Source: a virus. From it: a stretch of DNA of 40,940 nt. Below are positions 1 through 40,940 of the stretch, one piece after another. Numbering within the stretch: position 1 is the first letter of the stretch; each line of letters opens with the position of its first letter. The stretch lies in IMG/VR virus record IMGVR_UViG_3300009374_000012, positions 1 to 40,940 of that record. One strand, written 5' to 3'. The notes under the pieces were generated by a model. It made no database searches and was not told where the DNA came from. It was given only the letters and a program-made list of their open reading frames with translations. The position numbers and the translations under genes were made by a program.

Positions 1-3000
1 CAGACTATTTCTTCGCCGCCAGTTATCTTTATTCTTCCATTTTGGCCCAATGCTATAAACACTGGTGTCGGGGCCCCTTGTGCAATAAATGTCTCATATT
101 TGGCATCGAAATCGCTTTTTGTGCCGCGATAGACTTTATCGCAATATTTCCATATCTCGTCAACATCCAGCATAACATGATATCGCATATCTCGTGTGTC
201 CATTGCTGTGTCATACCCCATTACCCCACCTTCTGACCAATCTGACAAAATGTCCTCTAATGAGTTTGCGGGAGTTGGCATTGAGGTAGTGACGTCACTT
301 GGATCCATGAACTCGGTTATACTGCCTCTCTCTGTTTCTTCTTTGATTCTAGATACTGGTTTTCTTTGAAGTATCTTTAAGCCCCTTATTTTCATAATTT
401 GAGGAATTAGTACTCTACGTAGATAGCGTGTTCGACTTTCTGTACCAACAAGCTCAAATTTGATTTCTATTTCGGCAGAATCTTGGCGGTGGATGGAGTT
501 ATTTGTACTAACGGTTCGGACGGTAGTAACACCTTCGATGCCACGAATCTCTGTTTGAATATCCATCATTTCGCCACCTAGATCTCGCCGAATAGACACC
601 AGCAGTCTTACGCTATAAATTCTCAAATCATAAGAATTGTCACTTTCATTAAGTGCTCTATCGATTCGCATTATCTGTTCCTCGACACTTTCTGGATTTG
701 CATTCCTGTATGCCTGCGCTGCAGCTTCAACGGGAGTCTGGCCTTGATCGTTAACGCCTATATTATCTTCCTGTGGCTGATTTCCTTGCGGCTCGATCCA
801 TCTATCAAAGTGTGGGCCGTATGCTGGGCCTTCCCATCGGTAATTTCGAGCGATGTAGCCAGCACCCGCAGTTATTAAAGCACTCTTTACGTTGCCCTCA
901 AAGTTTGTAGGAGCCCTGTTGTCGTCGCCCGGAAGCGAAAGCCAAGGAACTTCGACTGTGGCGGCTTGTAACATATCGTTCCATGTTGCTCGCTCGATTT
1001 TATTCATATGTTCGAAAGCTTCCTGATCCCAAGTATAGAACATAAGCATGGTCGCGAGCCTCGAATTAAATCTCGGATCTTCTCCGTTCTCCCACTCTGG
1101 TCGAGGTGGGGTACCGGCCATCCGACTAATATATCCCGCTATAGTGGCGAGATAACCGTCGTGTCGTTCTCGGGATCCTCTGGCTTCCTCTACCTTCTTC
1201 TTTTTCTCTCTGTATTCTTCTAGAGCCTCTTGGTAAATTGTCTCAAAAGCTATATGGATTCTCTCGATGTTCTTGTCGAGATACTCAACAAATTTGAAGG
1301 CGCCCTCGACCTCTTCTTCTGTATCGGCGGATTTGATGATAACTTCCATTCCGTACCCGAGGAAACGGTCTCCATTATGAGTCCGATTGGTTGCTTGTTT
1401 ATCGGTCAGCTCTGTTGGCTGAACGAGCCAAGTGCTCAAAATGGCACTTTTGGCCAAGTCAACACCAAACGAGTCGGCTGGCTTGTCGTATTTAGGATCG
1501 CCAAAGTCAAAGTTCATTTGTCGAGCAACATAGGCGTTTGCCTCTGCTTCAAGTCGATGAAGCTCTACCATTAGCGACTGGTTTGCAGCGCCGGTGTGAA
1601 CAACGTATCGGCGAAGGCCTTGGGAGGCGAGATGGCCGCCAAGAACGTCTACAATATCTACCTCGATTACCTCGGCAGTGCTTTGGGGAGTTCTTTGACG
1701 AGCAGGCCATCGATCTGCCATCTTCATCATCGCATTAGTCGGACGATACGATTTTGTTCTCGCATAATTCTGGAGAGAGAAACTCATTTCTCCCTCACCC
1801 TCATAGTATCTGAAATTCTTGAGGCTTTTTGCCCATTTCTTGTGTTCTTCGTCTTCCGCCTTTTTATCGTAATGTGATGGCGTGATGTATTCGTTTTCGA
1901 CAAGACTCCTGCGGATCCTCTCCTCGATCTCTGAATGATTTTCGTCCCATTCTCTTGAGATGTATTCTGCGAGGTACGCAACATCGTCAGGGTTGGTGCA
2001 ATCATCTAATGCTCTGCAAACTGTATGAACTACAACTGCCAAGTACCACTTGCCATGAGCGCGTCTCACGTCCCATTCCATCTCCTCGTACTCAGCGAAA
2101 GGTGCACCCAAAATATCCTGAAAGTCGCTTAATTGTTGCCAGTCGGTGCGGTGTGTATTCGGAATCTTCGGCATTGAGGTATCATCGCCGTTCAATTCGA
2201 GATACCAGCCGTCTTCAGCATCTTCAACGTTTGTTGCGCCAGTGAGTGGAACGATAAAGGTGCAGGTAGCGGTCGCCGAGACATAAATCTCCTCTGCACC
2301 ACCGCCGAACTCTAGGCCGTCGTGGACCTCTGCGTATATGATGGAATATTCCGCCGCTTGATTGTGGCTCTCCACAATGTCTTCAATCCTCTCGCTCCAT
2401 TCTTCTAATAGTGCTTGATGTACGTCTTCTTGATCGTGATCCTCGACGTTGACGTCTGGGTAATACTCCCCTTCTCCGCCTTCCGCGAAGAAGTGGTTGA
2501 GCATTGTGCCATCTTTTGTATCTTCATACGAGCCGCCGGTGCGGAAGAGATCTTCCATCTCTGGAAGCATCAAGCGACCGTCGGCGTCGACGAATTCTTC
2601 TTTTTGTTCGCCCCAAGCCCATTTCGTGACTGCTTGAAGAAAGCCCGGCACTGATGTTCCATATAGGCGCCTCTCTGGTACAGCGAATTCGGTGGCCATT
2701 TCGTGGTCTCCGAACCTGCGGAGCCTTACTCGTGCCTGAGCGCCAATGCCCTCGATGCTTCTCTGCTTGTCTCTGAAAATCTCCTGATCGTCGAGATCAG
2801 AAATGTTCTCGACTGCTTTGCTCTCGGGAACTTCGGGTTCTACTGGTTCGCTAAAGTTGATTCCAAGCTTCCATTCTTTGCCCACTACGGCAGCTTTGGC
2901 GGCCTTGATAAACACTTCGTCATTCAAGTGTTTACGCACACCTGTGGGTAATGATTTGAACGCGCTTTTGCTACTGTTTTGAATCCCGTCGATAATAGCG

Positions 3001-4331
3001 TCAACTCGGTCGTGCTTTTTAATTGTATTCTTTACGTCAAGTTCTTTCGCAACCTTTGGGAACTTTTTGTAATACTGGGTCATCCAAGTGTGGGCTTCCT
3101 GCTTCTGATCCCAAATCTTCTTTGCTCTCTCGTATTCTGCGTATTCGCTGTCGTCGGCGTATGGGGCGACAGGAGGTGCATAGCCGTTCTCGACCATCTC
3201 TCCTTCTGCGGAGATGTGGGCGGAATCGCCGGCTGTGACCACAGCGAGTAGAGCCGCCTTAATGTTGGGAAGAGTGAACCATTTTTCTGCTGAGAAGTCC
3301 AGTTGCGCAAACTCTACTCTGTATCTCTCTTGGAAAAACTTTGCAAACTTCTCCCAAAGAAATGCGCCATTACTATCAAAGAAGCGTTTGTATGGCTGGT
3401 GCTCTCCGACACCATCTCTTGTATTTTTGAAGTTCTTCCAAAACTTCTCGGCGTTTCTCAGGCGATCAACGATAGTTGCCCTGAAGCGTTTGTCGTCTGT
3501 GTTTTCGGAGCTTAGGCTCAATGCTTTACCGGACATTAGTCTCTCAAGCTCTTCTGGCTTGACAAGATAGGCTACGGGGCCATGGCCTCTGGACTCGGCT
3601 ACTGCACAATGGAAGTACCCAGAGCCCTCGCTGTGGCACGAGCGGATGTTGCTGATGTCGCTCATGCGGAGAACATCAAGAGGATGTCGCGAGAGGATAA
3701 CCTTCATACCTGTTGGCTTTGAAGTCCCTTGGTTGAGGAAGATCTGCTCGATCTGTTTCCACTGCTTTTCTTTGGTGTAATAAGTCTGCTTCTGGTTCCA
3801 CCAGTCTTTTAGCTCTTGCGGGAAACCCTTGTCCTTGAGAATGGCGCGAGACATGGTTGTTTCATCTGTCTTTGTGATAGTCTCGCCTGCTCTTGGGCCC
3901 TTGGGAATTGTGAGAGTGCGAGACTTGGTGAGACGTAAGTCAGCTACTTTAATTGGCTCCTCATATTCCTCCCCAGTTCCTAGCCGACGCTTCTTTTGCA
4001 TAACCGTGTTTACGGGGAACCTGCTTATCGCTGCCCATTCTGGATCCTCTGGTAATTCCCAGTCCTTCTCTACGAGAAGCATTACAATTTCATAAAGCTT
4101 TATGGCATCTTCCGATTCTACAGAAATTACTCTTCGGAGTTTTCCGTCGAACATTTCGTCAAATGAAAGTTTGCTGTAGTCTCCATCAAACCAATCCATA
4201 ACTTCTGTGGCGGCTCGTGGGCTAATTTCGTTGAGTTCGCGTTGTTCTGTGACGAGAGAACCTTTCTTTTGTTTCTTTTCTCGTCGGGCCTCATCTACAA
4301 AGTTAAACCATTTGCCAATACTAATATCCAT
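1..4331 (-). CDS. Giant virion-associated-type protein, partial (3' end outside window)
   Basis: The frame is open without a stop from the ATG at 4331 to the left edge, giving at least 1443 residues; the C-terminus is missing. I checked frame continuity by translating the whole stretch. The start has GGAG upstream and the ACTATTTA motif about 20 bp upstream. The protein is soluble, charged, and begins MDISIGKWFNFVDEARREK, a basic/acidic leader. Around residue 235 it has LSRHPLDVLRMSD followed by SCHSEG and a segment ending GPVAYLV. I recall a similar SRHP...MS...SC pattern in other phage proteins of unknown role. The visible C-terminal end (APTPVFIALGQNGRIKITGG) resembles the start of ParB-like nuclease/partition folds, but this is only suggestive. 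Size and late-type promoter suggest a virion or injected protein. Function is not known. Confidence 0.85.
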   Translation of the reverse strand, partial: MDISIGKWFNFVDEARREKKQKKGSLVTEQRELNEISPRAATEVMDWFDGDYSKLSFDEMFDGKLRRVISVESEDAIKLYEIVMLLVEKDWELPEDPEWAAISRFPVNTVMQKKRRLGTGEEYEEPIKVADLRLTKSRTLTIPKGPRAGETITKTDETTMSRAILKDKGFPQELKDWWNQKQTYYTKEKQWKQIEQIFLNQGTSKPTGMKVILSRHPLDVLRMSDISNIRSCHSEGSGYFHCAVAESRGHGPVAYLVKPEELERLMSGKALSLSSENTDDKRFRATIVDRLRNAEKFWKNFKNTRDGVGEHQPYKRFFDSNGAFLWEKFAKFFQERYRVEFAQLDFSAEKWFTLPNIKAALLAVVTAGDSAHISAEGEMVENGYAPPVAPYADDSEYAEYERAKKIWDQKQEAHTWMTQYYKKFPKVAKELDVKNTIKKHDRVDAIIDGIQNSSKSAFKSLPTGVRKHLNDEVFIKAAKAAVVGKEWKLGINFSEPVEPEVPESKAVENISDLDDQEIFRDKQRSIEGIGAQARVRLRRFGDHEMATEFAVPERRLYGTSVPGFLQAVTKWAWGEQKEEFVDADGRLMLPEMEDLFRTGGSYEDTKDGTMLNHFFAEGGEGEYYPDVNVEDHDQEDVHQALLEEWSERIEDIVESHNQAAEYSIIYAEVHDGLEFGGGAEEIYVSATATCTFIVPLTGATNVEDAEDGWYLELNGDDTSMPKIPNTHRTDWQQLSDFQDILGAPFAEYEEMEWDVRRAHGKWYLAVVVHTVCRALDDCTNPDDVAYLAEYISREWDENHSEIEERIRRSLVENEYITPSHYDKKAEDEEHKKWAKSLKNFRYYEGEGEMSFSLQNYARTKSYRPTNAMMKMADRWPARQRTPQSTAEVIEVDIVDVLGGHLASQGLRRYVVHTGAANQSLMVELHRLEAEANAYVARQMNFDFGDPKYDKPADSFGVDLAKSAILSTWLVQPTELTDKQATNRTHNGDRFLGYGMEVIIKSADTEEEVEGAFKFVEYLDKNIERIHIAFETIYQEALEEYREKKKKVEEARGSRERHDGYLATIAGYISRMAGTPPRPEWENGEDPRFNSRLATMLMFYTWDQEAFEHMNKIERATWNDMLQAATVEVPWLSLPGDDNRAPTNFEGNVKSALITAGAGYIARNYRWEGPAYGPHFDRWIEPQGNQPQEDNIGVNDQGQTPVEAAAQAYRNANPESVEEQIMRIDRALNESDNSYDLRIYSVRLLVSIRRDLGGEMMDIQTEIRGIEGVTTVRTVSTNNSIHRQDSAEIEIKFELVGTESRTRYLRRVLIPQIMKIRGLKILQRKPVSRIKEETERGSITEFMDPSDVTTSMPTPANSLEDILSDWSEGGVMGYDTAMDTRDMRYHVMLDVDEIWKYCDKVYRGTKSDFDAKYETFIAQGAPTPVFIALGQNGRIKITGGEEIV

Positions 4332-4352
4332 TTTATTGTTACTCCAGTGTCA

Positions 4353-4359
4353 TAAATAG
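4353..4359 (-). promoter_or_regulatory. Putative late promoter motif GACTATTTA
   Basis: The minus strand reads AAGACTATTTATGACACTGG about 20 bp before the giant gene. It matches six other sites in this window. No -35 box lies 17 bp upstream. Confidence 0.5.
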
Positions 4360-4372
4360 TCTTAGTTTTGAC

Positions 4373-4723
4373 TTACTCCCAGAACAATTGAATTGCCATT
4401 ATCAAGAATGATAAAAAGATACATAACATTGTTTTGGCTGTAAACATTGATTCATTTAAAAGATACCAAGTTAGTATCGGGAACGTGAAATAAGACATAC
4501 TGTATATCAAGAGCCGTGGGCCCCAGACCTCTCCTGTTGCTCTGTAGGCTATCCCAATTCCGTACCAGAAACACAAACTGGCAGGTATCGAATATATGAA
4601 AACTGTCAGTAGCGGCTTGTCTGCCCACCATTCCCACACAAATTGAGAATTAATTTGGAACCAACCTAACAATTGACCAACTGCAAACAATGTGCATGCT
4701 TTGAGTAATTCAGTAGTTTCCAA
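4373..4723 (-). CDS. Small four-helix membrane protein
   Basis: This 116-residue protein has about four hydrophobic segments (roughly residues 8-25, 37-56, 70-86 and 96-114) and Trp-rich loops (VWEWWADKP). The topology resembles small multidrug/DMT-like membrane proteins, and I recall similar short proteins in marine phage contigs. A holin role is possible but the gene does not sit beside the endolysin. It starts with TTG, chosen because a good AGGAG lies 7 bases upstream; the start overlaps the end of the preceding gene by 14 bases. The protein is probably placed in the inner membrane; its function is unknown. Confidence 0.7.
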   Translation of the reverse strand: METTELLKACTLFAVGQLLGWFQINSQFVWEWWADKPLLTVFIYSIPASLCFWYGIGIAYRATGEVWGPRLLIYSMSYFTFPILTWYLLNESMFTAKTMLCIFLSFLIMAIQLFWE

Positions 4724-5462
4724 TTATTATCTCCTTACAATTTGTTTTATCTGTTACTCGTCCATATTTGTCCAACATAGTAACATTAAAGTCTTTATAT
4801 AGCTTCAACACTTCAGGGTGGTAGTTGTAGACGACTATCCATTTATTTCCCAACTGAGACAATATGTCGAGTAGCTCTGAATGATTCAATATTGATACAT
4901 CAAAAGATTCTGAAGCAGATGTTAAAAAATCATACTTGAAATCGCCCACTGGGAATAATAGTGTATCTGTTGGCCTTATACTTTTTACTACTTCACTTAA
5001 CGTTCTCTCTCTGTCTCTAACGAAAGATATATTATCGTTTTTGAAATTTCTAGCTCTCATAGTTGCAATTGGGTTAAATCCACTACGCTCTAGTGTACCA
5101 CAAGATGCCAAACCCTCCGATGAACACCGATTTAGGACATAAAACAATGCTGCCCTATATAGCGGATCTGCGTGGGTGTGCCAACTTTCCTGCATAAAAG
5201 AATAATAATCATCCTCCATGCTATGATATATGTTTTCTGCCAGACCTATTATTCTATCTGGAGATTCTTGTATTAATGTCCAAAATTCATATATCGCCTG
5301 TTTATCTGTATGGGCTACTACTTTTCTGTCACTAGTCGCTATGCCTAGTTCCAAGTCCCCAGTATAAAGCATAAATGAGTGCACAGTGGCAACAGAAGAA
5401 ATATTTAGATCAATATAGTAATGAGCTTGTGATCGTGACGTATTTCTAAGAGGACTCTTCAT
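4710..5462 (-). CDS. D12-class adenine methylase homologue, catalytic motif lost
   Basis: About 250 residues from the ATG at 5462; an upstream in-frame start at 5531 would overlap the previous gene more. The middle resembles D12 (Dam-type) N6-adenine methyltransferases: SDRKVVAHTD then YRAALFYVLNR (102-112) and GFNP (128-131), matching the family order of helix, FLYLNR-like and GFNG-like segments. The N-terminal AdoMet loop (AGGK in active enzymes) is absent. Where DPPY should be, about residues 168-177, the sequence reads LLFPVGDFKY. A true methyltransferase reaction is therefore unlikely. It may be a DNA-binding or regulatory relic, or a subunit. An apparently intact D12 enzyme is encoded at 33071-33931. 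The family assignment is by pattern only. Confidence 0.55.
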   Translation of the reverse strand: MKSPLRNTSRSQAHYYIDLNISSVATVHSFMLYTGDLELGIATSDRKVVAHTDKQAIYEFWTLIQESPDRIIGLAENIYHSMEDDYYSFMQESWHTHADPLYRAALFYVLNRCSSEGLASCGTLERSGFNPIATMRARNFKNDNISFVRDRERTLSEVVKSIRPTDTLLFPVGDFKYDFLTSASESFDVSILNHSELLDILSQLGNKWIVVYNYHPEVLKLYKDFNVTMLDKYGRVTDKTNCKEIIIGNY

Positions 5463-5775
5463 CGTTATTTTGGCTCTGGGGGTATTGCTGCTGGGGAGGC
5501 TGGCTATCTTGCTGAACCTTGTAGGATACATAGTTGGTGATTAGTGTCGACACATCCGACAGGATAAAATCAATGTCTGCTAGGTGTTCACGGATTGCTG
5601 ATATATCTTCAACAGTCTTCATTGTCATTATAAAATCCAGACCATTGCGGTGAGCGGCCTCAAGACTTTCTACTTGATCTATAAGACGATGATTCGATTT
5701 ATTTAATAGATTGTTGACTTCAAGTGGCAACTCGTCTAAATCAATAGTATATTGAATTTTTACCCTCTGTTTCAT
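5446..5775 (-). CDS. Conserved-looking small phage protein, helical with Gln-rich tail
   Basis: This 109-residue protein starts MKQRVKIQYTIDLDELP, then forms predicted helices (roughly 20-95) that look coiled-coil-like, and ends in a low-complexity Pro/Gln/Ser tail (SQPPQQQYPQSQNNDEESS). Its ATG forms a TAATG overlap with the preceding gene's stop, so translation is probably coupled. The three genes from 6267 down to 5446 form a small cassette after groEL. I recognise no domain of known function. Confidence 0.75.
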   Translation of the reverse strand: MKQRVKIQYTIDLDELPLEVNNLLNKSNHRLIDQVESLEAAHRNGLDFIMTMKTVEDISAIREHLADIDFILSDVSTLITNYVSYKVQQDSQPPQQQYPQSQNNDEESS

Positions 5776-6068
5776 TATCCCTTCAGTAGTGTTCTGGACA
5801 CTTGGTTCATTTTGTTTTCGATTATCTGTGGACTGCCGATAACAATAATGTCTGCTGGGGTTGCGCCCCTGTTAATTGTTATCTTGGAGAACATGTGGCC
5901 GATCTCTAAGTCGCCATGAATCAAACGTTCCTCATTCAATCGGCGAGTATGCGCTTCCTCTCGAATCATAATAACATGCTCTGGGTTGATGTGAATTTCT
6001 CGTAGCGAGTATTCTCTGCCAGTTGTTATGGCCAAGTTTGAGTGGACTTCAGTTAGTTTGATTAGCAT
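5775..6068 (-). CDS. Small protein, weakly FlbD-like
   Basis: I chose the ATG at 6068 because GGAGG lies exactly 6 bases upstream; the in-frame ATG at 6074 directly abuts that GGAGG and cannot use it. The 97-residue product begins MLIKLTEVH and contains REIHINPEHVIMIREE, which resembles the short FlbD family pattern (MIKLTRLNG...LNPELIETIE). It ends NKMNQVSRTLLKG. It is predicted to be mainly beta strand in the first half. It overlaps the upstream gene by 20 bases and is translationally linked to the groEL operon. Function is unknown; the FlbD resemblance may be superficial. Confidence 0.7.
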   Translation of the reverse strand: MLIKLTEVHSNLAITTGREYSLREIHINPEHVIMIREEAHTRRLNEERLIHGDLEIGHMFSKITINRGATPADIIVIGSPQIIENKMNQVSRTLLKG

Positions 6069-6267
6069 TTGCATCCTCCATTGGATATATTTTATTTTTT
6101 AGTGTCGACCATCGCTGCCCCCTGACAACGACTTCTGCCCAGCGATCATCTTCTTTCAAAAAGATACCAATCTCTGGCTTTTCGGTGGTTAATATCAGCG
6201 AAGGATACTTCACACCCTCTCTTAAAGTCACTCCTTGTGGGATATGACACAAATCTCCTGATTTCAT
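6049..6267 (-). CDS. Small beta-rich protein following groEL
   Basis: I place the start at the ATG at 6267, one base after the groEL stop, which gives 72 residues beginning MKSGDLCHIPQGV. A longer frame from 6324 lies inside groEL. The pattern (GDL.HIPQG...., KPEIGIFL, EVVVRGQRWSTL) suggests a small SH3-like barrel. It occupies the place where groES normally sits, but it has no GroES mobile-loop or roof pattern; the GroES-like protein is at 24625-24915. I do not know its function. Confidence 0.65.
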   Translation of the reverse strand: MKSGDLCHIPQGVTLREGVKYPSLILTTEKPEIGIFLKEDDRWAEVVVRGQRWSTLKNKIYPMEDANANQTN

Positions 6268-6268
6268 T

Positions 6269-7846
6269 TTAACTTTGTCCTGTTTGTATAATCCCAAAAT
6301 TAGTTGTGATGAGGGTGCCAGCACAACTAGCAGCGTTTTGGAGAGCCGTTCGGGTTACCTTCACTGGGTCTATGATCCCACTTTCAATCATATTGGTTAA
6401 TTTCGAATTTCTGAAGTTCCAGCCTTGATCGGGGTCTGCATTTGCTACTTGTTCAATGATCAAGTCTGGTGAGTCACCAGCGTTTATTGCCATTTGACGA
6501 ATTGGTTCTCGGCAAGCTGCAACAACAATCTGTTTTGCCACATTTTGAACAGTATTATCAACATCTAGCGATATTTGTTTGGCCGCTCGCAGCAAAGCTG
6601 AGCCGCCGCCTGAAACAATGCCTTCCTCTTGAGCAGATCTGACTGCCTCTAGTGCATCCTCAATTCGGTGCTTCTTCTCGGTCATCTCTACTTCTGTGGA
6701 GCCTCCTACTCGGATGACAGCGACACCTGATGATAATCGCACTATACGCTCCTGTATTCGTTCACATTCTTGAATAGACTCAGTACCCTTGATTATATTT
6801 TTTAACGTCTCTATTCTGCCCTCAACGGCCTCGTAGTCGCTTGAGCCACCGACTATGGTGGTTATATATTTTGTGCTCTCGATGAACTTGGCTGTTCCGA
6901 GGTCTGCAAGTGTTACTTCGGTCAGTTTCTGACCACTCTCGCGAGTCACAAACGTGGCAGATGTTGAGATTGCCAAATCATTTAGCATATTGCGGCGTTC
7001 TTGGCCGTAAAACGGTGCCTTGATTGCGGCAATCTTTAGTGTGCCTCGCATAGCGTTCATAATCATTGCGGCAAGGGCTTGACCCTCGATATCTTCTGCC
7101 ACTAAGATAAGCGGTCTCCCTTCACGAGCAACCATTTCTAAGATGGGCAATATTTGCTCTACTGCCGATACCTTGTGATCTGTCACCAAAATCAGGGGCT
7201 CTTCGTAGTGCATGATTGCTCGGCGCTCGTCGGTTATAAATGCGCCGGCGCTATAGCCAGATTCAAACTTGAAGCCCTCTGTTACATCTAGGGATGTCTC
7301 TAGTGAGCGAGACTCTTCGATAGTGATTGAGCCATCTTGGCCAACACGATCAACCGCAAGAGAGATAAGTTTTCCAATTGTTTCATCATTGTTGGCTGAT
7401 ATTGTGGCTATGTGCGCAATATCTTCTACACTTGTCACTGGTGTTGCCATTTCCTTAAGAACTTTGGCTATCTCCCCTGTGACAGTCTCAATGCCTCTCT
7501 GTAGCTCTATTGGCGACACCCCAGACGCTATAAAACGCTGTGATTCTCGCAGGATAGCTCTTGCTAATACTGTTGATGTTGTTGTGCCATCGCCAGCATC
7601 GTTATTGGTATTGACTGCTGCTTGGCGGATGATCTCTGCGCCAGCGTTCTCTATTGGATCATCTAGCTGTACGAAGGCTGCGACCGTTACGCCATCTTTT
7701 GTAATGAAAGGTGATTTACCTTTCTCTTGTAAGAGAACATTGCGTCCTCTTGGGCCTAGCGTTGAAGCTACATTGTCTGCTAGTGTGTCTACGCCTCGTA
7801 AAATCTTTTCTTGTAGTGTACTGCCATTATCATAAGTTCTGCTCAT
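6269..7846 (-). CDS. groEL: Chaperonin GroEL (group I)
   Basis: The 525-residue protein is close to the normal length (about 545) and clearly GroEL: the nucleotide loop NNDAGDGTTTSTVLA (81-95), KAPFYGQERR in the apical domain, VGGSTEVEMTEKKHRIEDAL and AQEEGIVSGGGSAL in the lower equatorial/intermediate region. The catalytic Asp of the DGTTT loop (D86) and the Asp of the EDAL segment are present. The usual C-terminal Gly-Gly-Met repeat is missing; the protein ends IIQTGQS. It would assist folding of phage proteins, probably virion subunits, in the host cytoplasm. It has its own sigma70 promoter at 7874-7902 and a GAGG ribosome site. The cochaperonin gene is not adjacent but lies 17 kb away. 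Confidence 0.97.
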   Translation of the reverse strand: MSRTYDNGSTLQEKILRGVDTLADNVASTLGPRGRNVLLQEKGKSPFITKDGVTVAAFVQLDDPIENAGAEIIRQAAVNTNNDAGDGTTTSTVLARAILRESQRFIASGVSPIELQRGIETVTGEIAKVLKEMATPVTSVEDIAHIATISANNDETIGKLISLAVDRVGQDGSITIEESRSLETSLDVTEGFKFESGYSAGAFITDERRAIMHYEEPLILVTDHKVSAVEQILPILEMVAREGRPLILVAEDIEGQALAAMIMNAMRGTLKIAAIKAPFYGQERRNMLNDLAISTSATFVTRESGQKLTEVTLADLGTAKFIESTKYITTIVGGSSDYEAVEGRIETLKNIIKGTESIQECERIQERIVRLSSGVAVIRVGGSTEVEMTEKKHRIEDALEAVRSAQEEGIVSGGGSALLRAAKQISLDVDNTVQNVAKQIVVAACREPIRQMAINAGDSPDLIIEQVANADPDQGWNFRNSKLTNMIESGIIDPVKVTRTALQNAASCAGTLITTNFGIIQTGQS

Positions 7847-7873
7847 TAAGTCCTCTATTTGTTAGGTATTGTT

Positions 7874-7902
7874 ATTGTAACCCATTGCGGAAAAGATGTC
7901 AA
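7874..7902 (-). promoter_or_regulatory. Sigma70-type promoter of groEL
   Basis: On the minus strand TTGACA is followed by a 17-bp spacer and TACAAT, about 28 bp before the groEL start. The -35 box lies in the context CACTTGACA, shared with several other promoters here. The -35 overlaps the end of the upstream gene. Confidence 0.85.
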
Positions 7903-9077
7903 GTGTTTTCTTTAACTAAATCTGTTGGTGGGGTGCAACTTTCGTCGCCGTGGACATTTTTCTGTACCGTTTCTGAGAAAATGTTTGTGTCTGATTTGAA
8001 TCTTTCTGCCGATGTGGCGGTCATGGTTGATAAAAAATGATTCATATCTAATAGTACTTGATCAAATCGCTGTTGTACTTCCAACAGTTGACTCTTTATA
8101 TCCTCTAGATTTTCATTTGCCACTTGTAGAAGCTTTTGGTCGTCAGTTACAAGAGTCGCAATTAGATTTTCTGATGTAGCATATTCCGATGATTTGATTT
8201 TAAAGGAGTTTCGCAGATAATGAGCTACTGATTTATCACCCTCATTCACCTTCTTTTGCAACCCTAAGTCGCCAGCTATGTCTGCAATGCTTTTTGGCTT
8301 ACTTGCCTGGTCGTGTCTTCTAGTGTAGATATGCCAAATCTCATCGAAATGGGGTACCAGTTTTCGTGCATCATCTGCTGTTAGAGTGAATTTGAATACC
8401 TCTATTTGAGATACTGAAGAGCCTTGTCCTTCTTTAGAGAGAACATAGTATATCATATGGGCACTATCTAAATCCTCATACCTGTCGCCAACAGAGGCAG
8501 CCAACCCTCGTACAAGGTTAGCACCGGCGCCTTCTACACTTTTTCCATTCGCGATAGATTTAAGGGAATAGAACTCTTCACCATTTCCAGTTGGAATAAT
8601 GAAGTCTTGAATGCCAGCGGTGTCGGTGGCTCTCACTTGATAGCCTCCAAATAGAGCTGACAGAAATCCTTCCATAATAAACCCAGCGGTGGTGGCATCG
8701 AACTCTGCGAATACTCTTGAAATTGTGTTTAACAATTGAATGGTAGAGACAGTTTTAGATAGTTGGCACGTGCCTTCTTGACGATCTGGGCTGGAGTTTT
8801 GAATTTGCATTAGGTTATTCTGTAATGCTTGGAAAACACCATCTGGTGTGCCATCTGATTCTAGTGATTTAACATAATGTTCGACAATTTGTCGATCTAA
8901 TGTATTGTCACTTTCGTTGGAGACCTTTGCGCCCCATCGGGAAGTATTGATTGCTAGGTTACCTAAAATGTCCTCTATGGACTTTACCTTCTCTTCTTCT
9001 AGAATTTGTTTAGCCTGAATCACAGGAGCAGCATCCATTGCCTCCTCAATTAGCGCAAGTATTTCTTTTATATCCAT
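7899..9077 (-). CDS. Unknown protein with possible PD-(D/E)XK-like core
   Basis: This 392-residue protein is not one I can name. The N-terminal third is helical and acidic. Residues 130-175 read like a degenerate restriction-endonuclease fold: a helix with E136 (FIMEGFLSALFGG), then AGIQDF with D158, then EEFYSLKSI with S171-L-K173. That order of E, D and (x)xK is typical of PD-(D/E)XK cores, although the acidic residue before xK is Ser here. The C-terminal 100 residues form a likely coiled coil (LLQVANENLEDIKSQLLEVQQ). It lies between a ClpP-like protease and groEL, with GAGG before the ATG. Alternatives are a virion or scaffold-type protein. Confidence 0.6.
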   Translation of the reverse strand: MDIKEILALIEEAMDAAPVIQAKQILEEEKVKSIEDILGNLAINTSRWGAKVSNESDNTLDRQIVEHYVKSLESDGTPDGVFQALQNNLMQIQNSSPDRQEGTCQLSKTVSTIQLLNTISRVFAEFDATTAGFIMEGFLSALFGGYQVRATDTAGIQDFIIPTGNGEEFYSLKSIANGKSVEGAGANLVRGLAASVGDRYEDLDSAHMIYYVLSKEGQGSSVSQIEVFKFTLTADDARKLVPHFDEIWHIYTRRHDQASKPKSIADIAGDLGLQKKVNEGDKSVAHYLRNSFKIKSSEYATSENLIATLVTDDQKLLQVANENLEDIKSQLLEVQQRFDQVLLDMNHFLSTMTATSAERFKSDTNIFSETVQKNVHGDESCTPPTDLVKENT

Positions 9078-9081
9078 TTTG

Positions 9082-9687
9082 TTACCTCATAATTATGTCG
9101 GCAATGCCGAGTTCAATTGCCTCTTCTGCAGTTAAGTAGATGTTGACTTTGCGTTCTAGCATTTTCTTAAGTTGAGATTTAGTCATCTTTGTCTCCGCAA
9201 CCAAGCTGTTGATATACATATCTTGTAGTTGTTGGATGGCTTCCATCTCATTTACAAGATTGTGCAGCGGGCCATGGTTTCCGGCAATAACGCTGTGAAT
9301 CATTATGCGGCAATTCTTTGCCACCTTGCGCTTACCCTTTGTTCCGCCGGCCAAGAGCAGAACACCCGCTGACATTACTTTGCCAACGCCTACTGTGTGT
9401 ACTTCAGTTGTTGATTCAATCATCTTCATAATATCAAACAAAGCAAACATATCATCTGCACTGCCGCCATACGTTGAGAGGTAGAAATCCACGTGCTTTC
9501 TTTTCTTAGGTGGAGCGACTTTGTTCATCTCGTTTAAAAACAAGAGAGCATGTGATAATTCAGCTATCTTTTCTTCACTGACATCAGAAAAGAGACCTAT
9601 TAGTCTCATATCTATTTCCTCTTGCCCTTTTTCTGCCTGATGTTCTGTAGGCGAGCCTACTAATTTCTGAACTATCTTGTTAATCAT
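9082..9687 (-). CDS. ClpP-like serine protease 1, catalytic Asp replaced by Asn
   Basis: The 201-residue protein has the ClpP fold pattern: FYLSTYGGSADDMFALFD (oxyanion/strand region), VGKVMSAGVLLLAGG with nucleophile Ser106, and RIMIHSV with His131. The third triad position, normally Asp in a D-x-F-L-S/T context, is Asn182 (KVNIYLTAEEA). Asn at this site is known in Listeria ClpP1, which is inactive or weak alone and depends on a partner ClpP. A second phage ClpP with an intact triad is encoded at 17225-17830. Some phages use ClpP relatives as prohead proteases, and an acidic scaffold-like protein is encoded just upstream. A sigma70 promoter and a hairpin precede the gene. Confidence 0.9.
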   Translation of the reverse strand: MINKIVQKLVGSPTEHQAEKGQEEIDMRLIGLFSDVSEEKIAELSHALLFLNEMNKVAPPKKRKHVDFYLSTYGGSADDMFALFDIMKMIESTTEVHTVGVGKVMSAGVLLLAGGTKGKRKVAKNCRIMIHSVIAGNHGPLHNLVNEMEAIQQLQDMYINSLVAETKMTKSQLKKMLERKVNIYLTAEEAIELGIADIIMR

Positions 9688-9721
9688 TTTAAAATCCTTT
9701 AGTATTTTTAGTATACAAACA

Positions 9722-9749
9722 AATAACCACCGATCACTCAGTGGTTATT
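9722..9749 (-). other. Perfect 9-bp inverted repeat at the ClpP1 transcription start
   Basis: AATAACCAC is repeated inverted as GTGGTTATT with a 10-base loop. The upstream arm overlaps the -10 box of the ClpP promoter, so it sits where the transcript would begin. It could be an operator, or a 5'-end hairpin stabilising the messenger. The TTTG run after it is too weak for a convincing terminator. Confidence 0.65.
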
Positions 9750-9775
9750 GTATCTTATCGTAGGTGAAGAGTCAA
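9747..9775 (-). promoter_or_regulatory. Sigma70-type promoter of ClpP-like gene 1
   Basis: TTGACT, a 17-bp spacer and TACAAT are seen on the minus strand, with the -35 box abutting the end of the upstream acidic protein gene (9778). The start codon is about 60 bp downstream. Confidence 0.8.
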
Positions 9776-9777
9776 CC

Positions 9778-10557
9778 CTATTTCTTTGCAAGTCGGTCAA
9801 AAACTCTCTGTGCTAGTTTTTCAGCAAGAGCTTCTCTTTTGGAACTGGTTTGTAGTTTTTTAGCTACTCGCCTTGCCACTTCGTTTACAATTTTTGATTC
9901 ACTTGCGACAGCTTGACGGCGATCAGATTGTTGGTTTTTCTTTCGCAAGGCTACCATATCTGGATGGTTGTAATCCTTGTCTGCATCTGGATCAACTCGT
10001 GGGCTGCCGACTGAAGCAGCTGCTCTATGTGGGGCAGTTTTTGCACCGGCATGAGCTTCTTCAATCTCTTCTTCATCTTCAAGGCCAGCAAGAGGATCTT
10101 CTTCGCCCATATCAGCCATTGGTTCTTCCATTGGCTCAGCCATTGGTTCTTCCAAAGGAGCTTCGGCACCTAAGTCATCAGTAGCTCCAAATTCATCTTC
10201 TAGTCCATCTTCATCACGCTCTGTGCTAATGTGGACACCTAGTGGGGATAGTACATCAGCGACGGCACCCATCATGCTCTCAACAGCACCCTCTAGTGCT
10301 TCAACTGCTTCAGGAGGCAATTGCTCATTTGCTGGAGCATCTTCTATGGCGTCTAGCTCTGGAGCAACGTCTAGTTCTGGAGCGGAAGGTTCGATATCAA
10401 CTTCCTCTGGGGATAGCTCTTCGCTTTCGTCCCCTAAATCCTCAAGGTCTTCTTCTGGTTCTCCGTACAATTCATCAAGCCTGGTCGTTGGGGCCAAGTC
10501 AGCCAGTGTCATAAAGCGTCTAAGTTCCGCTTCTGTTAATAGTTTTTTTCGAGCCAT
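9778..10557 (-). CDS. Acidic low-complexity protein, possible scaffold or head-core component
   Basis: The 259-residue protein has three parts. The N-terminus (MARKKLLTEAELRRFMTLADLAP) is a basic helix. Residues about 28-165 are extremely rich in Glu, Asp, Pro and Ala, including the repeated unit EEPMAEPMEEPMADM. The C-terminus (about 195-259) is basic and helical (VNEVARRVAKKLQTSSKREALAEKLAQRVFDRLAKK-type pattern). Acidic middle plus helical ends is typical of phage scaffolding or assembly proteins, but this is inference. It is followed immediately by a ClpP-like protease, an arrangement that would suit scaffold processing. AAGGAG precedes the ATG and an ACTATTTA motif lies 40 bp upstream. 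Confidence 0.75.
   Translation of the reverse strand: MARKKLLTEAELRRFMTLADLAPTTRLDELYGEPEEDLEDLGDESEELSPEEVDIEPSAPELDVAPELDAIEDAPANEQLPPEAVEALEGAVESMMGAVADVLSPLGVHISTERDEDGLEDEFGATDDLGAEAPLEEPMAEPMEEPMADMGEEDPLAGLEDEEEIEEAHAGAKTAPHRAAASVGSPRVDPDADKDYNHPDMVALRKKNQQSDRRQAVASESKIVNEVARRVAKKLQTSSKREALAEKLAQRVFDRLAKK
10113..10154 (+). repeat. Imperfect tandem repeat inside the acidic gene
   Basis: The 18-base unit CAGCCATTGGTTCTTCCA occurs at 10113-10130 and 10137-10154, a 24-base period. It encodes the EEPMAEPM-type repeat, so it is a coding length-variable tract rather than a separate element. Confidence 0.8.
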
Positions 10558-10597
10558 GATTCTTTCTCTCCTTGAGTTAGTGGTTATGGGTATGTCT

Positions 10598-10604
10598 TAA
10601 ATAG
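10598..10604 (-). promoter_or_regulatory. Putative late promoter motif GACTATTTA
   Basis: The minus strand reads AAGACTATTTAAGACATACC, 41 bp before the acidic protein gene. The motif lies inside a short palindrome (CTTAA...TTAAG). No -35 box is seen. Confidence 0.5.
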
Positions 10605-10625
10605 TCTTAAGAAACTTAAAGACCT

Positions 10626-10874
10626 TTAAAAAAGGCTATTGGTGGAGCATATCTCCCTAAGTTTACGTAATGCCTTGGTTTCTATTTGTTTCACACGAGA
10701 AAAAGAAATTCCTAATCGCTCTGCGACATCACGTAAAGTCATTTGCCCGTTAAGATAAATAGACACCAAAGAACAATTATGCTCTTTTTTGTAATCTATC
10801 CAATGTTTACATTTATCTTTTGTGCACGGGGTACTTGCCTCTGCACAAGTTATTGAACACCTTGGTAGTTTCAT
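10626..10874 (-). CDS. Small sigma-70 region 4 protein with Cys cluster
   Basis: The 82-residue protein has a clear sigma region 4 helix-turn-helix: MTLRDVAERLGISFSRVKQIETKALRKLR (positions 45-73; VKQIE-x-KALRKLR is the recognition helix pattern). The N-terminal half carries five cysteines (6, 10, 17, 22, 34) that may bind Zn or an Fe-S cluster. Regions 2 and 3 are absent, so it cannot melt promoters by itself. It could contact a -35 element or RNA polymerase as an accessory or appropriating factor. Its ATG overlaps the stop of the preceding gene (ATGA). A role in the switch to the ACTATTTA promoters is inference. Confidence 0.85.
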   Translation of the reverse strand: MKLPRCSITCAEASTPCTKDKCKHWIDYKKEHNCSLVSIYLNGQMTLRDVAERLGISFSRVKQIETKALRKLREICSTNSLF

Positions 10875-11233
10875 AGTTCTGGTTGCTCCTTGGCTATGAG
10901 GTCAAAAATATTTTCTATCTCACCATCATTAAGGCCAAAGTCTTTTATCTTTTCTTTGCCCGAATCACGAAGACGCTTAGATTTACTTTTTCTGACCTTG
11001 CCTTGTGTTGCGATCAGTTCATCCACTAGCGAGTGGATTCGTTCATCACCGGTTATGTAGGCAGTTAACACACTTCTGAAAAAGTCAGATTGTTTTATGC
11101 CATCGTGTTTAAGTCGTATTAGTAACTTAGCATGCCTATGATCATTGTCATAAAATATAATTCTCTTCTTCATATTGCCATAGTTGATGACTACTTCAAA
11201 ATCTTCAACAAAGTCTTTTTCCTCGTCTGACAT
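10871..11233 (-). CDS. Unknown basic/acidic phage protein
   Basis: I use the ATG at 11233, which overlaps the stop of the preceding enzyme gene as TGATG and has GGAAG upstream; an in-frame GTG lies 6 bases earlier. The 120-residue product (MSDEEKDFVEDFEVVINYGN...) has a strand-rich start, a segment KLLIRLKHDGIKQSDFFRSVLTAYI that could be a ribbon-helix-helix-like or small helical unit, then a very basic stretch (KVRKSKSKRLRDSGKEKIKD) and an acidic end. It sits directly before the sigma region 4 gene and may be co-translated with it. I recognise no known family with confidence. Confidence 0.7.
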   Translation of the reverse strand: MSDEEKDFVEDFEVVINYGNMKKRIIFYDNDHRHAKLLIRLKHDGIKQSDFFRSVLTAYITGDERIHSLVDELIATQGKVRKSKSKRLRDSGKEKIKDFGLNDGEIENIFDLIAKEQPEL

Positions 11234-12261
11234 CACCACTTCCTGTTGGTAATGTGAGTGGCACTCTCATAGACTCCACTTGCTGTCTGTTCAATGAATT
11301 GAGCCTTTGTTTGCAACTCTTCAATGGAGCGAGCACCAGAATAAGATAGGCCAGAGCGAATTCCCTTATTGAGATCAAGAAGTACATCTTCAATGGCGCC
11401 GCGAAATGGCACCTTGGCGGCTATGCCCTCAAAAGACGAATACTGTCCACGCCACTCTACTTGTGCCTCTTTTGATGCCATGCCTCGATACGACTTCCAT
11501 TTGTTTCCGTCTTCGTCTTCAAATGCCTCGCCTGGTGTTTCAGTTGTTCCGGAAAGAAGCGAACCACACATTACTGCATCGGCTCCTGCTGCTAAAGCTT
11601 TTACTATATCGCCAGAGGTTCGTATTCCCCCATCAGCTATAATTTTAATATTGCGGTCAGTCTTAGCACAATCAAGGATTGTTTGGAAACCTGCGACACC
11701 ATGACCAGTTTGAATTCTCGTACTACAGATGCTTCCGCCGCCTATGTTACATCGGGCACTATCTGCTCCCCAATCAGCCAAGTCATTGACTGCTTCCAGG
11801 GTGGCGACATTGCCGGCCATAATATGAATATTGTCGTCAAGGGCAACCCTCAAGTACTCAATTGCATCCTTTACTAACGTGTGATGGCCATGAGCAACAT
11901 CGACACACAAGAAAGTGGCACCAGCATATACTGCAGCGACAGCTCGATCAATAAAGTCCCCAGAGACACCGACTGCTACACCGACGGCAGCATCTGGTTC
12001 TTTTCCTAGTGTGGCCGAAGCAATCATAGCCACCTGTTCGTCGATGGTGTTATATCTGTGGATTACTGCGGTGGCACCCAGACGTTGCATCTCTTTTGCC
12101 ATAGCGGCGCCTGATATTGTATCCATTGGCGAAGCTATAATTGGAATATTGAGCGTAAAGCCTTTTCCCATATACATTGTTGTATCAATTTCGTTGCGAG
12201 ACCGTATGTCTGAGAATTGTGGAACTAGTAGTACGTCGTCATATGCAAGTGTACGCTTCAT
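11233..12261 (-). CDS. IMP dehydrogenase/GMP reductase family enzyme without CBS domains
   Basis: The 342-residue protein is a TIM barrel of this family: LAYDDVLLVPQ at the start, IIASPMDTISG, GGGSICSTRIQTGHGVAG with catalytic Cys179 and Thr181, IIADGGIRTSGDIVKALAAGADAVMCG for phosphate binding, and GLSYSGARSIEEL near the end. The CBS regulatory domains of bacterial GuaB are absent. The flap (about 258-288: SYRGMASKEAQVEWRGQY then FEGIAAKVPFRG) is short and lacks the Arg-Tyr pair used by IMP dehydrogenase to activate water, which makes GMP reductase as likely as IMPDH. Either reaction would shift purine pools during infection. GGAAGAG precedes the ATG. Confidence 0.9.
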   Translation of the reverse strand: MKRTLAYDDVLLVPQFSDIRSRNEIDTTMYMGKGFTLNIPIIASPMDTISGAAMAKEMQRLGATAVIHRYNTIDEQVAMIASATLGKEPDAAVGVAVGVSGDFIDRAVAAVYAGATFLCVDVAHGHHTLVKDAIEYLRVALDDNIHIMAGNVATLEAVNDLADWGADSARCNIGGGSICSTRIQTGHGVAGFQTILDCAKTDRNIKIIADGGIRTSGDIVKALAAGADAVMCGSLLSGTTETPGEAFEDEDGNKWKSYRGMASKEAQVEWRGQYSSFEGIAAKVPFRGAIEDVLLDLNKGIRSGLSYSGARSIEELQTKAQFIEQTASGVYESATHITNRKW

Positions 12262-12633
12262 TTACTCTTCCCTTTTCTCTTTGCTCTTGGGAGTTTTCTT
12301 TTTTCCTTTCTTTGTTCTCTCGGCATTTTCTAAGCTTTTTCTCAATGTTGGTGAGCGTTCAGGTGTCACAACCAATGGCGGCTTATTTGATGCGGGCTTT
12401 GGTGGTGGCTGTGGAATTGGCTGTGGGGCTGGCGGGCTTATTATATGTCCAAAGTATTGCTGTAGTGTGTGGATAGCCGCTTCGGCCTGGACAGCATCCA
12501 TAGCGCATTCAATGATCTCATCTACAGCATTGTTGACAGGATGGGATAATAGATTATCCATAGCGGCGACATTTTCCAATAATTCGCTGCGTAGTCGATG
12601 GATAGCTGACTCTAATAAAACTTTTTTTGACAT
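12262..12633 (-). CDS. Small helical protein with Pro-rich linker and basic tail
   Basis: The start is the ATG at 12633, which overlaps the thioredoxin stop as TAATG; a longer in-frame extension lies inside thioredoxin. The 123-residue product has a helical N-terminal half (KKVLLESAIHRLRSELLENVAAMD), a proline-rich linker (PPAPQPIPQPPPKPASNKPP) and a Lys/Arg-rich C-terminus (KKGKKKTPKSKEKREE). Such basic tails often bind nucleic acid. The product ends directly before the purine enzyme gene. I recognise no family. Confidence 0.7.
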   Translation of the reverse strand: MSKKVLLESAIHRLRSELLENVAAMDNLLSHPVNNAVDEIIECAMDAVQAEAAIHTLQQYFGHIISPPAPQPIPQPPPKPASNKPPLVVTPERSPTLRKSLENAERTKKGKKKTPKSKEKREE

Positions 12634-12992
12634 TATGTATTCTCCTTGTTTATGAATGTTTGTATGTCCTTGGCGGTGTACCAAGTTTTCTTGTCTGGGA
12701 TTTTTGGGTCCGACATGATTCTTATCTTTGGCTTGTTTGTTCCTACTTTGATCATTGCTATCGTAGGTACTCCATTGAAATTCAGAATGTCCTCAATTCT
12801 CGGATAATCATCGACGTTGAATGCAAAAAACGATGCATCTGTGTTTTGTTCAGAAATGTCTGAGAATGTTGGCTGTAATTCTCTACAATATGGGCAAGAA
12901 TTGGAGTAGAACTTTACAATGCAGGTTGTTTGTTGCTTAACTTGTCCTGCGAGGATCTTTTGTAAGGCTGGTTTTGATAGTCGTGGTGTCAT
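12633..12992 (-). CDS. Thioredoxin-like protein
   Basis: The 119-residue protein has a thioredoxin fold with the redox centre SNSCPYCREL (Cys33, Cys36), a DDYPRIEDILNFNGVPTIAMI segment including the conserved cis-Pro (VPT), and a C-terminal helix. CPYC is the glutaredoxin-type active site, while the length fits thioredoxin. A natural client is the phage class II ribonucleotide reductase at 25134-27101, whose C-terminal Cys pair needs a reductant. The ATG overlaps the DUF3310 stop (ATGA), so the cluster 13908-12262 looks like one translation unit. Confidence 0.9.
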   Translation of the reverse strand: MTPRLSKPALQKILAGQVKQQTTCIVKFYSNSCPYCRELQPTFSDISEQNTDASFFAFNVDDYPRIEDILNFNGVPTIAMIKVGTNKPKIRIMSDPKIPDKKTWYTAKDIQTFINKENT

Positions 12993-13309
12993 TTTGCCTT
13001 CACATTATCAATAAGGCGATTCAGGTACCATTGAGCTTTTTCAAGATCTTGAAGTGGAACGCCTTTGTGAGCATAACGCGATACATATTTTACCACATTA
13101 CCTGCATGGAAATCGAGCCCCCAGTCCTCAATCACGTCTATAACTTCGTAGTTGCCTTGATTATAGTGAGGGGGATGATCGACGTTCTTATTGTTCGGAG
13201 TAGTCGGTAGTGACTGTGTATAAATCGTGGCCTCTATGAACTCTTTGGCAACTTCCTCTGTGGTTGGGGCTAAGTTGCTGTATACGTCTATTTGGTTATC
13301 TTTTTTCAT
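12989..13309 (-). CDS. DUF3310 family protein (phage nucleotide-kinase-like annotation)
   Basis: The 106-residue protein ends with a typical DUF3310 segment: VDHPPHYNQGNYEVIDVIED, then HAGNVVKYVSRYAHKG and DLEKAQWYLNRLI. This domain is common in phages and is often labelled nucleotide kinase, without experimental basis I can cite. The N-terminal 40 residues are variable. It is overlapped at both ends by ATGA junctions with the possible ThyX-like gene and thioredoxin, which places it in a nucleotide metabolism cluster. Confidence 0.85.
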   Translation of the reverse strand: MKKDNQIDVYSNLAPTTEEVAKEFIEATIYTQSLPTTPNNKNVDHPPHYNQGNYEVIDVIEDWGLDFHAGNVVKYVSRYAHKGVPLQDLEKAQWYLNRLIDNVKAK

Positions 13310-13908
13310 ATTCTCTCTCCATCGGGCGACTTGCCCAAAATCATTTGTTCAAACATCGGCAATGACTCACACCAGTCACAGAAACTGCCCCAATCGTCTT
13401 TTAGTTTGTGGCGGCGACGTTGGTGATACATTGTCTTGAGTTGTAAATAGTTTGTTGTGAATGCTGCCCACATCGAGAAACCTAGCGGAGTGGATGCCAG
13501 GAGTTTCATTCTATTCTCGTAACTGTGTTTATCATCTCGGAACTGCTGCTGAAGTTCTTCTACGATGGCTATGATGCGAGGGTCTGTGTGGGGGTCGCAC
13601 TGATTGGCGAGGTTCGCTCTACCAAGTCGGTGCATTTTTGATTGCGATGTCACTATCTCGAACCAGTGGTAGCGTTGTAACTGGGGCAGGAAATAATGGG
13701 GGGCATAAATATCACCCTGCACGATAATGCCCTTGAGAAATGTGTCATGGCCGCTGCCTATCTTAACCTTTCCGAGTTTGGATGATCGTTTGATGTCCTC
13801 GGCATTACCTACGTCTGTAAGGTCTGGATCGCCCATCTTCATACTGTATGCGGCTTTGCGCATTGAGCGTTCGAGTCCGAATATTTCGACGTTTTTGATT
13901 TCAACCAT
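13306..13908 (-). CDS. Conserved phage protein, possible distant ThyX relative
   Basis: The 200-residue protein starts MVEIKNVEIFGLERSMRKAAYSM. The central pattern (GSGHDTFLKGIIVQGDI, then PQLQRYHWFEIVTSQSKMHRL) and the end (FTTNYLQLKTMYHQRRRHKL, WGSFCDWCESLP) follow the layout of flavin-dependent thymidylate synthases: a His-containing loop, a RYH..S-like strand and an N-x-R/Q-L-x helix. The defining ThyX motif RHR-x7-S is not present in canonical form. I recall near-identical C-terminal patterns in many phage proteins, some annotated as thymidylate synthase. An active enzyme is unproven. TAATG links it to the preceding zinc protein; ATGA links it to DUF3310. Confidence 0.6.
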   Translation of the reverse strand: MVEIKNVEIFGLERSMRKAAYSMKMGDPDLTDVGNAEDIKRSSKLGKVKIGSGHDTFLKGIIVQGDIYAPHYFLPQLQRYHWFEIVTSQSKMHRLGRANLANQCDPHTDPRIIAIVEELQQQFRDDKHSYENRMKLLASTPLGFSMWAAFTTNYLQLKTMYHQRRRHKLKDDWGSFCDWCESLPMFEQMILGKSPDGERI

Positions 13909-14171
13909 TAATCGTTTCTCTCTTTGACAAAATCTTCAATTATTGCTTGTGCTTTGCTCCAGCAATCGGGGCAATAGACGCGCACTGTGTCCTCATCCTG
14001 TACGACAACGTTCCAAGTTTGTGCCATCTCTTTGCTTTTCTTGTCAAATGGCGCTAGACACGCTGAACATGCGTCTGGTAGCTTATTGAATTGGAAAATT
14101 TTCTGGGTCAAATCTTCGGCGTTTTCTTTGCCTACTTCTCTCTCCATTTGACGGCGTTGTTTTCTATTCAT
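13908..14171 (-). CDS. Small zinc-ribbon protein
   Basis: The 87-residue protein contains two CxxC knuckles, ACSACLAP (around 35-40) and VYCPDCW (around 67-71), separated by about 30 residues, which is a zinc-ribbon layout. The N-terminus is basic (MNRKQRRQMEREVGKE), and the C-terminus is a helix. A nucleic-acid or RNA polymerase contact is possible. The gene begins 3 bases after the stop of the upstream gene and ends in TAATG overlap. Confidence 0.75.
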   Translation of the reverse strand: MNRKQRRQMEREVGKENAEDLTQKIFQFNKLPDACSACLAPFDKKSKEMAQTWNVVVQDEDTVRVYCPDCWSKAQAIIEDFVKERND

Positions 14172-14173
14172 TA

Positions 14174-14422
14174 TTAACTGTCCTTTAAATTGCTTCGGCG
14201 GCGTGGCCTATAAATATGTTCTCGCAAGGTATACTTATGAATATCTTCAAAAATAGACGGACCATATTGAAGACGTTCTTGTTCATATGATGAAATATTC
14301 ATCGGGCCGAAGCCGGCTTGTTTTAAAAGGTCATTGACTTCTCGTAATGTGCTCTTCATATGGTGAATGGCGGTTATTGTGATTAGTCTCTCGACTGGTT
14401 GTTTTGGTGTACCTCTGGGCAT
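14174..14422 (-). CDS. Small unknown protein, paralogue of the 14731-14967 product
   Basis: This 82-residue basic protein contains HMKSTLREVNDLLKQAGFGP followed by ISSYEQ. The product of 14731-14967 has VKQGLSFRFVNNLLAAVGYD then SSWTQ, with the same spacing, so the two look like ancient duplicates with a helix-turn-helix-like core. GGAAAGAAG precedes the ATG. A weak TATAGT -10-like box lies upstream at about 14450 but without a -35 box. Function is unknown. Confidence 0.65.
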   Translation of the reverse strand: MPRGTPKQPVERLITITAIHHMKSTLREVNDLLKQAGFGPMNISSYEQERLQYGPSIFEDIHKYTLREHIYRPRRRSNLKDS

Positions 14423-14449
14423 TACTTCTTTCCTTTTTCTATTTGTTTA

Positions 14450-14734
14450 CTATAACACATCTTCCTTCTCGAAAACTTCGGTGTCGTATACGCTGAAGTC
14501 TCCAGAGTCAGGGATCATCGTGCTGTACCAGCGATCTTCTTCGAAGTCTCCCCAATCGACTGTCGGAAACTTGAATTTGCCTGCTTCTCGCTGGGCATCT
14601 AATCGAGCCAATGCAATGGCCGATGCCTCCTCTTCTGTCTTGGCCTCTACTTCTACGGCCATGGAGCCGTAGGCTTCAAGGCGGACTTCTACGTTGTATT
14701 TAGTCACTTCTTCTCCTTTAGTGGCTCTGCTCAT
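14450..14734 (-). CDS. Small protein, DpnD/PcfM-like beta strand pattern
   Basis: The 94-residue protein has a strand-helix pattern YNVEVRLEAYGSMAVEVEAKTEEEASAIALARL, which resembles the short DpnD/PcfM-like domain found in phages and plasmids (a strand with conserved E and an A-rich helix). The rest is acidic and aromatic (TVDWGDFEEDRWYSTMIPD). It overlaps the upstream small gene by ATGA. The function is unknown. Confidence 0.6.
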   Translation of the reverse strand: MSRATKGEEVTKYNVEVRLEAYGSMAVEVEAKTEEEASAIALARLDAQREAGKFKFPTVDWGDFEEDRWYSTMIPDSGDFSVYDTEVFEKEDVL

Positions 14735-14967
14735 TTTTTATCCTTTATATCTGTCCAAGTCTTCGCATTGCTAATCATCTCTTCGAGAGTGAAAGCACCG
14801 CTCTCGATTGCCGGCAGATAAGTGCTTGTCATCTGAGTCCATGAACTCTCTGGTACTTTGTCATATCCCACTGCCGCGAGCAGATTGTTGACAAATCGGA
14901 AGCTAAGCCCTTGCTTTACTCCCATTAACAGCACAGCTCTACGCACCCTTCTTTCTTCTCTAGTCAT
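14731..14967 (-). CDS. Small unknown protein, paralogue of the 14174-14422 product
   Basis: The 78-residue protein (MTREERRVRRAVLLMGVKQG...) is basic at its N-terminus and shares the K-x-G/S-L-x-x-x-VN-D/N-LL-x-A-x-G pattern with the product of 14174-14422. AAGGAG lies 7 bases before the ATG. The short gap to the methyltransferase gene holds no clear promoter. Confidence 0.65.
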   Translation of the reverse strand: MTREERRVRRAVLLMGVKQGLSFRFVNNLLAAVGYDKVPESSWTQMTSTYLPAIESGAFTLEEMISNAKTWTDIKDKK

Positions 14968-15007
14968 CTCGGTTCTCCTTGGTTTGTTGTGTATTTAGAA
15001 CAAGCCT

Positions 15008-15490
15008 TCATCTTTCTATTGCTCCAAATGATGGGGATGGTCCCCAAGGTGGGATCTTGGTAAATACCACGATCATTGATGGAAAGGGTGCGCTGTTAGA
15101 GCTGTCGCCAAACTTTAACCTGCCTTTGACAAAAAAGACTTCATCTGCTTGCATGACGTATTCGTGGAAGTACTTTGTGTCCGTTCTTGCAGGCAAAAGC
15201 ATTACAACTTTTGTATTAGGTTTTTGTGACTCTTGAAAGCCCTTTTTAATCCAATCGGAAATTCCCCTGCCATATGGCGGATTTACAAATACTGTATGAC
15301 CTGCCCAATCTTGCGATAAGCCATCGTCTTCTTCTGTGAAGTGTCTAGCGCACTTTGCATTGTCGTCACTGGAGCAGGGATCGAGGTTAAATGGGCCGAA
15401 GCGCCAGTTTAGTTTGTCATAGAAGTCTTGCGGGGTTGCCCATACTCCTGTCTCAGAACTAAACATCGTTCGTTGTGTTGCTTTATTCAT
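15008..15490 (-). CDS. Phage N6-adenine DNA methyltransferase (Dam-type, DNA_N6_adenine MTase family)
   Basis: I use the ATG at 15490 because AAAGGAG lies 6 bases upstream; the longer frame from 15553 lacks this. The 160-residue protein matches the short phage adenine methyltransferase family: WATPQDFYDKLNWRFGPFNLDPCSS (AdoMet and start region), the catalytic FVNPPYGRGI, then VVMLLPARTDTKYFHE and VFFVKGRLKFG, and finally APFPSMIVVF. The NPPY motif is intact. It probably modifies phage DNA to evade restriction or to regulate expression. Together with the D12 enzyme at 33071-33931 the phage has two unrelated adenine methylases. Confidence 0.93.
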   Translation of the reverse strand: MNKATQRTMFSSETGVWATPQDFYDKLNWRFGPFNLDPCSSDDNAKCARHFTEEDDGLSQDWAGHTVFVNPPYGRGISDWIKKGFQESQKPNTKVVMLLPARTDTKYFHEYVMQADEVFFVKGRLKFGDSSNSAPFPSMIVVFTKIPPWGPSPSFGAIER

Positions 15491-15574
15491 TGTTTCTCCT
15501 TTATTTTCTGAACCCACTTGTCCATACCTGAGTCTTGGATCTTTTTTACTCAAAACAGTTGTAAACTTCTTTAT

Positions 15575-15757
15575 TCATAAACCTTCTCCATCAAACTTAT
15601 CTCGCAGTTTGTTTTCTAAATCTCCGAGTTCTGCTTGTAGAAACTCTATTACTCTCTCGTTATTCATCCGGGTTTCAAATGTAAAATCAAGTTCAGATTC
15701 TTTAACAAGTTCCCACAATTTAATATCACATTCATACTTAAGAATCACTTCATCCAT
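15575..15757 (-). CDS. Small acidic protein, unknown
   Basis: This 60-residue frame (MDEVILKYECDIKLWELVKESELDF...) is acidic and likely helical, with a coiled-coil-like end (FLQAELGDLENKLRDKF). It overlaps the dUTPase end by 8 bases, a spacing typical of real genes here. No known family is recognised. Confidence 0.5.
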   Translation of the reverse strand: MDEVILKYECDIKLWELVKESELDFTFETRMNNERVIEFLQAELGDLENKLRDKFDGEGL

Positions 15758-16208
15758 CGGTACTCCCTAGTGCGCCTGAGCCGCGAGCACTGATAGTCAT
15801 AGGTTCCCTATAAAGTTCGCCTGTGTTGCTTTCTCTTGATCTAAAATGTACAACCGGTATCAAGACCATCTGAGCAATTTTATCGCCGCCAGAGATGACT
15901 TGCTGCTCCTTACCGACGTTGTGGAGATTAATGAACACCTCTCCGTCATAGCCGCTATCCACAACGCATGCCCCCACCAAAAGGTTTCGCTTGGCAGCAA
16001 TACTAGATCTGTTCTTCACTTCTAACATATAGCCGTGTGGGATACCAAAGCGCAACCCTATTGGGATAATGGCACAATGGCCAGGTGGAATATTGATAAA
16101 CTCATTCGGGAGAGTTGGCGAATAGAAAACATCTAGGCCAGCGTCAGATGGGTTTGCTCTATCGGGATCATATGCGTCTTCTCGCACCTTAGCATATTCT
16201 AATATCAT
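15750..16208 (-). CDS. dut: Deoxyuridine triphosphatase (dUTPase)
   Basis: The 152-residue trimeric-type dUTPase shows all five motifs in order: PSDAGLDVFY (motif 1), VKNRSSIAAKRN (motif 2), GACVVDSGYDGEVFINLHN (motif 3, with the catalytic Asp), GDKIAQMVLIPV (motif 4) and ARGSGALGSTDG (motif 5, the Gly-rich nucleotide lid). It hydrolyses dUTP to dUMP, preventing uracil incorporation and feeding dTMP synthesis. Length is standard. The ATG overlaps the GapR-like gene's stop (ATGA). Confidence 0.97.
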   Translation of the reverse strand: MILEYAKVREDAYDPDRANPSDAGLDVFYSPTLPNEFINIPPGHCAIIPIGLRFGIPHGYMLEVKNRSSIAAKRNLLVGACVVDSGYDGEVFINLHNVGKEQQVISGGDKIAQMVLIPVVHFRSRESNTGELYREPMTISARGSGALGSTDG

Positions 16209-16456
16209 TCATCACCTGTTGGTCTCAGTAGGCGATAAGCGTCCACCAAATCATCTATATCGAAATTGTCTTTGAAGAGCCTGTATGCCTTAACAGCTGT
16301 GCGTAGCTGGTCGGTGTTTAGCCATCCGTTGTCGCGGAATTCGTTCCGCAGGTCTCTTTTTTGGTCTACATAGACGCTCATTTCGTCTTCAATAGCAGCA
16401 AGTGAGCGGATGTATTCTTTTATGTATCGGTTTAGGGTCTCTTTGTCGTGTCTCAA
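16205..16456 (-). CDS. GapR-like (DUF2312-type) small helical protein
   Basis: The 83-residue product begins at a TTG (16456) that lies 6 bases after a perfect AGGAGG. The sequence YIKEYIRSLAAIEDEMSVYVDQKRDL, then NGWLNTDQLRTAVKAYRLFK follows the GapR/DUF2312 layout: long antiparallel helix with an E-x-E/E-M pattern, then NG-x-(x)-x-x-x-L-x-x-(V/I)-x-x-R/K. GapR proteins bind overtwisted DNA ahead of replication. The match is a pattern resemblance only. Its own strong promoter lies at 16488-16516, followed by dUTPase. Confidence 0.6.
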   Translation of the reverse strand: MRHDKETLNRYIKEYIRSLAAIEDEMSVYVDQKRDLRNEFRDNGWLNTDQLRTAVKAYRLFKDNFDIDDLVDAYRLLRPTGDE

Positions 16457-16487
16457 TGTAATCCTCCTAGTTTTGGCTTACTCTTAT

Positions 16488-16516
16488 AATATAACATATA
16501 TGGAGAGTGAAGTCAA
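16488..16516 (-). promoter_or_regulatory. Sigma70-type promoter
   Basis: The minus strand has CACTTGACT, a 17-bp spacer and TATATT (with an overlapping TATAAG just downstream). It is about 30 bp before the TTG start of the GapR-like gene and just after the end of the J-domain gene. Confidence 0.8.
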
Positions 16517-16526
16517 GTGCTTTTGT

Positions 16527-17192
16527 TTAAATTTTGAATATTTGTTTTACGAACTGTTTGACTAATATTTCTTTTTGTTCTTCTGTCTCACATTCTGAGA
16601 AAAGGTAGTTGTAGGTTCTTTTTTCATTCTCTGATTGTTCCGAGAGTTTCTTGAACTCTCTGCTCATCCATCTAATTTGCTGCTCATGGTTCTTGGGGAC
16701 AGGTATCTTATTTTTCTCGGCATATTCCAATAGTGTGAAGTATTGGTGCTTGTCCAGTGCTTTGTTGATTGCTAAGAACATTCTTATTTTATCATCTCTC
16801 TCTTCACTTGTCAAGTAAATATTCAAAGTATCTGGATGACACAAGGTGGCTAATTTCTTGTATAGCTTAGAAAACTCATTGTGCATCTCTATTTCATCTT
16901 GGGTCATCTGTAAATCGCTGTCTTTTTCAAAGTCTCTGCCATCATGTCTCACTAGCGCATATTCAAGTGGATCAGTTTCAAGATCTTCGGAAGGTGATGG
17001 CACTGGGGCTAGTTTGGCGTCTTTTGTTGGGGGACTTATATCAATGTTATTTTTAACACAATACTCCAAGTAGTATTTTTGAAATTCTGGACCGAATTCG
17101 TCGACCACTTCCTTGATAAGTTCTATTTCTTCGTTAATGAAGCGCAATTTGTTTAGGTTACGCTTCCAGCGTATTTTGCTAGATACAGACAC
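16527..17192 (-). CDS. J-domain-like cochaperone
   Basis: The 221-residue protein has a J-domain-like segment at about 103-160: NEFSKLYKKLATLCHPDTLN, with HPD at 119-121, followed by a helix (IRMFLAINKALDKHQYFTLLEYAEK) that fits helices III-IV. The HPD loop is the part that stimulates Hsp70 ATPase. The N-terminus is basic and helical, the middle (52-75) Pro/Ser-rich, and the C-terminus helical. No Hsp70 is visible in the window, so it would act with host DnaK. It begins at GTG (GGGAGG upstream), and the ACTATTTA motif lies 19 bp upstream with a -35 box. Confidence 0.75.
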   Translation of the reverse strand: MSVSSKIRWKRNLNKLRFINEEIELIKEVVDEFGPEFQKYYLEYCVKNNIDISPPTKDAKLAPVPSPSEDLETDPLEYALVRHDGRDFEKDSDLQMTQDEIEMHNEFSKLYKKLATLCHPDTLNIYLTSEERDDKIRMFLAINKALDKHQYFTLLEYAEKNKIPVPKNHEQQIRWMSREFKKLSEQSENEKRTYNYLFSECETEEQKEILVKQFVKQIFKI

Positions 17193-17209
17193 ATCTCACC
17201 CTCCCAATG

Positions 17210-17238
17210 TAAATAGTTAATCGACTACTTGAAGTCAA
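17210..17238 (-). promoter_or_regulatory. Hybrid promoter: TTGACT plus ACTATTTA
   Basis: The minus strand reads TTGACT, 17 bp, TATTTA within AACTATTTACAT. This is the only ACTATTTA site with a -35 box at the correct spacing. The -35 lies inside the end of the ClpP2 gene. It precedes the J-domain gene. Confidence 0.6.
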
Positions 17239-17830
17239 ACTCAACTTTCACCGTGATCGATAGCTCCGGAATGTGTCCATGCGTAGCTAAGTTGTGCTTC
17301 TTTGCTTCATCTAATTCTAGGAACCAATCCGCATGGCCTCTCTCGTGAACAATGTCCAAAAAATAGTCTTTATGTTTGCCGCAGTTATCTGCCATCATGT
17401 TATATATTTTTTGATTTAGTCTCTCAGTTTCTTCTGCTGATGCCTTTATTTCTTCTATTTTGCCCCAAGACATAGATGACACATCGTGAATCATTAAGGT
17501 TGCATCTGGATCCATGTAACGATAACCATCTGCCCCAAAGCTAAACAGAATAGCGCCACAAGACATTGCTTTTCCTTGCACTATTGTTGCAACTGGTATC
17601 CTAGAGTGTTTGATATCTGAAATCATTGACATTAAGCTGTAAACTTGTCCACCATAGCTATCGATAATAATCGGAACTAGTGGTTGGCCAGTGTTTTGAG
17701 CGACTCTCATTTGTTTCGAGAAGTCTTTTGCTGACTGCTCTGTGAATTTGTTAACTCGTATGACGACCGGTAGATCCTCACGAAGCTCATTGTCTTTTAA
17801 GAGAGGACAATCTCTTTTTAATATGTTCAT
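17225..17830 (-). CDS. ClpP-like serine protease 2, full catalytic triad
   Basis: The 201-residue protein matches ClpP: IIIDSYGGQVYSLMSMISD, VQGKAMSCGAILFSFG with nucleophile Ser90, and ATLMIHDVSS with His115. The third residue is Asp168 (HADWFLELDEAKK). It therefore keeps the triad that ClpP-like protein 1 (9082-9687) has lost. It would form barrel-shaped peptidase rings and could mix with phage or host partners. It begins 3 bases after the DnaE stop, and its GGGAT site is weak, so translation is probably coupled to DnaE. Confidence 0.92.
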   Translation of the reverse strand: MNILKRDCPLLKDNELREDLPVVIRVNKFTEQSAKDFSKQMRVAQNTGQPLVPIIIDSYGGQVYSLMSMISDIKHSRIPVATIVQGKAMSCGAILFSFGADGYRYMDPDATLMIHDVSSMSWGKIEEIKASAEETERLNQKIYNMMADNCGKHKDYFLDIVHERGHADWFLELDEAKKHNLATHGHIPELSITVKVEFDFK

Positions 17831-17833
17831 TTA

Positions 17834-20800
17834 TTATCCCAATAGTCTGAATGTTTTTCCAACAGCGTATGTGGAGAAGCCCCACTTGGGATCGTACTTC
17901 AATCGTGACATATAAGGTTTATTTAAATGTATCCGATCTTTACCTTTACGAATTCCCCAACACCTTATTTTAGTTAGTTCGTTGTTAGAATCTATTACCT
18001 CTACTATCCAATAATCTTCTCCTTTCTTTGTCTTCTTGGGAATTACTTTTCTCGGTATAAACCAACACAAATGTAGCTCTGGGTCAAATTCAGAAATTGG
18101 TGGGACGTGTCGTTCTTTCAGTTTTTCAATCGTCTGTTCATTGATTACAAGATTCATTGGAAAGACTCCAGTTAGATCTGTCTTAAACTGTATTATTTCT
18201 TCCTCAGAAAAATCTCCCTCTGGTTTGTAGAGCCCTATGTTGTCCTTGAGGCGCTTCTCTGTCTTTGGTCTGTCTACGATACAGGCTGACCAAAAGTGCT
18301 TACGCCCTGTGAACCTTTCATCAACTAATCCATCCAATGCGCCGCCGCGACACAAGGCATCAAGGCACTTCTTGTTCAACTTACTGTATGTTACCCCTTC
18401 CTTGAACAATAGCTCTTCGGCAGTCGTAAATGGTCTATTTTCCAATACTTGGACAATGGCAGCATCACCAAGACCTTTAATTGAAGTAAGTGGTTGAATG
18501 AGCGTCTTACTGTCATCACTTATTTCCCATACTCGGCCTGATTTGTTGATATCAAGTGGTGCAAGCTCAAATCCACTACTCTTGACAATATTAATTGCTT
18601 TTTCTTTTCTACTCTCTGGTTCTTTATCAAGAAATGCTGCAGCCCATTCACTGGGGAAATGTGTCCACAGCCAAGCACATTGATAAGAGATGATACTGTA
18701 TGCCGTTGCATGATTCTTTGAAAACCCATATTTCGCAAAGCCAGCCATTAAGTCCCAAATCTCTTCGGCTGTGCCAATAGTCATGCCATTATCGTTAGCC
18801 CCCTCAATGAATTGCTCTCTGAATTTAACCAGAAGGTGTTCTTTTCCTGTGCCTTTTTTGGTTAACAGTTTGCGAATAGTGTTTCCGTCATCCCTAGAGA
18901 TATCTTTACCTATTCTGTGAGTTATTTCAGAAATCTGCTCTTGATAAATGATGTGACCAAATGTTTCTTCTGTGATCTCTCTAAAGATCGGATGATACCA
19001 CTTAATGTCGGTTGGGTCGTCTTTGGCAGCAATATATTGGTCATTTACGCGACCGGCCAATGGCCCAGGTCTAAAAATGCTAGTCACTGCTGATATTTCT
19101 GCAATGGTCTTTGGTGCCACTTCTTTACAGAAACCCTGTGCACCATCGTTACTAAACTGGAATGTACCTGCGAAATTTCCCTTGCGGAAGACATATTCGT
19201 ATACTTTTTGGTCGGTTAAATCAAGGACATCAGGATGGAGCGTGTCATCATAATATTTCTTTATCTCTGCAAAGGTTGGTTCGCTTGTGCCGTGGTGGCG
19301 CTTTAAGATGTGCTCGATGCAGCCCTCGATCATCCTTAGTGTAGATAGCCCAAGAAGATCAAACTTAATAAACCCTAATGGCTCCAAGTGGCGGACATTC
19401 TGGCCCTCTGACCAAGGGGACTGTATAACACCGCCGCTGTTGATAAGCGGCATGTTGCTGTTTAGGTTCTCAGATACCAAAAGGCCACCTGCGTGTCTGG
19501 AATTGCTTCTTCTTTGGCCAACAAGTGAGCCTACTTGTTCTTCGACTTCTGGGTATTTCATTAAAAATTGTTTTAATGACGGAGAAAACATCCGCAACTC
19601 ATCCCAATTCGGAGTATGCACTCCTGACACAATATTGTTTAATCTTTTAGCCTCCGGCATAGCTTCGCGTCCCATTGCGCTAGTTACGGTATTCACCTCA
19701 TTGAACGGCACCCCGTGCAGCTTACTGATATCCTTAACCAGTGATTTTACTTGCAGAGTGTTCCAGTTGGAAATAGGAGCAACGCAGTCGTCTCCCCACA
19801 TCTCAACCAGCTTCTCTTTCAGCAGCATACTGTCAGATATGTCAGTATCAATGTCCGGATAATCTACTGCATCTGAGCGCAAAAAACGCTCAAACGGAAG
19901 GTCATAGGCAATAGGGTCAACTTGTGTAATACCAAGAACATATGCAGTCAACGAACCAACTGCACTCCCTCTTCCTGGCCCAACTAGCATAGACTTATTG
20001 GCTACATCGATGATAGCCGCCATCGTGAGGAAGTATTTGGAGAAGCCCCTGTCGTTAATGACACCAAGTTCATGTTTTAGACGCTCGACATATTCTGGCT
20101 TATTGTTCAAGCCTTTGTTTTTCAGTCCTTCTATGGCTATCTTCACTATTGCCTGTGTGTCTGTTAGGCCATCTGGTACAACAAAATCTGGTAGTCTGAC
20201 AGTCGTATCTGGCATAAATGATTCTATACGCTCATGTGCTATCGCATATGTTTCCTCAATGCTTTGCCTAACAACCTCATCATCATATTCTGTTTTATTT
20301 ATTTCAGAGAATCGCTTATAGTTCTCCCACATCTGATCACCATTCTTGGGATACAGTTCGCATTTGGTGTCCTCAATAGTTTTTGGAAGAAAGTCGTCGT
20401 CTTCGGCGAACGATGGCTTTCCTCTTCCTAGCCAACCAAGGCGCTTATATAATTCACGATCACGCCAAGCGGCCTTCGTCGGATAGTGACTATCGGCAGT
20501 GGAAATTAACTTAAGATTGAACTCTTCAGCTATTTGAATAATAAACTTATTTAATTCATGTTGTTCTGGGATATTGTGCCATTGGAGTTCTGGATACCAC
20601 CTGTCTCCGAAGATATCAACCATCCTCCTAGTTGACTCCCTCATTGCCTCTAAGACTGCTTCTGTGCCCTCATCTCTGTGTTCCCAATAGCTTCCAGCGT
20701 AAATTCCACCTAAACAAGCACTTGCTGCAATTATGCCCTCATTGTGTTTCTCTAACATATCGTAATCCATCCTAGGATAACGATAGAAGTTCTCTTTAGC

Positions 20801-21265
20801 ATGGCTTGCCGAAATCAAAGCAAACAAGTTATTTAAACCCTTCTGGTTCTGGGCTAGTAGGACTAGATGGCGACGGCGGCGTAGCGGATCAGTCTTCTTT
20901 TTACTGGAGCCTTCGTCTTCTGATGTGCCACCCTTGGCTTCTTTTTTCAAAGCTTTGGCTTTCTTTTTGTCAGCCATCGCTGTCGCGTAATCCTCTCTCC
21001 AGTCGGCAATAGATGGAATAAAATAAGCCTCACAGCCAAAAATGGGCTTGAATACTCTACCTTCTGCTGCCATCTTTTTTGCGTGCAACACTTGATAAGA
21101 GAGACCATTAGCATTCCCGTGATCAGTGAGTGCTAATGCATCCATACCGTTGGCATATGCAGAGTCCATATGTTCGTCTGGTAATCCCAATGCGTCGAAA
21201 ATAGACCCTGCGACACTGTGAGCATGAAGGCCAACAAATTTAATAGTTGATTTAGTACGTTTCAT
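17834..21265 (-). CDS. dnaE: DNA polymerase III alpha subunit (family C)
   Basis: I use the ATG at 21265, which overlaps the preceding gene as ATGA and gives 1143 residues, close to E. coli DnaE (1160). The N-terminal PHP domain keeps metal ligands: HAHS (14-17), LTDHGNANG and GCEAYF. The palm has GPGRGSAVGSLTAYVLG followed by DYPDIDTDIS (about 469-476), the catalytic acidic pair. The C-terminal part includes the tandem helix-hairpin-helix region (SIKGLGDAAIVQVL) and an OB-fold. This polymerase copies DNA processively with a clamp. A complete DnaE is uncommon in phages and coexists here with a family A polymerase. A sigma70 promoter lies upstream. Confidence 0.97.
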   Translation of the reverse strand: MKRTKSTIKFVGLHAHSVAGSIFDALGLPDEHMDSAYANGMDALALTDHGNANGLSYQVLHAKKMAAEGRVFKPIFGCEAYFIPSIADWREDYATAMADKKKAKALKKEAKGGTSEDEGSSKKKTDPLRRRRHLVLLAQNQKGLNNLFALISASHAKENFYRYPRMDYDMLEKHNEGIIAASACLGGIYAGSYWEHRDEGTEAVLEAMRESTRRMVDIFGDRWYPELQWHNIPEQHELNKFIIQIAEEFNLKLISTADSHYPTKAAWRDRELYKRLGWLGRGKPSFAEDDDFLPKTIEDTKCELYPKNGDQMWENYKRFSEINKTEYDDEVVRQSIEETYAIAHERIESFMPDTTVRLPDFVVPDGLTDTQAIVKIAIEGLKNKGLNNKPEYVERLKHELGVINDRGFSKYFLTMAAIIDVANKSMLVGPGRGSAVGSLTAYVLGITQVDPIAYDLPFERFLRSDAVDYPDIDTDISDSMLLKEKLVEMWGDDCVAPISNWNTLQVKSLVKDISKLHGVPFNEVNTVTSAMGREAMPEAKRLNNIVSGVHTPNWDELRMFSPSLKQFLMKYPEVEEQVGSLVGQRRSNSRHAGGLLVSENLNSNMPLINSGGVIQSPWSEGQNVRHLEPLGFIKFDLLGLSTLRMIEGCIEHILKRHHGTSEPTFAEIKKYYDDTLHPDVLDLTDQKVYEYVFRKGNFAGTFQFSNDGAQGFCKEVAPKTIAEISAVTSIFRPGPLAGRVNDQYIAAKDDPTDIKWYHPIFREITEETFGHIIYQEQISEITHRIGKDISRDDGNTIRKLLTKKGTGKEHLLVKFREQFIEGANDNGMTIGTAEEIWDLMAGFAKYGFSKNHATAYSIISYQCAWLWTHFPSEWAAAFLDKEPESRKEKAINIVKSSGFELAPLDINKSGRVWEISDDSKTLIQPLTSIKGLGDAAIVQVLENRPFTTAEELLFKEGVTYSKLNKKCLDALCRGGALDGLVDERFTGRKHFWSACIVDRPKTEKRLKDNIGLYKPEGDFSEEEIIQFKTDLTGVFPMNLVINEQTIEKLKERHVPPISEFDPELHLCWFIPRKVIPKKTKKGEDYWIVEVIDSNNELTKIRCWGIRKGKDRIHLNKPYMSRLKYDPKWGFSTYAVGKTFRLLG

Positions 21266-22143
21266 TCTTCCCCTTTTTCTATACACATTTTATCATGTCT
21301 GTGTGGGTTTGTCAATAGCTTTTCTGGTGTTTCTATGTTATTGTCTGAGCCAAGGAAGTTACAATATTCCGACCAATTCGACATATCGTAATACCACTCC
21401 AAGATCATCTTGTGTGATGTTTTTTTTATCTCTAGTTCTGCGAATACTTCTTTGATGCTCAAGTGACGAGCAGACCATCGATCTGCCAATGGTCTCTTTC
21501 GGCTGGGCATGTGCTCACCTGGCAGTGGGGGTAAATACTCTCTTGTAGTATTTTTGTTTATTGCATTACGACATTTTTTAAAGTCTGTACCAAACATTGT
21601 AAATGGCAAAGGCAAGCCATCTCTAATTGTCATATCGTTGTATGTCAGAAAGAAATTGTGCTTACTATCGCATATCTCTAGACGATGGGGTCGCAAATCA
21701 TATATGTTATACATAGCCATCGGGAAGGCTACAAAGAACTTTTCTGGAATGACCCACTTAGAAATAGACCACGCCGTCATATAGGCTGACTGCATTCCAC
21801 ATAGAGCAGACCAACTGTACGAATCTCTACGCTCACGATCTTTCGGACGTATCGGAACATAATAAATGGGTATCTCTCTACGATATTCTCTGTGGCCGCG
21901 ATCTGTTCGTCGGCGATATAAGTATACAGGATCGTATATCCACTCACCAACTCGTTTACGAATAATTGGAGCGAGATCGTCATTTGCGACAATCCAGATA
22001 GTCTTACATCCAGCCATAGCGCACTCAAATACAGCTTTTTGGATTGCTGTGTAATCTGGGTTTATTGGCAATAATATTTCTGGAGTATCTAGCTGAAAGT
22101 CACTCTTTAAATTGGCCACAGGGACTATTCCGGCTACATGCAT
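21262..22143 (-). CDS. Nucleotidyltransferase-like protein
   Basis: I place the start at the ATG at 22143 (GAGGTAG upstream), giving 293 residues. The N-terminus resembles sugar-nucleotide transferases: MHVAGIVPVANL then EILLPINPDYTAIQKAVFECAMAGCKTIWIVANDDL, i.e. the NTP-transferase order (start strand, LPI, AIQ helix, G-x-x-x-I-W-IV). The usual GxGTR signature loop is replaced, so catalysis is uncertain. Further on it has IPIYYVPIRPKDRERRDSYS. I recall closely similar proteins in marine phage contigs. It could modify surface or virion glycans or act in DNA modification. It overlaps dnaE by ATGA. Confidence 0.6.
   Translation of the reverse strand: MHVAGIVPVANLKSDFQLDTPEILLPINPDYTAIQKAVFECAMAGCKTIWIVANDDLAPIIRKRVGEWIYDPVYLYRRRTDRGHREYRREIPIYYVPIRPKDRERRDSYSWSALCGMQSAYMTAWSISKWVIPEKFFVAFPMAMYNIYDLRPHRLEICDSKHNFFLTYNDMTIRDGLPLPFTMFGTDFKKCRNAINKNTTREYLPPLPGEHMPSRKRPLADRWSARHLSIKEVFAELEIKKTSHKMILEWYYDMSNWSEYCNFLGSDNNIETPEKLLTNPHRHDKMCIEKGEE
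21287..21315 (-). promoter_or_regulatory. Sigma70-type promoter of dnaE
   Basis: TTGACA, a 17-bp spacer and TAAAAT are seen on the minus strand inside the end of the nucleotidyltransferase-like gene, about 22 bp before the dnaE ATG. Confidence 0.8.
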
Positions 22144-22148
22144 ATAGT

Positions 22149-22598
22149 CTACCTCTCTAAAAGTATATCGTAGGCCAAACAAGCTTCTGATAGCAGTGGG
22201 TATAAAGCCTCTTCCGTAATTCGAGGACTTTTGATATTTTCTGTCTCAATCCAAATCTTTTCATTTTTGTTCCGTAGTATTCTGGTGATGTATGAAGTTC
22301 TAAATTTGTAGTACTTGGGTGATCCATATTTGGGGCAATATCCGTTAAAGAGTCCCCGCATTCCCCTATTTTCCATCTCATTGACTACTTTGAATCTAGC
22401 CATTGTTTCCGAAAAGTCGAAAATCGAAGGATCTTCTCGTGACATCACAGACACTGCACAAACATCTTTAACGCTACTATTGCCATCAATTCTATCGGTA
22501 GGATAGAACCATATTTGTTTAACAAAATCATCTTCTGTTTCAATGTAGTCAATGTCATGCTTGCCTCCACGATTGAATGCTATATAATCATAACACAC
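22149..22598 (-). CDS. C-terminal part of a probable split protein
   Basis: This 149-residue frame begins at a GTG that overlaps the TAG stop of the upstream frame (TAGTG). It starts VCYDYIAFNRGGKH and contains QIWFYPTDRIDGN and RGMRGLFNGY. The frame stays open upstream of the GTG as ...KKVADDKIVCYDYIAF, which continues the end of the upstream product if one more A is read in the A6 run at 22618-22623. I recall related phage proteins in which both halves form one chain of about 290 residues. The function is unknown. Confidence 0.65.
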   Translation of the reverse strand: MCYDYIAFNRGGKHDIDYIETEDDFVKQIWFYPTDRIDGNSSVKDVCAVSVMSREDPSIFDFSETMARFKVVNEMENRGMRGLFNGYCPKYGSPKYYKFRTSYITRILRNKNEKIWIETENIKSPRITEEALYPLLSEACLAYDILLER

Positions 22599-23023
22599 TA
22601 TTTTGTCATCTGCAACCTTTTTTGCTCTAATATGTGTGTAATACCGGCGTCACCAAAAAAATAACACTTATCGAACTGTATTTCAGCTATTTTGGAATAT
22701 TCATTTGAGCATATTATTTTATTTTCTCTATGTCGCATTGATGAACACAGATCAGATAATGGAACTAATCCCCGCATCGACATTATGAATATCATCTTTT
22801 CCCAAAGTATCGCCTTCTGTGACCCGAATATTAATGGTACGCCATGAGTTTTTACTTCTATCTTTGTGTTTTCGATTCCAATACAAGATAGATCTAAGTC
22901 TTCTGGTAAATAATCAAACCTGAAAGGACGTTCAGCTTCGGTAAACACAAGGGGAATCGAGTGTATAAATGCAAACATAACTGCCCGCAAGGAACTTCCA
23001 ATGACTATCTCTTCATATATCAC
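22598..23023 (-). CDS. N-terminal part of a probable split protein
   Basis: The 141-residue frame starts at GTG (23023) and reads VIYEEIVIGSSLRAVMFAF, with IPLVFTEAERPFRFDYLPED and ends HILEQKRLQMTK. The start looks like a Rossmann-type or NAD-binding first strand (EEIVIGSSL). The product is truncated relative to the remembered one-piece relatives. Frame restoration at the A6 run would join it to the next gene. It overlaps the metalloprotease end by 11 bases. Confidence 0.65.
   Translation of the reverse strand: MIYEEIVIGSSLRAVMFAFIHSIPLVFTEAERPFRFDYLPEDLDLSCIGIENTKIEVKTHGVPLIFGSQKAILWEKMIFIMSMRGLVPLSDLCSSMRHRENKIICSNEYSKIAEIQFDKCYFFGDAGITHILEQKRLQMTK
22618..22623 (-). other. Homopolymer A6 run at a probable frameshift site
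   Basis: The minus strand reads GAGCAAAAAAGGTTGCAG. In the upstream frame this gives EQKRLQ and a stop 8 codons later. A -1 shift, or a seventh A, gives EQKKVADDKIVCYDY and joins the downstream gene. Confidence 0.6.
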
Positions 23024-23603
23024 TATTTACCCGCAATCCATCAGAACCATTACCTCCCATTTCTATCCTTGGGTGCATTATGTGGCCACGTCTAGAGATA
23101 TGTTGATATCCAAGAGCATGTCCTATTTCGTGCTCTAGTATTCTCTTGGTCGATTTGGCATTAAACGTCATATTAATTTGTGCTGCCACGATCTCCCTAT
23201 GGCCATCTTTAAAAACAGCATACGTAGTTATCGTGTTCGAAAGGTGTTTAAAGTCATATCCTGCTCCTGGATTAACTAAGAATATTGCACCAGCTTTCAT
23301 CTCTAAGAAATCGCAGCGAATATCATAAATTTCTCCAAATACGTGACCAAGAGACTCCCAAAACTTAACCGATTCAAAAACTCTCTCTCTGTTGAACATT
23401 AGCTCCTTACAGATGATTATATCTGGAGGTGTTGACCATTTTCCCTTTCTGTTTGGCGTTCTAGCTGTCGGGAACTGAAACGTAGGGGTTGAGCTATCCT
23501 CTAAAATATACTCTACTGGGGTAGGTATCTCTTTTTCTTTTATGTCCTCCGGAGGATCTATAGAACAAGCCATCAATAGAAAGAATATCTTAATCACTCT
23601 CAC
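23013..23603 (-). CDS. Metzincin-type metalloprotease lipoprotein
   Basis: From GTG at 23603 the product is 196 residues: MRVIKIFFLLMAC has a short hydrophobic signal with a lipobox (LMAC, Cys13), so it is probably lipid-anchored. GTG at 23597 and TTG at 23624 are alternative starts. The motif HEIGHALGYQH (158-168) is the zinc site of metzincins, followed by a Met-turn-like IMHP (175-178). This layout is typical of matrixin or archaemetzincin-like secreted proteases. It overlaps the endolysin end and could act on the envelope, on cell-surface proteins, or in superinfection exclusion. The role is inference; the motif is clear. Confidence 0.8.
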   Translation of the reverse strand: MRVIKIFFLLMACSIDPPEDIKEKEIPTPVEYILEDSSTPTFQFPTARTPNRKGKWSTPPDIIICKELMFNRERVFESVKFWESLGHVFGEIYDIRCDFLEMKAGAIFLVNPGAGYDFKHLSNTITTYAVFKDGHREIVAAQINMTFNAKSTKRILEHEIGHALGYQHISRRGHIMHPRIEMGGNGSDGLRVNSDI

Positions 23604-24531
23604 ATACCCGTGTGGAGCGCTCAATGCGGTCTTCTTGTTCAGCCTCTTTCAAGAGAGATTGGATATCTAGACCAGCACAGTCAATTTTGCGCTTGCTAAT
23701 GTGATAGTGGCTTACAAAGCCGGAAAATGACCCATAAGCTACCTCTTGTTCATATCCTTTAGAGAATGTACCAAATTGGTTCACTGGGGTTTCATACGAC
23801 ACCCCTGTCGCTTCATGAACTGCTGTCCATAACGCCTTTAGTGCTTCCTTTTGAATTGGATAAAAGTCTGTGAATGGTTCTAGTTCGTTGCCGTGGACTC
23901 TTGCGCCCTCGATGATCGGTCGTTCGCCAAATCCATTTCTCTTATACCAGTCTTGATATTTCGGATAATAGGCATTTGATATCTCTACTCCAATAGATGC
24001 TCTATTTGTCCGCGATCTTCCAGCATGAAAGGCAGCATGTTGAATGTCTAGCGTTTGATATATTGTGCCGTCATTGTCGATCATAAAGTGAATAGAGAGA
24101 CCCTTTTTGCCCATAACTCCGTGACAAGAGCGAGAAGACAAACAAACATCCCAGTGATTCACGAAGTATCTCACTTTGCGTCTAGGGCGACCAGTATAAT
24201 CGTAATACGAGTTGTCTCTGGCCTTCATCCCTCCGCATTCAGACCACAAAACAACCTTATCCCATCGAATGGGAACAAAGTCATTGTTGTAAACAATATA
24301 ATTGGAATATTGAAGATCTTCTGGTTTGTGCCTGTCTATTGTTGATTGGCGCTCAGTCCACATTCTTCGAAATGTTGCTGGACCACACAAGCCGTCAACA
24401 CCAATAAGGTGACTACGTTGCCACTTCTTAATTGCTCTCACCAATTTGTCATCAAAGTGTTTTTCACCAAACCAAGATGGGTTCCATCCTAATTGAGCTG
24501 CCGATGCCCTATTATAAAAGTCTTTATCCAT
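23590..24531 (-). CDS. N-acetylmuramoyl-L-alanine amidase endolysin
   Basis: The 313-residue protein has an N-terminal peptidoglycan-binding-like region (LGWNPSWFGEKHFDDKLVRA, GVDGLCGPATFRRMW) and a C-terminal Amidase_2 domain: FVNHWDVC (His126), IHFMIDNDGTIYQTLDIQHAAFHAG and SIGVEISN. The end has SHYHISKRKIDCAGLD, with His277 and Cys285 spaced 8 apart, as in T7 lysozyme (His122/Cys130). It would cleave the peptide-sugar bond for host lysis. The ATG follows AGGGGG at about 12 bases. A late-type ACTATTTA motif lies 35 bp upstream. No clear holin is adjacent. Confidence 0.93.
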   Translation of the reverse strand: MDKDFYNRASAAQLGWNPSWFGEKHFDDKLVRAIKKWQRSHLIGVDGLCGPATFRRMWTERQSTIDRHKPEDLQYSNYIVYNNDFVPIRWDKVVLWSECGGMKARDNSYYDYTGRPRRKVRYFVNHWDVCLSSRSCHGVMGKKGLSIHFMIDNDGTIYQTLDIQHAAFHAGRSRTNRASIGVEISNAYYPKYQDWYKRNGFGERPIIEGARVHGNELEPFTDFYPIQKEALKALWTAVHEATGVSYETPVNQFGTFSKGYEQEVAYGSFSGFVSHYHISKRKIDCAGLDIQSLLKEAEQEDRIERSTRVCESD

Positions 24532-24565
24532 TCACAAAAGTCCCCCTTTTATTACGCTACTGATG

Positions 24566-24572
24566 TAAATAG
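24566..24572 (-). promoter_or_regulatory. Putative late promoter motif AACTATTTA
   Basis: The minus strand reads TGAACTATTTACATCAGTAG, 35 bp before the endolysin gene. No -35 box is seen. Confidence 0.55.
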
Positions 24573-24624
24573 TTCATTATTTGAATACAAAGACAAAATG
24601 AGACAAGATCCGATACTTATCTAG

Positions 24625-24915
24625 TCACTCAACGATACCCATTACATAATTTTCCAGAACTACCTGGTAGGAAGAGCCATTGAACGTGATCTCTTCTACC
24701 ATGCTCCGGTCTACAACAATGTTGGACGATCTGCTTAGAGCTGTGTTGAATTTTACGTCATCTGCCCAGTCAATCAATTTTACTACCGTATATTGCTCTT
24801 CTTCTGGTTTGTAATCCGATGGCAGTACGATACCACTTGGTGTCTCATTTTGTTTACCCGAATTCATCTCTATCAATAGGTGACGATTTAATGGGCTAAA
24901 GTTTACCGATTTCAT
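24625..24915 (-). CDS. GroES/gp31-like cochaperonin
   Basis: The 96-residue protein has a GroES-like layout: FSPLNRHLLIEM at the start (GroES: LRPLxDRVVV), a mobile-loop-like ETPSGIVLPSDY (GroES: TAGGIVLP), a central strand EQYTVVKLIDWADDVKF, and an end ITFNGSSYQVVLENYVMGIVE (GroES: I.G.EYLIVREEDILAIIE). The loop IVLP is the part that binds the chaperonin. It is far from groEL (7 kb scale genes between, about 17 kb). AGGACATT precedes the ATG. The resemblance is strong but by eye only. Confidence 0.8.
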   Translation of the reverse strand: MKSVNFSPLNRHLLIEMNSGKQNETPSGIVLPSDYKPEEEQYTVVKLIDWADDVKFNTALSRSSNIVVDRSMVEEITFNGSSYQVVLENYVMGIVE

Positions 24916-25126
24916 TGCTTAATGTCCTTTTGTGTGTTTTAAAATCTTCCTCAGTGAGAAAAATATCTTGTCTGCGCCTACAATTGCGGCACGATAGTTG
25001 AATGTGAATATTGTCGCCAATCATGGCTCTGGGATCGCCAACAGGCTGGTAATAGCACTCTTTGTGGCCAAGTGAGTGACATACTTTCTTGTTCGATTCT
25101 TCTGTTATGAGATGGTTAAAATTCAT
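24896..25126 (-). CDS. Small Cys-rich zinc protein
   Basis: I use the ATG at 25126 (GAGAGAAAG upstream), giving 76 residues. It contains CHSLGHKECYYQPVGD and LSCRNCRRRQ, a possible four-Cys zinc site, and begins MNFNHLITEESNKK. It lies between ribonucleotide reductase and the cochaperonin and overlaps the cochaperonin start by 20 bases. The function is unknown. Confidence 0.6.
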   Translation of the reverse strand: MNFNHLITEESNKKVCHSLGHKECYYQPVGDPRAMIGDNIHIQLSCRNCRRRQDIFLTEEDFKTHKRTLSNEIGKL

Positions 25127-25133
25127 CTTTCTC

Positions 25134-27101
25134 TCACAATACACACGAATCGTTGGTGCAGAACTTTTCGCCAGCGCCCTCTTGTTCGGTCTCAAGCTTC
25201 GTGATTGGTGTAATCTTTTTTATCATCTCGTTGTATTGCTCTTGTGTGATTGGTTCATATGGTGCTTGTTCGTAGCCTGTCTCTTGGTATTTCAAAAAAG
25301 AAACTGCCTTTAGGCGTGTCTCGTACATCTCCAAAGCAGATTCAATAGAGTCAGCTTCATTGTCTTGGAAAGTTACTGTCACAGATACTGCGTTATCCGC
25401 CCAATAGTATTGATATTGAGCAGCGGTCTCAAGTTGTTCCCACATTGAAACATCTTTTTTGCTCTTTGAATAGAAGGGCTCCTGAACAGGAAACTCTACA
25501 CACATAGTATTAGGTGAATAGGCATCCTTCTCTATAGTATATCCAGCTTCTTCTAGTTTGTTTAACATTTCAGAATCTTGTGAGAATCTGATACGACGAA
25601 TATAATATTCACTCTCTGGGTAGTGGATCCCTGGGGTTGAGCCATTTAGGAGGCTGACGGTGCCACTGGGCTTTATTGAAGTCATTTTGATCGACCTTGG
25701 GACACAGAGCCAATTTGAATATTCTTCATCAAGTTCGTTTATTCGCTTATAGGCATCATCGCACCACTGAAACATTGTGCGTTTGCCGAACTTATTAAAA
25801 GCTTGAATAATGCCCGATTGTGAGAGTCCAATTCTTCTGTTCTTCAACATCATTGCATTAGTTTCTGGCCAATGTGTGTTGGTCAATGTTATTGTTTTTG
25901 CATACATATATGCACACTTGAGCGTCTTTAAATAATCATCGTAGTTTTCATGCTTTGCGGGGAATGTCTCCGTTAGGCAGCATAATTCAGCATTATGGAG
26001 ACTTTGCTCTACGCATGGATTGAACCCAACCACTTCTTTATCTTTATAATCTGGAGCATCTTTCATTCTACCATATGCTCTAGCGTTTTCTAGCCAGATA
26101 TAGCCTGGTTCACCGTTAGTCTGAGTTTGTTTCGCATGCCAAGAGTAGTCCATTCCCTCAACAGCACTAAATGAGTTATTTGAGCCCCATCGGTGGTGAT
26201 AGAGTTTTTCTTGATCATTTTTCATCTCCAAGTAGTGCTTGTCGTCGTAGGAGCCAATAGCAAGGGCAGCAGACCGTCTAACATTACCAGCTACTACACA
26301 ACGACCTATCATATTTTCAATATCTACGATATCCACAGACGTAATAGGTTCGCCTATATTGGGAGTTAAAAGCCCAATTAGATCTTCATGGAGTTCTTTT
26401 AAGGGACCGTGGCCACTCGAAGTTCCACCAAAGCCCAAAATCAAAGCGCCTTTTGCTCTAATGGCGGAATAGTCAAACTTTGGCACTTGTGAGCCCAACA
26501 AGAACCCATCCAATAATTGACGGACAGAATTAACCCAGCCTTCACGCGAGTCTTCAATAATAAGTGTATCGCCTGTATACATTGGTTCCTTGATTACGAC
26601 TGTGCCAGCTCCAAGTGTATCAAACCCGACACCAACTCCTAGCATCAAGGCATCCATAATCCAAGCGTAAAGGTATCCACCCTTTGTGGCTAAATCGGCT
26701 GTAGTTCTAAAGCCGCAATTGAACAGGGCTGCACCTGTTCGCTCTTCGGCAAACTTTGTGCCGGTCATCCATAGTCCGCGCCCAGGTGGTGTCCACTTGA
26801 GATTAAAAAGTCTATCATACGCATCTTTCGCTGTTCGCTGTGCTTTTGAATCATTCCACTCAAGGCCAAGCCTAACAACATGTTTCTTTTGAATGTTAAA
26901 CATTCCTTCGATAACACGGCGACAAGTTTGCCACCATTCTTCTGTGCCTGTTGCGTTGGGCTCAAATTCATTTAGGCGTCGAGCATATGTGCGCTTAAAT
27001 GTCACATACCCTAGCGGGCCCCAGGGGACTTCGGCGGATGTATATGGTTCTAGGAACGTCTCCGATAGACGAAACCTGCGTATGTTCTCTTCTGTTCTCA
27101 T
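25134..27101 (-). CDS. nrdJ: Class II (adenosylcobalamin) ribonucleoside-triphosphate reductase
   Basis: The 655-residue protein is a monomeric B12-dependent ribonucleotide reductase of the RTPR type. Visible residues: LFNCGFRT (Cys129), the NPCVEQSLHNAELCCL active-site strand (Asn361, Cys363, Glu365), SIKPSGTVSLLNGSTPGIHYP, and the C-terminal redox pair CTNDSCVL (Cys648, Cys653). The length is close to the 739-residue Lactobacillus enzyme but shorter. It makes deoxynucleotides without oxygen, using vitamin B12. The thioredoxin at 12633-12992 is a likely reductant. ATGA overlaps the HNH gene upstream. Confidence 0.96.
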   Translation of the reverse strand: MRTEENIRRFRLSETFLEPYTSAEVPWGPLGYVTFKRTYARRLNEFEPNATGTEEWWQTCRRVIEGMFNIQKKHVVRLGLEWNDSKAQRTAKDAYDRLFNLKWTPPGRGLWMTGTKFAEERTGAALFNCGFRTTADLATKGGYLYAWIMDALMLGVGVGFDTLGAGTVVIKEPMYTGDTLIIEDSREGWVNSVRQLLDGFLLGSQVPKFDYSAIRAKGALILGFGGTSSGHGPLKELHEDLIGLLTPNIGEPITSVDIVDIENMIGRCVVAGNVRRSAALAIGSYDDKHYLEMKNDQEKLYHHRWGSNNSFSAVEGMDYSWHAKQTQTNGEPGYIWLENARAYGRMKDAPDYKDKEVVGFNPCVEQSLHNAELCCLTETFPAKHENYDDYLKTLKCAYMYAKTITLTNTHWPETNAMMLKNRRIGLSQSGIIQAFNKFGKRTMFQWCDDAYKRINELDEEYSNWLCVPRSIKMTSIKPSGTVSLLNGSTPGIHYPESEYYIRRIRFSQDSEMLNKLEEAGYTIEKDAYSPNTMCVEFPVQEPFYSKSKKDVSMWEQLETAAQYQYYWADNAVSVTVTFQDNEADSIESALEMYETRLKAVSFLKYQETGYEQAPYEPITQEQYNEMIKKITPITKLETEQEGAGEKFCTNDSCVL

Positions 27102-27901
27102 TTCTTATTTCCTTTCTTGATAATCTTGTTGCTTTTTTTAACATTTTCAAGCGCACATAAAGGGCGCAAGTTCTCCAGCGCCCAGCACTTCTGAAAGTTG
27201 GGGTGCTGCATACTGTCGTAAGCTAGCATGGAGTGGGGGTAAATGTGATCAATATGCCAAGTTCTTCTCTCCTTGGAGATTACTCCATAATTCTCCCACT
27301 TCATCCAGTCTTCAAATTGTGATTCTATATGATCTTTGAGTATCTGTGGAGTGTATGGAAGATGCTCGAAAACACTTTGGCCAGCCTTGGCATCGCCTAT
27401 TGTCGCCCGAATTCGCCTGGAGATGTTGTTGTGCAGCTTGTAACTTGGGTTGGTACGCCGAATGGCGGCATCTCTTCTATCTCTTTGACGGCATAAATCC
27501 AAATTCTCCTCCCTGTATCTTCTTTTGCGGTCTCTTGTTTTTTCGGCGGTGCGTTTTTCGTATTCCGCTGCACGAGCCCTAATACTCTCTCTGTTCTTCT
27601 TGTAATATTCTTTTTTCTGTTTTGCAATCTTCTCTTTGTTCTTGGTTCTCCAAGTGTCTTTATCACGGAGGAATTTCTCTCGATTCTCACTCTGCCAAAC
27701 AGCAACCCGTTTGGAGATCTTCTCTTTGTTCTCAATGTAGTATCTTTTGGCCTCGATCTGAAGCCTCTCTTTGTTTTCCATTCTCCACTCGCGTTGACAC
27801 CCTTTACAGCTGCTTGATAATCCCGACTTTACTGAACGGCAGATTGTAAATTCATCTGCGGCTTTCTCTGTTTTGCATTTTGAGCAAGCTTTAGATTTCA
27901 T
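27098..27901 (-). CDS. HNH endonuclease with zinc-finger and repeated linker
   Basis: The 267-residue protein starts with a Cys4 finger (CSKCKTEKAADEF ... SCKGCQREW), then has a long Lys/Glu-rich helical repeat region (several units like YYIENKEKI and EYYKKNRES, about 45-135), then a C-terminal HNH domain: TWHIDHIYPHSMLAYDS, NPNFQKCWALENLRPLCALEN. HIDHI and N..L/LRPL are the HNH signature. It lies just upstream of the reductase gene. It is likely a free-standing homing-type endonuclease, as these often sit beside phage nrd genes. AGGAG precedes the ATG and a [T]CTATTTA motif is 15 bp upstream. Confidence 0.9.
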   Translation of the reverse strand: MKSKACSKCKTEKAADEFTICRSVKSGLSSSCKGCQREWRMENKERLQIEAKRYYIENKEKISKRVAVWQSENREKFLRDKDTWRTKNKEKIAKQKKEYYKKNRESIRARAAEYEKRTAEKTRDRKRRYREENLDLCRQRDRRDAAIRRTNPSYKLHNNISRRIRATIGDAKAGQSVFEHLPYTPQILKDHIESQFEDWMKWENYGVISKERRTWHIDHIYPHSMLAYDSMQHPNFQKCWALENLRPLCALENVKKSNKIIKKGNKK

Positions 27902-27915
27902 CTCTTTCTCCTGTG

Positions 27916-27922
27916 TAAATAG
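27916..27922 (-). promoter_or_regulatory. Putative late-type motif TCTATTTA
   Basis: The minus strand reads GTGTCTATTTACACAGGAG, a short palindrome GTGT...ACAC around the core. It is about 15 bp from the HNH start codon and differs from the consensus at one base. Confidence 0.4.
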
Positions 27923-27986
27923 ACACTCAAAAATGAAAAGATCAAAAACCGAATTCTCGCTAGCGAAACAGTGTTATGACACCCTT

Positions 27987-29357
27987 CTACTTCTTTCTCA
28001 ATTTTGTGTATTTTTGTCTCAACAATTCTTGTTGCTGTTTCGCCCCGAGGGCAGGCATACCCCCTGAAACGCCGCTAATGGCCCCCTGAGCACGGGGCAT
28101 AACTTTAATACACACATTCGATGTATCCATAAAAATATCATAAATTATCCCATCTGGGCCGTTCCTATTCTTTGCTATAAACATCTTGCCTTGGTTATTC
28201 TGTTTGTCCTCAATGGTTCTTGAGATAGAGAGAATAAAGTCAGCCACAAAGCACTTATTGAACGCTTCAGATATTTGCTCCATTGTGATTACTTCGGCGT
28301 TAAGGCCCGATCTGTTGGTTTGAGAAGCTGTCCAAACTGGACACTTGAATTCTGTTGAGATTCCTCGCAACTCTTCATAAATAGACTCCAATTCATTTCT
28401 CTTTTCTTTTCTCACTACAACTGGGCGCAAAAGATCGGCATAGTCAACAATTATCATTCCTGGATTAATTCCACGCTTTACAAGCCGAGATAGGTGTGCT
28501 CTGATCGTCTGTGTTGTAGCTGATTTGGTTGGATACTCCTTAATGATCAATTTGCCATTGATGCCCTTTACTTTTTCATATATTTCGTCCTTGAAAGAAG
28601 TTAAGCTTGACAAAGGGAAGCCAGTGATACAGCTATCGTAGCGGCTTGCTATCACTGTCTCTTGTAGTTCCATTGTATAGTGAACAACAACCTTTTCTTC
28701 TTTTAGTGCCTGTGCTCCCAAGTGGACCAGCACCATGCTCTTACCAGCACCCGTGGGAGCTATGACAACCCCCATCTCACTCACCCCAAGTCCACCACCA
28801 GTAATGCCATCTACTTCTTTCCACCCTGTTGTCACTGGCTTTCTGAATTTTGGAACAAACCTAGCTTCAAAGTCGGCTAGGTAATCATAACCAAAATTAT
28901 TATCTGAGCCTAATTTAATAGCATTATTGATTGTGTTCGAAATCTCATCAAAGGAACAAGTCTGTAGCAGTCCTACCGACTTCAGCATCGCCTCTTTCAA
29001 ATTCTGCTTTCTGCAAAATTCTAGCGACGACTCTTTGATATACTCTACATCAGTTGGTTCTCTGTTGTGTATGCGACTAAAATAATCTAAAACCTGTTGC
29101 TTGACTGTCTCATCTTCTTCTTCTAATTCTGTACGGAGTATCGAGATCATTGCTTCCATTGATGGATGCTTGTCGTATTTACTTCGAAAGTTGATCACCT
29201 TGGCTGCAAACAGCCTTAAGTACTCAAGCTCTAAGAAGTCGAGATCTAATACCTCGGTTATTTGATCGGCAAAAGGACGATCTTCAAAGATTAATTGAAC
29301 TAATCCCTCTTGAAACGATTTGCCATATTTGCCGAAGTTTATGTTTGCTGGTGACAT
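27987..29357 (-). CDS. DnaB-type replicative helicase
   Basis: The 456-residue protein has a helical N-terminal region (about 1-150) and a RecA-like ATPase core. Walker A is APTGAGKS (200-207), and Walker B is MIIVDYADLL (301-310). ASQTNRSG matches helicase motif H3, and FIAKNRNGPDGI contains the motif H4-type KNR. It unwinds DNA at the fork, 5' to 3', in a hexamer. The N-terminus is less conserved than in bacterial DnaB and looks like T4 gp41. A sigma70 promoter lies between it and the exonuclease gene. Confidence 0.93.
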   Translation of the reverse strand: MSPANINFGKYGKSFQEGLVQLIFEDRPFADQITEVLDLDFLELEYLRLFAAKVINFRSKYDKHPSMEAMISILRTELEEEDETVKQQVLDYFSRIHNREPTDVEYIKESSLEFCRKQNLKEAMLKSVGLLQTCSFDEISNTINNAIKLGSDNNFGYDYLADFEARFVPKFRKPVTTGWKEVDGITGGGLGVSEMGVVIAPTGAGKSMVLVHLGAQALKEEKVVVHYTMELQETVIASRYDSCITGFPLSSLTSFKDEIYEKVKGINGKLIIKEYPTKSATTQTIRAHLSRLVKRGINPGMIIVDYADLLRPVVVRKEKRNELESIYEELRGISTEFKCPVWTASQTNRSGLNAEVITMEQISEAFNKCFVADFILSISRTIEDKQNNQGKMFIAKNRNGPDGIIYDIFMDTSNVCIKVMPRAQGAISGVSGGMPALGAKQQQELLRQKYTKLRKK

Positions 29358-29385
29358 CTTTCCTCACTTGTCTATTGTAGCTTAT

Positions 29386-29413
29386 ATTATAACACGCTCA
29401 CTACCAAAGTCAA
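29386..29413 (-). promoter_or_regulatory. Sigma70-type promoter of the helicase
   Basis: TTGACT, a 16-bp spacer and TATAAT on the minus strand, about 29 bp before the helicase ATG. Confidence 0.75.
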
Positions 29414-29416
29414 GCA

Positions 29417-30403
29417 CTAAGTCACTCTTTTTCGCTTCTCTGAACACTCTCGACTAATAAGAGCCAAATGTGTCCTCAGTGTTTCCCAATTTAGCTCCCC
29501 AAAGCCATCGATATTCATCATCTTAATGATCTCTGTTCTATTAAACTCACACTCAAAATTATTCACGGTATACTCAACATGTTGTTTTGATTGTATTGAA
29601 AGCTGAGGAGCATACAATTGCATTAGTTTATAATTGTGGCGTATTGTATCTTGTTCTTCAATTATGCGAGATAAGACTTTTAATTTATTTTCTGACTCCT
29701 CGCAAGTTTGAACAATATCATCTAGCGTGTAGTCCTTGGCTTCTGCAAGATATGGAAATCTCTTCTTTATTGTTCCGAATCCTACGCCCCTGACGCCTTT
29801 AAGGTTGTCTGACTTGTCACCAATAATTGCCCTAGCTAACGCCATGTTTGTTGGGTGAACTCCAGTTTCTTCCACAACTCTGCCAGAATTTAAGAACTCA
29901 TCTTTTGTTGGCCTCCATAAGACAGTTTCGTCATCACAAAGCTGCATGAAATCCTTGTCATTAGAGACGACAATCTTCTGCCAGCCTTTGTAATATGACA
30001 TTTGAGTCAAATAGGCAATTACATCATCTGCTTCGATATCTGGCACCATAAATTGAATCACCGGCATCGAATTAAGATATTCAACAATACGAGCGTGTTG
30101 CCACATTTTGTTTTGTAGCTCTTCGTTCTCTGTAAGGTTCCGTATCGATCTATTTAATCGAACTGGCTTACGACCCGCTTTATATTTTTTGTCCATAGTA
30201 CGGCGCTTCCTAGAGCCATTGGGGCCATCCCATACGACTATGATCTGACTGGGCTTAGTGACACGAACAAGTTTCTGTAAGATCTTCGTAAAGCCCTTGA
30301 GGCCGCCAATTGGGCTTCCATTAAGAGACAAACTAGGATCAACTATATAAGCTCGTAAATATGCGTTCAGGCCATCGATGATTAGTACTCGTTGTTTTTC
30401 CAT
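29417..30403 (-). CDS. 5'-3' exonuclease (FEN/PolA N-terminal family)
   Basis: I use the ATG at 30403, which overlaps the preceding stop as TAATG and gives 328 residues. The metal-binding acidic motifs are in order: VLIIDGLNAYLRAY (Asp10), VVWDGPNGSRKRR, DIEADDVIAY, VVSNDKDFMQLC, and the helix-3-turn GDKSDNLKGVRGVGFGTI. This is the fold of T4 RNase H and the PolA N-terminus. It removes RNA primers or flaps. The family A polymerase at 35961-37148 has no such domain, so the pair equals a split Pol I. Confidence 0.95.
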   Translation of the reverse strand: MEKQRVLIIDGLNAYLRAYIVDPSLSLNGSPIGGLKGFTKILQKLVRVTKPSQIIVVWDGPNGSRKRRTMDKKYKAGRKPVRLNRSIRNLTENEELQNKMWQHARIVEYLNSMPVIQFMVPDIEADDVIAYLTQMSYYKGWQKIVVSNDKDFMQLCDDETVLWRPTKDEFLNSGRVVEETGVHPTNMALARAIIGDKSDNLKGVRGVGFGTIKKRFPYLAEAKDYTLDDIVQTCEESENKLKVLSRIIEEQDTIRHNYKLMQLYAPQLSIQSKQHVEYTVNNFECEFNRTEIIKMMNIDGFGELNWETLRTHLALISRECSEKRKRVT

Positions 30404-30666
30404 TAGACCTTCTGTAAGTCTGAGATCATGGAGTCGACGTCTAATTTGCGGATTGAGCTCCACTTAAACCAATCGTATTCTGGATTCAAGCCTTCATTAC
30501 GAAGATCGGCTTTCCAGTTGTTGTATTTTTGGCGTGTTTCGTCATTGATCCAATCGACCTTGACATATTTCCAGCCGCCCTCTGTTTTTTCTTCTCTCAC
30601 CGTTCCAAATAAAAGGCTCAGATCACCATACGTGGTCCAAACCTTTTGCCCTATTAAAGTGTCCAT
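30403..30666 (-). CDS. Small unknown protein, SH3-like pattern
   Basis: The 87-residue protein (MDTLIGQKVWTTYGDLSLLF...) starts with a strand-turn-strand pattern (GQKVWTTYGD, GTVREEKTEGGWKYVKVDWIND) resembling short SH3/KOW-type barrels and ends with an acidic helix. AGGAG precedes the ATG. A near-consensus sigma70 promoter lies directly upstream, so it leads the exonuclease unit. The function is unknown. Confidence 0.7.
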   Translation of the reverse strand: MDTLIGQKVWTTYGDLSLLFGTVREEKTEGGWKYVKVDWINDETRQKYNNWKADLRNEGLNPEYDWFKWSSIRKLDVDSMISDLQKV

Positions 30667-30690
30667 TTAATCTCCTATGGTTACTCTATT

Positions 30691-30719
30691 ATTATAATCT
30701 ATTTTTTGTTGTTTGTCAA
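30691..30719 (-). promoter_or_regulatory. Consensus sigma70 promoter
   Basis: The minus strand has TTGACA, a 17-bp spacer and TATAAT, a perfect match to both consensus boxes, about 25 bp before the small gene at 30666 and overlapping the end of the upstream gene. Confidence 0.9.
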
Positions 30720-31379
30720 GTGTTCTTTTATGGCCTTTTCGGCAATCTTTGCAACTGCCCATCTAGAATTTCGAGATAAGCCCTTATAAGTCTCCAGATG
30801 TTCAGATACCTCTTTAAAAACAAATGGGCGACGCTTAACACGACTCATAAATTCTGCCTCTTCTCCGCCAGTAAAATCGCCAACAGGCTCTTTTCTGCCC
30901 AAGCCAGGCCAAGCTTCATTGGTTCCTAGCAAATAAGCTTCTCTCCCTCCACGTGGAATAATCAGCACCGAATCTTGACAAAACATTGCCGATAACGATC
31001 CTAAAGTGTCAGCAAATTTTGGATCATCTGTATAATTTACAACAAAGAAGCTCTCTTCAGCAACTTCTATAGATGGGTGCTTCTTTTTATCTTTTGAATT
31101 AAAATTCTCAATATAAGAGCCATCTATTGTAGTTACACCAAATCCCTTTTTCAGCAAAATAGCTCGCAGAGCTCTATTCCTTTCAAAATTGACATCCGCA
31201 TCTTCATCCTTTTCTGTCCCTATTGATGGAACATCAAGCACACATTGGTGACGTGAACGCGGCGAATTGCGGTGTCCTGTGATAATTGCAGACTCGTGTT
31301 CTGAAATGTGTTGGTGTATTCTGCTCAGGCCGGATTCTCTGATATTTGATTTCTTCCAGTTTTCAATTATTTTCTTCAT
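30699..31379 (-). CDS. Unknown phage protein with ENW leader
   Basis: The 226-residue protein begins MKKIIENWKKSNIRES. The middle (SRIHQHISEHESAIITGHR, NRALRAILLKKGFGVTTIDG, SFFVVNYTDDPKFADTLGSL, CQDSVLIIPRGG) resembles small phage proteins I recall with a DUF3293-like fold, in which a residue-rich strand set is followed by the QDSVLI stretch. The N-terminus shares M-K-x-[LI]-x-ENW with the neighbour at 31376-31909. In T4, a short N-terminal leader of similar type (MKTYQEFIAEA) targets internal proteins to the head. Function is unknown. ATGA overlaps the neighbour. Confidence 0.65.
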   Translation of the reverse strand: MKKIIENWKKSNIRESGLSRIHQHISEHESAIITGHRNSPRSRHQCVLDVPSIGTEKDEDADVNFERNRALRAILLKKGFGVTTIDGSYIENFNSKDKKKHPSIEVAEESFFVVNYTDDPKFADTLGSLSAMFCQDSVLIIPRGGREAYLLGTNEAWPGLGRKEPVGDFTGGEEAEFMSRVKRRPFVFKEVSEHLETYKGLSRNSRWAVAKIAEKAIKEHLTNNKK

Positions 31380-31909
31380 TCTTGGTCTCCGTAAAAATCA
31401 TCAGCTAACTTAGTGGCAGGGACTTTCTCCCACAGAGCCACTATCGTAGTGTCTGGATCTTTGTCCTGCGGATAGATAAACCCTTTCATTCCATGCTTTC
31501 GTGAAGCCATGGTGGCCACCATTTCAAATGTATTTACAGGATAATATTTGGGCTTCTTTGTTTCTTTCTCTCTTATCTCCAAGTACTCTTTTTTGCTGTC
31601 CGGGAAGGATAGCTTTAGAGGATCTTCGTAGATTGGGTACAGCTCGGAACTCTTTATTTTTACTTCGTAAGCATGCTCTCCTTGTATCTTGCCGACACCT
31701 GCATCTTCTTGCGACATCTGTGTAAAATAAAAAACTCTTGGACGATCCCAGGCTCGGTACTCTGCTTTCGTGTAGTTCTTTAAATTCTTGGCGGCTATTT
31801 CTGGATCTAATTCGGTAATGTCTGGCGATGATGATATATGATACAAGATCATTTCATCAGATTCTTCTTCTTGGAGGTAACTGTTCCAATTCTCAAACAA
31901 ATGTTTCAT
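31376..31909 (-). CDS. Unknown protein, possibly packaged ADP-ribosyltransferase-like
   Basis: The 177-residue protein begins MKHLFENWNSYLQEEES, an ENW leader like the neighbour's. After it comes MILYHISSSPDITELDPEIAA and RPRVFYFTQM, a strand pattern seen in ADP-ribosyltransferase-type or related toxin folds: a first strand with YH, a second with FYFT, then a helix. A third catalytic Glu is not certain (ALWEKV near the end). T4 Alt, a packaged ADP-ribosyltransferase, also carries an N-terminal targeting leader. All of this is inference. The putative late promoter motif lies 19 bp before the ATG. Confidence 0.55.
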   Translation of the reverse strand: MKHLFENWNSYLQEEESDEMILYHISSSPDITELDPEIAAKNLKNYTKAEYRAWDRPRVFYFTQMSQEDAGVGKIQGEHAYEVKIKSSELYPIYEDPLKLSFPDSKKEYLEIREKETKKPKYYPVNTFEMVATMASRKHGMKGFIYPQDKDPDTTIVALWEKVPATKLADDFYGDQE

Positions 31910-31927
31910 TTTTTATCCTCTCGGACA

Positions 31928-31934
31928 TAAATAG
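31928..31934 (-). promoter_or_regulatory. Putative late promoter motif GACTATTTA
   Basis: The minus strand reads GAGACTATTTATGTCCGAG, just after the RecA stop and 19 bp before the ENW-leader gene. No -35 box is seen. Confidence 0.5.
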
Positions 31935-31937
31935 TCT

Positions 31938-33074
31938 CTACTTATCGTCTTTGTCGGTAGGATCTTCATAAAAGTCGGCTGCTTTGCCTTCTCGCTTGTC
32001 GAACTTTTGGACGATATGTTCTTCTACAATCTCGTGTATTAATGCCTTGAACTCTGGCTTAGCCATTTGCTTCATCCAAGTTCCTGGTTGGAATTTAATG
32101 TGTTTGTCGGTGTCCTCGTCGATATGATACCAGCTTCCCCTACTGCACACCCTCTTAGAGCCCTTTATTGCTTCAAATAGGCTTTCGTCATTTTGGATGC
32201 CGATATTGTCTGTTCCCCAGAGAATTTTGAAAAAGCAATTTCGACCTTGTGTCCCAAAGCGTGATTTCTCAATCTTACATTTTACTTCTGAGCCTATTCG
32301 AAATCCATTCTCATCTTGAACAAAGGCAGCCTTTGATTTACGACCTGTAAGCCATATGCGCAATGAGTATGAATAATGCAAAGCCTTGCCACCGGGAGTG
32401 ACATACGGAGTCGTCATTACAATCTGTCGCGCCATCGGCCCCTGTGGAATGTTTGTTTTCAACTGGTTTAATATAAGCAGAGTTGCTTGTCTGTCGGCAA
32501 GTGGTATGATAAGTTTTGACATTCCTTTGGCAAGAATACGAGCTTTTACTGCGACAGAAGATTGAGGATTGAAGTCACCTTCCACATCTGAGATTGACGG
32601 CGTGAATGCCAACGAATCCCAAATGAAAACCATCTGTTCCTCTGATGCACCTAGTAAGTCTTCTATTGTCTCTAGGACAAACTCAACTGACGATGCTTGA
32701 ATGTACATCAGGCGCGACAAGTCGCAGCCAGAACGTTCTAAAAAGTCTGGATCGATGGCCGACTCAGAATCAAAATAAACAACGATTTTATTCATTTTTT
32801 GGGCGTTGGCGGCGATTTGGGCAGCCATGTAACTTTTACCGGTAGATGTAAGCCCTGCCAACTCACTGACCTTCCCAACTGGAATACCGGACATCTTACC
32901 CTTGCAAATAATAGAATCTAGCCATCGGCTGCCGGTCGGGATCCATTCCTTGACTTCTGTGGGGTTGTTGCCCGATAGATCGTGGGCAACATCTCTACCT
33001 GCCTTCTTATTGACAAGTTTCATTAGGTCTTTCATTGACACCCGACCGGCTTTAGTTTCTTTTTTCTTACTCAT
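31938..33074 (-). CDS. RecA/UvsX-family recombinase
   Basis: The 378-residue protein has a RecA fold: Walker A GLTSTGKS (74-81), VVYFDSESAIDPDFLERSG, Walker B-like MVFIWDSLAFTPS, and QLKTNIPQ with TPGGKALHYSYSLRIWL in the L2/core region. It would pair DNA strands for repair and recombination-dependent replication. The length and motif spacing fit phage RecA/UvsX. ATGA overlaps the methylase. No separate promoter was found directly upstream. Confidence 0.95.
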   Translation of the reverse strand: MSKKKETKAGRVSMKDLMKLVNKKAGRDVAHDLSGNNPTEVKEWIPTGSRWLDSIICKGKMSGIPVGKVSELAGLTSTGKSYMAAQIAANAQKMNKIVVYFDSESAIDPDFLERSGCDLSRLMYIQASSVEFVLETIEDLLGASEEQMVFIWDSLAFTPSISDVEGDFNPQSSVAVKARILAKGMSKLIIPLADRQATLLILNQLKTNIPQGPMARQIVMTTPYVTPGGKALHYSYSLRIWLTGRKSKAAFVQDENGFRIGSEVKCKIEKSRFGTQGRNCFFKILWGTDNIGIQNDESLFEAIKGSKRVCSRGSWYHIDEDTDKHIKFQPGTWMKQMAKPEFKALIHEIVEEHIVQKFDKREGKAADFYEDPTDKDDK

Positions 33075-33931
33075 TGAATCTTCCCTATCATTAAAATCTC
33101 TCTTGCTTTCTTGGCCTCAAAGCCATCAGTAGTCTTCTTTCGCCTTCCTGCTGTATAAGTTACATCAAAATATACCATATCATTCTTTCCCACTCTTTCC
33201 TCAAAGAAGTTGTCTCCTACGTCTCTATTACTCATCATAGCATGTGCTCCCCTTGAAGTCAAGTCATTTAAGAAAGATATAACTTTTTCTTGGATTTCGT
33301 CATCAAAGTCGACGCCATACTTCGTGAAAGAGCCGCGATAAGGTGGATCAAGGAAAGCATAAGTGTTTGATTTAACTTCGCCCAAAGTGTCGGCAAAATC
33401 ACCCGACATAAGCTTGCACCGTTTTAATGCCGTGTGCCATTCCAATACGTTGTCCTTGTCATAAACTTTGTCCTTTTGATTCAATAGCCCAGAGGGAGTA
33501 CCGAATCTGCCATTTGTGTTATTGTTGATCTGCCAGATGCCATTAAAGCCTGTCTTCATCAAGAAATATAAGGTTGCAGATTCTTTGATTGCAGACCATT
33601 CAGCATAGTGGTATGCATGTTGATCTCTAAGGTTATAATAATACTTTTTTCGTTCTGGTTTATCTAGAGGTAGAAATTCGGATTGATAGTTATCCATTAC
33701 TTCCATAAACTCTTCTGGGTTCTGTTGTATGGCTCGATATATATTCATGATCGATTCATTGATATCATTTAAAACAAAAGTTGCCTCTGGGTTCTGCTTA
33801 TATGCCCACACAAACATGGCTCCTGCGCCAAAAAACGGCTCAATATAGTGTTCAAATGAGTCGGGGAGATGTTCTTTGTACTTCTTGAGCATTTTGGTCT
33901 TTCCACCTGCCCACATAAATAATGGTTTCAT
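33071..33931 (-). CDS. dam: D12-class DNA adenine methyltransferase
   Basis: The 286-residue protein keeps the expected motifs: FMWAGGKTKML (AdoMet loop, 5-15), EPFFGAGAMF, FLMKTGFNGIWQ (123-134), and the catalytic FLDPPYRGS (193-201). The size is typical of Dam-type enzymes. It methylates adenine in a short DNA site, possibly GATC. It is intact, unlike the degenerate relative at 4710-5462. GGGTGG precedes the ATG. Confidence 0.95.
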   Translation of the reverse strand: MKPLFMWAGGKTKMLKKYKEHLPDSFEHYIEPFFGAGAMFVWAYKQNPEATFVLNDINESIMNIYRAIQQNPEEFMEVMDNYQSEFLPLDKPERKKYYYNLRDQHAYHYAEWSAIKESATLYFLMKTGFNGIWQINNNTNGRFGTPSGLLNQKDKVYDKDNVLEWHTALKRCKLMSGDFADTLGEVKSNTYAFLDPPYRGSFTKYGVDFDDEIQEKVISFLNDLTSRGAHAMMSNRDVGDNFFEERVGKNDMVYFDVTYTAGRRKKTTDGFEAKKAREILMIGKIQ

Positions 33932-33950
33932 TTATCCACCCTTCTTATAA

Positions 33951-33982
33951 TAAAAAATAAGGCACCTGTAGACCCGTGCCTT
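33951..33982 (-). terminator. Probable intrinsic terminator after the small lipoprotein gene
   Basis: On the minus strand AAGGCAC, a 10-base loop and GTGCCTT form a perfect 7-bp stem, followed by ATTTTTTATTAT. It lies 15 bases after the lipoprotein stop (33997). The stem is part of copy 1 of a 31-base repeat. Confidence 0.7.
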
Positions 33983-33989
33983 CCTGCGG
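33959..33989 (-). repeat. 31-base hairpin repeat, copy 1
   Basis: AAGGCAC-loop-GTGCCTT-CCTGCGG as read on the plus strand. It matches copy 2 (34138-34168) except for a few bases; the stem's end pair is C-G here and T-A in copy 2, a compensatory change. Confidence 0.75.
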
Positions 33990-33996
33990 TTGCAAA

Positions 33997-34110
33997 CTAC
34001 TCTGCGGTAGGGTTGCTTGTATCTACTACTGCTGTGTCATCTTTAGCATCGCTACAGCCGTTACAGCCAGATAGCGCCACAGTAAGTACTGTAATCATCA
34101 ATGTTTTCAT
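33997..34110 (-). CDS. Tiny lipoprotein
   Basis: The 37-residue product MKTLMITVLTVALSGCNGCSD... has a Lys start, a short hydrophobic core and the lipobox LSGC (Cys16). A perfect AGGAGG lies 5 bases before the ATG at 34110. The mature part is only about 22 residues, rich in Asp and Thr. Small phage lipoproteins of this kind can be Rz1-like spanin parts or host-surface proteins; no Rz partner is visible. It is flanked by two hairpin repeats. A longer frame reading from 34191 has no ribosome site. Confidence 0.7.
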   Translation of the reverse strand: MKTLMITVLTVALSGCNGCSDAKDDTAVVDTSNPTAE

Positions 34111-34137
34111 AATGTCCTCCTTTACATATAGAATAGC

Positions 34138-34168
34138 AAGGCATCTGTAACCCCATGCCTTCCTGCGG
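34138..34168 (-). repeat. 31-base hairpin repeat, copy 2
   Basis: AAGGCAT, a 10-base loop, ATGCCTT and CCTGCGG on the plus strand; paired with copy 1. On the minus strand it lies upstream of the lipoprotein, about 28 bases before the ATG. No U-run follows. Confidence 0.75.
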
Positions 34169-34170
34169 GT

Positions 34171-34231
34171 GGGGGCTACGCAGCCTCCCAAGTGTATAAA
34201 CGGAGCAGACTATTTTCATGACCGGTCTGCT
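34171..34231 (-). other. Two further hairpins between SSB and the lipoprotein
   Basis: Hairpin one is GGGGGCT-ACGC-AGCCTCC (34171-34187) with one wobble. Hairpin two is AGCAGAC, 14-base loop, GTCTGCT (34204-34231), a perfect 7-bp stem. Neither has a T-run, so they may be a structured leader, a weak terminator of the SSB unit, or an RNA processing site. No tRNA or gene is seen. Confidence 0.5.
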
Positions 34232-34253
34232 ATCGGTCGCGTTCAAGAATGAA

Positions 34254-35030
34254 CTATGCGCCGGCCATTAACTCGTTGAAGGCTCGGTCTACTTCGTTGC
34301 CACCAGAATTGGTAGCGGCATACTTGGTGGTTTCCGTACTTCGACTTTCGGCAGAACCATTTCCAGCAAGTTGCTCATCAAGTATCGCATCAATCTGCTC
34401 TTTGGTCTGTCGCTCGAATAGCGAGTCGAAGTCGGGCATACGATCTAGGAGGGAAGGGATCGCTTCATCGTCTTCGAGCAAGAGTGATGTATTTCGTCGC
34501 ATTTTCAGACTTGTCTGAGGGAATGCACCAGGCTTATTCGGCTTGGTGTATGTTAGGGCGATGTCAGTGCCCTCTTTGGCGTCAGTAATGTCGCCATACT
34601 CTGGGTCAAGGATATAACCAAGCAACAGTTCGTATGCTTGTTTTCCGTAACCATAAATTTTAATTCCTTCTTCTTCTCGGCCTCGGACAAGGACTGGGGA
34701 GAAGTATCTGGTTCGAACAAATAGGCTCTTTGCGAGATTCTTCGTTTCTGTGTCGTTTTTGTCTGTTCCTTCGCGCCATAGTGCGGAAGCAAACTCGCAA
34801 ATCGGACAGGCTTCACCAAAGTTGCGTTTCGGGCACACAATCCCGCCTCTATGTTGACCGACATTGTAATGGAAGAACATTTCCTTAAGCGGGTCGCCGT
34901 CTTTAGTTGGGACGATACGAATGGTTGTTTCGCCCTCGTCTGGCTTGAAGAATGGACCGTGGTCTTTCTTCGCTCCTTCACCTCGTAGTGAAGCTAGTTT
35001 CTCTCTCATCAGTTTCATATCAATACTCAT
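34254..35030 (-). CDS. Single-stranded DNA-binding protein, T4 gp32-like
   Basis: The 258-residue protein starts with a gp32-like region (MSIDMKLMREKLASLRG) and has an OB-type core with a zinc site: FFHYNVGQHRGGIVCPKRNF, GEACPICEFASALW, i.e. His54 (or His60), Cys66, Cys75, Cys78. The spacing H-x11-C-x8-C-x2-C is close to T4 gp32 (H-x12-C-x9-C-x2-C). The C-terminus is acidic and Ser/Thr-rich, as in ssDNA-binding proteins that recruit partners, though it ends NELMAGA. It coats ssDNA at the fork. AAAGGAG precedes the ATG and a sigma70 promoter lies upstream. Confidence 0.9.
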   Translation of the reverse strand: MSIDMKLMREKLASLRGEGAKKDHGPFFKPDEGETTIRIVPTKDGDPLKEMFFHYNVGQHRGGIVCPKRNFGEACPICEFASALWREGTDKNDTETKNLAKSLFVRTRYFSPVLVRGREEEGIKIYGYGKQAYELLLGYILDPEYGDITDAKEGTDIALTYTKPNKPGAFPQTSLKMRRNTSLLLEDDEAIPSLLDRMPDFDSLFERQTKEQIDAILDEQLAGNGSAESRSTETTKYAATNSGGNEVDRAFNELMAGA

Positions 35031-35079
35031 TATGCAGTCTCCTTTTTTTGTTATGCTTGAGTTCGGGTGTAAGCTTTCC

Positions 35080-35964
35080 TTACCCCTCTAATGTATCACC
35101 ATTCAACGAGCTTGTCAAGTGGTTTTTTTGTTTTTGTGTCGCATTTGTATTAGCCACGACAAAGCCAAAGTCTTGTTTGTGTTCGGTGCCATAAATGGCA
35201 TACGAAATGTGCTTAAAGGCATTTTTTGGTTTATTCTTCAAAATATCTACTAGCCTTCGGTGGAGTCCACCATCAGTCTCAAGAGCCTCATCTCTGATAC
35301 ATATATAATAACACATATCTCGCGAGTTGTCAAGGTCAAATAGCCATTTTTCTTCTAAAGTTTTTGGATTTAATATTCCAATTGTTCTTATTCTGTTAAT
35401 GTCGTTGGGCTTCGATATAACACCTATCTCTGGATCAGCATGAGTGAAATAGTTGTAATAATGAACAGTCGAAAAAATTGAATTATTGATCGTATCAAAA
35501 TATGTTTTAATGGGCACTTGTCCAACAACCTCTTCAACTTTTAAATTGGAAATAAGAGTCACAGATGACAAAAGGCCAGATCTTGCGTACTCCTGTAATA
35601 CACCAAAGACTGCTTGCTCTACTAGTCTCGGCATTCCTGTTAAAAGTTCTGTGTCTGGTTTAATGTAGAATACTTCTATTTTTTTATTTTTAATCTGCTC
35701 AAGTATTCCCAAAACATAGTTCGAACTAAACGAGGAGCCAACAACGAACACTTGTACGTGATCGTTAATGTCGGTAAAAAACTTAGTGAGGTCGGGGATG
35801 TTCTTTTCATAGTCCTCTGGGTTTGCATATGTTTTTAGTTTATATTTCCTCTTCGACGACCGAGCTACAGAACTGCTCATTTGATATACATCGTAGTTGC
35901 TCGTTGAGTTGAACTTTTCAGCAATCGCTGAGGCACCGTTGCCTATTCCGACTATTGAAATCAT
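35080..35964 (-). CDS. Divergent tubulin/FtsZ-superfamily protein
   Basis: The 294-residue protein follows the FtsZ/tubulin order but with degenerate nucleotide loops. T1-like: IVGIGNGASAIAEKF (4-18). T4-like: VFVVGSSFSSNYVLGILEQI (72-91) in place of GGGTGTG. T5/H6-like: YIKPDTELLTGMPRLVEQA. T6-like: LISN (Asn140). H7-like: YFDTINNSIFSTVHYYNYF (155-173). The Gly-rich signature GGGTG(S/T)G is lost, so GTP hydrolysis as in FtsZ is doubtful. I recall near-identical proteins in marine phage contigs. It lies between SSB and Pol I, which suggests a replication or DNA-positioning role. Superfamily membership is inference. Confidence 0.6.
   Translation of the reverse strand: MISIVGIGNGASAIAEKFNSTSNYDVYQMSSSVARSSKRKYKLKTYANPEDYEKNIPDLTKFFTDINDHVQVFVVGSSFSSNYVLGILEQIKNKKIEVFYIKPDTELLTGMPRLVEQAVFGVLQEYARSGLLSSVTLISNLKVEEVVGQVPIKTYFDTINNSIFSTVHYYNYFTHADPEIGVISKPNDINRIRTIGILNPKTLEEKWLFDLDNSRDMCYYICIRDEALETDGGLHRRLVDILKNKPKNAFKHISYAIYGTEHKQDFGFVVANTNATQKQKNHLTSSLNGDTLEG
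35090..35118 (-). promoter_or_regulatory. Sigma70-type promoter of SSB
   Basis: CACTTGACA, a 17-bp spacer and TACATT on the minus strand, inside the end of the tubulin-like gene. The SSB start is about 60 bp downstream. Confidence 0.8.
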
Positions 35965-37148
35965 ATATCCAACCTCGTGAAGTCTAAATAGTTCTCTCCA
36001 ATATTTAGATTAACTTTAAATGATCCAAGTTTATTGACAGAAAATGCCTCTTGTATTTCGGGAACAAGATAACGATCCTCTTCAGCTAAATCAACAACTA
36101 TCTCGTCATGAACAATGTGGGAAATAAAACTTTTCTTGTTCGCTAGTAGCTCGTCTATTGCAACAGCACGCCCTAATACCAAATCAGAAGTTGTACTCTG
36201 AATTAGATAATTAAATGACCTACGCTCATCTATTTTAATGTGTCTGTTCATTGGAGTGCTAATATAACCATCTTTGTACCACTTGTCAAGTAATTTCTCA
36301 CGGTCATAAACACCTGCGGCGGTCGAATCAGAATTATAGTCATAGAGCCACGCAAAAAACTTTACTTTAGCGGCCTCACGGTCAATCTTACGGTCTCTAA
36401 AAATGTTTTCCATATTCCACTCGTGGATATCTTTTTCTGGCTGGTCAACGCCCAGTAAGCCAAGCACAGTGCGTGCCTCTGCTCCATTGTAATCTAGAGA
36501 TAAGAACCATCTATTGTGGGGGCGAATTAAAGCACGAAAGTCTTTCTTCATTGTTAGAATCGGACAAGAGCCAGTTTTTGTAGTTAGCCTACCGGTGACA
36601 GTTCCAAATAGATTATAGTCAATGTGTTTGGGGCCATTCATAAACTCACGAGCTTTTGTGCGAGTGTTATAGCCAACAAATAGGTTGCGGGCTTTAGAGC
36701 TATCGAAATTTAGATTCTGGTATTTTATCTTATAGAGTAATCTCTCTATTGATGCTAAATGATCGTAGTTGGCGGGGCGCTCGTAGTTGTCAAAAACGTG
36801 TTGTGTGACTTTATTTTTAATCTCGCAGAACTCTGTTAAGAAGTCATGAGGCACAAGATCATAAAAACAATGTTCTCGCAAGTTGATACGGCCAAGCTGA
36901 AAAGATTTAAGATATGCCCTAAATGTACGTTGGATGCGACTGACATCTTCCTTTTGTTCTTGTGAGCAAGCGTCCTCTAGTGTCTTTCCGTTAACATAAA
37001 GCCAAGCATATTCAACACTTGAATCCGTTATCGACGGAGTATATCTCCATGTTTTCGTTAAATTGGCTGGTATGTGGTCAAAGTGCAATTGTCCATCAAC
37101 ATAAATTCCAACGCAATCTGATTTGTCGTCTAGTGTTTGAAATATCAA
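35961..37148 (-). CDS. Family A DNA polymerase, no exonuclease domain
   Basis: The 395-residue protein is a Pol I polymerase domain. It shows FGTVTGRLTT (182-190), motif A LDYNGAEART (Asp219), the O-helix R257-K261-F265-Y269 (REAAKVKFFAWLY) and motif C HIVHDEIVV (His347, Asp348, Glu349). Phe265 corresponds to F762 of E. coli Pol I, the ddNTP discriminator. It lacks a 3'-5' exonuclease domain, and the separate FEN nuclease is at 29417-30403. It could finish Okazaki fragments, or be the replicative enzyme while DnaE has another role. A sigma70 promoter overlaps the end of the preceding gene. ATGA links to the tubulin-like gene. Confidence 0.93.
   Translation of the reverse strand: MIFQTLDDKSDCVGIYVDGQLHFDHIPANLTKTWRYTPSITDSSVEYAWLYVNGKTLEDACSQEQKEDVSRIQRTFRAYLKSFQLGRINLREHCFYDLVPHDFLTEFCEIKNKVTQHVFDNYERPANYDHLASIERLLYKIKYQNLNFDSSKARNLFVGYNTRTKAREFMNGPKHIDYNLFGTVTGRLTTKTGSCPILTMKKDFRALIRPHNRWFLSLDYNGAEARTVLGLLGVDQPEKDIHEWNMENIFRDRKIDREAAKVKFFAWLYDYNSDSTAAGVYDREKLLDKWYKDGYISTPMNRHIKIDERRSFNYLIQSTTSDLVLGRAVAIDELLANKKSFISHIVHDEIVVDLAEEDRYLVPEIQEAFSVNKLGSFKVNLNIGENYLDFTRLDI
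35985..35991 (-). promoter_or_regulatory. Putative promoter motif AACTATTTA
   Basis: The minus strand reads AGAACTATTTAGACTTCACG, inside the last codons of the polymerase gene and about 20 bp before the tubulin-like gene. The spacing matches the other sites, but coding use cannot be excluded. Confidence 0.4.
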
Positions 37149-38344
37149 GGTTCCTCCGAACGTGCGTTTATTCTCCTTACAATATAACTCAACGAACCCG
37201 ATTTGTCAAATGGTTTGTTGGCTATTCTTTCAAACACAAACAAAGAAGCTTTTATTCCCTTATTGTCATACAATTGAAGAGTGTCAGACAATAGTTTTAT
37301 TTTATCTTCTTTCGGCATTGTTCCTTCTTCTTCAATAAGTCGCAACTTACAATATAATTCTAACATATTCCGTTCAGAAAAATGTTTATTCAAGCTCTCC
37401 GATGTATAAGTCAATGGTTTTTTGTAATGTGTGACAACTTTGCCAGCACATTCAGAAGTAAATGTGACAGTTTTTTTGATAGAGTTGTGATATATGTCTC
37501 GAATACTGATAACAAACTTGTTAAATGAACTTAAATAAGAAGAATTATAAGACGACCACAGAACAAGATCTGTTTCTGACTGGTCGTATTTGGCTGCATA
37601 CTGTTGCATCTGCTTGGAGCCTATGTCGGCGACCAATCGCCAAGGATGAGATTTGTCTACCATAAATCCATATGTGGTGCAAGCATTTAAATAAAACTCC
37701 CAATTGGGGCTATTGATAAACTTATTAATCTTTTCACTGTCGTCAGTGGATTTGAGATTGGCTATATCAATGACTAAGCCGGATACATTCATTGGGCATC
37801 TACGACTTTTAATATAAGATATCTTGGTCAAAGGCACTGATTCTAACGAGCGCGTAAAAACGGGAATCAGTGCGGTCGTGAATTCTGTAAAGTTCATTAT
37901 TTGAGGGTTTCTTCTTTTTATCTCTTTCGATAATATGTCGACATGCAAATTGTGGTAACTGCTGTATTCTTTGTTGATGTCCTGATAGCCTTTAAATGCC
38001 CGTAGTGATGTCAAGAATGGATCTTGGGTGCCTATTTCGCCAGACAAAGATTTTTTATCGAATTGTCTAACTAAATCTGAAAAAGCATCGGCCACAAAAT
38101 TCAACACACGAATATCTCGATTTCCAGAAACTGATTTAATCGACTTGAGCCTTCGTTTGTTGACTATTTCCAGTGGCACATTGAATCTATCTACACGACC
38201 ATATAGCAGTTTTTCGCCAAAGTTAAAATCAGTCAGAGTTGAGTATTTTTCTCTATGGCTCTGTAGCGTATCGTTGTATATCACTCTTTCATCAAATAAT
38301 TTGATTGTCTTTTCGGCATTATTCTTTTTGTATTTGGCCATCAA
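37145..38344 (-). CDS. Unknown protein between virion-like and polymerase genes
   Basis: The 399-residue protein (MMAKYKKNNAEKTIKLFDERV...) is basic and has no signal peptide or membrane segment. It contains a possible coiled-coil-poor, mixed fold with several conserved-looking islands: EKYSTLTDFNFGEKLLYGRVDRF, YIKSRRCPMNVSG, WRLVADIGSKQMQQYAAKYD. I recall similar proteins beside structural genes in marine phage contigs. It overlaps the virion-like gene by ATGA at its start and the polymerase by ATGA at its end. Its 3' end holds the promoter of the polymerase. A virion or maturation role is possible; the family is not recognised. Confidence 0.65.
   Translation of the reverse strand: MMAKYKKNNAEKTIKLFDERVIYNDTLQSHREKYSTLTDFNFGEKLLYGRVDRFNVPLEIVNKRRLKSIKSVSGNRDIRVLNFVADAFSDLVRQFDKKSLSGEIGTQDPFLTSLRAFKGYQDINKEYSSYHNLHVDILSKEIKRRNPQIMNFTEFTTALIPVFTRSLESVPLTKISYIKSRRCPMNVSGLVIDIANLKSTDDSEKINKFINSPNWEFYLNACTTYGFMVDKSHPWRLVADIGSKQMQQYAAKYDQSETDLVLWSSYNSSYLSSFNKFVISIRDIYHNSIKKTVTFTSECAGKVVTHYKKPLTYTSESLNKHFSERNMLELYCKLRLIEEEGTMPKEDKIKLLSDTLQLYDNKGIKASLFVFERIANKPFDKSGSLSYIVRRINARSEEP
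37181..37209 (-). promoter_or_regulatory. Sigma70-type promoter of the Pol I gene
   Basis: TTGACA, a 17-bp spacer and TATATT on the minus strand inside the end of the 399-residue gene; the Pol I start is about 33 bp downstream. Confidence 0.75.
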
Positions 38345-40940
38345 CTTTTACTCACTACTTCTTTTGAATTCTGTATGCTGCACCAAGAGGGGGCATTAGT
38401 TGTATCCTTTTCCGAAACATTGTCCAATTCAGTGTGCACTTTGGGCGTTATGCTAGCAACCCATTTGGCCGATATTGATGTCTCTGCTCTTCCAGGACCA
38501 AAACTGTGCTCTGATCGCACTATCATGTGGTAGCCACCAATGCCTATTTGTGTCAAATCTGCCCTTGATCTGACAGACGGAGAAAAGCCGGCTGGATCTA
38601 CATATATGTATACCCCAGGATATGCATTGACATTAGTGAAAGTCTTTATATCAATATCATAGACCTCTCTTAACTGACTAAGGCCATCATAACCATCTTG
38701 TTCGAATCTCAGCTCTTTGAGACCAGTTGAGTCAGTCCTCTTTAAATTGATTGCTTTTACTATTCCTCTATCCTTTCCCACAGAATAATGAAATATGCCT
38801 CGTGAGTGATCTCTAACAATATTACCATTCATTTTCTCTGATGGCTGGGAGCGGCCAGCATAATAAGCTAAATAGTTGATCTCTTCACCGACAGCACCCG
38901 ACGAAGCAGGGCTGTTTACTCTGCCAGAGATATTTCTTAGCAATGGTCGACTACTCATTACATCACCTAGTGTAAGTCGATTCTTCCAGTCTATGGGCCA
39001 TGGGCCTGGACCCAATGTAAGGTCAGTTATTTCATCTACGCCAGTCGATCTATTTTTGTACGAAGTCAAGGAAGCTTGGCTAACTCTTGTTCTTTGCTTT
39101 GCTTGACTGCCAAAACATTCTTCCTCATTCAGAAATTCGCTAATAAGATTATTAAAGAAATCATTCAAAAATTTGGGCAATGGGTAATAAGATTCACCTC
39201 GTTTGGCCATTTTGCGAGACATCCACTCAGTGAAATATTTTATCGAAATAGGCAAGTCCCCCATAGAAATCAAGATAGTTTTATTTATATCTGATTGGTC
39301 TTTAATCTCTAGTGGGCCCAACAGGACACGCAGTTTTTTAAATTGTGTCTCCATTTTTCGGACATTCTCGGCTTCTTCTTCTAAAATGGCATCAACTGCT
39401 GCTCCATGGATAATCTGACCAGTAGGTGTTTTTAGAATTTCACCCGGATCCTTTGACAAATTAGAGATAAAGTTGGCCATATGATCTTTGCCATATGTGG
39501 TGCCTATATTTTGCAATATGACATCGATTAGATCGCTAACATAGAAGAACGGAACTGTTTGTATGTCGTCTGTGTCTTCTGTGGCTATAGACTTAAAGCT
39601 TTCTAGTCTCTTTTCATTGTCGCCTAAGTCATTCTCAATTATAGCTTGACTCATTGAATTAGCTAGATCTTCCGTGTCCGTAGGTGCGGGAGATGAGAAA
39701 TCACTTGATGTCAATGCATCTTCCATTTTATAAAACGGACCTTGACGTAGCATTTCTCGTACCTGTTTATCGGTGATATCAACAAATCTTATTTTACCAT
39801 TAGAGGATAAATCTGTCACGATGGAGGCAAGGCTTATTTTCTTGTCATCATCTATTTCCGAAGCAGATGACTTCTTTAATTCTTGGCGGTGCTCTGATTC
39901 GCATTTCTCGGAAAACACTTTTGTTTTGATTTTTCGAACCAGGCGGCGCTTCTCTGGCTCAGTACTTGAAAATATATTAAATGACGGCTGATCAAAAAAG
40001 TCTTCAACATAAGCTAGATATTGAATCTTAAATACGACTCTTCCGTTTTCATCAATGTCAAAGTCATGAACAGTTGGGGTTAAATTTAACGTAACATACG
40101 AATTATATATAGCGTCTTTTACTTCGCTTCTTATGATGCTCCTACCGGATCCAGAATAAGAAGTGTCCTTGGCTTTGCTTGCCCAGCCAACTACTGCCTT
40201 AAGGCGGAAGTCAAGTTTATCTAAATTGTTTGACAATTCTTCATTATTTTGTGCTTTAGTGGCAGATGCTTTTGAAGCTGACGAACGACCTGTCTTAAGA
40301 GCCAAATCAACATATTTGAAAGTGTGATTACGGCCTGTTTGCCTTTCAGTTAGCAACTCATCAAAGTCATTTGCAAAAATAGATAAAGAAGCCTTTATGC
40401 TCTTCTTGAGGGCAAATGGGTTATCCGCCTCATAAGAAAAAGTAAAATCTTGTATACCGACGCCAGCGCCACGCTTAGTGCGATCCTTAAATAAAGCTAG
40501 ATCTCTCTTTGTAAAATAAGAGTCGAATGGTATTTCAAACTCCTCCTCTGTTCCATCGGCATATGCTTTTATCTTATATAACCTAATCATCGGCTGTAGG
40601 TTTGAAATCTCGCTTGTTTTGATATTCAGTAGATCTCCGTAACCCGGAAATTGAGTTAAGTGGTTCATGAACGCAAACGGATCACCTTCAACCTGTAGAC
40701 ATGCGTTATGTTCTGCCCTCACCCAGTCAGAGCCCGGCAACGATGTATATGGCATCCTCTTTGCCAAGTTTGTCTTATCTAGTATGCCAACTTTGTAATG
40801 TGCAAAAGCAGGTATCTGTGACAGTAGGAAACACTGTTCTTTGAAGAATGGGGGGAAAGTACCAGACACAGCGTCAGCAAAGATCTCAGCATCGGAATCA
40901 TCAAGTTTATCTTCTGCAACTTCTAGTCGCTCTATCGCCT
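38341..40940 (-). CDS. Large virion-structural-type protein, partial (5' end outside window)
   Basis: The frame is open from 40940 down to the stop at 38341, at least 865 residues; the first in-frame GTG at 40869 is probably internal, because the frame continues upstream (EDKLDDSDAEIFADAVSGTF). The true start is outside the window. No enzyme motif is seen. The C-terminal part is rich in beta-strand and Gly/Pro/aromatic content (AYPGVYIYVDPAGFSPSVRS, GIGGYHMIVRSEHSFG), and the middle has a charged helical region (EEEAENVRKMETQFKKLRVL). This composition is typical of virion structural proteins. The family is not recognised. Confidence 0.8.
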   Translation of the reverse strand, partial: AIERLEVAEDKLDDSDAEIFADAVSGTFPPFFKEQCFLLSQIPAFAHYKVGILDKTNLAKRMPYTSLPGSDWVRAEHNACLQVEGDPFAFMNHLTQFPGYGDLLNIKTSEISNLQPMIRLYKIKAYADGTEEEFEIPFDSYFTKRDLALFKDRTKRGAGVGIQDFTFSYEADNPFALKKSIKASLSIFANDFDELLTERQTGRNHTFKYVDLALKTGRSSASKASATKAQNNEELSNNLDKLDFRLKAVVGWASKAKDTSYSGSGRSIIRSEVKDAIYNSYVTLNLTPTVHDFDIDENGRVVFKIQYLAYVEDFFDQPSFNIFSSTEPEKRRLVRKIKTKVFSEKCESEHRQELKKSSASEIDDDKKISLASIVTDLSSNGKIRFVDITDKQVREMLRQGPFYKMEDALTSSDFSSPAPTDTEDLANSMSQAIIENDLGDNEKRLESFKSIATEDTDDIQTVPFFYVSDLIDVILQNIGTTYGKDHMANFISNLSKDPGEILKTPTGQIIHGAAVDAILEEEAENVRKMETQFKKLRVLLGPLEIKDQSDINKTILISMGDLPISIKYFTEWMSRKMAKRGESYYPLPKFLNDFFNNLISEFLNEEECFGSQAKQRTRVSQASLTSYKNRSTGVDEITDLTLGPGPWPIDWKNRLTLGDVMSSRPLLRNISGRVNSPASSGAVGEEINYLAYYAGRSQPSEKMNGNIVRDHSRGIFHYSVGKDRGIVKAINLKRTDSTGLKELRFEQDGYDGLSQLREVYDIDIKTFTNVNAYPGVYIYVDPAGFSPSVRSRADLTQIGIGGYHMIVRSEHSFGPGRAETSISAKWVASITPKVHTELDNVSEKDTTNAPSWCSIQNSKEVVSKS

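Follow-up and report, generated by a model that had tools for sequence, protein, structure and literature searches.

A protein of 294 aa encoded in the replication operon of an uncultivated T4-like phage is predicted, with good support from its structure model, to adopt the two-domain tubulin/FtsZ fold without any signal of that family at the sequence level, and long records from the same phage group also carry a canonical FtsZ-like gene. Together, the two proteins suggest a phage cytoskeleton of two components that is coupled to DNA replication. We named the 294-aa protein TubL in this analysis. Its gene was found in a 40,940-base virus record that is probably a genome fragment; the record was analysed as a whole and is called the window below. 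The open reading frame starts with ATG and lies on the minus strand; the plus strand of the same interval has stop codons throughout. Four points were established by computation: TubL has a predicted tubulin/FtsZ fold, it lacks the T4 and T7 motifs, its gene keeps a constant position, and both genes occur together in long records. What is new is a large group of uncultivated T4-like phages with a motif-less tubulin-fold protein that none of the profiles tried here detects and whose gene overlaps that of the polymerase, accompanied by a conserved canonical FtsZ. Phage-tubulin surveys that rely on a sequence profile or on the GGGTG motif would miss proteins of the TubL type.

The AlphaFold2 model of TubL, built with alignment A3, has a pLDDT of 89.6 and a pTM of 0.88 and terminates in a low-confidence tail. 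Its elements follow the order S1-T1-H1, S2, S4-T4-helix, S5-T5-helix, S6-T6-helix, H7 and C-terminal sheet, and it meets the criteria for the tubulin/FtsZ superfamily fold: an N-terminal domain of the nucleotide-binding type, a core helix H7 and a C-terminal sheet domain. A preliminary description of this DNA had proposed the strand and helix order of the tubulin family, with T1-, T4-, T5-, T6- and H7-like segments, and this order is seen in the model; the tubulin/FtsZ fold that it expected from structure prediction was also borne out, with FtsZ, TubZ, CetZ and tubulins as top matches over both domains. Foldseek against the PDB gave 804 matches with E <= 0.001, and the best 50 were all FtsZ or TubZ, with S. 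aureus FtsZ (5mn5) at rank 1, a top E of 2e-12 and other FtsZ structures next. The best 50 VIA-align rows were all FtsZ, CetZ, TubZ or tubulin entries, including CetZ 3zid (Z 23.7, rmsd 3.1, 258 aligned residues), TubZ 4ei7 (Z 22.3, rmsd 4.4, 284 aligned), Aquifex FtsZ 2r6r (Z 21.5, rmsd 3.6, 272 aligned) and tubulins (Z about 20.7). The structural alignments cover 258-289 of the 294 residues and both domains, the C-terminal one included, at identities of about 9-16% in the match rows. Among viral models (BFVD), the best match is annotated as FtsZ of an uncultured phage, with a TM of 0.72 by query length.

No usable match to TubL was obtained in Pfam, PHROGs or PDB sequences. The profile search against FtsZ/tubulin that the preliminary description had put forward as a check came back empty: PF00091 (Tubulin) does not match TubL, is absent from the 18 Pfam families matched by 20 TubL members at E <= 1 and has no match anywhere in the window record at E <= 10. 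None of the PDB FtsZ sequences matched TubL by sequence search. The PHROG family of PhuZ, phrog_4733, was not matched by the window TubL, for which phrog_2446 (E 0.016) was the only family at E <= 5, nor was it among the 25 of 35 PHROG families listed for 82 TubL members. The phrog_2446 match drew attention as other phages have a protein of about 150 aa after Pol I; kinship with this family was dropped, since only 1 of the 82 relatives matches it. Proteins of Microcystis and Flavobacterium phages were also considered as relatives and rejected, as the TubL profile gave no real score.

TubL is common in IMG/VR, where three scans confirmed 91, 463 and 521 stretches, the best 80 being kept from each. 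The gene is present in all 185 viral loci, with the window counted as one; the loci were not dereplicated, and a few records are present twice. The set of 178 relatives used for residue counts comprises these loci minus seven, of which six misfit the start pattern and one is the window in reverse. Alignment A3, with 82 members, has a median pairwise identity of 0.63 and a minimum of 0.54, and 44 invariant positions are listed for it. TubL had no match in a phage collection of 50,697 records. When bacterial and archaeal genomes were scanned with two peptide patterns, 104 stretches fitted and none was confirmed as a TubL relative, although a distant relative could escape such a scan.

Loop names in TubL were assigned from the order of the secondary-structure elements in the model, without residue-by-residue superposition. 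The sequence GSSFSSN (residues 76-82), which the preliminary description had taken for the replacement of a GGGTG-type loop, spans the end of strand S4 and the start of the next helix, and so stands at the T4 place as claimed. The loop is degenerate in 178 of 178 relatives, with GSSxSSNY and close variants at this place, and neither GGGTG nor GGxTG occurs in any of them (0/178). Loss of the catalytic T7 motif is an addition to that description: NxDxxD, searched for in residues 166-200, was found in none of the 178 relatives. The model has no helix between H7 (residues 152-175) and the strand at 192-198, the position at which FtsZ has helix H8. TubL thus fails the motif criteria for an FtsZ/tubulin GTPase, as the T4 signature GGGTG[ST]G, the T7 acids and, in the model, H8 are all absent. 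A universal C-terminal motif was considered and discarded, with an LDxL-type tail in only 57 of 177 sequences.

The putative nucleotide pocket is better preserved. G6 and G8 (T1), P103 and D104 (T5) and N160 (H7) are invariant, and N140 (T6) is conserved at 97%; in tubulin, one T6 asparagine and one H7 asparagine contact guanine. Taken jointly, the 27 positions of the putative pocket (T1, T4, T5, T6 and two H7 positions) are more conserved than random position sets, of which only 22 in 10,000 score as high, and also than shifted masks (1 of 277). Single loops are not significantly conserved alone (fractions 0.07-0.43); only the sum is. The simplest reading is that the pocket still holds a nucleotide, possibly guanine, without the parts that drive hydrolysis with the neighbouring subunit, and such binding is inferred.

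Table 1. Features of the window and records with the canonical FtsZ-like gene (positions in the window unless a record is named).
Feature	Position	Strand	Basis or remark
TubL, degenerate tubulin/FtsZ-fold protein, 294 aa	35080..35964	-	ORF from 35964 down to 35080, stop included; AF2 pLDDT 89.6, pTM 0.88; fold matches (predicted)
T1-like loop, residues 6-12 (G6 and G8 invariant, S12 99%)	35929..35949	-	Name from the model's secondary structure
T4-position loop, residues 76-83, GSSFSSNY instead of GGGTG-type loop	35716..35739	-	Sequence and model
H7-like core helix, residues 152-175 (N160 and H168 invariant)	35440..35511	-	Model and conservation
T7/H8 position, residues 176-191, without NxDxxD and without helix in the model	35392..35439	-	
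Compact DNA polymerase, family A	35961..37148	-	PF00476, E 3e-11; stop overlaps TubL start, 4 bp
gp32-like single-stranded DNA-binding protein (SSB)	34254..35030	-	PF08804, E 8e-16; phrog_1192
UvsX/RecA-like recombinase	31938..33074	-	PHROG and Pfam profile matches
Dam-type adenine methyltransferase (D12 class)	33071..33931	-	Pfam; present in a minority of related loci
5'-3' exonuclease	29417..30463	-	PHROG and Pfam profile matches
DnaB-like replicative helicase	27987..29357	-	PHROG match
399-aa conserved gene upstream of Pol I, function unknown	37145..38344	-	Position in related loci
Canonical FtsZ-like gene	L191:8283-9434 (record G003)		
Canonical FtsZ-like gene, further 12 records	G001, G002, G004, G005, G008, G045, G053, G056, G057, G063, G073, G074		

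The gene for TubL holds a fixed place in the replication operon (Table 1). In the order of transcription, the minus strand of the window encodes an 842-aa protein of unknown function, the 399-aa unknown, Pol I, TubL, SSB, the Dam methylase and UvsX/RecA, followed by a 177-aa unknown, a SAM lyase-like protein, an 87-aa ORF, the 5'-3' exonuclease and the DnaB-like helicase. The neighbours named in the preliminary description, SSB and Pol I, could be confirmed as a gp32-like SSB (PF08804) and a family A polymerase (PF00476). Of the 12 families tested as neighbours, Pol I lies closest to TubL on the 5' side in 159 of the 161 loci with room, the two exceptions being the window itself read in reverse and one locus with none, and SSB lies closest on the 3' side in 149 of 150, with the reversed window as the exception. 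In 166 of 175 loci, the start of TubL and the stop of Pol I share 4 bp. Similar cassettes without TubL were found in two members of the phage collection, in Flavobacterium phage immuto (Pol I, two small genes, SSB, RecA, exonuclease, DnaB), in which the two small genes between Pol I and SSB are unrelated to TubL, and in Microcystis phage Mel-JY01 (SSB, RecA, exonuclease, helicase, with a Pol I-like gene upstream).

Other genes of the cluster were also noted. The SAM lyase-like gene lies at 30699-31379 (minus strand), and a protein similar to its product is encoded directly before SSB in Mel-JY01. Upstream of Pol I, two genes without known function (the 399-aa gene of Table 1 and 38341-40869, both on the minus strand) recur in the lineage. 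The 399-aa protein has no PHROG match at E 0.01 and a single Pfam match, below the cut-off, and it is the fastest evolving of eight proteins compared in five genomes (median identity 0.34).

A search of five long TubL-phage records with PF00091 returned one gene per record over the cut-off (5/5), and this gene is distinct from TubL. Its product, of 378-383 aa, contains the motifs GVGGGGN, AGGGGGTGSS and SFDSKDL. A scan for this gene confirmed 96 stretches, of which the best 80 were kept, and 69 sequences remained once 11 loci had been left out by start pattern. All 69 keep both GGGTG and FDSKDL, and they are 82% or more identical to one another. Their profile matches PDB FtsZ chains with an E of 5e-9 over residues 69-289, from T1 through T7. 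With PF00091 over the cut-off, the GGGTG loop and the T7 acids, the gene meets the tested criteria for a canonical FtsZ; its structure model was poor (pLDDT 50.7) and was not used, so that the identification rests on sequence. In the five genomes compared, none of the other seven proteins is as conserved as this one (median identity 0.88, first 66 residues excluded); they include UvsX (0.78), SSB (0.76), DnaB (0.74), the exonuclease (0.69), TubL (0.63) and Pol I (0.52). In the collection of 50,697 phage records, its only match, at 23.5% identity, is in Bacillus phage G. TubL and the canonical protein could not be linked to each other, as hhalign gave a probability of 2% and their pairwise alignment was no better than shuffles. 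A putative descent of TubL from the canonical gene is not shown by these comparisons.

The surroundings of the canonical gene are also stable. Among nine tested families, an SbcCD-like nuclease, identified by Pfam, is its nearest 5' neighbour in 60 of 60 loci with room, with a variable spacer in between, and the 3' neighbour is an ORF called terminase in 73 of 80 loci. In one record read in detail, RuvC-type resolvase-like and primase-like genes precede the nuclease. The names terminase, RuvC-type resolvase and primase come from inspection of the sequence, without a profile search.

TubL and the canonical FtsZ-like gene were found together in 13 records, on the same strand in all of them, and six of these records were found via the canonical gene rather than via TubL. 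The canonical gene lies upstream of TubL, at a distance of 37.6-43.9 kb in 12 records (in one by wrap-around of the record's ends) and of about 37.5 kb in the thirteenth, which is 49.6 kb long. Starting from TubL, 7 of 47 records match the canonical profile and 40 do not; only one of these 40, a 72.2-kb record with 40.7 kb upstream of TubL, reaches at least 37.5 kb upstream. In this record the terminase ORF starts at base 4,517. Elsewhere the end of the canonical gene and the terminase ORF that follows it are separated by 2.2-7.1 kb, and by 4.2 kb or more in 33 of 77 loci; given a spacing of 4.2 kb, the 72.2-kb record may retain no more than about 300 bp of the canonical gene. Starting from the canonical gene, TubL is present in 10 of 37 records, and the other 27 are too short, with at most 32.7 kb downstream. 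The PF00091 search detected no canonical gene in the window, which is too short to contain it. Nor was the gene seen in the six records with an identical TubL (the window and L001-L005), none of which extends more than about 20 kb upstream. Given that the window is colinear with the long genomes, with DnaE and GroEL in the same order and at similar distances, its own phage very likely carries the canonical FtsZ gene as well. Common lineage might suffice to account for the two genes occurring together.

The TubL phages are T4-like by their major capsid protein gp23 (5/5 records), and their records reach up to 195.7 kb. They are presumably marine, judging only by the form of their IMG/VR record numbers and without habitat data. 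DnaE was detected in 6 of 7 and GroEL in 5 of 7 long records, the missing cases ending too soon on the relevant side, and both genes lie downstream of TubL in the window. The window phage therefore has two polymerases, DnaE (Pol III alpha, 1150 aa, 17834-21286, minus strand) and the compact family A enzyme. The window also encodes, all on the minus strand, two ClpP-like proteases (9082-9687 and 17225-17830), an enzyme of the IMP dehydrogenase/GMP reductase family (11233-12261; PF00478, E 9e-97), which could feed guanine nucleotide pools, and a GroEL-type chaperonin (6269-7846). Jumbo-phage tubulins are reported to go with HSP60 in the part of the survey available to us (PMC7824862).

Our leading reading, held with slightly less than even confidence, is that TubL is a pseudo-GTPase FtsZ, that is, a non-hydrolysing partner (cap, nucleator or tether) of the phage's canonical FtsZ. 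The canonical FtsZ-like protein would bind GTP and build a dynamic filament, while TubL would be translated in step with the polymerase and retained at the replication forks. Keeping a guanine-type pocket and unable to supply or use T7 acids, TubL may dock on the filament without turnover and, once docked, could anchor or organise the centres of phage DNA replication and recombination. Nucleotide binding by TubL, the absence of hydrolysis, contact with the canonical FtsZ and with the replisome, and a role in DNA positioning are all inferred, and there is no direct evidence for protein-protein contact, for nucleotide binding by TubL or for filaments of either protein. The suggestion in the preliminary description that TubL is non-hydrolysing or a scaffold likewise remains an inference, without nucleotide or filament data. 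Against a partnership, the two genes are about 40 kb apart and do not share an operon. If TubL and the canonical FtsZ do cooperate, they would make up a viral tubulin pair of one pseudo-GTPase and one GTPase, and would join a cytoskeletal filament directly to a replisome. We consider it doubtful, though possible, that they form an obligate two-component system, in which a pseudo-GTPase built into the replisome couples a canonical, recombination-linked FtsZ filament to the replication forks; were this true, it would be a new kind of viral cytoskeleton, with phage DNA synthesis and positioning mechanically linked.

TubL might instead work without the canonical FtsZ, as a monomer that scaffolds or regulates either the compact Pol I or SSB. 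Its constant position, with Pol I on one side and SSB on the other, and the start-stop overlap with Pol I are in keeping with such a replisome accessory, as are the loss of both nucleotide-dependent contact elements (T4 and T7/H8) and the presence in immuto of two small unrelated genes in the same interval. The pairing with a canonical FtsZ would then be a coincidence of lineage, however, and the pocket positions stay conserved, and we regard this explanation as rather unlikely, if still a serious one. Conservation could also point in another direction, to a tubulin that still binds nucleotide and self-assembles by means of its serine-rich T4 loop and perhaps a turn at D/E177-P178: serines 78, 80 and 81 at the T4 position are 92-96% conserved, D104, N140 and N160 are at 97-100%, and the residue at position 177 is acidic (D or E) in 99% by weight. 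Yet the absence of both NxDxxD and GGGTG from all 178 relatives and of H8 from the model makes this improbable.

A role outside replication, as a decoy that poisons the host FtsZ ring and blocks division of the infected cell, would suit a degenerate FtsZ fold, and phage proteins that act on host FtsZ offer a precedent, T7 Gp0.4 being one that blocks FtsZ. Phage proteins binding host FtsZ are described as known in the accessible portion of PMC13423816. Such a decoy fits poorly with a gene placed in a replication operon with a start-stop overlap, and the phages of the related long records encode an FtsZ of their own; we give it little credence. Finally, TubL could be a plain NAD(P)-binding Rossmann protein misread as a tubulin, as weak Pfam matches might hint: GARS_N was matched by 9 of 20 members (best E 0.0053), F420_oxidored by 3 of 20 and other dinucleotide-binding families by single members each, all below the cut-offs where shown. 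The best structural matches, in contrast, are FtsZ, TubZ, CetZ and tubulins over nearly the whole chain. Rossmann-type entries are missing from the best 50 Foldseek PDB rows and from the best 50 VIA-align rows, a comparison that does not rule out families beyond those rows, and the first epimerase in BFVD appears only at rank 10 (E 1e-3, TM 0.30). We give this explanation hardly any weight.

TubL differs from other members of the superfamily in several respects. Bacterial and archaeal FtsZ and CetZ, its best structural matches, share the two-domain fold with a core helix between the domains; unlike TubL, they have the GGGTG loop, the T7 NxDxxD and H8, and the identity is only 9-16%. Degenerate FtsZ-like families are also found in cells, such as ARC3 of plastids. 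Archaeal paralogs lacking functional motifs exist, and in FtsZl1 T6-H7 are not confidently identifiable, the GGGTG loop is kept and the genes are linked to vWA/membrane operons, according to the part of PMC2875224 that was accessible. Both FtsZl1 and TubL lack standard motifs, but FtsZl1 retains GGGTG and is tied to vWA/membrane operons and not to DNA replication.

PhuZ of the nucleus-forming jumbo phages is, like TubL, phage-encoded and of the tubulin fold. The preliminary description rightly cited it as a known phage tubulin, but it is not the sole one, given TubZ of c-st and the viral FtsZ-like models. In the available excerpt of PMC7950403, PhuZ hydrolyses GTP in positioning phage DNA, retains a catalytic T7 loop and assembles by means of its C-terminal helix/tail, and both PhuZ and TubZ are single active GTPases. 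TubL, by comparison, has neither the catalytic T7 motif nor a match to phrog_4733, and its tail is of low confidence in the model. A jumbo-phage survey reports two distinct FtsZ/tubulin representatives (PMC7824862), and a survey of large phages assigns most tubulins to Chimalliviridae and only a few to other groups (PMC11835377), both as far as the accessible sections go. Within the open-access literature searched, one result list of which was examined only in part, no phage was seen reported to carry a pseudo-FtsZ alongside a canonical FtsZ.

TubZ of Bacillus plasmids and phage c-st resembles TubL in fold (4ei7, Z 22.3) and keeps a GGGTG-type loop. It segregates extrachromosomal DNA and partitions c-st, with TubR and a centromere as partners, by the account in the same excerpt (PMC7950403). 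The identified neighbours of TubL are replication genes. Dual tubulins are a further term of comparison, and an AtubA/B entry is among the VIA-align rows for TubL. Both partners are recognisable GTPases in AtubA/B, in FtsZ1/FtsZ2 and in BtubA/B, another two-member tubulin system. The presence of two superfamily members in one organism, as dual or heteromeric tubulins, is documented for AtubA/B and for archaeal FtsZ1/FtsZ2 in the passages available from PMC12583498 and PMC8187382. The pair described here departs from these systems in that one member, TubL, has lost the T4 and T7 motifs and sits in a replisome operon.
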